Source: Amyelois transitella
Taxonomy: Eukaryota > Arthropoda > Insecta > Lepidoptera > Pyralidae
Length of the DNA: 64,000 nt
Reading direction: 5' to 3'
NCBI RefSeq assembly: GCF_032362555.1
Contig: NC_083529.1
Coordinates: 3,720,001-3,784,000, forward strand
In this document: positions 1 to 64,000 of the stretch, piece after piece
How positions within the stretch are numbered: the first letter of the stretch is position 1
How the letters are laid out: each line of letters opens with the position of its first letter
Position numbers and translations under genes: made by a program
The notes under the pieces: model-generated
Seen by the model: the letters and a program-made list of their open reading frames with translations, nothing else
What the model was told of the DNA's origin: nothing
Database searches by the model: none

Positions 1-3000
1 ATCAAAGGAGTGCCCTGCGTACTTTTGGCCAGGCATGGGAGAAAGCATCAGTATCAACCAAGGTTTGAATTATTATATCCTCAACTGTTCCCAGTTGTAC
101 CATTTGCTTTGGAGCGGGGGGTCTGTGGGTTTGTTTTTTTTTCTTCCTCCCGTTTATTCCAGTTACGTACATCTTCACCTTTCTGGATAGGAGCCTTGGG
201 TGCGCCTTACACATACGCCTTACGCATATTGTAAAATTTGTGAATAGGTATGTCTATTTTCTAAGTCGCCTATAACATCATCCTATTTGAAAGTTAGAGG
301 TTTTTTGTTATTGTTGTGTAAATAGAATACCAAACAAAAATTAAAGATATTTTGTGAGTCTTAAAAATAAATAAGGATTTAAGTTGCAAACAGACTTTTT
401 TTTAACCCCCGAAGGAAAAAGGGAAAGTGTTATTAGTTTGACGTGTCTGTCTGTTTATTGTCATACGCACTGATAGAGAATCATCAATATTATGATTTAA
501 TCGAGAGCGTTCTTAGCTTAAACCCCGGTGCAAAAAAGAGATGTGTTAAAAGTACCAAAAATTTGTGTCGGTCGTGATTAATATTTAACTACTCGCATCA
601 AAAATTTTAAAATTAAGGATGTAGGTTACCTACTCCTTTACTTTAAAATGATATATTCAAATATCATAATATGTAGTTATTTATGTACAGTGACGTGAAC
701 TACCGCGCCAACATCTGGTCGCTGAAGGAGGCGGGCTGTACACACGTGCTCGCGACCACCGCCACGGGCTCGCTAGCGGAGGAGTACCGCCCCGGGGACC
801 TCGTGGTTCTGGACGACTTTATTGACAGGTAAACAATTTTTTTTACATACATATATATGGTCACGTCTTTATCCCTTGCGGGGTAGACAGAGCCAACAGT
901 CTTGAAAAGACTAAATGGCCACGTTGAGCTATTTTGCTTAATGATAGAATTGAGATTCAAATAGTGACAGGTTGCTAGCCCATCGCCTAAAAATAATCCA
1001 ACTTAGTCGCCTTTTACGACATCGATGGGAAAGTGATGGAGTGGTCCTATTCTTTTTTGTTTTGGTGCCGGGTACCACACGGCACTGTCAATTTTTTTTT
1101 TATTTATTTTGTATTGGAAGCTGGAATGTGGCGCATTATTCTTTGGTGTAGTCACCTCGTAATTGACGCTAATGGGCCGCCAGAGTATTAATTACGTTGG
1201 AGATTATAAGATATTGGGACGAATACAGTGACAGGTTTTTTTGCTATAATAGCATTTCCCGGGGTTCGCTTTCATGGAAAAATGCTCTAAATTTCACTCT
1301 ATTAAGAAGTAGGCATATTTGATCTATGGCATAGGTATTATAAGAGAGTGTATGAGAGGACTGGTTAAAAATTAACAGAAATAACCACGAAAATACAATT
1401 ATCATACCAATTAAAATATATCAAGGGCAAACAAATAAAAAAATCTTTAAAATAACACGGAATCACAGAACGTGGGGACGCAAATGCACGTTCTACGACC
1501 GCACTGAGGGCGGTCCGCGCGGCGTCTGCCATCTGCCGATGCGGCCCGCTTTCTGCGAGCGCGGCAGGCAGGCGCTGTTGAAGGCGGCAAGGGCTAGGGG
1601 CTTCTCTTGCCATGACAAGGGCACTGCGGTCGTCATACAGGGCCCTAGGTGAGTTTGTTTATCTGTTCTTAAAATATCTTAGTCGCATGAAAAGAGTAAG
1701 AGGGTAGACGAAATAAATGAGTTCTTATCTTCTCGAATTATACGTACTTAATCTGCCTACCACGACTTATGTGAAAAAATTTGCTTTATTTCAAGACTTT
1801 TAGCTTGTATGGATAAGTATTAACTCCTCAGTTTTAACTGTAAATATACACAGGTTCTTTAAATCCTAGGTTGGCAAGACTATATACGGAAAAAAAAGGG
1901 GGCGCATCCTTATTTTAAACACGGTTGAACTTGTTCACAGATTCTCAAGCCGCGCTGAAAGTTTGATGCACCGCCAGTGGGGCGGGCATCTGGTCAACAT
2001 GACTACTGTACCTGAGGTGACAGAACATAATACACGTAGTGTTTACTTAATGAATTGAATTATTTGAATAGTATCTTAATCTTTTGCTCAGAATTTCTAA
2101 TAGAAATTTCCTTAAGTTCCATAGAAATTTCCTTAAATATGACTATTCGTTACAAAAAAAAAATACTTTTAGGTGTTTCTTTTTCAAATAGTAATGATTT
2201 CGTAGGTGGTTCTAGCAAAGGAGGCGGGTCTGAGTTACGCTGCGGTGGCCTTAGTCACCGACTACGACTGTTGGCGGGAGAACGAAACGTCGGTATGTAC
2301 TGTAGTTTTCTTCATTGAAATAATCCTTCTTGTAAGGACTTTAAACAGACTTGAGACACCTTACCATTATAAATGTAAAAGATCCCGTTGGATTATGGTT
2401 ACCCTTCCAATTGCTTGAATTTTTGGGTTTGCTGACGATGTTTTCCCTCAACCGTTTGCGTAAGACAACAGTTAGCGATCAAAGTATTATCTCTATATAT
2501 AAAGATTTTTGTCACTTGGAAAACTAGAGAAACCTGTCATTTATCCAAATCTCAATTTCATAATTAAGCCATGAACCGCCGCTGAACGGCCTTCCACTCT
2601 TTTCAAGATTGTTGGTTCTGTCTACCCCGTTAGGGATATGACATGAATGAATGTATGTTGTGAAAAAAACAATTAAAATTCCCAGGTATCAGTGAGCGAA
2701 GTGCTCGCCATGTTTGGCAAGAACGTGAAGAAGGCGGCCGACGTGATCGTGGACGCCGTTCAGATCCTCGCCGCCGACACCGGCGCGGGTTACCTTGACG
2801 AGCATAAGGTGAACTACAAACTTGTATTTATGTATGCACGGAAATTAGTGGGCTACATAGAAGCCCTTCAATACTTCTTCCTCCTGGCTTTAGTCCCGGT
2901 TGCATCCTAATCTTGAAGAGGAGCCCGGGGTATGCCTTTGTCCATAGATCCTAGATTGGAGTCAGGTTTTCTTAGAAGTCCTTCAATACGTACATACGCT

Positions 3001-3241
3001 AATAGATAAGGCATAGTTCTATTAATGATATTTGAAATGGATTTTCAGTTCAGAATTTTTCCAACTTACAATAACTTATCATGTTTTTGACAAGTCTGTC
3101 CAAATTAATTATAGAAACCCACCCAAGCATAATCTACATTGAATGTGTTTTGTTGTATACTATTCTCCTGTAGGTATACTCACTTAAAATATTTTGTCTT
3201 TTCAGAACCTGGTAGCATCATCAATTATGCTGAAAGAATAG
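1..3241 (+). CDS. MTAP: S-methyl-5'-thioadenosine phosphorylase, 3' part (7 exons, 5' end outside window)
   Basis: Cleaves methylthioadenosine to adenine and 5-methylthioribose-1-phosphate in cytosolic methionine salvage. Exons: 1-62 (partial), 691-828, 1469-1648, 1941-2016, 2206-2292, 2686-2808 and 3206-3241 (TAG). All junctions are GT-AG and phases join cleanly, giving 233 C-terminal residues. Visible family motifs are [56 protein letters not shown] and the TDYDCW purine-site segment. These match MTAP rather than purine nucleoside phosphorylase. The N-terminal phosphate-binding region lies left of the window. A polyadenylation signal follows at 3405. Introns carry SINE-A copies, and inverted copies of another retroposon flank the last exon. 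The assignment is firm; only the missing 5' exons are unknown. Confidence 0.95.
850..1085 (-). repeat. SINE-A copy (RTE-tailed SINE), near full length
   Basis: Read on the minus strand it begins GTGCCGTGTGGTACCCGGCA, passes through a TCTTTCCCATCGATGTCG-like stretch and ends at 'CTGTCTACCCCGCAAGGGAT' followed by a (TATG)n tail. It lies in MTAP intron 2. This family occurs at least a dozen times in the window. Confidence 0.85.
2573..2657 (+). repeat. SINE-A 3' fragment
   Basis: A plus-strand 3' fragment (CTGAACGGCCTT...GTCTACCCCGTTAGGGATAT, then ATGAATGAATG). It lies in MTAP intron 5. Confidence 0.7.
2867..2990 (-). repeat. retroposon family C copy 1
   Basis: It carries the segment CTTCCTCCTGGCTTTAGTCC and a following AGGAGCCCGGG block. 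The same segment recurs inverted at 3257-3315 and in direct orientation at 42925-43065. Confidence 0.6.
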
Positions 3242-3256
3242 TTTTAAGAACAAGGG

Positions 3257-3315
3257 CGTAGTTCGGGCTCCTCTCCAAAGTGGATGCAACCGGGACTATA
3301 GCCAGGAGGAATTAT
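3257..3315 (+). repeat. retroposon family C copy 2 (inverted relative to copy 1)
   Basis: The segment GGATGCAACCGGGACTATAG, ending in CCAGGAGGAA, is the reverse complement of copy 1. It lies just after the MTAP stop, inside the 3'UTR. Confidence 0.6.
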
Positions 3316-3404
3316 ATAGTTTTAAGCACAAATGCACAGATCTTTATTTTTTTTGTTACTTTTTACACTTTATATCCACTTATAACGTAATTTTTATTTT
3401 ATCA

Positions 3405-3410
3405 AATAAA
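3405..3410 (+). promoter_or_regulatory. polyadenylation signal of MTAP
   Basis: An AATAAA hexamer lies 164 bases past the MTAP stop. It is the first one downstream and is likely the poly(A) signal. Confidence 0.6.
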
Positions 3411-3719
3411 ACACACTGTTCCATACCTTAATATTTTTATTTATAATTAATAAATCATATAAAATCGAGCCTTAATTAGTACACACAAACATTATTATTC
3501 TTACGTTAATATACGATTTACGTATCTTGTGCATTAACCCTATCATTAAAATGTTAAAAGTATCTGCTAATAATATCTAACTAGCTTGCTAGTCCAATCG
3601 CACTGATCGAAAAAAGTGGCGTCTATGAGATGATAAAGTACAGAACGAACTTTCAGTTATGCTTTTCTGCAGTTTGTAATAATATAATAATAATAATATC
3701 ATACTTTCATTATAATTAA

Positions 3720-4002
3720 TACAGTATAATCTCACTAATCGGGCACGTCGATGGAGCATATCTAAAGTACGTACTACGTAATTTCTGAAAGTTTAGGTGT
3801 CTGGACTATCGCCCTTTTAACATGGAGCGATTCAATAAAAGATTATTTAGTTATTCAGTAATTACACGTGTACATGTTAATTTAATACTTTACGTACATT
3901 TAGTTGAAATGCTTTATATTTTTATTCATTACCTATGATTTTTTTCACTATAATCAAGTAATCCGAACATTCCGATTGCCGGATGAATGAGGTTATACTG
4001 TA
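3720..4002. mobile_element. MITE with pogo/Tigger-like terminal inverted repeats
   Basis: The left end TACAGTATAATCTCACTAAT is matched by the right end, whose reverse complement reads TACAGTATAACCTCATTCAT. The ends are flanked by TA dinucleotides and the element is about 283 bp with no ORF. CAGTATAAYCTC-type ends with a TA target are typical of pogo/Tigger-related elements. The family is inferred from ends only. Confidence 0.7.
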
Positions 4003-4888
4003 TATTATTACTATATTTATATGCCAAATAATTATTTACGAAAATTTCGTAACTGGCGATCATAGGTTAATTTTATGTGTGATGGATGATATTAAAATTA
4101 ATACAAGATAAAGGCTTATAAACTTTGGATTCATTTTCTAGGCGATGGGCCTCCATTGCTACCTAAATCTCAAAAATCATCTAGCCGAACGCGGTCTTTT
4201 TTAGAGGCTGTTGGCACACCTCGTAAGGGAAAAAGACGTATGAATTAAATTGAAATGGACATTGAGAAATCAATTTAAAATCGCTTAATATACATCTCAT
4301 ACAATAAGATGGTAAATTATATTTTGACTATAATATATAATTTTTGTAAAAAATACTTTATCTGAAAAACATTATATAAGACCGCGAATGTATATCTGGA
4401 GGGTTCGAGATCCCTATTGTTTTGATCCTCAAATAAAGTAGTGGACTTCAAAATAACTGAATAACTTTGTCATGGTCAAATTTTTTAAGAAAATGGCTGA
4501 AAATCTTGTACTCGATGTATACAATGTAACGAAACCACTCCATTTGTAGTGTGTGCGATTGACCTTATTTAGATTCTCTTGTGTTCTAGAAAATGCGTTA
4601 TTTTCATCTGAAACAAAAATTTTAAAAATGTAGACTTCATCATCATAGATGATCGTAAAATATAAAACAGGTTGTTGGTTTTTTTATTTAACTGGTTCAA
4701 GTGTTTTTCTTTTTATATGTGCAAGAAAAATATTGAATGGCGCGGGTCTAGTAATAAAGATTTATCTAATGTATTCCAAAATTTTCGGTAAGTCGCATCC
4801 AAAACATAACATTACCCATGCATGTTATTTTTAACGGACTTGAAAAAAACGGAGAAGGTTCTCAATTCGACCGCATTTTTTCTTATTT
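4003..4888. other. intergenic AT-rich DNA, no gene seen
   Basis: No ORF with recognisable protein similarity and no exon-like phase pattern. Short AT-rich repeats only, ending at the RTE element tail. Confidence 0.6.
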
Positions 4889-7880
4889 ACATACACATAC
4901 ATACATAAAATCACGCCTCTTTCCCGGAGGGGTAGGCAGAGACTACCTCTTTCCACTTGCCACGATCTCTGCATACTTCTTTCGCTTCGTCCACATTCAT
5001 AACTCTCTTCATACAAGCTCGGCGGTTTCGGGTACTTTTGACCTGACCCTTTACCAGGACGTCCTTAATTTGATCAAGATACGTTCGTCTAGGTCTTCCC
5101 ACTCCGACCTTTCCCTCCACACTCTCCTTGTATATCTGCTTAGTCAACCTGCTTTCATTCATCCTCTCCACATGACCGAACCATCTTAACATACCCTTTT
5201 CTATTCCTGTAACTACATCTTCTTTCACATCACAACATTCCCTTATCACGCTGTTCCTTATCCTGTCACTCAATTTCACACCCATCATACTCCTTAACGC
5301 TCTCATTTCCACTGCATTTATTCTGCTTTCATGCTTCTTTTGCCATACCCAACTTTCACTCCCATACATTAATGTCGGGACCAACACGCCCCTGTGCACA
5401 GCCAGTCGAGCCTTTTTGGATAGTTTCTGACTGCTCATAAAGGCATGCAAAGCTCCATTCACCATGTTCCCCGCGTTCACTCTCCTTTCAATATCACTAT
5501 CATACTTGCCATCTGATGTAAACTTTGATCCTAGATATACAAACTCTTTCACTTGCTCCACTTTTTCTCCTCCAATCAAAATATTACATGCTGTCATTTC
5601 TTTCTCCATTTCAAAAACCAGTGTTTTAGTTTTACTTACGTTCACTTTCATTCCTTTCTCTTTTAAAGCTTCATGCATACAGTTTACCATCTCCTGTAAC
5701 TCCTCCGCTGATGACGCCAGTATAACCTGATCGTCGGCATAGAGCAGACATTTGACGAGTAACTCATTCATCCTTAATCCACTTTTAGACTCTTTCAAAT
5801 CTGTCAAACAGCTATCCATAAATAGGTTGAACAGCCACGGTGACGCAACACATCCTTGCCTAACGCCTTTCTCAATCTTAAACCACTCAGTGTGCGCTCC
5901 GTTTATCCTGACACAAGCACTCGAATCCTCATATAAGGATTTCAGTGCTCGTATTAAGAGACTGCTCACCCCATGCATAGAAAGTGCTGACCACAATTCA
6001 TTCCTCTCAACTCTGTCATAGGCCTTTTCCAGATCTACGAATGTGCAATAGACTTTTTGACTCTTGGCCAAAAACTTTTCGGCTATGCACCGCAAGGAAA
6101 AGACCTGATCAGTACATCCCATTCCCTTTCGAAATCCCGCTTGAGCATCCCATATTTTGTCATCAGTTTCATTCCTGACTCTATTAATCAATACCTTAGC
6201 ATACAATTTGCCGACGACGCTAAGCAGGCTTATACCACGATAATTTTTGCAGTCCAGCTGTGACCCTTTTCCTTTGTAAAGTGGCACGATAACAGCCTTA
6301 CACCAATCTTTTGGTACTCGGCCGCTTCTCCAACACAAATTGAAAAGGCAGTACAACTGACTAGCTACTACGCCTTTTCCTGCTTTAAGCATCTCGACCG
6401 ACACTCTATCACACCCAGCAGCCTTTCCCGCTTTCATACTCTTAAGTGCTTCCACAATTTCGAACATTTCAATTTCGCCTTCCATCTCATTCTCTTTTTC
6501 TTCGCTATAGCAGAAATCTTTCTTATTTCCTTCCTTTTTTTCAAATAAACTTTCAAAATAGTCCTTCCATATCTTTAGTACACATTCTTCTCCTTTCACA
6601 ACGCTACCATCCTGGCATCTGATCCTAGTCAGCTCTCTGGTTATAGTATTTCCTCGGGCTGACCTTACGGATTTCCAGAATACTTTCAGATTTGACTGAA
6701 AGTCTTCTGATAGCCTTTTATCAAAATCCTCTTTATACTCTTCTTTCTTTCTAATCACAGCTTTCTTAACCAAATCTTTCATTTTCTTATATTCCTTACG
6801 TGCTTCATTCACATCTTCATCTATAACCTCTTGCATTCTTAAGTTAGCTTTTGCTGCTAACAAATCCAGCCATGCTTTCTTCTTTAATCGCACAAGTTCT
6901 TGCACATCTTTACTCATCCACGCATTTTTGTGATTTTTTCCTTTCCTTCTTCTACTTACACCACACACTTCAACAGCTACTTTCACAATTCTTTCTTTAA
7001 ATTCCTTCCATCCATCTTCAATATCGCTCATTTCCTCTAAATCTTCAAATTCATCCTTCAGTCTATTAATATACTTCTTACCTACATCCATATCTTGCAA
7101 ATTTTCTACTTTTACTCTTTCCAAAGCGCTGGTTTGCTCCCTTACCCTGTGCCGCCAGCGATTGAAGATACCCCTTATCCGGGATATCACCAGTAAATGG
7201 TCCGAGTCAATGCCAGCACCGCGATATGCACGGGTATCCAGCACTTTGTTCTTCAATCTTTCATCTACAATCACAAAGTCTATCATACTTTTTAAAATAC
7301 CTTCCACTCTTGTGTAGGTGTGGATCTCTTTATGTTGAAACATTGAGTTCGACACAAAAAGATCCCACTCTAGACAAATTTCTAATACACTTCTTCCATT
7401 ATCATTCACCTTTTCGTCACCAAACGCACCAAGCACCTTTTCATATCCATCACGCTTTACACCCACCCATCCATTAAAATCACCTAACATAATAATCTTC
7501 TCATTTGGCTTGGTAACTTTCAATACTTCTCTTACACTATTCCAGAACTCCTCGTTTTCGCTTTTTGCTGATGTTGTACCCCTCGAACCCACATCCCAAG
7601 GTGCATAAACACCTAGAACGAAGATCCGAGTGATTCCAACTTTCAGCCTAATCCATAGAAGACGAGGGCTGACACACTCATACTCATTCACGCACTCAGC
7701 CATTCGTGCAGAAAGAATTAGACCGACCCCTTGACAGCCTCGGCTGGTACTGGAAATTCCAGACCAATACGCCGTGTAAGGGCCGTGCTGCGTCGCGTCG
7801 CATCCTTTCCGCTTCGTTTCATTCACGCACAACACATCCAAACGTCTTTCATCCATCATCTGGCATACTTCCTCAATCTT
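4889..7880 (-). mobile_element. RTE-clade non-LTR retrotransposon, 5' truncated
   Basis: On the minus strand this is a LINE with one long ORF (7859 to 4911), ending in GAGGCGTGATTTTATGTATG and a TATG-type tail at about 4890-4909. The 5' boundary is near 7880, where the open frame meets a TAA just upstream of the ORF. The expected start of the endonuclease (the WNVRT-type segment) is missing, so the copy is 5' truncated, as is usual after target-primed reverse transcription. It lies between MTAP and p66, whose 3' ends face each other. Fragments of the same family occur at 9759, 11590, 15058, 15431, 31240, 39185, 43640 and 52490. Confidence 0.9.
4911..7859 (-). CDS. RTE-type endonuclease/reverse transcriptase ORF (982 aa)
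   Basis: Encodes the replication protein of a non-LTR retrotransposon. The N-terminal apurinic-like endonuclease shows CVNETK (catalytic Glu), LGVYAPW, MLGDFNGWVG, MIDFVIVD and SDHLLV. The central reverse transcriptase has YRGISLLSV, AQAGFRKGMGCTDQ, VDLEKAYDRV, GVRQGCVASPWLFNLFMD and the YADD catalytic box near residue 705. The C-terminus carries a WFGHVERM segment and GRPRRTYLDQIKD, as usual in RTE. The frame is open throughout but starts inside the endonuclease: the first residues with the catalytic Asn are lost and a TAA lies 7 codons before the first Met. It is therefore probably inactive although unbroken, suggesting recent insertion. Confidence 0.92.
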   Translation of the reverse strand: MMDERRLDVLCVNETKRKGCDATQHGPYTAYWSGISSTSRGCQGVGLILSARMAECVNEYECVSPRLLWIRLKVGITRIFVLGVYAPWDVGSRGTTSAKSENEEFWNSVREVLKVTKPNEKIIMLGDFNGWVGVKRDGYEKVLGAFGDEKVNDNGRSVLEICLEWDLFVSNSMFQHKEIHTYTRVEGILKSMIDFVIVDERLKNKVLDTRAYRGAGIDSDHLLVISRIRGIFNRWRHRVREQTSALERVKVENLQDMDVGKKYINRLKDEFEDLEEMSDIEDGWKEFKERIVKVAVEVCGVSRRRKGKNHKNAWMSKDVQELVRLKKKAWLDLLAAKANLRMQEVIDEDVNEARKEYKKMKDLVKKAVIRKKEEYKEDFDKRLSEDFQSNLKVFWKSVRSARGNTITRELTRIRCQDGSVVKGEECVLKIWKDYFESLFEKKEGNKKDFCYSEEKENEMEGEIEMFEIVEALKSMKAGKAAGCDRVSVEMLKAGKGVVASQLYCLFNLCWRSGRVPKDWCKAVIVPLYKGKGSQLDCKNYRGISLLSVVGKLYAKVLINRVRNETDDKIWDAQAGFRKGMGCTDQVFSLRCIAEKFLAKSQKVYCTFVDLEKAYDRVERNELWSALSMHGVSSLLIRALKSLYEDSSACVRINGAHTEWFKIEKGVRQGCVASPWLFNLFMDSCLTDLKESKSGLRMNELLVKCLLYADDQVILASSAEELQEMVNCMHEALKEKGMKVNVSKTKTLVFEMEKEMTACNILIGGEKVEQVKEFVYLGSKFTSDGKYDSDIERRVNAGNMVNGALHAFMSSQKLSKKARLAVHRGVLVPTLMYGSESWVWQKKHESRINAVEMRALRSMMGVKLSDRIRNSVIRECCDVKEDVVTGIEKGMLRWFGHVERMNESRLTKQIYKESVEGKVGVGRPRRTYLDQIKDVLVKGQVKSTRNRRACMKRVMNVDEAKEVCRDRGKWKEVVSAYPSGKEA

Positions 7881-8170
7881 ATATTATCTTTTTTCTTATT
7901 TGCTGGCTCCTAATATATATATATATTCACTTAATATTACGACTTCGATATATGTACTTTACTTTATCGGAAGTTTCCTTAATCAAATGTTATCATAATA
8001 AAACCCATCCTTTCAAATTCATCAGTAATTGCGTAGTAAACATACAAAAAAAAACAACACAGCCAAATCGAGACTTTCCTTCTAGTCATTTGAAAATCAC
8101 ATCATAAGGCAATGTCTATATATAGTTCGGGACAATGTGGGGTGTTGTAAAGTGCCCGGCGAGACTGACC

Positions 8171-11100
8171 TCAGTTCTTGGTCCAGGGGTTCCGCTGGTG
8201 CTGCCCGGGGATCATGTCCAGCAGGTACTGCCTCTGAGCCTCGGCCACGCGCTGCATTTCGGCAGCCATCGCTGCGCTGCTGCCGCCGCTGCCGCTTTTG
8301 CCGGCTAAACAACAACACATACATACATACATATGGTCACGTCTATATCCCCTGCGAGGTAGACAGAGCCAACAGTCTTGAAAAGTCTGCATGGCCACGT
8401 TCAGCTATTTGGCTTAATGATGGAATTGAAATTCAAACAGTGACAGGTTGCTAGCCTAAAAAATAATCCCAAGTTTGTAAGCCTATCCCTTAGTCGCCTT
8501 TTACGACATCCATGGGAAAGAGATGGAGTTGTCCTATTATTGTATTGGTGCCGGGAACCACACCGCACTAAACAACAATATTGAATTAAAGTTAATGGGA
8601 CTATGTCAAAATGTGATTGACGATGTAGAATGTGAAGACGGGTGCGTGCTGTGTCTTTCCCAGCACTACAATAAAACAATTCCATCTTTTTCCCATAAAA
8701 ACGACTAAGGGAAGAGACCCAATATTGTCCTCTACAATGGTTGCAGAAGTCAGACAGGAGTCACTTCGTGTAAAAACCTGACTCACCCAATCCAGGGTTC
8801 ATGGTCAAAGGCGCATCTCAGCTCTTCCCCAGAGTGGTATAAATGTATAGTTTCTTACATCTCTTGCCCAAGGCAGATGCTTGCGCCATGGCCAGTTGGT
8901 AGGTGTAGAGTAAGGGAGAGAACTGCATCATGGCGGCCGCCGTGGCCGCCGGGGACATCGCGCCTCCGCCTCCTGCGCCGCTAAGACCTGTAAATATACG
9001 TTATAATTATTTTACGTAATTAAAATATTTCGAAGCGTAAGAATCGAGAAAAATCTTTTCGATAAAATTAGAGGTTTCCATAACTTCAGCAGTCGAACTC
9101 GAATGATCGCTTCCGCTACATTGTCATTGAAATGTACTGTACGAGTATACTTTAAATTTTTTCTTGTGCATGTCATGTCGTCTAAACAAGCTATGAAAAT
9201 ATCCTTAAAGAATAAAAAAAACACATTATTTTCGTGCAGCATCAATTTAAGAACCTATTAAAAAACTGTCATTTATTATCCCCTGCACCAGTTAAAACAT
9301 GTTTTCGAGACTAATGGCTCTATCAAATCCGTAAGTGATGAAGACAGGTGATATATATATATATATATTTATCAGTGCAATAAGATCAAAGAGACTCGTA
9401 CTCGTACCTCTGAGCAGCTGGTGCTGCAGCGCCTGCATGGCGGCGGCGCTGTGCTGCTCGAACGCCATCTGAGCGGCCGCCGCCGCCGCCAGCTGCTGTC
9501 AATACAAATGTACATTACATTACAATTTAAAAAAAAAAATTTATAACTTTTTTTAAACCTTTGCATTGCATTATAATGTTAATAAATAATCTATTATTAT
9601 CGCTCGGTGACCACGGATCATTGTAACATGATTCGAAATGTCTGACATAACAGATTATTCAGTATTCACAAATAAATGGATCAGATTGATTTATTTTGTA
9701 TTCATTGATAAGCATTAATTGAGCAGTATTATTTGATGAGCATTAATTGAGAAGTATTAGTTAAGGTCGGAGTGGGAAGACCTAGACGAACGTATCTTGA
9801 TCAAATTAAGGACGTCCTGGTAAAGGGTCAGGTCAAGAGTACCCGAAACCGCCGAGCTTGCATGAAGAGAGTTATGAATGTGGATGAAGCGAAGGAAATA
9901 TGCAGAGATCGTGGCAAGTGGAAAGAGGCAGTCTCTGCCTACCCCTCCGGGAAAGAGGCGTGATTTTATGTATGTATTAATTGATGAGCATTAATTGAGA
10001 AGTATTGGCAAATAAAGATGTTTTTATAGAATAACATACCTGATGCTTGCTGCTGCTACCTTGACTGGTACTGCTCGACGACGAGCCTGTAAAAATAGAA
10101 ATACATAAATTAATAATAATATTCACACAAAAACATTAACATAATATGCGGCGCTCGCATAAGATATTCACTTAATAAAAGTGAATTGTGTTACTTTTAC
10201 ATTACGAAATGGATTAAGATCTTTTTTAATCTCAAAAATATAACAAGTCTTCTGCCTTCTTAAAAATTTGTCTGAATTAAACTTTAGAGAATAGCAGATA
10301 TTGCCACGTAATCTCTTGTTTCTTAAACATTTTAGACCATTATTACAAAAGCACCCATAAACTAGACCATCGAATCAATTATTTCTAACACGATTAAATT
10401 CAGACAGGCAACCAATCGTACAAACTTTGTCAAATAATTTCACAAGGTCTAAAATATCATATACTGCGTCAACAAATTTTCTGTCTTTAAAGAAACAACC
10501 TAGGGAAAACTTAAAAATACAGATTCTCGTAAACTTGCAAGAATCGGCATATACATACATATAATCATGTCTATATTCTTTGCGGGGTAGACAGAGCTAA
10601 AAATCGCGAAAACACTGATAGGCCACATTCAGCTGTTTGGCTTAATCTTATATTATGGTATTGGCCGTAAAATCTTTAGTCTTAAAATTCATAATACTTC
10701 AAGTATGAAAATAACATTTGCTTGGACAAGGCTTAATAAAACAAAAAGATACAGTTTGTCGATATATTTACCTTTACCTTTCTTGGCGGGCACTTGCTCC
10801 GGCTCGCGGGCGCGCTCCGAGTGGTGGCTGCGGAGCTCTGACGACATCGATGAGCTCCTATGAAGTTTGTGTTTCGTTATTATATGTTGCTACTTGTCAG
10901 TTGGGTGTGAATTGGCTAACTAAGTTATCGTAGCCCTATTCACCGGTCGAAATAACAAGAACAGTAAGCTTATAAACTTCCTAGGTAATTCATAAACTTT
11001 TGTTGGATTCTAAACGATTTATCAATTTACTACCTCTCGTGGTAAATTTCTAGACTAACGGATATCCATTCGTAAAATTCTAAACGGTGTAACCAATTAC

Positions 11101-14100
11101 AAAGAACTTATAATTACGCTTCTTTAAAATACGGCGGTAAATAACACACAGCTTTCTGATCGGTCAATGTTGACAGTGACAGTTTCTATGTCGCTCATTA
11201 TTGGTCTACTTTAGCAAAAACTATTTTTACAGTTTCAAAACAGTAGCACCATTAAACGACGCCGTTTTTATCGCGCGAGAAACTATCGCTGTTTCGCTTT
11301 TTATATAACATAAATGGGACAGCGATAGTTTGTCGTACCATGCAACGAGTACATATGTCTGGCAGTGTGTACGTGTGTGTATGTGTGTTTGTGTGAGTGT
11401 CTGTGTGTGTGTGTGCCCGTGCGCGTACCTGGGCGGCGGCGGCTGCGCGGGCTTGGCGGCCGGCGAGGCGGGCGCGGCGGGCGACGGCGGCGCGCGGGGG
11501 GCGCGCGGCTGCGGGGGGAATCATTGTATGGCATTACATATCTAGAGTTAGCCTCGAAGTAAATTCGAGACTTGTGTTATCAGATATTAGCTTAGTCCAC
11601 CTGCTTTCATTCATCCACTCCATATGACAAAACCATCTTAACATGCCCTTTTCTATTCCTGTTACTATATCTACTTTCACATCACAACATTCCTTTATCA
11701 CGCTGTTTCTTATCCGGTCACTCAATTTCACACGGTCTCACCGATCATACGCTCTTATTTCCACACCCCACTTTCACAATATTCCCCGCGATCACTCTTC
11801 TTTCAATATCACTATCACACTTTTCATCTGATGTAAAATTTAATCCTAGTTATACAAACCCTTTCACTTATTCAACTTTTTCTCCTTAACCAAAATATTA
11901 CATGCTGTCATTTCCTTCTCATTTGAAAAACAGTTTACCATCCTGTTACTCCTCGGTTGACGACGCCTGTATAACCTAATCGTCGGCACAGAGAAGACGT
12001 TGGACTCATTTCACTCATTCATCCTTAATCCACTTTCACACTTTCAAATCTGTTAAATAACTATCCATATACTGAACAGCCACGGTGACGCCACACATAA
12101 AGGATGTGACCACTTTTTAAATTTTAAACCACTGAGTGTGCGCTCCGTTTATACCGACACTATATACTAACAACATTGATAAATTTTTGTTTACTGACTG
12201 CTGATAGAGAACCTTAGCGAATTACCCTGATTCTTAATGTAACTTAATCAATTTAATAAAAAAAAATCACATTCGTACTCACAATATTGCGATGCGAGTG
12301 CGCCGGTGGTGGCGCGGGCGTGGAGGGGGGAGGGGACGCAGAGAGTCTCCTCTCGATCTCTTGTTCCTGTTGTAACGCGCGAACGAAAGCAGTCTTCAGG
12401 CGTGCTGTGTGTTCCGCCTGGAATTTTGATTAAAGCGTTAAATACAATCCATACTCTTTACTTTTATTATACAAAAGTGAACCAAAGGTTTGTAGAGCTT
12501 CCGTAATTGGATTCTGTTCACTTGTGACAGTGTTAAATAAAAAATTCCCATAAGATCGCTCTTTCCCAAGCATGTCGTAAAAAATGGTAAATGTTAATAG
12601 GCATAATCAAGGGCAGATTTAACAATGCGGATAAGGTTCTCCTGCAAAGGTTGCGGAGGTCTGACGAGAGCCCCTTCGTGTAAAAACCAGACTTAGCCAA
12701 TCGAGAATCACGGTCAAAAAGTTCACTCCAGGCTCAGCTTGGCTTGTTTTGTTTTTTTTTTATGCAATATTAGATTCCATCCCACCTGATAGTACCTACA
12801 CTTACTATGAGGTGGGATGGAATCCAATATTCTTCGTCTTCACCGTCACTACAATGAAGACGAAGATATTACCTGCCTTTCAAAGAGACACCTATTTATC
12901 ATACTTTAGAATGTTCGCGTAACATATTTATCGCGTAACATTATTATGTTTCTCCTCTTGGATTTCACGGGTCCATACACCCCGGATTTTTGAGAGGCTT
13001 GCGTGGGGATATAAACCCAACATGTAGAGGCCCTTTGGAGAAGTTTATGTTATGTTGTTCTCCTGCCCAAACCCGTTCCCGGCCATATCAATAGACAATA
13101 TGTCCATGAACAGGTTTCGGCAGGAGGTGGAGCTATTACAAAATAAGGAAAAGGATGATGGGTTATGGAGTTGACGTTTGGATGGATTTAAACTGGGCTA
13201 TTGCTGAAGAAGTTCGGACACCTGCCATAATCATGAATACGTGACTATTATGTGGCAGGTGGTGACTCGCCACTCACTAAATGGGCCCCTCAAATCAGTC
13301 ACCATGATTGGCAACAAAGGGGCAACATCGGCGTGGGTGGCTAAGGATGTCGAGAGGTGAGACTGCGGGGCGTGAAATCGTGGTGATCCAGTCAGGCACC
13401 CCCGGCGACATTATTATTATTATCGTCCCTATTCCGGGAGCAGCAACTCGCCTTGAGCGCGCGCTTGACGTTCCCCGAGACGCACAGCTCGCACAGGCGG
13501 CGCGGCGCGGGCGCGTGCGCGGGCGCGGGCGCGAAGGTGGCGTCGGCGCGCGCGCGGCCGGCGGGCGCGCGCTCCCAGCGCCACACGGGCGTGAAGTCGC
13601 CGCCGCACTGCGCGCACGCCGCCGGCACCGCGCCGCGCGGCAGCCGCTCCTCGCGCGTCAGGTAGTCCACCACGTGCTCCAGCCCCACCAGGTACACGAA
13701 GTCCGTGTTGCTGGGCGACGGGATGAAGTTCATCTCCGGCGGCGGGGGCTTCGGGGGCGGGATCTGTGGCGAGAGACAAATGACGTTACATTTGATCGAT
13801 TGAAACTGTTCGCTCTGTCTATTACAATTAGGATGTGCTTACATGCATAACATAGCATATAATCATGTCTTTATCCCTTGCCAAGTAGACAGCGAACAGT
13901 CTTCAAAAGACTGAAAGGCGACGTTCAGCTGTTTGGCTTAATAATAGAATTGAGATTCAAACAATGACATGTTGCTAGCCCATCAGCTAAAAAAATCCCT
14001 ATTATATAAACTATATACGGGTATTCTAAGATTAAGATTTTTATGTCTACCACCTGGCATTAATTATCAGCTGCACTCAATAAACATTAATTCCACGATC

Positions 14101-17100
14101 ATCCTTGTCTCCACACAAACCACATTTCTCAAATAAAATTTTCCATAAATATAAACATACATTTTTCTTTTAAAAAATATAAAATGATTACACTCGACAC
14201 TTCCTTACTTGTAAGCCTTCGTAGGATAAACCCCATCGTGAAAACGATCTACATAATAAACGCATTGTCACAAAAGGTTTCTCATTAAGTTATAAAATAT
14301 ATCACTCAATAATTTCAGTTACAAATCTTAATAAAACCATTATTTACACACTTGTATAACACTACAATGTATAACGATAACATGATTATTATTTTCATAA
14401 CTTTTGCACTTGAATGACATTTATTCCATAAGTTATAATTTTTCATTACGATTTTAAGTTTATATCTAAGAAAAAAAATACATTATTATATAACCAACAA
14501 AAAGTTTAAGATCCTACACAACTGAATGGCTCATTGAGGGTTATAAAGCATGTGACTATAATGAGGTATCAACGTAAATCGACACCATATTGTACACAAA
14601 ACATAGATGATATAAAAAAAAAAGTTATTGTCGTTAAATTTTCGATCAATCTATATCTCTTATCGATTTTTGTGAATTCATTAATTTGCATATTTATTGC
14701 TTGCTTTTAAATGTTTTATTGTTAAATTGTGAAGTTTATTTATATACTTCAAATTTATGGAACTAATTTAAAAAAAAATAATGTTACAACTTGTTAATAT
14801 TTGGATATCCCTGTGAGATGCTAAGTTTTAAAATAAAATTGCGTAGATTGGATTTGTTATACAAACACAATCGCTATTTGTAATAGTAAAACAGTAACTT
14901 ACATTATTTATAAATAATACAGGTAATAAACGCGCACATAACGTGCGTTTATTTTATTTCGGACGTTTCGAATCATGTTACAATGAACCGTGATACACCG
15001 AGCGACTTTTTATTTTTAATAATATAATGCAACGCGAAAGTCAAAATCGATTTTCATACTCTCGGAGGGGTAGGCAGAGACTACATCTTTCCACTTGCCA
15101 CGATCTCTGCGTACTTCTTTCGTTTCGGGTACTCTTGACCTGACCCTTTGCCAGGACGTCCTTAATTTGATCAAGATACGTTCGTAATAGACGAACTTTT
15201 ATTCTTCCCATATTTTTTTTTTATTCTTCCCACTCGATTTTAATAATAATCTTTATTTATTTGTTCCTTTGCACAAAGTAAATTTTTCATAAAACTTTAT
15301 CTCTGTACCTTCCCTACATTGTCCAACGCGTGATAGCCTACTGAATCCAAGAACGCGAAGTCAGCAATCGTGTGTGAAGATATATTATACAAATGTAGGC
15401 GTAACTGTTATTTACATATGTACAATGTACATACATAAAATCACGCCTCTTTCCCGGAGGGGTAGGCAGAGACTACCTCTACTAACTGGTATTTATCTAG
15501 AAATATTTGTGTATTTTATTAACCTAAAAAAATTGTAAATGTCAATCAAACCCGCGATTATCAAAATAATATTTTAAGGAGACAGAGCTCAAAAGTCCCG
15601 AAAAGACTGAAAGCCCACGTTCAGCTGCTGCTGCTGCTGCTGCTGCTTATTAAGCTATCTTAATGATAGGATTGAGCTTCATATAGTGACAGGTTTGCTA
15701 GCCCATCGCATACGTTTTGGACTCGATCGCCAACCAACAAAGAGGAGATCTCCCCCTCGGCTATGCATTATGCCTGGGGAAACTTTGATATCGCGATTCA
15801 ACAATCTCACTGTTATTGGCTGACGGCGTCGCGTGATAGGCTAATATGATTTGAGACATAGCAAAAGATAATCACAAGTTTATTAGCCTTTCTCTTGATT
15901 GACTTTTACAAACTGCACGGAAAACTGGTTCGCGCATCGCTGCCAGACATGAAAGCTTGCACTAGATGAATGTCCTTAATCGTCTTTTACGACATCCATG
16001 GAAAAGACATGGGAGTAATCCTACTCTAAAGTAAAAAGTACGTTGAGTAGTTTATAGGGTAGGGACGGACATCATAAAGCGACAATGTTTTATACTATGC
16101 AGTGATAGCGATATTAACTATGTTGAGTAGTTTATAGGGTAGGCACATTGTTTATAGGGTAAAGCGACAATGTTTTACACTATGCAGTGATAGCAATATA
16201 AACATACCTGCAACAGGGTCTTCTCTAACTGCTTCCTCAGCGCAAGTTTGGCTGCGGCCTGGCGTTGGGCTGGCGTCTGTGTGTCTTCAGAGCTGCGGGA
16301 ACTGGCCTGTACGACAAATATACGAGGAATAAGCATTTAAAATATAAAGGTGCGATTTATTCTTATTTTAAATGAGAAGAAGCAAGTGGGAGCGAAGTTT
16401 CTGACTCGAACGCCACCAGCAGCAGGCAGGCAGTTTGCAGCTCTTGATATTATTATTAACCCCCGACAGAAGAAGAGGGGTGTTATAAGTTTGACGTGTG
16501 TCTGTCTGTATCATCATAGCTCATAAACGGAAGAAGCGATTTTAGTTTAGTTTTTTTTTTCTTATTATTAAAGGTGATTTTCGTGCGAGTGTTTTTAGAT
16601 TTGTTTCATCAAAATAGATTGAGCCTTTTAAAAGTTGTGGGAGTTGAAAGTGGGAAAGGAAGACCGAATGTCGACGAATATATAATACGCCAAGACAATG
16701 AAATACCTCTAATTTAAAAAAAATATGAAATGTCTCTATAGACGTCTACCAATTTTTAACGACCTCAAAAAAAAGGTGGTTCTCAGTATGACCCGCATGT
16801 ACGTATGTATGCCGCGATTATCTCGCGTTTCGCTGAACCGATATTGATGCGGTTTTTAGAAATTTAGCCAAATTTAAAAAAAGAGGATTACAATTGGAGG
16901 CGGTTATCTTTTAAACAAAACGTTTTTCTCTCATATTTTTATACTCATTGCCGACTTTCAACATCTCTGCAAGCCCCCAGTTGCACCCTCTGATATATAA
17001 TAATAATAATAATAAAGGCGTCGGAACGTGACGACCCCATCGCCCCCTGGGTCACCTTCCCAGTGCAATCAGTCTCCGCAGGGCAGCTTGTGGCGAGCTG

Positions 17101-20100
17101 TTGGGGAGTAGCGACCCCACGGACCTGAGTGCTCCCAGGGGAGGCCCCTGTTCCTCGCCTCCGATCTTCCTTCGCCAAGGTCGGAGTGGAAACCGATGAG
17201 GGACAGGACCCCTACCTCTGGCTTGCCTTAACCGGCCGGTCAGAGTGGAGTCGCGAGAGCTATACGCTCGAAGGATGGAAGTGTAAAATGTCATAACGCC
17301 GGGGGTGCCTGACTGGATCACCACGATTTCACGCCCCGCAGTCTCACCTCTCGACATTCTTAGCCACCCACGCCGATGTTGCCCCTTTGTTGCCAATCAT
17401 GGTGACTGATTTGAGGGGCCCATTTAGTGAGTGGCGAGTCACCACCTGCCACATAATAGTCACGTATTCATGATTATGGCAGGTGTCCGAACTTCTTCAG
17501 CAATAGCCCAGTTTAAATCCATCCAAACGTCAACTCCATAACCCATAATCCTTTTCCTTATTTTGTAATAGCTCCACCTCCTGCCGAGACCTGTTCATGG
17601 ACATATCATCTATTGATATGCCCGGGAACGGGTTTTGGCAGGAGAACAACATAACATCAACTTCTCCAAAGGGCCTCTACGTGTTGGATTTATATCCCCA
17701 CGCAAGCCTCTCAAAAATCCGGGGTGTATAGACCCGTGAAATCTAAGAGGAGAAACATAATAATAATAAAATCGTTTATTTCCTCAATTAACAAAGACTT
17801 AACATGGTTTCTTAATGCTAGTACTCAGCTAAGTTGGCATGTTACATCAATCTTTGAGGAGAGGCTAGTTCCTGAAATAGGGTCTTGCGAACCTGTGCTA
17901 CGGGTAGCTAGGCCTCCTCCTCGGATATAAGTAAATGCTAGGAGTAAAATCTTAAATATAGGGAGAATTAACTAAATAGGTACCTACGTACAAAGGAATG
18001 GTGGAAAATAATAGGATGAATTTATGAGGGATCGAGATAAGAAATGGAAGGGGAATTAGAGGAAATGTTCATGTGTATGTATGTTTGTGTGTATGATGTG
18101 TTGTGTGTTGTTGTGTTTGGTGAGTGACTGGAGTGTTTAAGGCACGATGATGAGGTAGTGATAAAAAAACAAAAAAAAGAGAGATAGGGCGAGGTGGGTG
18201 TATTCCAGGTAAATTTTGAGTATGTGGTAGGATGGTTGGATAGTAAAATTGTAGATGAAAGCAATAATTTAGTGAAGGAGGAGGTCAGTTTATCGGTGTT
18301 AGAAGGTTTTCTGTGCTGGGATAGTCAAGAGATTTGAGGTATTGAGTAACAGTTTTTTTACAAGAGAATTTATGGAGAGGGTAAATATTGAGCAATGCAT
18401 TAAGTTTGTTGTATAAATATGGACCGAGGAAACAGAAAAAATTATGAGAAGTTGCCGTGTTAAATCGGTACCGTGTGCAGACTGGTCCCCTTCTACGCTG
18501 AAATCTTCGTAAGTTGGGATCGTATTGGACTTGGGAGTGCTGTTTAAGTATCGTGTACAACACAAAGGACTGTCTAACTGTGAGCACGTCCCAGGTTCTG
18601 TACAAATCAGTCGTTGGATGGAGGTAAGAAAGGCCCGCCGCAACCTTGAGAATGGCACGTTGGGCTCTCTCCACCACCAGGAGGTGAGTTTTGGCTGTTC
18701 CGCCCCAGGATGTGATGCAGTAATTCACTAACGACTGGCATAAGGCATTATATACAATCTTGATTATTTTGCGGTTTGAAATGTGCCGTAGGGTTTTAAA
18801 AATATATATAAGTTTGCGGAGCCTGGCCGTTAGTGATTCGATATGTGAAGCAAACGACAAGGTATGGTCAATTATGACACCCAAGTATTTGGTTTGATCT
18901 GTTTTATGGAGGGCAGGACAGTGGCAGTTTTGAGCTTGGTTACAGTCGGAGATATGGGATTTTATACTGAGGGTGGCAGGAGGTAGATAACTAGTTTTGA
19001 GAGCAAAAGGGATGTAAGCGGTTTTGTTTATATTCAGTGTTAGAGAGTTGAAGTTTAGCCAATCTTTCACAGTGTCGAAGCCAACCTGGGCTTTGGAGAA
19101 GGTGTCCTCCCAGGAGTCGCCAGAGAAGAACAGAGCTGTGTCATCAGCAAACGCAAGGATTTTTGCATCTTCGAGTTGGAGTTGGCAAAGGCTGTCAATG
19201 TAGACGAGAAAGAGGGTGGGAGAGATTATGCTTCCCTGTGGGAGGCCAAAAGTGAGACATACCTCGTCACTCGTCCACTCACCTATCATGGTTTGTTGAG
19301 TTCTGTTGCTGAGGAAGTCTGAAAATAGTTTAAGCGGGATTCCTCTAACTCCAACCCTTTCCAGCTTGTCCAATAGAATGGGAATGGACACTGTGTCAAA
19401 GGCTTTTTTGAGGTCCAGAAATATAGTTAGACACTTCTTTTTCCCGTCCAGTGAGGTGATAACTGAGTGGACAAGCTCGTGGACCGCCTCGCCAGTGGAC
19501 TTACCGGTTCGAAACCCAAACTGAGTGTTTGAAAGCAAGTTGTTTGTTTCCAAGAAGCTTATGAGTTTGTTGTTCATAATTCGTTCTAGAATCTTTGAAA
19601 GAGAAGAGAGTAAAGAAATTGGTCGATAATTGTCTACCCTATTTTTATCTCCGTCTTTGTGGATAGGCTTGATAAGGGCCTTTTTAAAGGGAGCGGGGAA
19701 GGTGCCTTGTTCTAAAGACAGGTTACATATGTGGGTAATAGGTTTAGTCAGCAAAAGGGCATATCTTTTGATAACTTTGTTTGGAATTTGATCCGGGCCA
19801 ACCGCACATCTTTCTTTTAGGCTTATTATGATGCTAAAGACATCCTCTTCAAGTACTGGGGTCATTTGAAGGCTATGTAGACATGAGCATGTAGAAGGGA
19901 GCGTATACATGGGAGATTTGTAGCTAGAGGGGATTTTGCCAGCCAATTTCCCTCCCACGTCAGCAAAAAATCTGTTTACCTGGTTTATGCTTTCACTTGG
20001 GGCCTCAGGGGTAATTAGGGACAGGGAATGATCGGGTGAGCGATTGGTGCCACTTATATCTTTAATAACCTTCCAAAGCTGTTTGCAGTTATTTTGAGAT

Positions 20101-23100
20101 GCTTGAATTTGTAGCCTTTCGTATTTTCTTTTTGACTTTTTAAGGACCGCCGAACAGAAACTCCTGTAGCGTTTGTATGTCGAGGCCAGAACTTCGTTTG
20201 TCGGGTTCTTTTTATGTTTTTTATGTAAGTTGTCCCGGTTTTTAATGCATCGGAGAAGCCCTTTAGTTATCCACGGCTTGTGTATTATTTTCCGTTTGGG
20301 AGTTTTTGACCTATAGGAGCTGCTTTTAATGGCCAAGTAAACAGTTTCAATAAAGAGGTTGGCGGCTGCATTTGGGTTAGTACAGTTTAGGATAGGTTCG
20401 AAGTTTAGCTCAGACATGTTTTGATCTAGAACCTTAAAATCAATTCGGTATTCATTTTTGCTATGGGTGGATGTAAGGTTATATTGCATCTGTAGATTAA
20501 GGGCCACCGTGAAGTGATCTGTTAGGGTGGAGTTAATGACCAGGCAAGAAGCATCGTGTTTAGATTTTAACATCATGTGGTCATAACAGGTGCGTCCGTG
20601 GGTGGGGAGGGAGTGGCAGGAGAGCACACCATGGCCAGCGAGAATATTTAAGTAGTCATGGTGAGTTTTGTTGGGGTTGTTAGGTAATATATCAATGTTA
20701 ATGTCTCCACATAAAATAATGTTTTTAAATGTCTTTAAATTGGACAGGGCTTTATCAAGTGACTGTAAGAAATTTGAGACGTCTTTGTGAGCCGGGGGTC
20801 TGTAAATTCCTATAACACAGGTGGATTGGTCGATTTTTAATATAAGGCAGTTTGCATCTTCCACAGGGGGCTCTTCGATCGTTGCATTTAGGGATTTGTG
20901 GTAGTATATCGTGACTCCTTCGTTTTGTGTGGAATTATATAATAGAGCCCGGGTCCCGCTACTCTTTGCTTTACTAGGTATTATAAAATTAATATGAAAG
21001 AAATCACATTTCCATACTCACTGCGTCGCTGGTACTACTGGTCACAGACGAATTATCCTGGGCAGGCTTGTAATGGATAGTTTACGTTGAAAATACGATA
21101 ACAAATGATGACTCTTAAAGTAAATGTAATTTTAACATACTTTGTCGCCTAAACAATTTTTTATTCAACAAGCTCTCGTTAACAGCTACAACATATCATA
21201 GTTATTCTTTTCACTGGTTCCATATTTGTTAGTTCTTTTTTTTTATTTCAGGTATTTTTTGAAGAGCTATATATAAATAAATCTTAAAACAATGTTTTTT
21301 TATTTATATTTCTATCGCATCAAGAGGTTCGACTGTCAAAGTTTGTCTTATGGCATAAAGACGGACAGACTCTTAGTAGTAGCAGTACTTTTACTGTTTT
21401 ATAAAATATAAAAAAACAAAGGTTCAACATAAGAAATGTTCAAAGAAGTTTGAGACGCTAAACAAACTCCTTGTTATTTTCTTGTTTATTTGTGGTGCGG
21501 TGTCCAGTGAATCATGAAAATACATGGCATTCGTGTCTATCTGTGGTTAAACTATCCTGTGGTTTTATTGTATTTAAATATTTATGAATACATAAAAAAA
21601 CGTATTTATTTTAAAAAGATAAGGAAATGTTTGATATAGTTACCTTAGCAGAAGCCTGGTGTGATGCGGGAGGCGGCGCTGGAGTTATTGTCACCGAGGG
21701 CGTGATACTAGCGCCGCCTGACGAAGACGACTGAGAAAAAAAATTAAGTCTTGCTACTTTCTCCATAAAATTTATTTTTGGTATTAATATGCACAATATT
21801 TATTTTTATACAAATACTTTCTAGGTATTGTACCTGAATTTTATAGCGCTTAGCTCCGAGCAATTCTTGGATAGTTTGTGGCCTGGCCATGGAAATATAA
21901 CCAACATCTAAAAACACTTAACATATGCAAGCTGTGCTAGAATAATAAGATGGATTTTTTATTCAATGTGGTATTTAAAATTTATCTCTTACGAGTATTA
22001 ATTGGCCTTATTTCGAAGAGATGGTGGAAACAGGTAGTTTTTTACTTTTACAAAATTACAATAATTTTTAGCCCTGGAGTTCGTTTTTCAGGTTGGTTAT
22101 ATTTCCGTGAGTGCGACTAATAAAAAAAATATTTCATCACTTAAATTAAGAACCTGGATATAAAAAATCGCTAGTCTTTCGTGACATATGGCTAAGCTGT
22201 TGCTAGGGGGTTCTAGACACTGCTTAACATACTATGATCAAAATGGAAAAGTTTTTAAAAATGAAACTGGCCAGTTATCCGAATTCAAAATTGGAAGGTG
22301 GCCACATACCTGCGAGCGATACCCGCCGGCAGTGAGCGTGGCGCCGCCGGGCAGGCTGGACGTGCGCCGCGCCGCGCCGCTCGCCAGGCTGCCGGCCGCG
22401 CTGCCGGTGCCCGTGCGCTGTCACGTCATATATTATTCATTAAACTACGTCTCCCAGCAAACGTTTGTTATGCATTTTGTGAGATTGAAAAATACATGTT
22501 CGCTGATTCTCAGACCTACTCAATATGCTCACAAAATTTCATGAAGTCGGTCAAGCCGTTTCGAAGGAGTACGGGTATGAACATTTTGACACGAGACTTT
22601 TATATATAAGATTAAATCTAAATAAATACAGTGAATTACTTCTATACAATCCACCTCACTATAATTGGATGTGCAACCATGATTATGTAGCAAAACTGCT
22701 GCAATATTCATGTCTTCCCTCAAGGATCTATTAGAAGAGATTTCTATTGAAATAAGTAGCACGTTCGTACTACTATATTTTCTGTGTTAAACATTTCTGT
22801 ATATTCTTTTGTACATATAGTCACCACTATATCCCTTGTGGGGTAGACAGGTCCAAACAGTCTTGAAAAAACTGATCGGCCACGTTCAGCTTTTTGGCTT
22901 GATAACAGAATTGAGACTCAAAATACATTAGAGCGTCGGAGGTTGAATCTGTAAGATGTACAGTAAAAATGCGTGATACGCATAAAGGCACAGGTTCAAG
23001 TCCCACCTTGGCCATGTACTAGTGATTATTTTCAAAGTTATGTACGGCGGCACCACGCAGCCGCTGCCCGCCAGCAGGCTGTCTGTGTGTACATACCTTA

Positions 23101-26100
23101 GCGTGCTGATGCGCGGGCGGCGGGGCGGGCGTGACGGTGACGCCGGGCGGCACCACGCAGCCGCTGCCTGCCAGGGCCGTGCCGCTTTCCTGCATAAACG
23201 CCCAAAAATTATAAAAATCACTTTGTAAAAAGACTATTTTTAATTTTTTCAACCTTTTTCTAAGTAGAACAAACACATTCCTGAAAACCGTATCAAAATC
23301 GGTTCAGCGAAACGCTAGATAATCGCAGATAAATATATGTACATATACCTACATGTAACCAGGTCAAACAGAGAACCACCTGTTTTTTTGAAGACTGTTA
23401 AAAATGTATGTATGTATAATAAAAGAATAGGGGTGACTAACTTATCTTCGCTCATAACCAATAGTAGCTACTTTACAAACTTGAAATTTGGACATCAGCT
23501 TTATGTGACCAAGTAGTGCTGCACTTTAAAAAAAAAATTACGAACCATGGGACCAATCAAAACTTATCCACATTTTAACAAAAGTATCCCATTCTTGCAA
23601 ATTTCATAAGAATTAAGGAAAAATCCTATATTAACGACTATCCCTCGTAATACACCAGTTCGAAGACAGCCACTTTGGCATACATCCGAGCTTAGCAAGC
23701 AAGTTCCCACCTTGGCGGCGGGCAGCGGCGTGGTCTGCTGCGACTGGCGGATCTTCCTCAGCAGCACGAGCCGCGTCTCCTCCGCGCGCAGCTTCTCGCG
23801 CAGCGCGCGCATGCGCCGCTCGCGCTCCCATATCTCCGAGCTCGGCAGCTCCTGTCGGGAGACAAAATATTCTTAAATATCTAGGTACAATTGATATTCT
23901 CCAAACAATGTCGATCAAAACATAAAATAAGCATAGGGTACATCTCTATGACAGCAGGATGAAACAACAGAGTTTATATGCATTTGACATATTCTGTCAC
24001 AAAGATGAAGTTATATATTTAAGAGTCTATACTTATATATGTATGTGCCGTGTTGCACCAACATAAAAAAAGAATAGGACCACTCCATTTCTTTCCCGTG
24101 GATGTCGAAAAGGCGATTAAAAGATAGGCTTATGAACTTGGGATTTTTCTTATTGGCAATGGAAAACTGTGATGCACAGGGAAGGACAGGTTCAAATCTC
24201 ACTATGCTACGTATCAATATACATTAGCAAGACTATACATTAGCTTAATTGCTAACCGATGCTCTTACGGTAAGGTAATCTGCACATTCAGGCAACTGGA
24301 TGAATCCAAAATCGTTGCATTGGCGCACCGCGCAATTTACCCTGTCCAGAGAGGTGAAAACACTAATGATTTAAGTAAATTGCTCTACAATGATGACACT
24401 TAGAATGACGCTAACCTTAGCCAACAAGAGAGGTGGTTCGTTCTCATCGTCGGAGGAGTCGTCATCGCGCGGGTCGCGAGGAGACTCGGGCGCGGCCGCT
24501 AGTGCGCTCGGAGTTATTGACACGTTCACAGCGCTCGAGTTTAATTTGCTGCTCACATCTGCAAAGAGATTTAACGATTTAAAGTATGGACAGACACTAC
24601 CATGGAATTTAAACCAAACAGGAAATCCACCCATTGGAAAAAGATAGAAGTTTTAATTGTAATAGATTTATTTTTAAAGCAAGGTATCGCATAATGACGT
24701 CAACATAAGTCAACAAAGTATAATTCTATTTGCTTCCTATAGCACAGGTGTAGAAGAAGCGGCGGAACAAGCTACACTGCAGCATATTGGAGTGATATGG
24801 TACTTCAACGGCACAGGATGCAGAAATATTTTTTGAATATCTCTACAGGTAAAATTGCGATGAAATGGAGCCAAAATAATATATTCACCGTAATGAAGTG
24901 AAATAACCCTTATATCTGACTAACCTGTAAATGGCGCGGGTGCGGGCACGGCGGGCTTCCTGTGCGGCGGCGCGGCCGGCAGCAGCACGATGTCGGGGCT
25001 CTCCGCGTAGCTGCGCTGCTCCGAGCGGGGGCGCAGCACCCGGCGCCCGCTCGAGCCCTGCACAATGCAATCTCATTTCATTTACGAATACGGGTAACAG
25101 TTAGCTAAGTGACATTACATAATAACATAGCAAACCACGCTTATTCTACCATATCGGTGTGTAAATATAAGGTTAAAGTTTCTTAAATTAAAGGTGAATT
25201 GATAATTTAAGATTACATTAGTCATCCAGTTTTAACAGATAACATTAAATTAATTAAACATTTTTAATCATTATATTTTCACACAGTACAATTCTCCTTC
25301 ACATTATTTGATAATTTTAACCAAATGTTTCCCTAATTCTTGTGTTCCTGGAAAAATTGTGAGGAAACTGGCACATTCAGGCAACTAGATGCTTATCTAT
25401 GATCCAATATGGAAAAGATTTGCAAGGTTGCAGAGGTCAAATGGCAATTGCTCCATGTAAAATCCTGAATTATAGATATCCATTACCATTTTCATAAAAT
25501 GATTCATATTAGATTATGCAAGTAGACTGCTATGCCAAATTTCATATTGCATTCTCAATTACTCATCTAAAAGAATGATATTCAATAAAAAAAATCTAAA
25601 AATTTGTTTACACAGATGAAATTGTCATACATTATCTTATCAGTGCCACAGATAATTTGGCCTGAGATAAACTGTCTTGATGTACCAATTATTGCTTAAA
25701 CACCTCTTATCTTATTAGGAAAATTTATTAGCTAATACACTTGTAATACTACAACGAAATATTTAAGATTGGAGAGTAAAACCTTTGTACCAGAAAATAA
25801 ATAATTGCTAATAAGAAATCCCTTAAGTTCAGTAAAATATTTTGTTGCCTGGAATAAACACAAACATGATCACGTCTTTATACCCTATGTAGTAGACAGA
25901 GCCAGCAGTCTTGAACAGAGTGAAGTATCTTTAATTTATTACCTAAAAATTCAACATAATGTAAAAACTTCAAAAAATATAATGAAAACATGAAACAAGA
26001 CGTTTGAGAATATTTAATCAGATGTAATTTATTTTTTAATAACACCTATGTCAAACATGTGGAAATGTTGTTACAAATTTATATACTTGAACTTTTTCTT

Positions 26101-27491
26101 CTGATTATTCAGGTCAGAACAAGGCTGAATCTAATACTATGGGAATTACTTATTAATAATTAGCCTTGAAGACATTCTGCAGATAACAATGTAGTTTATT
26201 AGAAAGAATAAAAATGCAAATAACTTTTAAAAAGAATAAAAGAAAAAAAAACAAGGTCAATATTATAAAAACTTTTGGAAAAATTTAAATTTAAAACATT
26301 GTTTATTGATAGTTAATCCACTAGCAGTTAGTAAGTTGATGTGAATGGAAACTATCTGTTGTAACCTCATAACAATTAAAACCTCAAATCAAATCAATTT
26401 ATTATTGCATGTTTATTGGTAATTAAGAATTTTGATTCTCATATTATAAAATTACAGAAAAAATATATAACAACATCAAACAATTAATAAAATGACTCAT
26501 ACTCACACGATCAATCTTTGGAGCATGAAGGAAAACCAGAAAATATTGTTACTAGGCATTAAGTACATAGAAACTTATACTAAAATAAATATTAATCAAG
26601 GTTAAATGAATATTTATTTGGCACAATTGATAAGTCTGACTTCACATTATATATGTACTAGTAATACCAGAAAATCACAGTTGACCATTTGAAGTTTTGA
26701 TTTTATTTAAATTTTTTTATATAATGTAATGATAATATGCAGACTTAAAGTATCAGTTATCCCTGCAAATGATGTAGAGAGAAATGAGGGGTAAAGCAAA
26801 ATTTTAATTTATGACTCTTTTAATGGTATATTAAACATACCTTATATATTAAACTAATAGACTAGTCTTTGTCATGCAATAAAACACTGACTTACACTGG
26901 TAAGGTATTATATATATTTTTAAACAATAACTCTTTCCTTTAAACTTTTGTATGTGATAAAGAATATTTTTTCAATAATTAAACACAAACAAAATAATCT
27001 CATTTTACGAATGTTAACCACACATTAACTTCTACGGTCTTAAATGACTTAAATGAAAAATATTACACTCTTAAAGATAGAATACTATTCCCCATCATTT
27101 GAACACAAACATCATTAATTTGCATTGTACCACTTCCCTCCTCCTTTCAGAAGCCCTGAGGTTCACATATAAACATAACCAAAGAATGGGAAAGTCGGAT
27201 AACAATGACTTTATCTCATACAAAACTTACATGAGGCGGCGGTTGAGCAGGGGTGATAGTTAATCCACTAGCAGTTAATGCTCTCAGCTCACTCAGCTCT
27301 GGCGGTAATGACCTGCAATATTTATATTTACAATCTACAATATTTATTTATTTGATACATATATTTGATAATATAATATACATGTACTTAAAAAGTTATT
27401 AGGTACCTATATTACATGAAAACAATATTGTATAAAAAAGGGAAATATAGTACCTAACACTCAGGTCCACCGCCGAATCGTCTACATCCAT
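8171..27491 (-). CDS. simj: transcriptional repressor p66 / GATAD2 homologue, NuRD subunit (18 coding exons, 654 aa)
   Basis: A nuclear scaffold of the NuRD/Mi-2 deacetylase complex, linking MBD2/3 to the remodeller. Coding exons: 27491-27454, 27312-27231, 25057-24925, 24558-24416, 23851-23711, 23189-23097, 22417-22310, 21730-21644, 21057-21022, 16306-16208, 13763-13452, 12417-12283, 11508-11429, 10857-10778, 10086-10040, 9495-9408, 8987-8859, 8304-8171 (TGA). Phases close to 655 codons. Diagnostic segments: AVDLSVR near the N-terminus; ESPDIVLL; CR1 coiled coil RLVLLRKIRQSQ; QAAAKLALRKQLEKTLLQ; PEMNF...YLVGLE; a C2C2 GATA finger (CAQC...CELC); KTAFVRALQQEQEIERRL; C-terminal QRQYLLDMIPG. Oddities: the finger loop is enlarged, intron 11 starts with GC, and low-complexity Ala/Pro exons are strongly GC-rich against AT-rich introns. 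The identification is firm; small alternative exons may be missed. Confidence 0.93.
8313..8575 (-). repeat. SINE-A copy
   Basis: A near full-length minus-strand copy, from GTGCGGTGTGGTTCCCGGCA to the TATG tail at 8313-8330. It starts about 10 bases into the last p66 intron, close to the acceptor of the terminal exon (8304). Confidence 0.85.
8725..8845. repeat. retroposon family D copy
   Basis: It contains CTTCGTGTAAAAACCTGACT and CATGGTCAAAGGCGC. The same words recur at 12620-12745, 25370-25485 and 63940-64000. Confidence 0.55.
9759..9980 (+). mobile_element. RTE 3' fragment with 26-bp target-site duplication
   Basis: The last 60 or so codons of the RTE ORF plus its 3' end (GAGGCGTGATTTTATGTATG) on the plus strand, in p66 intron 15. 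It is flanked by perfect 26-bp direct repeats at 9733-9758 and 9981-10006 (both beginning TTGATGAGCATTAATTG). This is a hallmark of a recent, heavily 5'-truncated insertion. Confidence 0.9.
10548..10660 (-). repeat. SINE-A 3' fragment
   Basis: Diverged copy: ATAATCATGTCTATATTCTT then GCGGGGTAGACAGAGC, up to CAGCTGTTTGGCTTAA. It lies in p66 intron 14. Confidence 0.7.
11363..11420. repeat. GT-rich microsatellite
   Basis: Interrupted (GT)n beginning about 10 bases inside the intron after the p66 Pro-rich exon (11508-11429). Confidence 0.85.
11590..12170 (-). mobile_element. degraded RTE 3' fragment
   Basis: The minus strand follows the RTE ORF C-terminal third (LSDRIRNSVI, CCDVK, GIEKGMLRWF) but with several frameshifts and deletions. 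An old copy, in p66 intron 12. Confidence 0.8.
12620..12745. repeat. retroposon family D copy
   Basis: Contains CTTCGTGTAAAAACCAGACT and CACGGTCAAAAAG, matching 8725-8845. Confidence 0.55.
12766..12865. repeat. two adjacent hairpins in p66 intron 11
   Basis: 12766-12831 forms a stem of about 29 pairs (GATTCCATCCCACCT against AGGTGGGATGGAATC, with inner ATAGTA/TACTAT) and an 8-base loop. 12832-12865 forms an 11-bp stem (CTTCGTCTTCA/TGAAGACGAAG). Confidence 0.8.
12940..13423 (+). mobile_element. TAA/ATT-flanked repeat element, copy 1 (internally shortened)
   Basis: Starts ATTATTATGTTTCTCCTCTT and ends in (ATT)n at 13409-13423. About 465 bases match, inverted, the copy at 17293-17758. The 3' half present in copy 2 is missing. 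It ends about 28 bases from the p66 GATA-finger exon. Ends and (ATT)n tail suggest a non-LTR-derived element with TAA-type target preference; the family is unrecognised. Confidence 0.75.
13438..13457 (-). other. GC-AG splice donor after the p66 GATA-finger exon
   Basis: The exon ends ...GCGCTCAAG at 13452 and the intron begins GCGAGTTG. The reading frame must join AAG to GCGGAACACACAGC at 12417 (ALK + AEHT, as in other p66 proteins). No GT donor fits that join, so the intron is GC-AG, with the consensus GC(R)AGT. Confidence 0.75.
13853..13995 (-). repeat. SINE-A fragment
   Basis: ATAATCATGTCTTTATCCCT, then CAGCTGTTTGGCTTAATAAT, up to GCTAGCCCATCAGC. A minus-strand copy in p66 intron 10, missing its 5' third. 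Confidence 0.75.
14000..15057. other. intronic AT-rich DNA of p66 without recognised features
   Basis: Very AT-rich, no ORF or clear dispersed repeat. It holds one short hairpin at about 14926-14955 (AATAAACGC.../...GCGTTTATT). Confidence 0.6.
15058..15190 (-). mobile_element. RTE 3' fragment
   Basis: The minus strand matches the RTE ORF end (DQIKDVL...RDRGKWK). A short deletion removes part of the RRACMKRVMNVDEAKE segment. In p66 intron 10. Confidence 0.8.
15431..15485 (-). mobile_element. RTE extreme 3' end
   Basis: TACATACATAAAATCACGCC plus the following CTCTTTCCCGGAGGGG block, about 55 bases only. Confidence 0.75.
15571..16025 (-). repeat. SINE-A copy split by a later insertion, with an internal CTG run
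   Basis: SINE-A words run 15571-15715 and resume at about 15880-16025 (GTCTTTTACGACATCCATGG). An unrelated segment separates them. A (CTG)8 run at 15623-15647 has expanded from the CAGCTG of the element. Confidence 0.6.
16041..16199. repeat. two-copy tandem duplication next to a p66 splice donor
   Basis: A unit of roughly 78 bases beginning GTTGAGTAGTTTATAGGGTA and ending ACTATGCAGTGATAGC is repeated twice. It ends only a few bases from the donor of exon 10 (exon end 16208). Confidence 0.8.
16455..16530. repeat. family F repeat copy
   Basis: TAACCCCCGACAGAAGAAGA, then ATAAGTTTGACGTGTGTCTG. It matches 395-460, where the same words occur with small changes. Confidence 0.55.
16755..16900. repeat. 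family E repeat copy
   Basis: Contains a GGTGGTTCTCAGT...ATGACCCGCATGTACG block and CGCTGAACCGATATTGATGC. Related copies lie at 23240-23400 and 49980-50440. Confidence 0.55.
16996..17765 (-). mobile_element. TAA/ATT-flanked repeat element, copy 2 (longer)
   Basis: On the minus strand it starts ATTATTATGTTTCTCCTCTT near 17765 and ends with GACGCC followed by (TTA)n near 16996. A reading frame beginning MATKGQHRRGWLRMS runs for about 115 codons (17396-17052) but resembles no family I recognise. It abuts the 3' end of the LINE at 17766-21005, which also ends in TTATTATTAT. Confidence 0.75.
17766..21005 (-). mobile_element. non-LTR retrotransposon (CR1/Daphne-like), 5' truncated, in p66 intron 9
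   Basis: A LINE body with ORF2 remnant and a roughly 500-bp 3'UTR ending in AATAAACGATTTTATTATTA. Its 5' edge lies at about 21000, within 20-25 bases of the p66 donor at 21021. The ORF is open from this edge to 18285. It has clear protein similarity to the complete element at 54100-58957, e.g. [16 protein letters not shown] and AFDTVSI. Confidence 0.88.
18285..20990 (-). CDS. LINE ORF2: partial endonuclease plus reverse transcriptase
   Basis: Replication protein of a CR1/Daphne-like element. The frame stays open upstream of the first near-cognate start at 20864 to about 20990 (QNEGVTIYYHKSLN), so the preserved part begins inside the endonuclease. Then follow GIYRPPAHKDVSNF, ILCGDINIDIL, LPTHGRTCYDHMM and TDHFTVALNL. 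The RT shows [60 protein letters not shown] and the catalytic FADD near residue 571 counted from 20864. The N-terminal part of the endonuclease and ORF1 are absent. No stop or frameshift inside, so a young truncated copy. Confidence 0.88.
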   Translation of the reverse strand, partial: NFIIPSKAKSSGTRALLYNSTQNEGVTIYYHKSLNATIEEPPVEDANCLILKIDQSTCVIGIYRPPAHKDVSNFLQSLDKALSNLKTFKNIILCGDINIDILPNNPNKTHHDYLNILAGHGVLSCHSLPTHGRTCYDHMMLKSKHDASCLVINSTLTDHFTVALNLQMQYNLTSTHSKNEYRIDFKVLDQNMSELNFEPILNCTNPNAAANLFIETVYLAIKSSSYRSKTPKRKIIHKPWITKGLLRCIKNRDNLHKKHKKNPTNEVLASTYKRYRSFCSAVLKKSKRKYERLQIQASQNNCKQLWKVIKDISGTNRSPDHSLSLITPEAPSESINQVNRFFADVGGKLAGKIPSSYKSPMYTLPSTCSCLHSLQMTPVLEEDVFSIIISLKERCAVGPDQIPNKVIKRYALLLTKPITHICNLSLEQGTFPAPFKKALIKPIHKDGDKNRVDNYRPISLLSSLSKILERIMNNKLISFLETNNLLSNTQFGFRTGKSTGEAVHELVHSVITSLDGKKKCLTIFLDLKKAFDTVSIPILLDKLERVGVRGIPLKLFSDFLSNRTQQTMIGEWTSDEVCLTFGLPQGSIISPTLFLVYIDSLCQLQLEDAKILAFADDTALFFSGDSWEDTFSKAQVGFDTVKDWLNFNSLTLNINKTAYIPFALKTSYLPPATLSIKSHISDCNQAQNCHCPALHKTDQTKYLGVIIDHTLSFASHIESLTARLRKLIYIFKTLRHISNRKIIKIVYNALCQSLVNYCITSWGGTAKTHLLVVERAQRAILKVAAGLSYLHPTTDLYRTWDVLTVRQSFVLYTILKQHSQVQYDPNLRRFQRRRGPVCTRYRFNTATSHNFFCFLGPYLYNKLNALLNIYPLHKFSCKKTVTQYLKSLDYPSTENLLTPIN
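21840..21886 (-). other. exon-like unit inside p66 intron 7, possible alternative first exon
   Basis: On the minus strand TTCCATGGCC begins MARPQTIQELLGAKRYKIQ, followed by CAG/GTACAA, a good donor. The end phase is 0 and would splice in frame to the exon at 21730 (SSSSGGAS). No acceptor gives the phase needed to join exon 7: the nearest AG, before ATGTTGG, is phase 1. The best reading is an internal promoter with its own ATG, giving a p66 lacking the CR1 coiled coil. This is inference only. Confidence 0.35.
22817..22925 (-). repeat. SINE-A 3' fragment
   Basis: ATATCCCTTGTGGGGTAGAC through CACGTTCAGCTTTTTGGCTT. It is followed by a segment with GGTTCAAGTCCC (B-box-like) that may belong to another SINE. 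Confidence 0.7.
23034..23085 (-). repeat. partial duplicate of p66 exon 6 in the following intron
   Basis: The minus-strand segment GGCAGCGGCTGCGTGGTGCC, preceded by an ACAG acceptor-like site, repeats the exon 6 (23189-23097) core encoding LAGSGCVVPP. It then stops matching. It is about 55 bases beyond the exon 6 donor. Confidence 0.7.
23240..23400. repeat. family E repeat copy (inverted)
   Basis: AAATCGGTTCAGCGAAACGC and the block around AGAGAACCACCTG are the reverse of the copy at 16755-16900. Confidence 0.55.
24040..24165 (+). repeat. SINE-A 5' fragment
   Basis: Plus-strand TGTGCCGTGTTGCACCAACA through AATAGGACCACTCCATTTCT to AAGATAGGCTTATGAACTTG. The 3' half is missing. Confidence 0.7.
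24660..24840. repeat. retroposon family B copy
   Basis: AAGGTATCGCATAATGACGT and TGTAGAAGAAGCGGCGGAAC. Family members also at 29553, 36085, 53754 and 63853. Confidence 0.6.
25370..25485. repeat. family D copy (diverged)
   Basis: GGCACATTCAGGCAACTAGA, then CAAGGTTGCAGAGGTC and CCATGTAAAATCCTGAA. In p66 intron 2. Confidence 0.45.
25866..25925 (-). repeat. SINE-A extreme 3' fragment
   Basis: ATGATCACGTCTTTATACCC then AGTAGACAGAGCCAGCAGTC. About 60 bases. In p66 intron 2. Confidence 0.6.
25930..27230. other. p66 intron 2, AT-rich, no other feature seen
   Basis: No recognisable ORF or dispersed repeat. A segment GTTAATCCACTAGCAGTTA occurs both at 26311 in the intron and inside exon 2 (27260), a short exon-like echo. 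Confidence 0.5.
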
Positions 27492-27519
27492 TGTTATATA
27501 TCCAATAGGTTATTAGTCA
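27492..27519 (-). other. p66 5'UTR part of first coding exon with upstream splice acceptor
   Basis: On the minus strand AATTTTCAG precedes TGACTAATAACC and the start ATG at 27491. This implies a separate non-coding first exon further upstream, between the two divergent genes. Confidence 0.5.
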
Positions 27520-28517
27520 CTGAAAATTAAAACAAATCAATAATTTTACCAAAATCGATCTAAATAATTTTACAAAGACAAGTTGGTTTAGTATACATTC
27601 TGTATTGGCATTCGTAATATAACTTATGATATTACATCGGTTCACGTTGTTTAAAATTCATTGGATACTGGGGCAAATAAATTATGGAAATATCGAACAC
27701 GCATACAACGACCGGTTGACAGCACAAACGTAATGCAAGAAATAGAGTGACAAGACAATGGCCATGGTGGGATCACAACAATTTCTATTATTTTATTTAA
27801 CTCAGTAAATAGATGATGTTTTACAAAGCTCAAACGTAACTTAAAAAGATATTTACCAAATTCAATGATGTCATTCACAATTTCAAAGGAAATACTACCA
27901 AACCAAATAAACCTAATCCAAGAAAATAAACGGTGTTGCAGTTACAACCACAGACAGTGCCGACATTTAATTGAGTGTTGCCATAATTTATTTTATTCAT
28001 GGCTTTATTTTCATTGCTAGAAACAAAAATAAAAGTGTCATAACATTAATGATGTGAATAATTGCTCGTGGTCTTCAATGAGTCGAGACATCTACTGTCT
28101 ATCAAAGTACACTTGTTAGCGCCGGGAGATATCGGGTATTAAATCGTTTATTATAAGTATGTATTTATTATACATGCCATTTCTGTTTTTTTTTATTCTT
28201 TGCGATCTATGACATTGACTATGACAATGACAATCATCATTTTAAGACAATAAGACATCTGATGTATAAATATTTGGAAATTTTAGGTTAGGTGTTGTGT
28301 TCTGTTGTATTTTATTGTGTAGTTTGATTGAAGATCACTTAATTTAGAAATAGGAAAGCATCTCAACAATGAAACAGTGATGCATTTACTTTTAAGCTTT
28401 CAAAGTATGTATTAATTCATGAATTGTTGACTTCGTTGTGTGATAATAAGTCGCTACATTAAATAATTGATTGTATGTCTATACTGTCCTATTGGAACAT
28501 TCCTTTGAAATAATATA
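27520..28517. promoter_or_regulatory. shared upstream region of divergent p66 and EXOSC4
   Basis: About 1 kb separates the two start codons, which point away from each other. It must contain both promoters and the p66 non-coding exon. No TATA box can be placed with confidence. Confidence 0.6.
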
Positions 28518-31500
28518 ATGCCGGGTCCCGAATTGCTTTCAAGTCAAGGACTAAGATTAGATGGACGTAGACCAAACGAACTTCGTCGAATCCGGTGCAA
28601 ACTCGGCGTCTTCACCCAACCAGACGGTAGCGCATATTTAGAACAAGGAAACACGAAAGTTTTGGCTGCTGTTTATGGTCCACACCAGGTAACATAGCTA
28701 ATGCGATTTTTTTCATATACATATAATCACGACTAAAACCCTTGCGGGGTAGACAGAGTCAACATCTTGAACTTGAATGTCAGCTGAACATAGCCTTTCA
28801 GTCTTAACTGAAAAGCTACAATCAGCTGTACAGTTTTAATTATGGAATCAAGATCCAAATAGTGACAGCTTGCTAGCATATCGCCCACAAGAAGGATCCA
28901 AAGTCTTTAAGCCTCACTCTTAGGCGCTTTTAAGACATCAATGGCAATGATATGGAGTGATCCTTCCAAAGAGCCGCGAAACACATGGCACACCATTATT
29001 TTTAATGATTAAGGCTACTTAATTCTGCAATCAATTAAGTAATTAAGTGAGAACTCTGACCTTAGAATTTCCTTCGTTATATAGCTGTTCAGCTATAAAT
29101 AAATAAATATAAGTAATAAATAAATGTTTATGAGATAAATACACAAAATTTTGAGATACTAACTCAACAATACTATATGTTATGATTATGTATAACACCT
29201 TGTTAGGTGATTACTACCTGTACTATTTGTTAATTTTTGCAATGCAGCATACTACACCTTTTATTAACCCTTAGCAAAAGCAAATAATTATTCTATTATA
29301 TTCATTAGTAAAAAGTCTCAAGCCCTGACTCAGGAACTAACATATATGAAGTAGGTAGAAAGAGAAAAATACTTTTTTTCAAAATAGGATTGTTTATTGC
29401 ACTGCTGAAATAGAGGATCGTTTTTGTGTGAAACAAATAACAAACAAAATTTAGATTCGTAACTTTCACTGTAATTTGAACTAAATGCAATACATTTCAT
29501 TTATTACTTTGAATTATAAACTATGATCTAAAATGAGTGAACTCAATTATTTTTATTTGATAAAAGGTATCGCTTATTGACATCAACATAAATTAAGTCT
29601 TATTTCATCTATTACTGCATCCATTTCGTAGTTAATTCTTGACTCAGGGCTTGGGACACTCCACATGTTAATTCAAAAAAGCAGCTGCCAGTCACCTCAC
29701 TCACGGCTCATTGTAACATGATTCAAAATGTGTAAGATAAAATTAGGATACATTACATAAGGGTTTAATAACTATTATTTATGAGTAGTACAATGAAACG
29801 CAGAAATTTACAATATTAAAGTTCTTCATTTCAGGCTGCCAAATCCAAAAGTTCCAATGATGGTGTGGTTGTCAATTGCCAGTACAGCATGGCCACGTTT
29901 TCAACAGGTAGATTAATTTAGGGTTTAATATAATAAATAAATACATAGGATAAATTACACAGATTCAGTTAATCTGGAATTAAGTTCAATACTGTGTTTA
30001 CGAAATACTTACTCATATTTTATAATAAATACTTGTATAGATAGATAAATATCCAAGACCCAGGCCAAATACAAAAAGTTTGTTTCTCATCATGCCCTCT
30101 GGCTGGGAATCAAATCCAGGACCTCTGGTGTCACAGACAAGCACTACCGCACCTCAGCGGCTGTCAAAATGTGCATTTGCTTGCGTAAAGAAACTGGAAG
30201 TGTAAAAAAGAATATGGAGTGTTAAAATATGTCATGTTCCTAGGACATATTTAAACACTCAATTTTCTTTTTATTTTTATCATCTTTTTCCAATATGCTC
30301 CTTATTATATTTATAGGCTTGAATCACTTTACTGATAAGGTAGGTGATTTCCTGCTTCTGTTAGTCAAGCATCAATCAACAAGTGGTTAGACTACCCAAA
30401 CACTTGGAACAAACCAAATCAGAAATCTTAATCTCGTAACGAGAAGAGGCAAATAATAGTGTATTGTCTTCTTATAGGTGAAAGAAAAAATCGTCCCCGT
30501 GGTGATCGCAAGTCCCAAGAAATGTCGATGCACCTACGGCAAGCTTTGACTGCAGCAATAAAGACAGAATTATATCCTCGCTCCCAGATTGATGTTTATG
30601 TGGAGGTCTTGCAGGTTTGTACAGATGACCTTTAAGTCGTTAATGATACAGAAATGTTGAATGACCTTTCATTTAAAGTTCCCGTGCGATTTGCAAATAA
30701 CCTGTATTTCGTAGGTGGTGTAATTTCGTGGCTTTTTGTAGATGGCGCTAAATTCGTCACTTTTTGTAGATGACGCTTAATTCACGCGGGCGAAGCTGCG
30801 GTTGAAAGCTAGTGATTTGATAACTTGATTGATATCTAGGCAGACGGCGGCGCGTACTGCGCATGCGTGAACGCGGCGACGCTAGCGCTAACGGACGCGG
30901 GGATCCCCCTGCGAGCGTACGCGTGCGCTTGTTCGGCGTCCATGGCGTGGCGCGGGGGAGCCCCCGAGCCCTTGGTGGACGTGGGCCACGTGGAGGAGGC
31001 CGCTGGGGGAGTCGTGCTGACAGTGGCCAGCCTTCCCAATACTGGTAAGTATTCCTTGTTTTCCACACTGTGCTAAAAGGAAGTTACCTGGTTCGGGAAA
31101 GGCCTAGGCGAAAATTGTATGCATGCTAGGATTAATTGGATGCATGCAAGCATATTAAATATAAAACATAATAAGGCTAATTTTGGTGATTACATGACAT
31201 AAAGAGGAAAATATAAGAAGCTTTATATCATTAACAAAGGTACATACATAAACCACGCCTCTTTCCCGGAGGGATATCCCTGCATACTTCTTTCGCTTTA
31301 TCCAAATTCAACTCTTTTATAATATCATTTCTCAAAATCATCAACAAAGATATCAATTTACAATAAAGTATATTAAATGCTTAATCTTCCGTCACTTTCA
31401 AAAAATCTACTTGTGTGCTAAAATAGTCTTGTTTATCTCAAGAGTATTCTACTTTTTGTTCCAGGTAGTGTTGCATTACTAGAGATGTCTCATAGACTGC

Positions 31501-31950
31501 ACATGGACTACTTCGACGTGGTGATGAGCCGCGCCATGCAGGGCTGTAGAGATATTGAGGTGAGCATCGAGCAGGGAGTCCTTTTGTGATAGAATATTTT
31601 CATTGAAAGGGAATCGCTCCTTTCAAGGTTGAGGGTATTTATTACGTTATTTGATATGGAGTCTCCTCAACACTAGTCCGCCTAGTAAAACCGCTTCTAA
31701 TCGTATTCTCTTTTTTTGAAGTGTAAAAAACACTTTCCTATATACTGCATTAGTCTGCTCAGAAAACAAGATAATCGTGGACAAACATACATACAAACAG
31801 GTGCAAATAAAAACTATCTTTTTTAAAAATGGGCTCGTGGGTCCACAATATTGTAATCACGCCAATCTTTTGTTCCAGGTTATACTGGACAGAGCTGTAA
31901 GAGAACATTTAGCAGAAGGTTGGACGAAGCAGGATATTGTTACTATATGA
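28518..31950 (+). CDS. EXOSC4: exosome complex component RRP41 (EXOSC4/Ski6), 250 aa, 6 exons
   Basis: A RNase PH-fold subunit of the nine-subunit ring of the RNA exosome, for nuclear and cytoplasmic 3'-5' RNA processing and decay. Exons: 28518-28688, 29835-29907, 30478-30614, 30840-31044, 31465-31559, 31879-31950. All are GT-AG and total 251 codons with stop. Family segments: GLRLDGRRPNELR, GSAYLEQGNTKVLAAVYGPH, VNCQYSMATFSTGERK, RPRGDRKSQEM, YPRSQIDVYVEVLQADGG, CVNAATLALTDAGIP, HVEEAAGGVV and LLEMSHRLHMDYF. Length is close to the human protein (about 245 aa). As in metazoan RRP41, it is expected to be structural rather than catalytic. The MPGPELL start is the expected N-terminus. AATAAA follows the stop directly. 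Confidence 0.96.
28716..28990 (-). repeat. SINE-A copy
   Basis: ATACATATAATCACGACTAA with CCCTTGCGGGGTAGACAGAG, up to CATGGCACACC. Near full length but diverged, with a local duplication around TGAACATAGCC. In EXOSC4 intron 1. Confidence 0.7.
29553..29640. repeat. family B fragment
   Basis: AAAAGGTATCGCTTATTGAC then ATCAACATAAATTAAG, in EXOSC4 intron 1. Confidence 0.5.
30015..30180 (-). repeat. tRNA-derived SINE
   Basis: The minus strand reads GCCGCTGAGGTGCGGTAGTG (A-box-like), then GGATTTGATTCCCAGC (B-box-like), then a non-tRNA body TTTGTATTTGGCCTGGGTCT and an AT-rich tail. A typical Pol III SINE head. In EXOSC4 intron 2. Confidence 0.65.
31240..31330 (-). mobile_element. degraded RTE 3' end
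   Basis: ACATACATAAACCACGCCTC then CCCGGAGGG and TGCATACTTCTTTCGCTT. Internally deleted copy in EXOSC4 intron 4. Confidence 0.65.
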
Positions 31951-31956
31951 AATAAA
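31951..31956 (+). promoter_or_regulatory. polyadenylation signal touching the EXOSC4 stop codon
   Basis: The TGA at 31948-31950 is immediately followed by AATAAA. If used, the 3'UTR is only some 20-30 bases. Confidence 0.5.
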
Positions 31957-32018
31957 TTCATATATAAAACGTACGAGGTTTCATTAAAGAAAAAACCGTT
32001 TTTATGTAGACTTACATA

Positions 32019-32024
32019 TTTATT
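32019..32024 (-). promoter_or_regulatory. candidate polyadenylation signal of exuperantia
   Basis: TTTATT on the plus strand gives AATAAA on the minus strand, about 890 bases past the exuperantia stop and some 70 bases from the convergent EXOSC4 stop. Other candidates cannot be excluded. Confidence 0.35.
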
Positions 32025-32916
32025 AGAGATCTGAACAAAATAAGAAATTAAATTATATGTACAGTCTATGTTAAAACTAACTAAATTAGAGGTAAGTTAA
32101 TAGGTACACACTCGTTTCTATTACATAGCTTATTGTATGGTAAATGATAACTTGAATGTACGGATCCATACTATGGCAAACTTGGCAAAGCGCGAGCTCA
32201 GAAACAGCCTATAAACTTACAACGCAAAAAGAAAGAAATAAATAAGTATTTAGATATCACGGATGTTAAAAAAATCAGTCCATCCATTCCATGTGATTGC
32301 ACACATTTGTATAAATAAAAAGGTAAATAAATAAACCAATTGTACTTTTTAAACCTCATTCAAGCCCCATATGTAACTAAAACAATAAATATTGTAACTT
32401 TCTTTAAGCCGTAAACTGTGATATTAAATAGTAAAAAAACTTTGTTCTCTCACAAAGTTCCTAACATTACTGCAACAACATAATTGCAAATTTAAATCTT
32501 GTCCGTGTAAAATCGGCCCAATAATACATTATTATGTATACGATATTGCAATAACAACAAAAACGTTGTTCACTACGTAGACACAAAAATATTATTATGG
32601 ATATACAAAAACGTTATATCTTATTACACTGAGTTGCTAAGGCACTCACTACATTATCAACTATGTATATAGAAGAACTTTATGCAATAAGCAAAAAATA
32701 AAAAGAGAAATCTGGGTATTCAAGAATGAAAAAAAATTATTATGTTAACGCGTTCACCGATGCATGCAAAACAAATTTTTGTTTCAATTCCAAAGGAGAC
32801 TTAACCTAGTATTAATACGATAAATGTTTTTGTCACGTCCCGATGGCTCTGTAATGCTAAACGATAGTAATATGTAGAAAAGTCTAAGCTTTAGTATGGA
32901 TAGAAGCGGCTGGTCG

Positions 32917-35900
32917 TTAGTTAGCGGCCACCGCCTCTGGTTCAGCCTTTACTTGTTGACTAGAATCGCCCGCCACATCTGAAATACAAATATTAAAAAA
33001 ATTATCAATCACTAAAAATATTGTCCAAAATTTTATAATAGTTTTCAGGAATGGAAACAAAATCTTGATAATATGTATTTAAAGAACAAATAACTATTTG
33101 TTCCTTCTTAGAGCATATAATATGTAGTTTGCCTAAGACATGATCATGCTTGGTAAATGATTGTGTTAATGAATTCACTCACCATTATTAGTTTTGTTGG
33201 GTGAGTGTTGTGGTGAGGAGTTCTGCGACTCACTGGTGCTGCCATCTGCGTCGGCCGTCTCGCCCGCTGACGACGTCGCCTGAAAAATATTAGTTAGATT
33301 TACATTCAGGGAAAACTATTACAAAATATTTTTTATTCAAAACATGCTCATTAAGGCAACTGGATATGTGACCATGATGTTGGAAGAATGATGAATGGGT
33401 TAGAGGATTATGGTAAAAGTTGCACAAAATAAATGTTCCTTTTCCCTTCGTCTTTTACATCATTTGGAAATAGATGGAGCGGTCTTATCCTAAAGTATCG
33501 GGAACCACACTGCACCAATAGTCTGAAGCCTGGAGAACGACATACAAAAATTTATTACGATTTTACATACCCTGTTCCTAATTCTGGGCGCTTTCGGTTT
33601 GGGGCCTTTGGGCTCCTTGGCGGGGTCGAAGTGGGAGTCGAAAATCTCTATTAACTCCTGGATATCTTCATCCTTCGCCGAAACTGCCAACGCTTTTAGT
33701 TGCTTTTCTAGACCTGCAATAAGAAACATATTCGAATTAATGGTCTTTGAAAATACTTTAGTACATTTGGTTTGATTTTTTGATATGTTTAATTCTTATT
33801 GGCATATAATTTTCTGACAATCCAAATATATAAAAGCTCGGCCAAGGCAGGCGGAGTTATTTAATTAATAAAAAAAATAATTTAAAAAAATAATCGCGAG
33901 GTTTTACTGTTTTAATTTCACAAGACAATGCAATCACGTCAATATAGTAACTAATTCATTCGTTAATTTAAAAAAAAATCATTCACCTTCGACCTTCTGA
34001 CTCTCCCAAGCGGACTGCATCTGTGAATACAAGAGGCCGGCATCAGCCAACAGTCTCCTCAGTTGCGTGACCCGCTTCCTCTCCGGCCGGGCCGACCTCA
34101 GCAGCGGCGCGAACACCGGGCGGAACGTGTTCTGTCTCTCCAGCAGCGTCTTGAGGCTGGCCAGCGCCTCCAGCTCCGTGGCGACGGGCCGCGCCCACGT
34201 GCGGGCGGTCTCCAACATGTCACCGCCTTCTCCGCCAGCGCCTACTTCTTGCTGTTCCCCTGGAAGGTAGTCGATTGAGAGGTTTTTTTTTTAATGGAAA
34301 AGTAGTGTTTGAATTACCATTATTAAGTAACAAATCAAATTAGAAATATTTGTCCTTTGCGATATAAAAAAACGCAACGAGATAAGAGCTTACATGCCAA
34401 AATTGGGTGATATGAAACCCGGTTTTCATCTATCTTTTTTTGAACTTAACATGTAAAACCTTAAGTCTCTTTCTAAACAATCAAGTAAAATATAGCTATT
34501 CCAGTATGTTCCAAGCCCTCAGATCTCATAATCTAACAGTCACAGGGCACCTGCAGCCGCGCCGGCCACGCTGCTCTCACAGAGCGACATAACGTTGTCG
34601 CCAACCGGACGCGGCCACTCCCCTCCACGCTTGGTTTTCGTCATCGGGCAAGAACATCATCTCACTTAGCTACAGAGGTAAAAAAACTGCATAGTCAACT
34701 CATGTAAACGGTGTTTTTAAAAAACTGCATAGTTACCTACTATGTTTTTCAAGTATGGTTTTAGTATTTTTCTTATAGGGTTAATTCATAATTTTTTTAT
34801 TAGTTCTAAAAACCGACATGCGAGCTGACAACTGAAGAGAATCTAAAGTCCTAAATTATTTATAAGTATTAGGACATCAATTTGTAATTAAAATGTTGAA
34901 TATAGCCACATCTCACCTTGAGCCAAATGTTCTACAATCCTGTAAGCAGCATTGGCTCGGTCCAGGGCAGAGTCCACGGAGAGTGTGTCAGCATCCAACA
35001 ATACCCGGGCTAACACTCGCAGCGAGACAGACTTCACTGTGGACTTGCATTTGTCTGCGGCCAATGCGTAGCTGTCCGTGAAGCCGGCTACTATAGATTT
35101 GAAGCGGTCCAGAAGCTTGTACCTGGTGAATATAAGGTTAGTTTTTAAAATGCGTTACTATGGACATAAAAAGCTTTTAATGTAATTTAGTTAGCACTAA
35201 TCAACAACAATACAGAAAAGTACATACATACATACTTTCTGCTCTGTCTACTTCGCAAGGGATATAGTCGTGACTATATTATAGTCTATATCCCTTGCAG
35301 AGTAGACAGAGCCAACAGTCTTGAAACTTGAAAATCTGAAAGGCCGCGTTCAGCTGTTTGGCTTAATGATAGAATTGAGATTCAATTAGTGACATGTTGC
35401 TAGCCCATCGCCTAAATGAAGAATCCCAACTTTATAAGCCTATCCCACAGTCGCCTTTGAGTGGTCCTATTGGGGCTGGGAACCATACAGGAAAGTGTAA
35501 AACTATAATGCAACTGACCTGGTGAGAGCCTCCAACAGCATGGTGGGGCTGAGGCGGCGGGGCTCGTGGTAGATGAGGATGACGCTGCCGTCTCCCTTCT
35601 CCTTCTCCAGCCAGTCCAGGAAGTCGGTCAGAGCGGATATCTCGGACTTTGTCTTCAGGATCTGTGGCAGAAGAATTAGAACACTGTTCAAGTGAAGCTA
35701 TTTCGTTTCCGTGACATGTCTCTTATCATATGTATATACATGTCTACAAATCATCCAAGGCAGATAGAGCCTGATAGACCACGTTCAGCTGTTTGGCTTT
35801 ACGAATAATAGAATGAAGATTAAAATCATAACAGATTACTAGTCCATCTACCACAATAGATCCATGCCAATGAGTTGCGAGTGGTCATATTCTTTTTTCT

Positions 35901-38900
35901 ACTGGTGGCGGGAATCACACGGCACATATCACTTATCATTGATTATGAAAATGCGTATGCAGTAGGTCTAGACCAATAAAGGAGTAGCGTGAGCGAAGTT
36001 ATGGGTTCGACCACCACTAAAGCTGCTCCGATAATATTGTATTGCTGTTTATAGCCATGGTTAATTCAATTTTAGTGTGGCTAAGAGAAATAAGTTTATT
36101 TTAGGATACATGACGTCAACATAAATTTTACTTCCAAAGCGCAAGTTAGAAGAAGCGGCGGAACAAACTACACTGGAGCATTTTCACCAGACGTCTATTT
36201 ACAATCGACGTTCATAATATCGCCACAGTAGCAGACTTTCATATCTGGCAAAACCCACAGGAGAGCTAAGCCGCTTATAATATTATCTACGAACCTTATG
36301 AGTGGTGGTGTCTTTGAGCATCCGGTAGCGGCCGACGGTGACCACGCGCACGTTGTGCCGCCGCCGCGCGCCCGGGTTCAAGTCGCCGTACGGCATTATG
36401 TACTGAGAGTACGACTGCTTAGGAGTATACGCGGCTATTTGGCATATCTGTGAAAAATTAAATTTCATAAATACAGCTGGAGCATTGGTGGGAAAGCAGT
36501 AAGGTCTTCCTTTTGCCAGTTAGAGGTGCCAAGTTAGAATCTTAGTTGAGATTCATGTGACCATGTTAATTTATATTAGTTTCACTTGATATTATTTTCC
36601 TTCGAGTTACCTAAATGTGTATAAGATTTCTTATGACAAGGACAAGGAAAAATATCTTGTAGAACAAACAAGGTTGCAGTGTGACTGGATCCTGGATAGC
36701 TTTTTCTTGCGAGCCAAAAAATACCTTAATATGGTCTACCTGGTGTCCAATTTTGAATTGCTTATTATTAAAATGTTGCCTTAGTATGGCACGCGCTAGT
36801 TTCTCGCGCGATAAAATATGCGTCGCGCGTGCCATGATACGGGAGCTGGGTTTTCAATATGTATAAGAGATATTTTTATATTGATAAAGAAATAACATCA
36901 CAATAGGGTTTATTTACTAATGACATAGGGTAATTGCGCTGGTTTGGCGTCCAGTTCTACTTTTCGTCCATTTCACTTTTAAACGCATATAAAAAGAATA
37001 TAAACACACCTATGCACGCATGTTGCAACTTGTCACGATCCTTCATACTTAAGCAACAGTTCTAACAACCACAAAATCCAATTTGTCAAGTGAAAACTTC
37101 GAAAAAATTAAACTCAGTGGCCGGCATGTGTTCGTGTTGCGTAGACGTCATTGCCGATACAAAAAAAATAGCTGGTGCAGGAACACTCTGTGGTGGGTTT
37201 TATGACTATTTCACATAGATTGGGTAATATTTTGGCATGTAAGGATATTTAAGAGTATAACTAACATTATGTTCAGGTTATTTTACAATGTTTTTGTAGT
37301 AATCTTAGTAAAAGTTTGCGGACGAATACTGACATGCCTATTTTACCAATTATTTGGTATCCGTCCACGTGGACGGAAACTAAAACAGCAAGCTAAATAT
37401 TTGGAATGTTCATTTTACTTTTTCAGACCTATAAAAAAATATGTGTTTTCTTTACATATGAACTTTATTGGCTATTTGACAAGATATTTAGTTAACGTCC
37501 AATAATTTCTCAGTATTGCTTGTTTAAAAAAATGTTTAAATGGCATGGACGAAAACTAAACAGCAATTTTTTTTGTATTAGTTTTCGTCCATAATGGTGT
37601 GGAATCTACTTCTAACACATTTTCTTGTTAATTCGTACAGGTTTTTCTAGTAGGTACTAAACTATGAAATTAATTGTTATAGATGGATTCGGGGAAATAA
37701 AAAAAGCAGGAAATCTACTGCTGAAGAATAAATATTTTTGTTGATTAAATAAAAGATTATAAAGACAGTTTTTATTTAACATTGCATTTTTACTCTTTTT
37801 TACATACTGGACGGAAACTAGATCACACCAGGGCGAAAACCAAATTTTTTGGACGAAAACTAGTGAAATCTGCCATTTAACATTTAATTATTTATATAAA
37901 AAACAATGTAGTTATAATTAAAAGTTTCTTTATTTTTATCAAAAATAGACTATATGAGGTATTTAAACAAATATGAGCTATTTTAATTAGGATACTTTAT
38001 CATATTATTTTTACGTCTGAAAGCTAGCAACTCCGCTAATTGGACGAAAACCAGCGCAATCACCCTACTATATGATAAGTTTTATCTTTCTTATAGTTCA
38101 TACGCGGGGATTTACTTAAATATCCTTCTGATTCTGATAAGTACGGGGAATAACCATAACCCTATACTATTAAACAAGCAATATTTGTATATTAATAAAT
38201 ATGTATTCGTGGCTCTAAGGATTTCGTCAAAATTTGAAATAAAGGTGCATACGGGGGTAAAAATATAAATTTTGCTGGGTGTCCCAAGTCTGGGAAAATT
38301 CATTTTTCAAATATTTTCACTCTAAATGATTTTCCCATAAGATGGTAGATAGGAATTGATCATTTCGGCGTCTTGCTGGTGGTGCGTCACGTTGTTTCAC
38401 ATTATTATGAAATTAAATTTGATTTAAATCATAGAAGACAAGTAACTAGTTAATGATGGACTGATATATTTGATTACAAGAAGTTCATTGTTATACCTAA
38501 TCTACCTACTTCCTTATCATGTAAATGAATTGATAATTATTTGTAAACCTACACATCGGCATTTCTTTGTGCTCATTAAGGTTTGATTCCAAAGGAAATT
38601 CTGGAGGAAATATATAAATTAAGTACCTACACAGGGATATTTTTTGTTAATTCAAATAAATCTGCCAGGGTTTAACGTAAAATGAGCCTTCACCACTCAT
38701 AAAAGCACTTCTCAAAATAGGAACTTCGGCAATCCAATTTCCTGGGATATGACTAAATGTACAGTGTATCAGTTAGATCTAGAGTAATAATAATCTACCT
38801 ACTAACCTTCAAATTTGCATTACCTGTTGCTCTCAGCCACAATGCTTCAAACCCCATCATAGAAAACTAGTCTACTCTACGCCTTAACTTAAAAACTAAC

Positions 38901-39059
38901 CTCATCAATAAGCCTTCTGCCAGTTGTGTCCATGTCCCATCCAACGAGAGTGTACTTGCCCGGCGGGAGCCCCGCTGGTTTCTCTGCCAGAGCGGGGATC
39001 TGCTCATTCGGTGTCTCCATCTCGCCCCCATTTGCTTTAACTTCGGTCACCATGGCCAT
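32917..39059 (-). CDS. exu: maternal protein exuperantia, 411 aa, 8 coding exons
   Basis: RNA-binding protein with an exonuclease-like fold plus SAM-like domain. In Drosophila it is required for bicoid mRNA localisation in the oocyte and for male germline function. Exons: 39059-38901, 36447-36295, 35661-35519, 35122-34917, 34259-33987, 33713-33571, 33279-33183, 32978-32917 (TAA). Phases close to 412 codons. Segments: KYTLVGWDMDTTGRRLIDE (DEDD-like first motif), ICQIAAYTPKQSYSQYIMPY, LTDFLDWLEKEK, VILIYHEPRR, YKLLDRFKSIVAGF, LDRANAAYRIVEHLAQ and a basic PKGPKPKAPRIRNR. The tail (last two exons) is Ser/Asn/Gln-rich and low complexity. Exu is insect specific, which supports the host assignment. 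The start MAMVTEV is chosen as the first ATG; a second ATG lies two codons on. Confidence 0.93.
35224..35490 (-). repeat. SINE-A copy with duplicated 3' end
   Basis: TATATCCCTTGCAGAGTAGA through CAGCTGTTTGGCTTAATGAT. It is preceded by a second, inverted piece of the 3' end (TCTGTCTACTTCGCAAGGGA, 35242-35261). In exuperantia intron 3. Confidence 0.75.
35735..35925 (-). repeat. SINE-A copy, degraded
   Basis: GGCAGATAGAGCCTGATAGA, CACGTTCAGCTGTTTGGCTT and GGCGGGAATCACACGGCACA. In exuperantia intron 2. Confidence 0.65.
36085..36235. repeat. family B copy
   Basis: TACATGACGTCAACATAAAT, AGAAGAAGCGGCGGAACAAA and CAGACGTCTATTTACAA. In exuperantia intron 2. Confidence 0.6.
36926..38067. mobile_element. 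1.1-kb terminal-inverted-repeat DNA element in exuperantia intron 1
   Basis: The left end TAGGGTAATTGCGCTGGTTT is matched by the reverse complement of the right end, TAGGGTGATTGCGCTGGTTT. A GGACGAAAACTA-type word is repeated internally and next to both ends (about 37364, 37546, 37806, 37850 and 38040). The target may be TA. No transposase ORF; the longest frame (37269-37505) shows no family similarity. A non-autonomous transposon of unknown superfamily. Confidence 0.75.
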
Positions 39060-39184
39060 CAAACTATATCAATACCTGTCAACCAATATGTTTGTTAAAT
39101 TTATTTTATATAGATGCCTAATCTATAGAATCTTTTGTATGTGAATAGTTAGTATAAATACAAAATGGATAAGTATTATATCAG

Positions 39185-39650
39185 GGTAAATGCAGTGGAA
39201 ATGAGAGTGTTAAGGAGTATGTTGGGTTTGAAATTGAGTGACCGGATAAGGAGATAAGGAACAGCGATAAGGAACAGCGTGTGATAAGGGCATTCCCTTA
39301 TTCCATTCCATTGTGATTTGAAAGATGTAGTTACAGGAATAGAAAAGGGTATGTTGAGATGGTTCGGTCATGTGGAGAGGATGAATGGAAACAGGTTGAC
39401 TAAGCAGATATACAAGGAGAGTGTGGAGGGAAAGGTTGGAGTGGGAAGACCTAGACAAATGTATCTTGATTAAATTAAGGACGTCCTGGTAAAGGGTCAG
39501 GTCAAAAGTACCCGAAACCGCCGAGCCTGCATGAAGAGAGTTATGAATGTGGATGAAGCGAAGGAAATATGCAGAGATCGTGGCAAGTGGAAAGAGGTAG
39601 TCTCTGCCTACCCCTCCGGGAAAGAGGCGTGATTTTATGTATGTATGTAC
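39185..39650 (+). mobile_element. RTE 3' fragment upstream of exuperantia
   Basis: Plus-strand segment matching the RTE ORF C-terminal 150 residues (AVEMRALRSMLG, EKGMLRWFGHVERM, VGVGRPRQMYLD, then a stop). It ends GAGGCGTGATTTTATGTATG. A small duplication around AACAGCGATAAGGAACAGCG breaks the frame. Confidence 0.88.
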
Positions 39651-39659
39651 ATTTTATTT

Positions 39660-41248
39660 TAAGCATTCAACTTTGTTTTTAAGTATACAGGATCAAATTT
39701 TAACCAAAGCAGTTGTTTGTCATTTTTAAACTCGACTTTGAAGCTGAATAACATATGGTGCAAGTGACAGATTACTAGGATAAAAGTAATGTACACTTAT
39801 TTAATATCATAAGCTTGTATTAAGCTCTTCAATTAGAAACTTTATTTATTCTTATGAAAAAGATATATAAATGAATAAAATTATTTTTACTAACTTCTAA
39901 CAATTTACATGTAGGTAGAAGATATTTTGTTTACTTTTGATATACTCAATAGTTATTCAAACAGTTTAATGACAGCAATTTCCAAAAAGGTATCTACAAA
40001 GCAAAACAAACAACAGGTTATGTTAATTACACTGAACATAAACAAAATTTTGTGGTTTTTTTTTTATTTGGATAGTTTTAAGATAGTGCTTTTTTTTCGT
40101 TATAAAAATTATGATATGATACCAGCCTGATAAATGAAGGTAGGATGAACAAAAAAAGATTGAAATGGGTAGGTAGAAAGATAAGCATTGCAGGTGTTTA
40201 TCAAAATGTGAATCCAAGTACATATGGTACCTGTTTCATATATTCACTGAAATACCTTCATAAGAAATGCGGATAATTGGAAATTAGCTACAAAAAAACT
40301 AGCCTATACATTTGGTGTAAAAGCACTGACCGAAAATATCGATCACATGAAAACAAATTAATCAGACTAAAGTGCGGTAGCCGCAACTATATCACAGGCC
40401 TGCTATTAACATAAGAGGAAGAAGCTTGAATACTAATTATGTTAATTACCATCAGATTGATATAAGACAAGCGGAAAACATAAAAATTATCGAAATATAG
40501 GACACGTGGCGATCCTTTCCTGAAGACAATTTGCCCCACCCTAGCATGTCAAAATATTGCAGGATTTTACTCACGCCTAAAATTTAATGATGTTTATATG
40601 TATTTGAAGAATTTCTTAACACACGGAGGATCTCTTCTGTCCCTGTAGATTATACTGCAATGTAAAATAAATGAGTAAAAATATCACAAAACCTCAGCAC
40701 GTGTGCGGCAAATGGCAAACCGCAATATAGCAATAGTGATGTGCAACGAAATCGAGAAATATTAATTGAATGGAATATGTTTTGACGTGCTGGTGATTTT
40801 TATCTGTTTATGACTATATTGAAATTTATTTTTATACAATTAGACAAAATAGTTACCTAATGTGCCACGTAAATAGTGGGAAAAGGTAACATAACAAAAA
40901 AGAAAAAGGCTTAGAACAGATAGAGGTCAAACACACTCAAATTCCAAATAAAAGAAACATAAAGGCATATTAGAACCTTTTGGACAAAAGGTCCGGGAAC
41001 AGTGAATCTGAAACTGTGTGCGGTATCACTTGATGACTAATTAGAGAGCTTTAAATTATCTGGCTAAAATAATCTTTGCACCTACGGAGGTGGAAGTGTG
41101 CCATTCAATAATGACATTGCTGCCAGCCTTCTGTGCAAATTTCGTAGGTTTATACTGTACGATTTCTAAATTTAGTCCTTCTCAACTGAAGATGGTAAAA
41201 ACAAAGGTCATGTGTTTATATTAATGTTAGTGGCTAAAGGAACATTCA
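39660..41248. other. intergenic region between exuperantia and TRMO, no gene seen
   Basis: AT-rich, with no exon-like ORF that keeps frame and splice sites. It should contain the exuperantia promoter. Confidence 0.5.
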
Positions 41249-41848
41249 TATGTAATCATTACATGTAAATGGTACCCACCTTCTAAATACGAAAAGGGGT
41301 GCATAAGTATGAAGTACGGTTTATGTACCTTATCTATCTTATTTTGATATACAAAACCTTTTGGTGATTGAAACGACTTTACACAACAAGCTTAAAGAAA
41401 ATCAGACAGAATAACTAGTGAGAAAGGATAAACGAAAAAACGCGTTCGATTCTCAGGTTCAATTCAAGATATGACATCCTTTTAATATTCTTATTTTTTT
41501 TTCTTTATGGCTGTTATTGTAAAGAGTTTTTATAAGTTATTCTCATTATCTTATTAGGATCATTATTTTATAATAATACCTGCGTGGGTAACTAGGTATG
41601 CGCCGTTCTGTTCCGAAACATGCCGTGGTAGCACTGCGCTGCATCGTAACCCTTCCCACGGAGCACCCAGCACCGTCATCAGACTTACCAGAATTAGTCG
41701 CCCGCAACGATCTTTCACGGGAGCATTTTGCGCAGGGGCAATTTTTCTTAATACTTCCGCTAACCGGGAACGTACAGCATGTCGTAGGTATTCTTCGCGA
41801 GAGTACAACGAAATGGTTCGAATCAAATAGTATGTAATCATTACATGT
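41249..41848 (-). other. insert bounded by perfect 18-bp direct repeats, with an unidentified ORF
   Basis: TATGTAATCATTACATGT occurs at 41249-41266 and 41831-41848. Between them lies a 564-base segment whose minus strand is open from the right repeat to 41563 (SREEYLRHAVRSRLAEVLRK, then CGRLILVSLMTVLGAPWEGL). It is more GC-rich than its surroundings. The plus strand is also open (41598-41837). I do not recognise the protein. It looks like a 5'-truncated retroposed copy; no poly(A) is visible at the left end. Confidence 0.45.
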
Positions 41849-42196
41849 TCACACAAAATTTACACAAAGCGTATAGATTGTATGAGACTGAGAGTAAGTA
41901 TTTCTTGCTAAAAGAGAGCCGTTCCATACTCTACGAATCGATTGATTCAAATGTATTCAAAATTTATAAACTTAGCCTGCTGCAGTGCTTCACAAGATAG
42001 AACCAAAAATAAAAAACAAAATTGACTTTGTCAAATATTTGATGATTTGTCATTGTCAACTATCTTGATGTTATTGTCAATGTTATGTATATGAAATCGA
42101 ACAAGAATTGTCTGGCTAGCTTGTTTTGTTTGTTGTAAATCGAATTTCGTATCGTAAATAAGTTATTATTGTATTCATGAAATATAAAATTGTAAA
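41849..42196 (+). promoter_or_regulatory. upstream region of TRMO
   Basis: About 350 bases between the repeat-bounded insert and the TRMO ATG, presumably holding promoter and 5'UTR. No core motif can be fixed by eye. Confidence 0.4.
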
Positions 42197-45060
42197 ATGT
42201 CAGAAAATATCGAACATTATCGGAATCAAATAGTTTTAGCTAGAACCGAAATAAAGAATTTACGGTACGATGGATGTTGAATGCTTATGTGGAAACTCAT
42301 TTGTAACACGCAGTATTTAGATTTTTGTTAATTAATTTCTATATATTTCAGGCAACAGCTATCTGCACTTAAACATGAGCATCTAAAGGAAATAAGTGTC
42401 ATAAAATCAGCTCTGAACGACTTGCGGTGTACAAATTGTGCCGGAACCGGTATTTTTTTAATTATTATTTCAAAGTATCTGCCTTACGTATGTACATACG
42501 TATGCATTATCACTAGCTTACATTACTGTGCGCACAATTTATCCTTTATTCACAAATTTTGCTTCTTCTCACCTCACCTAAAAACCAATTCTTAATAATT
42601 AATGCTGATTTTTGAACCCAAGTTCTTACTGAATGTTAATTCTCAATTTAAATTTTGTGGTTGCTAAGTAGGTACATTTATTTTGCAGCTTCTACTGTGG
42701 TAAACCACACAGACAGTCTGCCAACTACATCATCTTCAAATGATGACATCTCCTTACAACCAATTGGAGTGATAGAAACTCCATTCCAGAATAAGAGGGG
42801 GGTTCCTCGACAACCGTCAGTGCTGGCCAATGCTCGGGGAACTGTTGTGATAGATCAAAAAGTGTTTAATAATCCAGAACACGCTTTGAGTGGTCTGGAG
42901 GAGTTTTCTCATATTTGGTAAATATGATTCTCATCTTCTTCCTCCTTGCTCTAGTTCCGGTTTCATCTTCACCACTCTGATCGGGAGCCCTGGGTACTCC
43001 CTAGATCATAGATCCAGAATTGGGCATGTCAGGTTGTTACACAAAGCTACACTGACCTCCAAAACCTTTACAGGAGAAATTAAAACTGAATCCTTAGCTT
43101 TCCCTCACCCCAAGAGCATCATTCAATAAACAGATCAGGTAAACTGTATTTTTTTGTAGGCTACAATTGTTCTTTAATGATGAGTGCCAGTATTTTAAGG
43201 TATACCTTAAAATAATTAAATGGCATCTGTATAAACCTGATTCTTCTCCTTCCAAGGTAGTTAAATTCACTATGGATTATGTACTTGAAGTTCCGTAAAG
43301 CATTTAAGGTGAAGGCACAATTAGTCTAAGTCGATCCATTAATGCCAGATCATATTGAAACTAAATAATTTCCAATACAATACAAGCACTAACACTTCTA
43401 AAACTGCCCTTTAGTATAGATGAAGCACTCCCGTACTTTGCAGGATAATATTCTACTTCCATGCGACAGAGTCGACCAGCGTTCCGGCGAAAGTGGCGCC
43501 GCCGCGACTCGGTGGCGAAAGGCGAGGAGTGTTCTCCACCAGATCTCCACATCGGCCATGTCCTATTGGGTTGTCGCTAGTCAAAATCCATAGCATTGAT
43601 GGTGAGTTTAAAGGTTCCTAGTAGTTTTAAAGGTGAAGTTAGTCGGAAAAGGTGAAGGGCCAGCTAAGAGTACTCTGTACCAGAAGCTTGCATGAAAATA
43701 TTAATTAATGTGGATGAAGAAGTATGCAATTATTGTGGTATCTCTGCCTGCCTTTGTGGGAAAGTGGCGGAATGCATGTTTTTAATGTAAGCTGTAGTCA
43801 TCATAATCTTGGAAATCAAGATAATGGGTATACTAAGTATATTTAAGTATTTTTATGTTAACCGTTATAATTAGTGGCAGCCGCATGTGTGAGCTGTTAG
43901 GTCTAACAAGTTAACCAAAGATCACATTTACATGACTAAACTATTCCAGGCAACAAAATCCACTTCCTCGGCGTGGACATGGTGTCTGGCACTCCAGTGT
44001 TGGACATCAAGCCTTACATTCCACAGTACGATTACCCAACAACATTCCCTGACGCCATGTCGTCTGTGACCCGTCCTCCGACTGAAGGGATCAGTGACGC
44101 AGCAGACAGCATGGCTGGTTTGGCAGTAGACGAAGAGTCTACAAGGTTGGTTTAAAACTAGTAACTATACCTTAAAAAATAGTAAAAACTTAACAGTCGT
44201 ATAACTTCTTCAACTTTACAGTACATATTTTTGATAAGAAGGAACTTCTATATTCAAACTTTAGATAAGGTGTAAAAGTATTGTGAAATTGGCTTTTGTG
44301 CTGTGTTTTTTGGCTGAAAAAAAAACTGAAAAAAAGGATGACTGATAAACATGTTTTTTATTTTATATATTTATTTAGTGTAACAGTTTTCGAAATAACT
44401 GCAACATTATTAATATCAGTCTGCTATGAGTATTTAAAATTTATTAGTTATAGGTTTTACTTTTTTTTTGTACCAATATCCTGTTATAATTTTATTTCCA
44501 GCTTAAGCCCTCGAACCTTACACCCCATCAGAATCGAGACTAGTCCCTTATCTCGATCACCTTTCGAAGACGAAGCTTCAGGTGACCACCAGTCCCTCCT
44601 GACACCAGTCTCACCATCCCCTGACTCTCCTTCTAGCATAGACCAGCTCGATGGCCCCTTCAGACAAACAAGAAGATTGGATACCGAACGAGGAGCACCC
44701 GATGGCCAAGAAAGATATACACCACCACAATCAGCATTCCTTATGAACATGACTGATGATGGAATAAGAGTAGCTCCATGGATATCAAACCCACCATCAC
44801 AGCGTTACGCAGTGAGGTTCACAGAAGATGCTCTCCAGAGGTTGAATGATCTCATCGGAGATAGAGCGAACACATTCAAAAGCAATATTGAAAGTCTACT
44901 TTCAGAGGATCCGAGATCTCATTACGTAAGGAGCAGATACCCTGATCATGAATACAGTTGTGTTTTAGAAGATTTGTCGATAAGTTGTGTGTTTGATGAG
45001 AATAGCTTCGTTTGTACGATAATGGCGGTAAGAAGCGCCGATGACTTGCAGCAGGCATGA
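42197..45060 (+). CDS. TRMO: tRNA (adenine(37)-N6)-methyltransferase TRMO, 435 aa, 6 exons
   Basis: SAM-dependent TsaA/YaeB-family enzyme that methylates t6A37 to m6t6A37 in tRNA-Thr. Exons: 42197-42264, 42352-42449, 42689-42917, 43444-43601, 43950-44145, 44502-45060 (TGA). All GT-AG; phases close. Catalytic TsaA-like domain: PIGVIETPFQNKRGVPRQP, ALSGLEEFSHIW, VAPPRLGGERRGVFSTRSPH, then RPCPIGLSLVK (usually RPNPIG), and GVDMVSGTPVLDIKPYIP. An N-terminal coiled region with CTNC and a C-terminal extension (QRYAVRFTEDALQRLNDLIG) match the animal enzyme's layout. The Cys in RPCPIG replaces the usual Asn/Ala. Length is close to the human protein. The gene is convergent with the GH31 gene. Confidence 0.95.
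42925..43065. repeat. retroposon family C copy 3
   Basis: CTTCTTCCTCCTTGCTCTAG, CGGGAGCCCTGGGTA and ATAGATCCAGAATTGGGCAT, as in 2867-2990. In TRMO intron 3. Confidence 0.6.
43640..43785 (+). mobile_element. degraded RTE 3' fragment
   Basis: AAGGTGAAGGGCCAGCTAAG, TTAATGTGGATGAAGAAGTA and TCTCTGCCTGCCTTTGTGGG follow the RTE 3' end with many changes. In TRMO intron 4. Confidence 0.65.
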
Positions 45061-45091
45061 AGTTTATTTATTTATTTAAATGAAGGCACTA

Positions 45092-45097
45092 AATAAA
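45092..45097 (+). promoter_or_regulatory. polyadenylation signal of TRMO
   Basis: AATAAA 32 bases past the TRMO stop. Confidence 0.55.
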
Positions 45098-45217
45098 TGT
45101 TGATAGCACAAAATTTGTATCAATAACTTGAAATGTGATGATAATATTACCTAATTCGCTGGATTTCACATAATTTTAAACTTAATGATTAAAAAATATA
45201 AAAGATTATAAAATGTC

Positions 45218-45223
45218 ATTTTA
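45218..45223 (-). promoter_or_regulatory. candidate polyadenylation signal of the GH31 gene
   Basis: TTTATT on the plus strand (AATAAA on minus), about 225 bases past the stop. Confidence 0.35.
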
Positions 45224-45448
45224 TTGAAATAAACAAATAATTAACAACTAATTATAGATAAATCATTACGTGAAACTTATCCAGTAAATTTTTTGTCTTA
45301 CAAATACGATCGTATTATTTAAAAAATAACTTGAAAATAATATAATATTTTTTTGTATTTAATAAATGTTAATAGTTTTTCATAATACTGCATAAAGTAC
45401 TGATTGTGTATAATTAGTATACAAGTACAGTAGTATCACAAAGATTTC

Positions 45449-48400
45449 TTATGACATGTCTTTGTAAAACCTAAAATGCATGCCTGAGCCGAAATTCCCC
45501 ACGCTTTTGTTGACAATTAGCCTCATATAACGAAAACTCGAACCATTCAACACGATCTCCTTACTGTTTGCATCATGCGGGAATATCATATCTTTGGACA
45601 TTTCTTTCCATATAGCACCATCAGTGGATGTTGTGTATTTAACCTGTAAAAAGGTTCCATTGCCTGCATCTTCGCGTGGTACATATTCAACCTTCTTTAT
45701 GGCATACACTGCTCCTAAGTCAAACGACAGTTCTATATAGATACCTTTTTCAGGCTTTGCTTGACCTGCATTATCCCAGTTGGTATGCCACATACTACTA
45801 GAGTCATCATCAGTTAGGTTTTCAACTTCTTGTCCAGGTTGACTTGGCAAATTGCAAGAGACTTTAACTCCTTCTACAGTATCTCGGTAAGGATCCCCTT
45901 TGGTAGTTGTATAAATGTAATCACTCCAGCTTGAATGCCCATGGCGATTCACAGACCTAATCCTAAAAGCATGCGTCGAGTCATATTTTAAGTAGCCAAA
46001 AACGAATTTAGTTCCAATTATATTCGTGAAAAGATCCCCATCTCTTTCGATTTCATAATAGGCCGCATCGTCCACAGCCTTCCAGCTAGGACTTATAGAT
46101 GTTGGCAGCACATCTTCATCCTTTACAGCGAATTCCGATGGCACTTGCAGACTTTCTTTAAAATTACTTTCCCCATGCAATATTTCACTTTTATTAATGA
46201 AGTCTCCAACTTTTATTTGAATATGACTTTCAGTAACATCCAGTTTCTCAATTTTGATCATCAAGAACTTTTGGTTCAATTTCTCATGTCCAAATTCTTC
46301 CAGGTATGGATTAATAACATACTTATCATTGAAAAAGTACACATTAACATGATCATCAAAGTCGTCTAAAGTTTTAACTTCTGACAATTGCAAAGGTACA
46401 CCATTAACCGCCACTTTAACTTGAGAGCTAGGTGGTTTCGAAGCCATTATTCTCAATAAAGTAGTTCTCTCTTTCACCATTCGTTCATAGGAACCTTTGG
46501 TTTTCTCGATATTAATATGCAAACTACCTGGGTGATTTGTATCTGGACCTATTACGTTTATTTCCGTTTCAGCGAAATGGCCATGTAAATGAGCAGCAGA
46601 TTCACCGTCATCTTCAAAAACTTTGAAACTTGAATGCTTGTTAGCATAAATATTAAAGATTCTATTATCCCGCTTGATCTCTCCCGGATGATTGTTGGCA
46701 TTTGTCATCGGAATTATAGAACCATCTCTAACAAAGACTGGGATTTTCCAGAGGGGACACTTCATATAGTTCAAGGTTTTCCCGCCTTGATACTTTTTGC
46801 CTGTAAAAAGATCTATCCAAATTTGATTCGGATCCGGTAAATATATTCCATGACGAACAAATTCGCCTTTGTGGCTTTCCTCATTGTATACGGGTGCTAC
46901 TAAAATGTTTGGACCCCACATAAACTGGTATTGCGAGTGTATTGAGTACGATAGTTTCTCGTGAGCAAACTCTAGAAACATTGCTCTTATCATCGGCAGA
47001 TCTTCGGTTGCCTCGTGTCCAATAGTGTAGTTGTATGGCATTAGCATCGATTTGAGCTTCAAATATGCCCTATTGATGGCTGTAGCCTCATTGTCAAAAC
47101 TGAAAGGAGTTTTCTGCTTCCAACCCCAACCATCCATGTTTAGTTGTAATGGAGTAAAAGCTTTCCATTGAAAATCTCTTACATTGATATTCTTTACACC
47201 ACCTTTATAAATGCCATCCATATCTGATCCGATGATCGGGATTCCAGAGAGGCCTGAACCAATATAGGTAGGGATATGGAAACGAATGTATTCCCACTCG
47301 CCTCCTGATTGATCACCAGTCCAAATACCGGAATGTCTTTGAGTACCAGCCCATCCATCAACCATTATGATCATCTTTCTGTGGCGCTTTGTTGCTTTCT
47401 CAAATATTTCAGCAGCATGCTCCACAGCACTCATAGCAAAGGAATATCCATTTCCAATCCAAGCAACATCGCACTTTAGAGCTACGACACCAGCCTTACT
47501 CACTTCTTTGTGTAAATCTCTATCTCCTTTTATGGGATGCTCTGGATCTTTTGGTTCTAGATTAGATTCAGTCCATAATGCTACATGAACACCATGTTCT
47601 CTTGCATATTCAGCGAACTTTTTAAGATTTTCAATGTCTCCAGCTAAAGAATCAGTTTGTCCATAACCTGAGCCATATCCGTCATTGGGAATGAACCAAC
47701 CTATCGGCATATCATGCAATTGGTATCTGTCTACCATAGCCCGTGCTGAAAATTGATAGTTGTCTTTCTCACCATTTAATGATTCCAGAATAGGATTAGG
47801 TTTACCATGTATTTGGTCAGGTTGAAACTTCTTATAGTACTTCCCATCTTCAAACAAAATAGCCAAAAAAGTGTCCGCATCGACCTCAACCCAGTAATCG
47901 CGATTGAATGTGTTTAAATGTGCTTGGTAGAAAGCATACTCAGGCATGAAAGTAGGGTTTCCAGTCAGTTCATAATAATCTTTTAAAATGTCTCGGGGCT
48001 GAGAATTTATGAAGTAAAATGCGTCGAAATCTGATCCCTTATGAATCGTGGTGATAAAATGTGTAGATTCGGATCCGAAATCGTATATGCCAGGCTGCCA
48101 CGTGTTTCTCAGTACTCCATACCCATGCGTAGACCAATAGAATGGACATGGGGAGGATACGCCGCCGTCCACCCAATTATTAGTATTGACAATTTTGATA
48201 ACTTCCCCTTTATGGGAAAATCTCCCATTCTGCATCCCCCCTCCGAAGAAGTACTCGTGTTCGTTTTGATGTAGCGTCTGTTTGGCTTTGTTGTCGACGT
48301 ATGATAGCGGTTGTGACTCATGCATTACATATTTGTTGGTTCTCTCGTCGTGTACTTTCATTGTTGCATGTATCTTATCAAATATTATTGCTATTTTGTT

Positions 48401-48697
48401 TGTACGAATTACGAAACTAGACTCATTGTCATCGATAATGGAATCTAGGTGATACTTTTTATCGTACTCCTCGACAGATTTAACGTTTATTTTGGCAGTG
48501 TCCGTAGGTTCCATAGGTACCGGATAGTCCAGGAAAATTCCAGTTGGAGACATATAAAACCTGAAAACATGGCTGTTCAGGATGTACAGTCTCGCTTGTT
48601 CGCCAGTGCCATATTTAATTTCGTAATATTTATCGGATTTTTCTATTGTTTCGATTTTCCCAACAATTCCCCGTTTATTTAGATCCATGTTACCCAT
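45449..48697 (-). CDS. GH31 glycoside hydrolase with C-terminal discoidin domain, bacterial-type, intronless coding region (1082 aa)
   Basis: A retaining alpha-glycosidase-type enzyme of family GH31. Domains in order: N-terminal beta-sandwich (about 1-250), (beta/alpha)8 barrel (about 255-600), proximal/distal beta domains, a fibronectin III-like stretch (about 860-945) and an F5/8-type C carbohydrate-binding domain (about 945-1082). Probable nucleophile Asp410 in LKCDVAWIGNGYSF and acid/base Asp462 in GIWTGDQSGGEWEY; also IPIIGSDMDGI and MDGWGW. No signal peptide at MGNMDLNKRG. The start is supported by an in-frame TAA nine codons upstream. A splice acceptor (CTCTTTTCAG, exon from 48728) lies in the 5'UTR, so it looks expressed as an insect gene. 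The barrel and discoidin pairing resembles Gram-positive bacterial enzymes. A bacterial GH31 gene in Lepidoptera has been reported. It lies between TRMO and PSMA5, which argues against contamination. The substrate is not evident. Confidence 0.93.
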   Translation of the reverse strand: MGNMDLNKRGIVGKIETIEKSDKYYEIKYGTGEQARLYILNSHVFRFYMSPTGIFLDYPVPMEPTDTAKINVKSVEEYDKKYHLDSIIDDNESSFVIRTNKIAIIFDKIHATMKVHDERTNKYVMHESQPLSYVDNKAKQTLHQNEHEYFFGGGMQNGRFSHKGEVIKIVNTNNWVDGGVSSPCPFYWSTHGYGVLRNTWQPGIYDFGSESTHFITTIHKGSDFDAFYFINSQPRDILKDYYELTGNPTFMPEYAFYQAHLNTFNRDYWVEVDADTFLAILFEDGKYYKKFQPDQIHGKPNPILESLNGEKDNYQFSARAMVDRYQLHDMPIGWFIPNDGYGSGYGQTDSLAGDIENLKKFAEYAREHGVHVALWTESNLEPKDPEHPIKGDRDLHKEVSKAGVVALKCDVAWIGNGYSFAMSAVEHAAEIFEKATKRHRKMIIMVDGWAGTQRHSGIWTGDQSGGEWEYIRFHIPTYIGSGLSGIPIIGSDMDGIYKGGVKNINVRDFQWKAFTPLQLNMDGWGWKQKTPFSFDNEATAINRAYLKLKSMLMPYNYTIGHEATEDLPMIRAMFLEFAHEKLSYSIHSQYQFMWGPNILVAPVYNEESHKGEFVRHGIYLPDPNQIWIDLFTGKKYQGGKTLNYMKCPLWKIPVFVRDGSIIPMTNANNHPGEIKRDNRIFNIYANKHSSFKVFEDDGESAAHLHGHFAETEINVIGPDTNHPGSLHINIEKTKGSYERMVKERTTLLRIMASKPPSSQVKVAVNGVPLQLSEVKTLDDFDDHVNVYFFNDKYVINPYLEEFGHEKLNQKFLMIKIEKLDVTESHIQIKVGDFINKSEILHGESNFKESLQVPSEFAVKDEDVLPTSISPSWKAVDDAAYYEIERDGDLFTNIIGTKFVFGYLKYDSTHAFRIRSVNRHGHSSWSDYIYTTTKGDPYRDTVEGVKVSCNLPSQPGQEVENLTDDDSSSMWHTNWDNAGQAKPEKGIYIELSFDLGAVYAIKKVEYVPREDAGNGTFLQVKYTTSTDGAIWKEMSKDMIFPHDANSKEIVLNGSSFRYMRLIVNKSVGNFGSGMHFRFYKDMS

Positions 48698-48728
48698 GGC
48701 TGCGCGATCTGTCGACAGTGAAGTTTAT
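48698..48728 (-). other. 5'UTR exon segment of the GH31 gene with splice acceptor
   Basis: The minus strand reads TCTCTTTTCAG/ATAAACTTCACTG and 31 bases later the start ATG. The acceptor has a good pyrimidine tract, implying an upstream non-coding exon. Confidence 0.55.
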
Positions 48729-48979
48729 CTGAAAAGAGAATACTTAGGTGATTAGTAAGTGCCAAATTATATATTTTCTACTACATACACTTGTTATTAT
48801 TTAATGAGGGATGTGACCGCAAGGCGCGCCTAGACCGAGTAGGTACTTAGTCTCTAGAATGTAAGAAAACTACCAAAATAATGCCTCCAGCAAACCGCAT
48901 CACTGAAAAACCTCCGAAATAAAACATGCAAAGGTGATATTACAAATATCACGCTAAGATGAAAATAAAGGTAGGTACT

Positions 48980-49017
48980 ACATTGTGACCGAGGGTTATA
49001 ACCCTCGGTCACAATGT
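48980..49017. repeat. perfect 38-bp palindrome upstream of the GH31 gene
   Basis: Each half is 19 bases, ACATTGTGACCGAGGGTTA and its exact reverse complement, with TATA at the centre. It is about 280 bases upstream of the GH31 start codon. Confidence 0.95.
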
Positions 49018-49079
49018 GATTATATCGGACTTTTAATCGAAAGTCATCAGAGTCGAATAACTACGTTCTTTCAATCCGA

Positions 49080-49310
49080 GCTCCATTATTGAATGAATGA
49101 ATGAATGAAAAATTATTTATTCAAGTAACCAGACTCATTATGTTAGTATACTTATAACTATGTTAGTAGGCATAAATAAAAATAAAAATTAAAATAAAAT
49201 TATTAACCTGACCATGATCTATTCATCCTACTTACTTCTGTGTGTCGTGGTCATAGATTGGCCCTTCTTAACAGGAATGAAGAAACCGGCAGAAACTATA
49301 AAAGGAAAAC
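49080..49310 (-). repeat. probable LINE 3'UTR fragment with (TTCA)n tail
   Basis: The (AATG)n run at 49085-49110 is followed on the plus strand by ATTTATTCAAGTAACCAGAC and TCATAGATTGGCCCTTCTTA. The layout resembles other CR1-like 3' ends in this window; inference only. Confidence 0.45.
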
Positions 49311-49979
49311 TACAATGGAACGAATTTTTTGTAAAGAAATTTAAATTATAGGTACGTTTATCAAATATTATTTTTTATTACGAAATCAAAAGGAACTTTA
49401 TTCACCAATCGACAAGAAAAAACGGGACGTTGCATTGTTTACATATTTTGTACCTAACCTAACCTACCTCTGAGAAAAATTAAATAAATATTAATGATAC
49501 TCACAAAGGATACTTTTGCGCGAAAGTAATATACCTAGATGTTGTCTCCTGCGCAGAGAAATGAACCTCTGTTCAAATTCGAATGACTTTCTACTTAAAT
49601 GTAACTAGTATTTATACAAAGGAATGTAGGACAAACCTCGTTTTAAAAACTTGGTGATAAAAGGACACAATGAAATAATTTTATCAAGGAAAAGGGAGTG
49701 TAAGTAAGTAAAACATAATAACAAAAAGCTTAAATCTACGCTTTATTTATAAATCTAGATCGCTTGTGACTGAAAGACGCGTCGCATCCTATCCTCCTGA
49801 CATTTGACTAACTAAGGGTGTTTACAAGATCCACAACGGCTATATTATACAACGCGTTTTGTAAATATGCTATTATTTTTCAACCTCATAATTTTAATAA
49901 GCGCATAATTTAATATTATAGTTTCCTATTTTAATTTCGTCGATTGTTAAATGCGAAATCGTTCGTAAGGACGGTGTGC
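49311..49979. other. intergenic DNA without recognised features
   Basis: AT-rich. No ORF or clear repeat beyond short AT words. Confidence 0.5.
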
Positions 49980-50440
49980 GATTTTAAACCGCCTTAAAAA
50001 AAGTTGGTTCCCAGTTTGACCTGCATGTACATACATACATATGTATAGTCACATCTTATCACTCCCGGGGTAGACAGAGCCCATCTTGAAAGACTGATAG
50101 AGAACACTGAATTGAGATTTAAATAGTGATAGGTTGCTAGCCCATCGACTAAGAAGAATCCCAAGTTTAAAAGCCTGTCCCTTAGTCGCCTTTTACGACA
50201 TCCATGGGAAAGAGATAGAGTGGTCCTATTCTGTTTTTATATTTGTGCTGGGAACCACACGTCTTGACCTGTATGTTTGTATTAATATTTGTCTGCAATT
50301 ATTTCGCATTTCGCTGAACCGATTTTGATGCGGTTTTCAGGATAGTATTAGTTACACCGAGAAAAGGTTTCATAAATTTAACCAACTTCAAAAAAGGAAG
50401 ATATGGATTAAAGGCAGTTCTCTTTTTTTAAACGGTTTTA
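49980..50440. repeat. family E repeat copy split by SINE-A
   Basis: The left part (TTGGTTCCCAGTTTGACCTG) and right part (TCGCTGAACCGATTTTGATG) are the two halves of the element seen intact at 16755-16900. They are separated by the SINE-A copy at 50030-50262. TTGACCTGYATGT occurs on both sides, probably the SINE target duplication. Confidence 0.65.
50030..50262 (-). repeat. SINE-A copy inserted in a family E element
   Basis: Near full length on the minus strand, ending in a TATG tail at 50030-50045. Words include CCTTTTACGACATCCATGGG and GTGCTGGGAACCACACG. Confidence 0.8.
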
Positions 50441-50587
50441 TTTAGCTCACCCCGTTTGTTTTATTTATTCTTGGGTCAAATTTAGTAATTCAAATTTCAC
50501 CCTCTTCCTGTCAACCGATTAATCTGAAATTTTGTATACACTTTGGATTTTGGTGACAATATAATTATGTTTATTCATTATCATTAT

Positions 50588-50825
50588 AAATTCAAGATGG
50601 CCGCCGTTACAAAATGGCGGATAATTTAGGTTTCATTAATCCCATCAATATGGGTATCAAATGAAAGGGCTCAACAAGCAGAATACAATATACTATAAAA
50701 AATTGAAATCCAAGATGGCGGCCTCTACAAAATGGCGGATAACTTAGGTTTTATCAATCCCATCAACATGGGTATCAAATGAAAGGTCTCAACAAGTAGA
50801 ATACAATTTACTATTCAAAATTAAA
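50588..50825. repeat. two-unit tandem repeat of about 118 bp
   Basis: Each unit has AAGATGGCCGCC/GGCGGCC, ACAAAATGGCGGATAA, CCCATCAA(T/C)ATGGGTATC and AAATGAAAGGGCTCAACAAG, with small changes between units. Confidence 0.85.
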
Positions 50826-50910
50826 ATCTAAGCAGTGGAATAAAATGTAGCCTAGTTAGTATGTTAAACATACATTGCAATGTTTAATATAAATGTACTA
50901 AAAACCAAAA

Positions 50911-51310
50911 AATAAAAAAATAGGTAAAAAAACTTTTTAAGTTAAACGGTTTTATGTTAAACATACATTGCAATGTTTAATATAAATGTACTAAAAACCA
51001 AAAAATAATAAAATAGATACAGTCGTGGGAATTATAAACATATGCATAGACTAGACTAAAATAAAACCGTGGGGCACGTCAATTGTCTACAAATTATAGA
51101 CTTAATGTGCGATAGAAGAATCGTTTAATTCGTCGTTAGGCAGTTGGCCCACGGTTTTATTTTAGTCTAGTCTATGCATATGTTTATAATTCCCACGACT
51201 GTATCTATTTTATTATTTTTTGGTTTTTAGTACATTTATATTAAACATTGCAATGTATGTTTAACATAAAACCGTTTAACTTAAAAAGTTTTTTTACCTA
51301 TTTTTTTATT
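50911..51310. mobile_element. fold-back element: 163-bp inverted arms, 74-bp spacer
   Basis: The left arm 50911-51073 is, as far as I can read, an exact reverse complement of the right arm 51148-51310 (outer ends AATAAAAAAATAGGT; inner ends AAATAAAACCGTGGG). Part of the arm (the block with CATACATTGCAATGTTTAAT) also occurs once more, directly, at about 50862-50915. No ORF. Confidence 0.9.
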
Positions 51311-51586
51311 ACAAGACTTATTTTTATACTTTTAATTTTTTTTATAATAATATTCCGTCGAGTGTTAGTTGTGACTTTTAGACAATTTCATTTTAGGGTG
51401 GGACCGAGACATCTTGTCATCAATTTATCATCTATAAATCATTTCATAGTCACCTCGAGTCTAACTAAATGGATCCCATTTAAATCAAAGTAACTAGTTT
51501 ACGCTTACATGTTAATGAAAAAGAATATTAGTAATACATAATTATTCTGCTACCTAATATAACGAACATCTCTACATTTGTTTGAC

Positions 51587-51934
51587 TAGGGATGGCGATT
51601 GTTTCCGAAAAAGATCGAATTTTAAATCTATTGTTTTTCAATTTTGCATTTACTATGTAAATATAAATCATAATTGATCTCTTCTTTCATGCGTCCCTGC
51701 ACCATGAACTAAGTGTCTCCTAAGGGTACGAAGTCATACTGGGTACCGAGACAAAGTTAAAATTTATAAGTCATACCCAGGTATACGACGTCGCTCCAGC
51801 GTCCCTGGTCCCAGCGTCCTTTAATTCATGAAAAAGTTAAAGCTTACAATGCTTTACATCTAAACTCTATAAAAATAGAACGACTATTTTCTATGCTGAA
51901 ACATCGATTAATCAATCACAGATCGCCATCCCTA
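51587..51934. mobile_element. MITE with TAGGGATGGCGAT ends, upstream of PSMA5
   Basis: The left end TAGGGATGGCGATTG and the reverse complement of the right end, TAGGGATGGCGATCTGTG, match over 12-13 bases with TA at both borders. About 348 bp, no ORF. The superfamily is not certain; TA targets suggest Tc1/mariner type. Confidence 0.65.
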
Positions 51935-52180
51935 TGTTTGACTGACAGTGACATTAGAAAGCTTTGTGCGACAACAAAAATTGTCGAATTTGTCAACTCA
52001 TTTTTCATTGAATTGAAATAGTTAATAATTTTGGTTTTCTCAATCTCAAATTACTATTAATATTACAAGGTAAGTTATCTTATTTGCTTACATTAACCTA
52101 CATTCTTGTTATTCATTTTGAAATTCTAAATAGCAATGTCATGGTGGTTTAATAACCTTACTTACCGGTTTATTTTTTAG
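51935..52180 (+). promoter_or_regulatory. PSMA5 promoter and 5'UTR with intron
   Basis: A donor ATTACAAG/GTAAGT at 52069-52070 and an acceptor TTTTTTAG at 52180, directly before the ATG, define a 5'UTR intron of about 111 bases. Confidence 0.6.
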
Positions 52181-55100
52181 ATGTTTCTGACCCGATCTGA
52201 GTACGACCGTGGTGTGAACACCTTCAGCCCAGAAGGGAGGCTGTTCCAAGTGGAATATGCCATTGAAGCTATTAAGCTGGGTTCCACAGCCATTGGAATA
52301 TGCACTTCGGAAGGAGTAGTTTTGGCTGTGGAGAAAAGGATTACGTCCCCTTTGATGGAGCCGACTACTATCGAGAAGATCGTAGAAGTTGATCGGCATA
52401 TCGCTTGCGCCGTATCGGGGCTGATGGCGGATTCTAGGTAAAGACCCAAATCCAAACTGACAAGCTTCCTTAACCTTAACAAGCACAAGTATGCAGTGAT
52501 CGTGGTAAATGAAAAGATAAAGTCTCTACTTCCTCTCTGGGGGAGAGGGTTCATTTTATGTATGTAATCTGGAAACCTTGCACAGTCAATGATTCAAGAG
52601 AATGTCAGTATAGTGCTCTTGTATATTTTGAATTAGTTGTGTGATTGGCTCATTTCTTATGGCGAAGGAATTATTAATCAGTTAAGTGCCCAACACAAAC
52701 ATTAAAGAAAATTCTACTTTATGAATTCAGCGCAGTAGATATTTTTATAATAAAATTCCTACAGCACATCTCAAGTGTCAATTTGAGGGTACACTTATTA
52801 GCTGGGTGCTATACCTAATTATTTGTTCTCTCTTTACACTTTTCAACTTGCCAACTCTTGAATAAATACAAATACAAAGGGAGAAAGAAAACTTTTATCC
52901 TGAAAAATTATAAAAATGGTATCTATTAATAGTAAACAACTATTTATCAACATTAAAATTGAACTTGACTAATGACTTGCACAATTAAAGATGTTATGTA
53001 ATTTCTTATAGAACACTGGTAGAGCGTGCCCGTGTAGAGTGCCAAAACCACTGGTTTGTGTACAACGAGCGTATGAGTGTGGAGTCATGCGCGCAGGCTG
53101 TCTCCAACCTCGCAATCCAGTTTGGGGATAGCGACGACGATAGCGGCACAGCCATGTCGAGACCATTTGGTGTAGCTGTCATGTTTGCAGGTTACAATTA
53201 ACTGTTTTCTAGTAATTTTTTAACTCATCTGTTTTCGATAGGCAATACATAAGTTGTTACAGGTTGGAGCACAAAACTTAATATAAAGTTTATATAAAAT
53301 TTTAGCCATTAATTTACCAAAACTAAAATTCAGTTGGTTTAATTAGAATACCTAATTTAATGCTAATGACAGATTACACAGATTAGTGTGCACTGGAATT
53401 GCATAATTAAATTCCTCCTGCACTATACAAATATAGGACAACACAGTGTGGGCAGAGATTCCATCTGTACATGGTCGATTTCCACCATGGGATTTGGAAT
53501 TCTCTCCCTGTATCTCTCTTGCCCCATACAAACAACTTAGGATTTTCAACATAAGAGTGACTAAGCATTATTTGAGCTTGTGTGCACCACCTTAGGACTC
53601 ATCTTGCTTACCACCTAACAGATTGAAGTCAATCGCACAAATTATTACATGTAAAACTAAATACCTCATTTAGTTACATATTCAGGGAATATGGAAAACT
53701 ATATAAGTTTTGTACAATTTTTAAAAGAGCTGACATAGTAATAATCACTATGTAGAATAGAATAGAATAGAATAGAATAGAATAGAATAGATTTATTTTC
53801 AAAATTGGATACAAGGTATCACTTATTGACGTCACATAACTTAAATCTAATTATAACTACTACCGCTTCCAAAGCGCATGTGTAGAAGAAGCGGCGGAAC
53901 AAACTACACTGCAGCATTTTCATAGGACGTCAATTTACAAATATAGATCTCTTAAATCTAAAGGAACGAATTTGCCGCCGTAAGGTTTAGACGTGTTTTG
54001 TATCGCTCCTTAAAAAAATAATTCTTCCACGGACAAACTTGTACATAAATTCTCGCAAACTATACATTATTTGGATAAATATCACGTGTGCTTTCACTCG
54101 ATAAACACAAAACAATAAAAACAATAGTGGACGTGAATATTTTGAAGTGCTAATTGGTTATTTACTCGACTCGATAAGCCGCCGACATCGTCCAGCGAGC
54201 TGCGCGTGAGTCATCATCGCACACAACATAGCAGCGACTGCCCCGTACCACGTTCTCGTCGCGCGAGCCGGACTCCCCTGTACTACGCTGCCGCCCGGCG
54301 AGTGTCGCCGCATCGACTGCCCGGTACCACGTTTTCGCCGTGCTAGCGATACAACGGTCGCTTTTGATCGAGGTTTGGTGGTAGAGGGATACACAATGTC
54401 TTCTACGGCAAAAAATCATCTATGTGCTGGCTGTCGTCAGGTGATAAGCGGCCGATTTATCTGCTGCTCTGTCACTTCTTGCATACAAATGTACGATCTA
54501 ACATGTGCCAAAGCTGCCAGTCTCACGACTAATGAATTAAAAGTATGGATCTGCCCAGAATGCCGTGCAACGAGGAGAAAAACTGGAGACACCTCAACAC
54601 CACTCCGCCCATCAACGTACGCGGTTCCCGAGTCTGAAAATGTTACAATGAGGAAGAAGTCCTCGCTTAAACCCCAGGACACCCAGGATGTCTCAATCAC
54701 GGAATCTATTAAAAAACTGACTGATGAAATTCGGGGTATGCGGTCAGATATGGATGTGTTTCGTACAGAGGTAACCACTCGTTTTGAAGACTTTTCAGCT
54801 AACCTGCTAGAAAAAGGGAACAGGATTGAGATTTTAGAGGAAAAGCAGGAAATTCTAGAACGAAGGAATTTAGATCTCGAAATCACAGTTCAGTCGCTTC
54901 AAGAGCGTATTGCTTTGATGTCCCAACAATCCCTCAGAAATGAAGCTGAGATCCTGGGAATCCATGAAGTTGCTGGTGAGGAGCCTTTACACTTGGCTTT
55001 AGTTACCGCTTCAAAGATAGGGCTGGATTTGGAGGCAAGCGACATCGATGAGGCCACCCGCGTTGGCCCCAAACGTAAGTCCACGAATCAAGCTTCTGAA

Positions 55101-58100
55101 GAGAACCGCCTTCCTCGTCCCATAGTGGTCCGCTTTACTACAAAGGCCAAGCGAGATAACTTCATATCTGCTGCTAAATCTAGAAGAACAGTGGAGAGCA
55201 AAGATATTGTTGAAAACGGACCTGTCCGCAAGATTTACGTAAATGAAAGACTGACAGCTGAGAATCGGCAGTTGTTTCGTGCAGCGAGAGCACGAGCTCA
55301 GGAGAGCGGTTTTAAATTCTGCTGGGTCAAAAATGGTTCAATTTACATCAAAAAACACGAAAGAAGCTCGGCATTACGAATTACATCTACAAACGACATT
55401 AATTGTTTGGGGGGGCCCGAGGCCGATGTCGCGCGTGCATCCATGGGACCGTCATACGCAGGACCCGTCAATCACACTTAGGGGGGCACCGCTCATGGGC
55501 CCTCTTCTGGTTAACATACCTACATTTAATTTCGCCATGTTAAGGCTTCTGTCGTTTTTAATGTCGTTTATAATTATAATTTTAATTCTACTTGTAACAG
55601 ATACGCCTAACGCTAAACTGTCTAACGCTAAATTTCTCAAATCTAAATATCCTTTTAATGACGTCAATTCCTGTCTCTACGAGTTAGTTATATTTCAATG
55701 TATGGCAGCATTGATCAAAACAATACAAAAATTAATTTTTTGGAGCCGGTTACGGCCACCTTAGAGTTGCTTTCTGAAATCGATGAATCTTTTAATATAT
55801 CATGCCATACTCTTGATTTTCCTGAACAATGTGAGAGACTGTTACCAACAAATAGTATCAAAGTACTGAATATAAATATAAGAAGTCTACAAAAAAACTT
55901 CAACGCATTCCTAATAGTATTAGCGAGGCTTAACATTAATTTTGACGCAATTGTATTTGCAGAATGCTGGCTTACTGATATATCCGTAATTCCCCAGATA
56001 ACCGGCTATTTATCGTTTCGTACAAGTAAGTTCATTAATAAGTGTGGTGGTGTAGTAATGTACATAAAGAGTTGTTGGTCGCCAGTTTTTACGGAATTAC
56101 CGCTTGATGAAGCTAATTGTGTGCTAGCTGACGTACCGAATGTATTCTCTATTTTAGGTATCTATAGGTCACCATCTTTCAAAGATACAACTCCATTTCT
56201 ACATTCTTTGGAATCATTAGTGGTAAATGTAAAGCAAAAAGCGCGTCTGATTATAACTGGTGATATTAATATTTGTGAACAAGGTCTCCAGGATAATAAT
56301 GATGATAAAATATCAGAATATACTTGTCTTATGGCCCAGTTGGGTTTTGTGCCAGCTATCACTGTCCCGACTAGAATTAATACTTGCCTAGACCATGTTT
56401 ACGTACCAAATCAGGGATCAACCACATCGATAGTATGTCGCACTGAGCTGACGGACCACCATGTAGAAATGGCGGCCGTTACTTTTAGCACTCCTGATAC
56501 AAGGACTACTAAGAATCGCTATCGCAGCAAAATCGATTACAAAGGTCTGACTGAGGATATTGACTCAATTGACTGGAAGGAAATTCTCGAAGGTACATGC
56601 CCAATTGATACTACAGAAAAATTCGATACTCTGTTAAGAGATGCTGTAGCTAAGCATACTAAGTTAGTTAAAGTGAGTCACTCGCAATTTAACATTCAGC
56701 CTTGGATGACACCAGGACTCATTAGGTGCGCAATTCACAAAGATAAACTTCATGCACAGGTTAGAAAAAATCCCGATAAAAAAGAGATTTATATAAGGTA
56801 TAGAAATTTTTATCAGAATCTCCTCAGAAAGCTCAAGTCGGATCATGACTCCAAACTGTTAAATGATAACCTGAACAATCCCAAGAAACTCTGGCAAAAC
56901 ATAGGCACAATTACACATACTCGTAAGCAGAAATCCAATTCATGCGATCTTATCAAAATTAAAAATTCCCCCTCGGAATCTCTGAACCACTGCAATGACT
57001 ATTTTTCTACAATTGGACAGACTCTGGCTAACAAAACTTTAACTGCAAGAAACGAAACTGAAGATGACTTATCTGCGCGCGTCAGACTAGCAGTGTCGGG
57101 TCCTTTTGAATCATTTTTTCTTGGTCCAACTGATGCTGACGAAGTTCTGTCTCGTATACAAAAGCTAAAATCCGATAGCGCACCCGGTCTGGATGGTATC
57201 ACAAATAGAATAATTAAATTAATAGGAAAAAACATTGCAGTTCCTTTGGCACATATTTTTAATCTTAGCTTTTCAACGGGCGTTTTTCCAGATATCTGGA
57301 AGACTGCAGCAGTGTCCCCGATCCATAAAAATGGTGCTAAGAACGAGCCAGTAAACTACAGACCTATCTCTCTCCTCAGTTCCTTGTCAAAAATTCTGGA
57401 AAGTCTAGTAAATACAAGGTTGATTTCCTTCCTGGACAAGCACAACTTAATAACAGAATCGCAGTTTGGATTTAGGAGGAACAAATCTACAGAGGATGCC
57501 ATTTCTCTTCTGGTGAATGAGGTCGCTTCGCATCTGGATAACGGGCGAGCTTGTATCGGCGCTTTTCTTGATTTAGCAAAGGCGTTTGACACTGTGTCTA
57601 TCAAAATACTTCTAAAAAAGCTAGAGATAATGGGTGTGAGAGGTATAGCCCTGAAATGGTTCACTAGCTATCTGAGTGATAGATATCAATGCGTGAGAGT
57701 GGAATCTGTACTAAGTCAACGCAAATCCGTACGTTTTGGAGTACCACAAGGGAGTATTTTGGGTCCCACACTATTTTTGGCCTATATAAATGATCTTCCC
57801 TCACTAGCAACTCCCCATAGTTCCATCATTTGCTACGCGGACGATACAGCAATTATATTCTCTGCTGAAAACTGGAAGAAGTGCCATGAAAAGGTTGATA
57901 AGGGCCTGTCTCAGGTTTCTAAGTGGTTGAGCGAAAACCTTCTTACCCTTAATGTCAAAAAAACCAAATTGATTTCTTTTTATAAAACAGCGATTTCTGC
58001 TCCGACACAATTTCCAAAAATCAAAATTCACAAATGTGCGGATTGCTTGACTTGTACAGATCCTAATTGCGAGGAGGTGGAATGGTCGCAGACAATTCGT

Positions 58101-59858
58101 TACCTGGGTATAACGCTCGATGAAAGGCTTAATTTCGCCGCTCACATTGACGTTGCGAGCGGAAGAGTCCGGAAATTGATTCATACCATGAAATTGCTAA
58201 GAGATGCAGCAAATTTCCAGTTGTTAAAGAGTGTGTATCTGGCCCTTTGTCAATCCATTTTAACGTATTGCATATCGGTGTGGGGTAGTGCAGCAATGAC
58301 ATACCTCATCAAACTGGAGCGTGCACAAAGATCAGTGCTAAAAGTAATGTTGCGAAAGTCTTTCCGACACCCTACTTCAGAGGTATATAAAGAGGCACAA
58401 GTCCTGAGTGTACGAAAACTTTACATCCTTAAGGTAACACTGGATAAACATAAACAAGTACAGAAACTGCCCAACTACAATGACTTGCTCCGAAGGCGAG
58501 TTTTTAGAGTGGAGCAACCTCTTGTCAATTCCGTGTTTGCACACCGGTTTGAACCATTCATTTCAAATTTTCTTTATAATAAAATGGTACGTCTTTGTAA
58601 CATAAAAGATGTGAGCCCTGGACTATGTAAACACATGGTTAGAGCTCTTTTGATGAACTGGGACTACGTTCAGACTGAGTTGATGTTGACGACTTTGAAG
58701 TAAACTTTTGATGCGTTGTCTTTCCCTATTTCCTTTTATTTTTATAAAATGTATAGTTTAAAATGGTAAACTAATAAACCTTATTGTTATTGGCTTTTTG
58801 TAAAACTCTGTTAATCGTATTTTTGGCTGCCACAGGACAGGCTTGCAGCCTAGTGTGGAGCCAACTGGCAAATTTTCAATGTAATAGTGTAAGTTATAAT
58901 AATAAATCATTCATTCATTCATTCAATCATTCATTCATTCATTCATTCATTCATTCAAATCGTGGACGAATGCACATTGTCTACATTAAAAAACATGTAT
59001 GAATGTAGACTGATGTAGTTATACAAGATGTAGCAATGAAATAATTTTTGCAATTATTTCTCACAGGTATTGACGAGAAAGGTCCCCAGCTGTTCCACAT
59101 GGACCCCAGTGGTACGTTCGTGCAGTATGATGCCAAGGCCATCGGTTCTGGTAGCGAGGGCGCTCAGCAGAGTTTGAAGGTAATAAAAGCATACTCCATT
59201 ATTACCAATATCTGTCTTTATTTATGTATCAATGTTTTTGCAACTTTAGAATGGGACCAGTGGCATCTTTCTGCAGAACCTTGACAAGAAGGATAAAGTT
59301 CAGAAAGATGATGATGATGCTGTTGACATGAACTCACTGATAGATCTCAATGTCTAACATACATACATATGGTCACGTCTATATCCCTTGCGGGGTAGAC
59401 AGAGCCAACAGTCTAGAAAAGCAGACTCAATGTCTAAATCTCTTAAATTATAAGAAACACATCACTATATAATCTTACTTAGTTATGAATCAATGTGAAG
59501 GTAATAAAATTAGTGTTGGTAGTTAATTATAGCAAACATAGGCCTCGAGATATTGTTGTGGAGGGTACAATTAGGAACATGCTTAGATGAGAAAGAGTAA
59601 TCTAAACTTACCTGATGAATAGATGAATTACATTCATGAGAATGTTTTTATAGTTAAAGTATATTTGTTTTACAGGAAGTATATCACAAGTCCATGACCT
59701 TGAAAGAAGCAATAAAGTCTGCACTCACGATTCTGAAGCAAGTTATGGAGGAGAAACTGTCGGAAAACAACGTGGAGGTGGTCACCATGACTCCGGCATC
59801 TATGTTCCATATGTTCACGAGGGAACAGTTGGCTGAGGTTATCAAGGACATTCCTTGA
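52181..59858 (+). CDS. PSMA5: proteasome subunit alpha type-5, 243 aa, 4 coding exons
   Basis: An alpha-ring subunit of the 20S proteasome core; structural, with the N-terminal tail gating the pore. Exons: 52181-52437, 53012-53190, 59067-59179, 59676-59858 (TGA). Phases close to 244 codons. Signature: [20 protein letters not shown] and [19 protein letters not shown], the alpha-type N-terminal segment with the VEYAIEAIK motif; then [62 protein letters not shown]. Length is near that of human PSMA5. Intron 2 (53191-59066) is swollen to 5.9 kb by a complete LINE. Intron 3 contains an exon-like segment (59250-59357). AATAAA at 59907 follows. It is convergent with the glutathione peroxidase gene. 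Confidence 0.96.
52490..52565 (+). mobile_element. RTE extreme 3' end, degraded
   Basis: GTATGCAGTGATCGTGGTAA then TCTCTGGGGGAGAGGGTTCA and TTTTATGTATG. In PSMA5 intron 1. Confidence 0.6.
53754..53960 (-). repeat. family B copy with (TAGAA)n tail
   Basis: (TAGAA)n at 53754-53793, then ACAAGGTATCACTTATTGAC, AGAAGAAGCGGCGGAACAAA and AGGACGTCAATTTACAA. The pentanucleotide run is the 3' tail when the element is read on the minus strand. Confidence 0.7.
54396..55481 (+). CDS. LINE ORF1: PHD-like finger, coiled coil, FP25K-like C-terminal domain (361 aa)
   Basis: RNA-binding/chaperone protein of the retrotransposon RNP. Residues about 10-57 form a PHD-type zinc finger (CAGC...CC...C...C...CPEC), in which the usual His is replaced in MYDLTC. 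Residues about 105-185 are a heptad-rich coiled coil ([20 protein letters not shown]). The C-terminus (about 270-345) has [35 protein letters not shown] and [15 protein letters not shown], typical of the FP-protein-like domain of many insect LINE ORF1s. The ATG at 54396 is the first in frame. No defects seen. Confidence 0.88.
   Translation: MSSTAKNHLCAGCRQVISGRFICCSVTSCIQMYDLTCAKAASLTTNELKVWICPECRATRRKTGDTSTPLRPSTYAVPESENVTMRKKSSLKPQDTQDVSITESIKKLTDEIRGMRSDMDVFRTEVTTRFEDFSANLLEKGNRIEILEEKQEILERRNLDLEITVQSLQERIALMSQQSLRNEAEILGIHEVAGEEPLHLALVTASKIGLDLEASDIDEATRVGPKRKSTNQASEENRLPRPIVVRFTTKAKRDNFISAAKSRRTVESKDIVENGPVRKIYVNERLTAENRQLFRAARARAQESGFKFCWVKNGSIYIKKHERSSALRITSTNDINCLGGPEADVARASMGPSYAGPVNHT
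55698..58703 (+). CDS. LINE ORF2: endonuclease/reverse transcriptase (1001 aa)
   Basis: APE-type endonuclease (about residues 50-290): [17 protein letters not shown] (catalytic Asn), VFAECWL (Glu), [45 protein letters not shown]. Reverse transcriptase (about 480-780): [73 protein letters not shown] near residue 713. A C-terminal Cys-rich segment [12 protein letters not shown] and a conserved WGSA...[11 protein letters not shown] follow. All catalytic residues are present and the frame is intact, so this copy may still be active. Closely related to the truncated LINE at 17766-21005. Confidence 0.93.
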   Translation: MYGSIDQNNTKINFLEPVTATLELLSEIDESFNISCHTLDFPEQCERLLPTNSIKVLNINIRSLQKNFNAFLIVLARLNINFDAIVFAECWLTDISVIPQITGYLSFRTSKFINKCGGVVMYIKSCWSPVFTELPLDEANCVLADVPNVFSILGIYRSPSFKDTTPFLHSLESLVVNVKQKARLIITGDINICEQGLQDNNDDKISEYTCLMAQLGFVPAITVPTRINTCLDHVYVPNQGSTTSIVCRTELTDHHVEMAAVTFSTPDTRTTKNRYRSKIDYKGLTEDIDSIDWKEILEGTCPIDTTEKFDTLLRDAVAKHTKLVKVSHSQFNIQPWMTPGLIRCAIHKDKLHAQVRKNPDKKEIYIRYRNFYQNLLRKLKSDHDSKLLNDNLNNPKKLWQNIGTITHTRKQKSNSCDLIKIKNSPSESLNHCNDYFSTIGQTLANKTLTARNETEDDLSARVRLAVSGPFESFFLGPTDADEVLSRIQKLKSDSAPGLDGITNRIIKLIGKNIAVPLAHIFNLSFSTGVFPDIWKTAAVSPIHKNGAKNEPVNYRPISLLSSLSKILESLVNTRLISFLDKHNLITESQFGFRRNKSTEDAISLLVNEVASHLDNGRACIGAFLDLAKAFDTVSIKILLKKLEIMGVRGIALKWFTSYLSDRYQCVRVESVLSQRKSVRFGVPQGSILGPTLFLAYINDLPSLATPHSSIICYADDTAIIFSAENWKKCHEKVDKGLSQVSKWLSENLLTLNVKKTKLISFYKTAISAPTQFPKIKIHKCADCLTCTDPNCEEVEWSQTIRYLGITLDERLNFAAHIDVASGRVRKLIHTMKLLRDAANFQLLKSVYLALCQSILTYCISVWGSAAMTYLIKLERAQRSVLKVMLRKSFRHPTSEVYKEAQVLSVRKLYILKVTLDKHKQVQKLPNYNDLLRRRVFRVEQPLVNSVFAHRFEPFISNFLYNKMVRLCNIKDVSPGLCKHMVRALLMNWDYVQTELMLTTLK
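59250..59357 (+). other. possible alternative terminal exon of PSMA5 (36 codons)
   Basis: After an acceptor-like TGCAACTTTAG the sequence reads [18 protein letters not shown], then [17 protein letters not shown] and TAA. The phase (0) matches the PSMA5 exon 3 donor at 59179. It would replace the normal last exon. It resembles a real acidic protein C-terminus, but I do not recognise it. A truncated SINE-A has since inserted at its stop codon. Confidence 0.35.
59346..59437 (-). repeat. 68-bp SINE-A 3' end with 12-bp target-site duplication
   Basis: Perfect CTCAATGTCTAA repeats at 59346-59357 and 59426-59437 enclose a strongly 5'-truncated SINE-A, whose TATG tail lies on the left. This fixes which end of the SINE is 3'. 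Confidence 0.92.
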
Positions 59859-59906
59859 GTTTACGTAGACCTGTTAGTGTAGTGACGTGGTCTATTCTCA
59901 TTTGAA

Positions 59907-59912
59907 AATAAA
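59907..59912 (+). promoter_or_regulatory. polyadenylation signal of PSMA5
   Basis: AATAAA 48 bases past the PSMA5 stop. Confidence 0.6.
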
Positions 59913-60981
59913 AAAAAAATCCTATTTCTTCAAAGTTTGGGGTGAGGTTGCCAGTAACATAACTTTAAGGATGGCAAAAAGGAAATAATTCTTTAACATA
60001 TAAGATGGACAGGCCACGTCAGTATAAGGAGTATGAAAGTATGTATTTTGTATTTATAGTAGTATTTGGAGTAAATTGTAACTATTTCTATATATGGTAA
60101 AATCTTGTTTTATATACATTTATAAACTGTATTTCTTTTACTATATATTTAATTTAGTTCACTTATAATATACCTTTTATTGTATTATTTTGAGATATCT
60201 TTAATAGTGATTGGTTCTCATCAAGTCAGAAATAAATGCAATTTAGTGCAAATATTACTAGTGGTGCGTATCTAAGTATCGGTAAGTATTCACTGTTTAA
60301 TAAAAAAAATCTGAGTAGTTTTGTTTATTATTTAGTTACCCTTTGAATGTAGTTAAAAAAAGTCTTATTAGTAAGTTTATTAGCGAATAAAAAAAGAATA
60401 AAACTACACGTGGTCATAGACTTTTCAAAAGCCTTACAAGTTAGCCTCAAAGTAAGTTCCAAACTTGTGTTACGAGACACTAACTCAACAATACTATATT
60501 TTATAATAAACCCGGGTTCGAATCCCGGCCTTGGCATGATGAAAAACGAACTGCGTGTAGTTGGTACTACTACACCGTTCAACACATCATGTGCTATAGA
60601 CTTCCCTTGAGGTTAACACTACATGTCACCAACAGATGATAGCGGCGATCCCAGAGCTGCAATGGAGCGAGAATAGTTCCAGGAACACTATACAGGACCT
60701 CTCCAAGTTGAGGCTGGGAAGACAGGCCAGCCAGACTGTGTGATTAGCTGGCTTTTTAAATACCAGCTGAATGTTTAAAATAATTGTTCAAGAATTAAAA
60801 AATTCAAACAAGTTTTTTTCCACCAAAATTCACCTTTTTTGAATGTGATGCTTAAAGATATTTTTTATTTGAATTATTTGTCTAATAAACTTGCTTTTAA
60901 AAATACGGGTGGTGCTAAATACCATCCTGAATGATATCTTATAATAAAAAAGAAAACAGTTGTTTTTTTAAAAGATGAGTT
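59913..60981. other. intergenic spacer between PSMA5 and the peroxidase gene
   Basis: AT-rich. It holds a short repeat at about 60430-60545 containing GGTTCGAATCCC (B-box-like, probably a SINE head) and TTAGCCTCAAAGTAAGTTCC, a word also found at 11546. No gene seen. Confidence 0.5.
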
Positions 60982-60987
60982 TTTATT
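60982..60987 (-). promoter_or_regulatory. candidate polyadenylation signal of the peroxidase gene
   Basis: AATAAA on the minus strand, about 400 bases past the stop at 61390. Confidence 0.4.
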
Positions 60988-61389
60988 ACAAAGTATTAAA
61001 TTACAAGAAAAAATATGTAATTGCACCATTTTCTTTAAAGTAGTTTTAGCTTAAAGCTATAATAATTTTCAAAATGTCTCTTTAATGTAAATAATATTTT
61101 CACCTAAAATATTCCCGAACCTAACTTTAAAAAACCAAATTTGTGCTTATGTCAATCTTATTCTAATACAATAGTCAAAAGGTTTAAGCCTTATGGAAAT
61201 AAAATAGTTTGTATTTTTAAGTTACAGCGGTATAACATGTTTATATCTGAACAGAAAGACTAGATGATATTAGCCACAATGCTATAAATTGGATATGTCT
61301 TGCACTAATGAACATTAGTATCTCCATACATATTATTACTTTGTATATAAGTAAAGGTATGTCCCCCTGCTGCCACCATTAAAACTTTA

Positions 61390-61903
61390 TCACAAGTACT
61401 TAACCAAAACGGGCTCCAACTCCATCGGGTCGACATTAGGCCCGAACCGTTCAACAGGGACGCCGTTCTTGTCGATGATAAATTTAGAGAAATTCCACTT
61501 AATAAAGTCGCCAAAAGTACCACTTTGTACTCTCTTTAAGAACTTCCACAAGGGATGTGTATTTTCACCGTTGACATCGATTTTTTCGAATACATCGAAT
61601 TTGACGCCGCGTTCTTTGGCAAAATTGAATATTTGTTTAGGGCTCCCAGGCTCTTGGCCGTTGAATTGGTTACAAGGGAATGCTAGGATTCTCACACCTT
61701 TGTTCGCATACTTTTCATACAACTCGTTCAGCTGTTGATAGTTTTTGTCTGTGAGCCCACATTGGGAAGCAACGTTGACAATGACTAGAACATAGCCTTT
61801 GTATTTGTCCAGTTTGACTTCGTTTCCTTGAATGTCGCGGACTGTAAAACCGTATACAGTTGTGGCTGTCTCGTCATTCTCTTGTTTTTCTGGTTCTTGC
61901 TTA
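61390..61903 (-). CDS. GPx: glutathione peroxidase (phospholipid hydroperoxide type, Cys form), main exon; first exon unresolved
   Basis: A thiol peroxidase reducing (lipid) hydroperoxides, in insects usually with thioredoxin. The exon from acceptor TTCTCTTTCAG (exon start 61903) to TGA at 61390 encodes 171 residues. Segments: TTVYGFTVRDIQGNEVKLD, GYVLVIVNVASQCGLT (peroxidatic Cys in place of Sec), LAFPCNQFNGQEPG (second Cys and Gln), FDVFEKIDVNG and KWNFSKFIIDKNG (Trp/Asn). The catalytic tetrad Cys-Gln-Trp-Asn is complete. The exon needs two bases from an upstream exon and has no in-frame ATG, so the N-terminus is elsewhere. One phase-compatible candidate is 62551-62502 ([11 protein letters not shown]...), but it overlaps the JHEH last exon. 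Confidence 0.92.
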
Positions 61904-62501
61904 CTGAAAGAGAAGAAATATAAGTAAATCAAAATAAAAATCTCCAAAATAATACAGTAAAAACTTCTTTAATTTTTTTTTTAAATTGAATTATGACATT
62001 AACTAGAAAACATTATCTGCCAGTCGACAAAGATCTTTGTTGTCATACCAATCAGAGTGATATTGAAAAGTAATGTTAAGTTTATCTTATAGATAGTGCA
62101 ACAAAGGAGTTTAAACAATGTTACAAATTGATATCAGTATTACATTGGTGTCAAATAAATATTTAAGCGACAAAGGGACGGCAAGTTAGCACAAAAGGAA
62201 AAGAGTTTATATCTGTTATGTATGGATACTCATATCATAAATTGATGACGTTATCTTACACAAACTTCGACTGACATACTTGAAAATAAATTTTCTGTTT
62301 TCTTTGTCTTAATTATGATAAGCGACACAGTGGACATACAAAAAGATGTCATTGCATAAAGAAACGGTGAAAGAGTATGTACTAAAAGTTGAATAGTATA
62401 AGTTGAAGAATTGGAATAAAATTGCCGCATGTAGCGTAATGTGCTGAGACAGTCGTATACGGTTGCACCATACAATACTCTCATCGAGGCAACCAATATA
62501 C

Positions 62502-63902
62502 CTAACTAACTTCGTCGAGCAATTTCTTAACTTTGTGGCTCTACAAACCATGACAATGGCAGAATCACCGAAAGACCGGTGGAAGCGATCATATAGAAAA
62601 GAAAAAAAAAAAAAAACTAACCTCGTTACCCCATGGAATTGTTCAAAGGTCCGGACGGCCTCCCGCACGTCCGCGGCGAGTATGGCGGCGCTCTCCATCG
62701 CCGCGAAATGTCCGCCGTGCTCCGCCACGGAGCTGTGCAGGTAGTTGCTGAACTTCAAGCGGAGGAACGAGTCCGGGTGGTAAGCTATTTCCGTCTTGAA
62801 CTTGATGCCCCACGTGGGGACGGGTGTGGGTATCCTGGGGGGGAAAGATTTTTATTTTTTAATCAGTTCACACACAATGAGTAGTACTAAACTTGATCCA
62901 ATCACAGCTTTTCGTTAAAAAAAATGAAGACTTTTTTTGGTAAAAACGTTTGAGATTTATCAAATACAACAAGGAGGCACAAGGTTTAAGCTTAAAGTTT
63001 TCCGAAACCGTCTTGTTTTTATTGCTTTCGTTCAAGGTTTTTCGGTGGGTAAAGTATGGAGGTTAATCAGAATTTGGAGAAAGTTTGAACAAACTGCATG
63101 TGATACCTATTTAATTTTTTTTCCGACTATGTTTCTGAATGTCACTATATACATATATTAAAATCGAATGTTTCATAGACACGGTCAATGGTAATAAGTA
63201 AAAAAAAAAACTGTCAATCATTTTTCAGCATTCAAATCAATGTAATCATACAAACATACTTAAGCAGCTCATCACAAGGTTTGAAGTTAACAGCTGGAAA
63301 CATAATAATGACAAGAAGACATTTTTCCACTCACATATCCAGCTTCATAGCCATATTCCGCTTGCTAAAAGTTTCTGCATACAACCTCATACTGGTTGTT
63401 ATACTATTTGTCACCCAGTATATCATGACGTTGTCCAACAAGTCGTTTAACGAGAATTTGTCCAATAGGTTACCATCCCACGCCTTCTTGTTATCGAAGT
63501 TGGTCCATGTTGAGAATTTTTCTAGGATATACGCTGCAAGGCCGGCTGGGGAGTCGGTCAATGCTAGACCTGAGGAAAGAAATATAAATTTAGTTTTGTC
63601 TGCTGCATATCAAGTTAGCTTGCATGGAACTCTATGACGTCGTAATAGAGGCGAATTGGCAGTGAATTTGGGTAGGTAGTTGCGACGGTTATTGTGCGAA
63701 CTGTTTAAATCTGTTCTCCGACACATACGGCTTTTGAAGGCAAAAGATAATAAGCATCTTGAGTTTGCGTGAAGCTTAAAGGTCAATGAAACAAAAAATT
63801 TGTGGAGAAAGTCAAGCTCAGTTGTTCCAATAATGGTGGTTCCCGGCAGTTTAGAATAGAATATCTAATTTACAAAATTTGATACAAGGTATCACACCTA
63901 CA

Positions 63903-63938
<36 letters not shown>

Positions 63939-64000
63939 AAGTTTGTGATGACAACAAACGAAAGGAACTTCGTGTAAAAACATGGTCAAAAGGTGCACTC
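62502..64000 (-). CDS. JHEH: juvenile hormone epoxide hydrolase, C-terminal part (5' end beyond window)
   Basis: A microsomal alpha/beta-hydrolase that opens the epoxide of juvenile hormone; N-terminally membrane anchored in the ER (that part lies beyond 64000). Exons seen: 63569-63335 ([36 protein letters not shown]), 62834-62630 ([20 protein letters not shown] and [13 protein letters not shown], whose His is the catalytic histidine) and probably 62540-62502 ([15 protein letters not shown]). The last join uses the donor CATGGG/GTAACG and leaves an intron of about 89 bases. An alternative donor seven bases on (ACGAG/GTTAGT) gives no clean end. 63570-64000 is intron. Family assignment is firm; the last exon is moderate. 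Microsomal epoxide hydrolase is the alternative name. Confidence 0.88.
63570..64000. other. JHEH intron with family B fragment, (TA)n microsatellite and family D fragment
   Basis: 63853-63900 has GATACAAGGTATCACACCTA (family B). 63903-63938 is (TA)n. 63940-64000 has AACTTCGTGTAAAAACATGG (family D). Confidence 0.6.

What the first reader, a model, noticed from the sequence alone, without database searches (positions are those of the whole stretch)
45449..48728. Bacterial-type GH31 glycosidase with discoidin domain, embedded and apparently domesticated in an insect locus
A 1082-codon intronless coding region has the domain order of Gram-positive bacterial GH31 enzymes (GH31 barrel, FN3-like, F5/8 type C). 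It sits between two ordinary spliced insect genes, TRMO and PSMA5, so it is not contamination. Both catalytic Asp residues are present and there is no frameshift. The start codon is preceded by a good splice acceptor, suggesting a eukaryotic 5'UTR exon was gained. From memory, an ancient bacterial (Enterococcus-like) GH31 transfer into Lepidoptera has been described; this is probably that gene. The lack of a signal peptide is notable for a presumed digestive enzyme.
Basis: partly seen in the sequence, partly recalled or inferred. Interest (0 to 1): 0.75.

Follow-up and report, generated by a model that had tools for sequence, protein, structure and literature searches.

The report
Moth gene borrowed from bacteria
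This is an intact bacterial sugar-cutting enzyme gene sitting in an insect chromosome, almost certainly the already described gene that moths and butterflies took from a lactic-acid bacterium, and its likely job is to clip N-acetylgalactosamine off proteins rather than to digest starch.

Summary
Window 45449-48697 (-) is one uninterrupted 1082-codon ORF with GH31 and F5/8-type-C domains, between TRMO (ends 45060, convergent) and PSMA5 (coding from 52181, divergent), single-copy in the window. The closest solved relative is the Enterococcus faecalis GH31 alpha-N-acetylgalactosaminidase (6M76/6M77; 1189 bits against 167 for the best other GH31); both catalytic Asp are kept. This matches the published lepidopteran GH31 transfer (Li 2011; Wheeler 2013), and a paper states that the silkworm GH31_18 member removes alpha-GalNAc from peptide (PMC11790493). 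So family and function are known; alpha-glucan or isomaltoside digestion is unlikely. My additions: the bacterial leader, dockerin, FIVAR repeats and anchor-like tail are gone; an in-frame stop just 3' of the predicted acceptor means the 5' exon cannot add a signal peptide; the gene belongs to an Enterococcus-like clade, but whether inside or beside Enterococcus is unresolved (AU p 0.012-0.016 full length, 0.297 barrel only). Host and orthology could not be tested directly: no insect sequences were available. Known; the apparently cytosolic role is the open question.

The parts
45449..48697 (-). GH31 coding sequence of bacterial origin, 1082 codons plus stop, no intron
47468..47470 (-). codon of catalytic nucleophile D410 (motif KCDVAW)
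   Evidence: protein position; aligned to the residue that is Asn/Ala in chains 7F7R/7F7Q
47312..47314 (-). codon of acid/base candidate D462 (motif TGDQ)
   Evidence: protein position; the acid/base role is recalled from general GH31 knowledge
45491..45844 (-). F5/8 type C (discoidin, CBM32-like) domain, protein 952-1069; the protein ends 13 residues later, where bacterial relatives such as E. caccae go on to a dockerin
48698..48728 (-). predicted 5' UTR part of the coding exon; holds an in-frame TAA (48725-48727) right after the acceptor
48729..48745 (-). predicted splice acceptor with pyrimidine tract; branch-point-like TACTAAT just upstream
   Evidence: not confirmed by transcripts
45220..45225 (-). 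AATAAA polyadenylation signal about 223 bases after the stop; an ATTAAA starts at 45363
43424..45060 (+). neighbour TRMO exons (TrmO_N and TrmO_C), convergent with the GH31 gene, 388 bases between the two stop codons
52181..52438 (+). neighbour PSMA5 first coding exon, divergent from the GH31 gene

Best explanation
The ORF is a lepidopteran orthologue of the described bacterial GH31 transfer, a GH31 subfamily 18 alpha-N-acetylgalactosaminidase (silkworm BGIBMGA013995 / BmGH31 kind). Shown here: intact gene, insect neighbours, bacterial nearest kin, retained catalytic Asp pair, 135 of 147 otherwise invariant positions kept, no signal-peptide-like start and no anchoring parts. Inferred: it is transcribed from an insect promoter with a 5' UTR exon, made in the cytosol, and removes alpha-GalNAc linked to Ser/Thr of glycopeptides by the retaining two-Asp mechanism, perhaps in turnover of O-glycosylated material rather than in gut digestion.
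For: PDB sequence search: E. faecalis alpha-N-acetylgalactosaminidase (entries 6M76, 6M77, 7F7Q, 7F7R) 1186-1190 bits over residues 11-938, against 167 bits for the best other GH31. 60% identity to that enzyme over residues 12-733. Tree: insect row within a six-row set with E. faecalis, E. caccae and three unnamed Lactobacillales, support 96/95, 94/95 with a corrected E. faecalis row, 93/93 and 97/96 with other rows or columns. The insect protein keeps 135 of 147 columns that are invariant in 34 bacterial rows (two distant rows, L004 and L091, left out before the count; columns with fewer than 28 rows filled not counted). Published: lepidopteran GH31 transfer with microsynteny, intronless BmGH31 of 1076 aa, dN/dS 0.062, expression in testis and lower elsewhere (PMC3606386); BGIBMGA013995, 52.8% to E. 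faecalis V583 (PMC3252269); GH31_18 members including B. mori remove alpha-GalNAc from peptide (PMC11790493); GH31_18 has no other activity reported so far (PMC13096917). Bacterial context fits GalNAc: nagA and GalNAc PTS genes beside E. caccae's copy; nagA and an AgaS-family gene beside a Lactobacillus copy.
Against: No lepidopteran sequence was available here, so orthology rests on description, not alignment. 12 otherwise invariant positions are changed, among them T409C next to the nucleophile and Q377E, so specificity could have shifted. One characterized GH31_18 enzyme was active on pNP-alpha-GalNAc but on none of the native substrates named (PMC13096917), and others act on mucin or peptide but not on the single-residue Tn antigen, so the natural substrate is uncertain. 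Cytosolic location is inferred from a hydropathy scan only.
Confidence: 0.92

Rival explanations
1. A digestive alpha-glucosidase or isomaltase taken from bacteria.
For: GH31 domain annotation alone is compatible; a 2017 review lists the gene under assimilation of plant carbohydrates (PMC5704228, passages).
Against: The nearest solved group is the alpha-GalNAcases at 1189 bits; other GH31 chains reach 167 bits or less and their best stretches cover only part of the protein. No signal-peptide-like start. Wheeler 2013 notes low gut expression in silkworm. Silkworm member stated to be an alpha-GalNAc-removing enzyme.
Confidence: 0.04
2. Bacterial contamination or a chimeric assembly.
For: The protein is of bacterial type and its coding region is intronless.
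Against: TRMO ends 388 bases away on one side and PSMA5 coding begins 3.5 kb away on the other in one continuous sequence; over its full length the protein is 54-55% identical to the nearest bacterial copies found and lacks their leader and anchor parts; a PCR-proven integrated orthologue with an opposite-strand insect neighbour is published.
Confidence: 0.02
3. An ordinary insect GH31 gene (glucosidase II, lysosomal or maltase type) that has diverged.
For: Shares the GH31 fold.
Against: Animal GH31 chains in the PDB score 167 bits or less against 1189 for the E. faecalis enzyme; no introns in the coding region; bacterial domain order including F5/8C.
Confidence: 0.01
4. A gene whose enzyme activity has been lost or changed since transfer (a protein kept for binding or another function).
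For: 12 changes at positions invariant in 34 bacterial rows, one beside the nucleophile; long branch (0.92).
Against: Both catalytic Asp and most invariant positions kept; silkworm member stated to be active.
Confidence: 0.06

Closest known systems
Lepidopteran GH31 lateral transfer (BmGH31 / BGIBMGA013995, DpGH31, PxGH31; Wheeler 2013, Li 2011)
   Same: Intronless bacterial-type GH31 with F5/8C (and FN3) domains, 1076 aa in silkworm and 1082 here, in an insect locus, an opposite-strand insect gene close by, nearest bacterial kin Enterococcus, about 53-55% identity
   Different: Host of this window unknown; TRMO and PSMA5 could not be matched to the gene names in the paper; a 5' UTR exon is predicted here
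Bombyx mori alpha-N-acetylgalactosaminidase, GH31 (Ikegaya 2021)
   Same: Same gene family; function inferred to be the same
Enterococcus faecalis GH31 alpha-N-acetylgalactosaminidase (PDB 6M76, 6M77, 7F7Q, 7F7R)
   Same: 60% identical over residues 12-733 and 55% over 12-938, same catalytic Asp, same domain order up to the F5/8C domain
   Different: The insect protein has no signal-peptide-like start, dockerin, FIVAR repeats or anchor-like tail (judged against the E. caccae copy, and the E. faecalis fragment L003)
Short GH31_18-like proteins of Lactobacillus (L008) and unnamed Lactobacillales genomes (L104-L107, L112)
   Same: No signal-peptide-like start; end right after the F5/8C domain
   Different: 31-44% identical; grouping the insect protein with L008, L104 and L106 is weakly disfavoured (AU p 0.0403)

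Membership tests
GH31 subfamily 18 alpha-N-acetylgalactosaminidase | GH31 barrel with the two catalytic Asp | tested here: met
   D410 and D462 are invariant in the 20-row alignment
GH31 subfamily 18 alpha-N-acetylgalactosaminidase | Groups with characterized members apart from other GH31 | tested here: met
   1189 bits against 167 for the best other GH31; grouped with the E. faecalis enzyme. No known other GH31 subfamily was put in the trees, so separation rests on the scores
GH31 subfamily 18 alpha-N-acetylgalactosaminidase | Releases alpha-GalNAc | not testable with these tools
   needs an enzyme assay; stated for the silkworm member in PMC11790493
Lepidopteran GH31 lateral transfer | Bacterial nearest kin in the Enterococcus-like clade | tested here: met
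   six-row set, support 96/95, 94/95, 93/93, 97/96; exact place unresolved
Lepidopteran GH31 lateral transfer | Nested within Enterococcus (published donor E. faecalis or close kin) | tested here: inconclusive
   rejected on full length, AU p 0.0115 and 0.0163; not rejected on the barrel, p 0.297
Lepidopteran GH31 lateral transfer | Embedded next to insect genes, opposite-strand neighbour close by | tested here: met
   TRMO ends 388 bases from the GH31 stop, convergent
Lepidopteran GH31 lateral transfer | Intronless coding region of about 1076 aa | tested here: met
   1082 aa in one open frame
Lepidopteran GH31 lateral transfer | Host is a lepidopteran; sequence aligns with the named orthologues | not testable with these tools
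   no insect sequence collection and no host genome
Secreted, wall-anchored bacterial GH31_18 enzyme | Signal peptide and anchoring modules | tested here: not met
   the N- and C-terminal parts of E. caccae's protein gave only chance-level matches in the window (best E 0.74)

The most novel reading that the evidence does not exclude
The transferred gene became a cytosolic alpha-N-acetylgalactosaminidase in an animal: the secretion and anchoring parts were lost (before or after transfer), the new 5' exon is non-coding, and the enzyme now trims O-GalNAc glycopeptides inside cells, with a donor that branched off before the Enterococcus species now known.
Probability: 0.25. Interest if true: 0.45.

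Novelty: already known. Interest (0 to 1): 0.2.

Why it matters
It is one more clean case of a bacterial gene kept intact in an insect for a very long time. The useful corrections are that the right assay substrate is alpha-GalNAc on peptide, not starch-type glucans; that the missing signal peptide cannot be rescued by the predicted 5' exon; and that the claim that E. faecalis itself was the donor is not settled when more bacterial relatives are included.

Tried and rejected
Two viral contig scans, with the protein and with an alignment, found no relatives. Plasmid and phage records gave mostly distant GH31 hits, the nearest being Enterococcus fragments filed under a phage name. The AlphaFold2 model was poor in the catalytic core (mean pLDDT 77.1, pTM 0.52, much of 410-533 below 50), so I drew nothing from it and ran no fold search. 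GC content does not mark the gene as foreign (GC 0.393, GC3 0.367, window GC 0.377). Counts of shared derived residues among the six nearest rows were too few to place the donor. The test of insect row plus L008 alone did not finish. Grouping the insect row with G270's copy was not rejected (AU p 0.126); grouping it with E. faecalis, E. caccae and G116 was (p 0.0154). I had seen the tree before choosing these groups, though insect plus Enterococcus is the published hypothesis. A paper search for lepidopteran knockouts of such genes found none (0 papers with all four terms). PMC12193397 and PMC9784016 mention alpha-N-acetylgalactosaminidase genes in Lepidoptera (passages), but I could not tell whether they mean this gene or another family, so I did not rest on them.

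Full report
What is there. The minus strand of 45449-48697 holds one open frame of 1082 codons without a stop. Simulated sequence with the window's first-order base statistics never gave a stop-free stretch above 195 codons in 100 runs. Pfam finds the GH31 N-terminal, barrel, third and DUF5110 parts and an F5/8 type C domain. The FN3 part is not called by Pfam here but aligns with that of the E. faecalis enzyme. The window holds no second copy (tblastn at E up to 1).

Setting. TRMO ends at 45060 on the plus strand, convergent with the GH31 gene; PSMA5 begins its coding at 52181 on the plus strand, divergent from it. TrmO_N passes its Pfam cut-off; TrmO_C falls just short. A poly(A) signal AATAAA lies about 223 bases after the GH31 stop. 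This is an insect-type locus, though I could not name the host: no genome is held and no insect collection is available. That it is a moth or butterfly is inferred from the match to the published transfer.

What it is related to. In the PDB the three best distinct sequences, covering entries 6M76, 6M77, 7F7R and 7F7Q, are the E. faecalis GH31 alpha-N-acetylgalactosaminidase, at 1186-1190 bits over residues 11-938; the next group, maltase-glucoamylase, has 167 bits. Over residues 12-733 the identity is 60% to E. faecalis and E. caccae, 57-58% to three unnamed Lactobacillales and 53% or less to the other rows compared (59.8% for E. faecalis repeated). In whole genomes, 3 of 105 of E. caccae's family and 30 of 395 drawn from its order carried a match at E up to 1e-100.

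Tree. With 23 rows the insect protein falls in a six-row set with E. faecalis, E. caccae, G059 (same family as E. caccae by the search), G116 and G270 (one family, not found in the search of E. caccae's family); support 96/95. With the E. faecalis row corrected for one letter it is 94/95; with short Lactobacillales forms added 93/93; on the barrel alone 97/96. Its place within that set is open (65/34). Holding it together with E. faecalis and E. caccae is rejected on the full length (AU p 0.0115; 0.0163) but not on the conserved barrel alone (p 0.297). The insect branch is long (0.92) and its amino-acid make-up differs, so a pull towards the base of the set cannot be excluded. The published statement that E. 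[quoted passage not shown] an Enterococcus-like lactic-acid bacterium is as far as I can go.

Function. D410 and D462 line up with the bacterial catalytic Asp; the first is the residue that is Asn and Ala in chains 7F7R and 7F7Q, the acid/base role of the second is recalled. Of 147 columns invariant in 34 bacterial rows, the insect protein keeps 135; L004 and L091 were left out before that count as too distant. The 12 changes include T409C beside the nucleophile and Q377E, which could tune specificity. A published comment says that the GalNAc enzyme has a hydrophobic pocket for the N-acetyl group (PMC9491548, passage); I could not check that pocket residue by residue. Bacterial neighbours fit GalNAc use: nagA (above cut-off), a GalNAc PTS IIB (above cut-off) and an AgaF-like IIA (120 bits, cut-off 130) near the E. 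caccae copy; nagA (above cut-off) and an AgaS-family gene (423 bits, cut-off 529) near the Lactobacillus copy. PMC11790493 says in its text that GH31_18 members, the silkworm's among them, remove alpha-linked GalNAc from peptide (passage), citing Rahfeld 2019, Miyazaki 2022 and Ikegaya, Miyazaki and Park 2021; the last I have seen only as a reference (not held). [quoted passage not shown]

Remodelling after or before transfer. E. caccae's protein of 1879 aa has a hydrophobic leader, then GH31, FN3, F5/8C, a dockerin and six FIVAR repeats, and ends in a hydrophobic, lysine-rich tail. The insect protein begins ten residues before the conserved part and ends 13 residues after the F5/8C domain. 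Its highest 11-residue hydropathy in the first 70 residues is 0.78, against 2.2-2.5 in the leaders of E. caccae, G059, G116 and G270 (a crude measure, not a signal-peptide predictor). Short forms built the same way exist in a Lactobacillus (L008) and in unnamed Lactobacillales genomes (L104-L107, L112), so loss of export parts also happened in bacteria; grouping the insect protein with L008, L104 and L106 is weakly disfavoured (AU p 0.0403).

The 5' exon. The acceptor TACTAATCACCTAAGTATTCTCTTTTCAG ends at 48729; the next bases read A-TAA in the frame of the ATG at 48697. If this acceptor is used, no upstream exon can add coding sequence in this frame, so none can provide a signal peptide. A weaker acceptor-like CGACAG lies between the TAA and the ATG, so the point needs transcripts. 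Donor-like sites lie at 49235 and 49504.

What is known. Wheeler, Redding and Werren 2013 (PMC3606386; [quoted passage not shown] Li 2011 (PMC3252269, passages) lists the same silkworm gene with E. faecalis V583 as best hit at 52.8%. A 2017 review (PMC5704228, passages) says the function was not yet characterized and lists it under plant carbohydrates; the later statement in PMC11790493 supersedes that. So this is an already known gene in, most likely, one more lepidopteran. My interest score is low for that reason; the remaining open question is why an animal keeps what looks like a cytosolic alpha-GalNAcase.

Noticed in passing
window 50860-51310: Large near-perfect inverted repeat: arms 50911-51076 and 51145-51310 (166 nt, 99% complementary, 68 nt between), plus arms 50860-50926 and 51202-51268 (67 nt, 97%); looks like a young hairpin or foldback element between the GH31 gene and PSMA5.
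   Followed up: no
window 48980-49017: Perfect 38-base palindrome (two 19-base arms, no spacer) upstream of the predicted acceptor, inside the predicted 5' intron if the donor is at 49235 or 49504.
   Followed up: no
window 4911-7883 (-), 18285-21017 (-), 54210-58703 (+): Three long reverse-transcriptase frames (990, 910 and 1013 aa) of LINE-like elements, the last preceded by a 423-aa frame with a Baculo_FP_2nd domain.
   Followed up: partly
window 61393-61968 (-): Glutathione peroxidase coding stretch (Pfam GSHPx, 138 bits).
   Followed up: no
L008 829-7352: GH31_18-like gene without signal-peptide-like start in an uncultured Lactobacillus, next to nagA, an AgaS-family isomerase and a GntR-type regulator (the last two below NCBIfam cut-offs): an apparent intracellular GalNAc-release locus.
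   Followed up: partly
L098 about 3657-3723: One close bacterial relative (G116, 57% over residues 8-757) has a break of frame, with the rest of the protein (726-1079) in another frame.
   Followed up: no
PQ520176.1 (L003) and PQ520313.1: Enterococcus GH31 fragments filed as partial genome of Enterococcus phage IME_EF3, probably host DNA carry-over.
   Followed up: no
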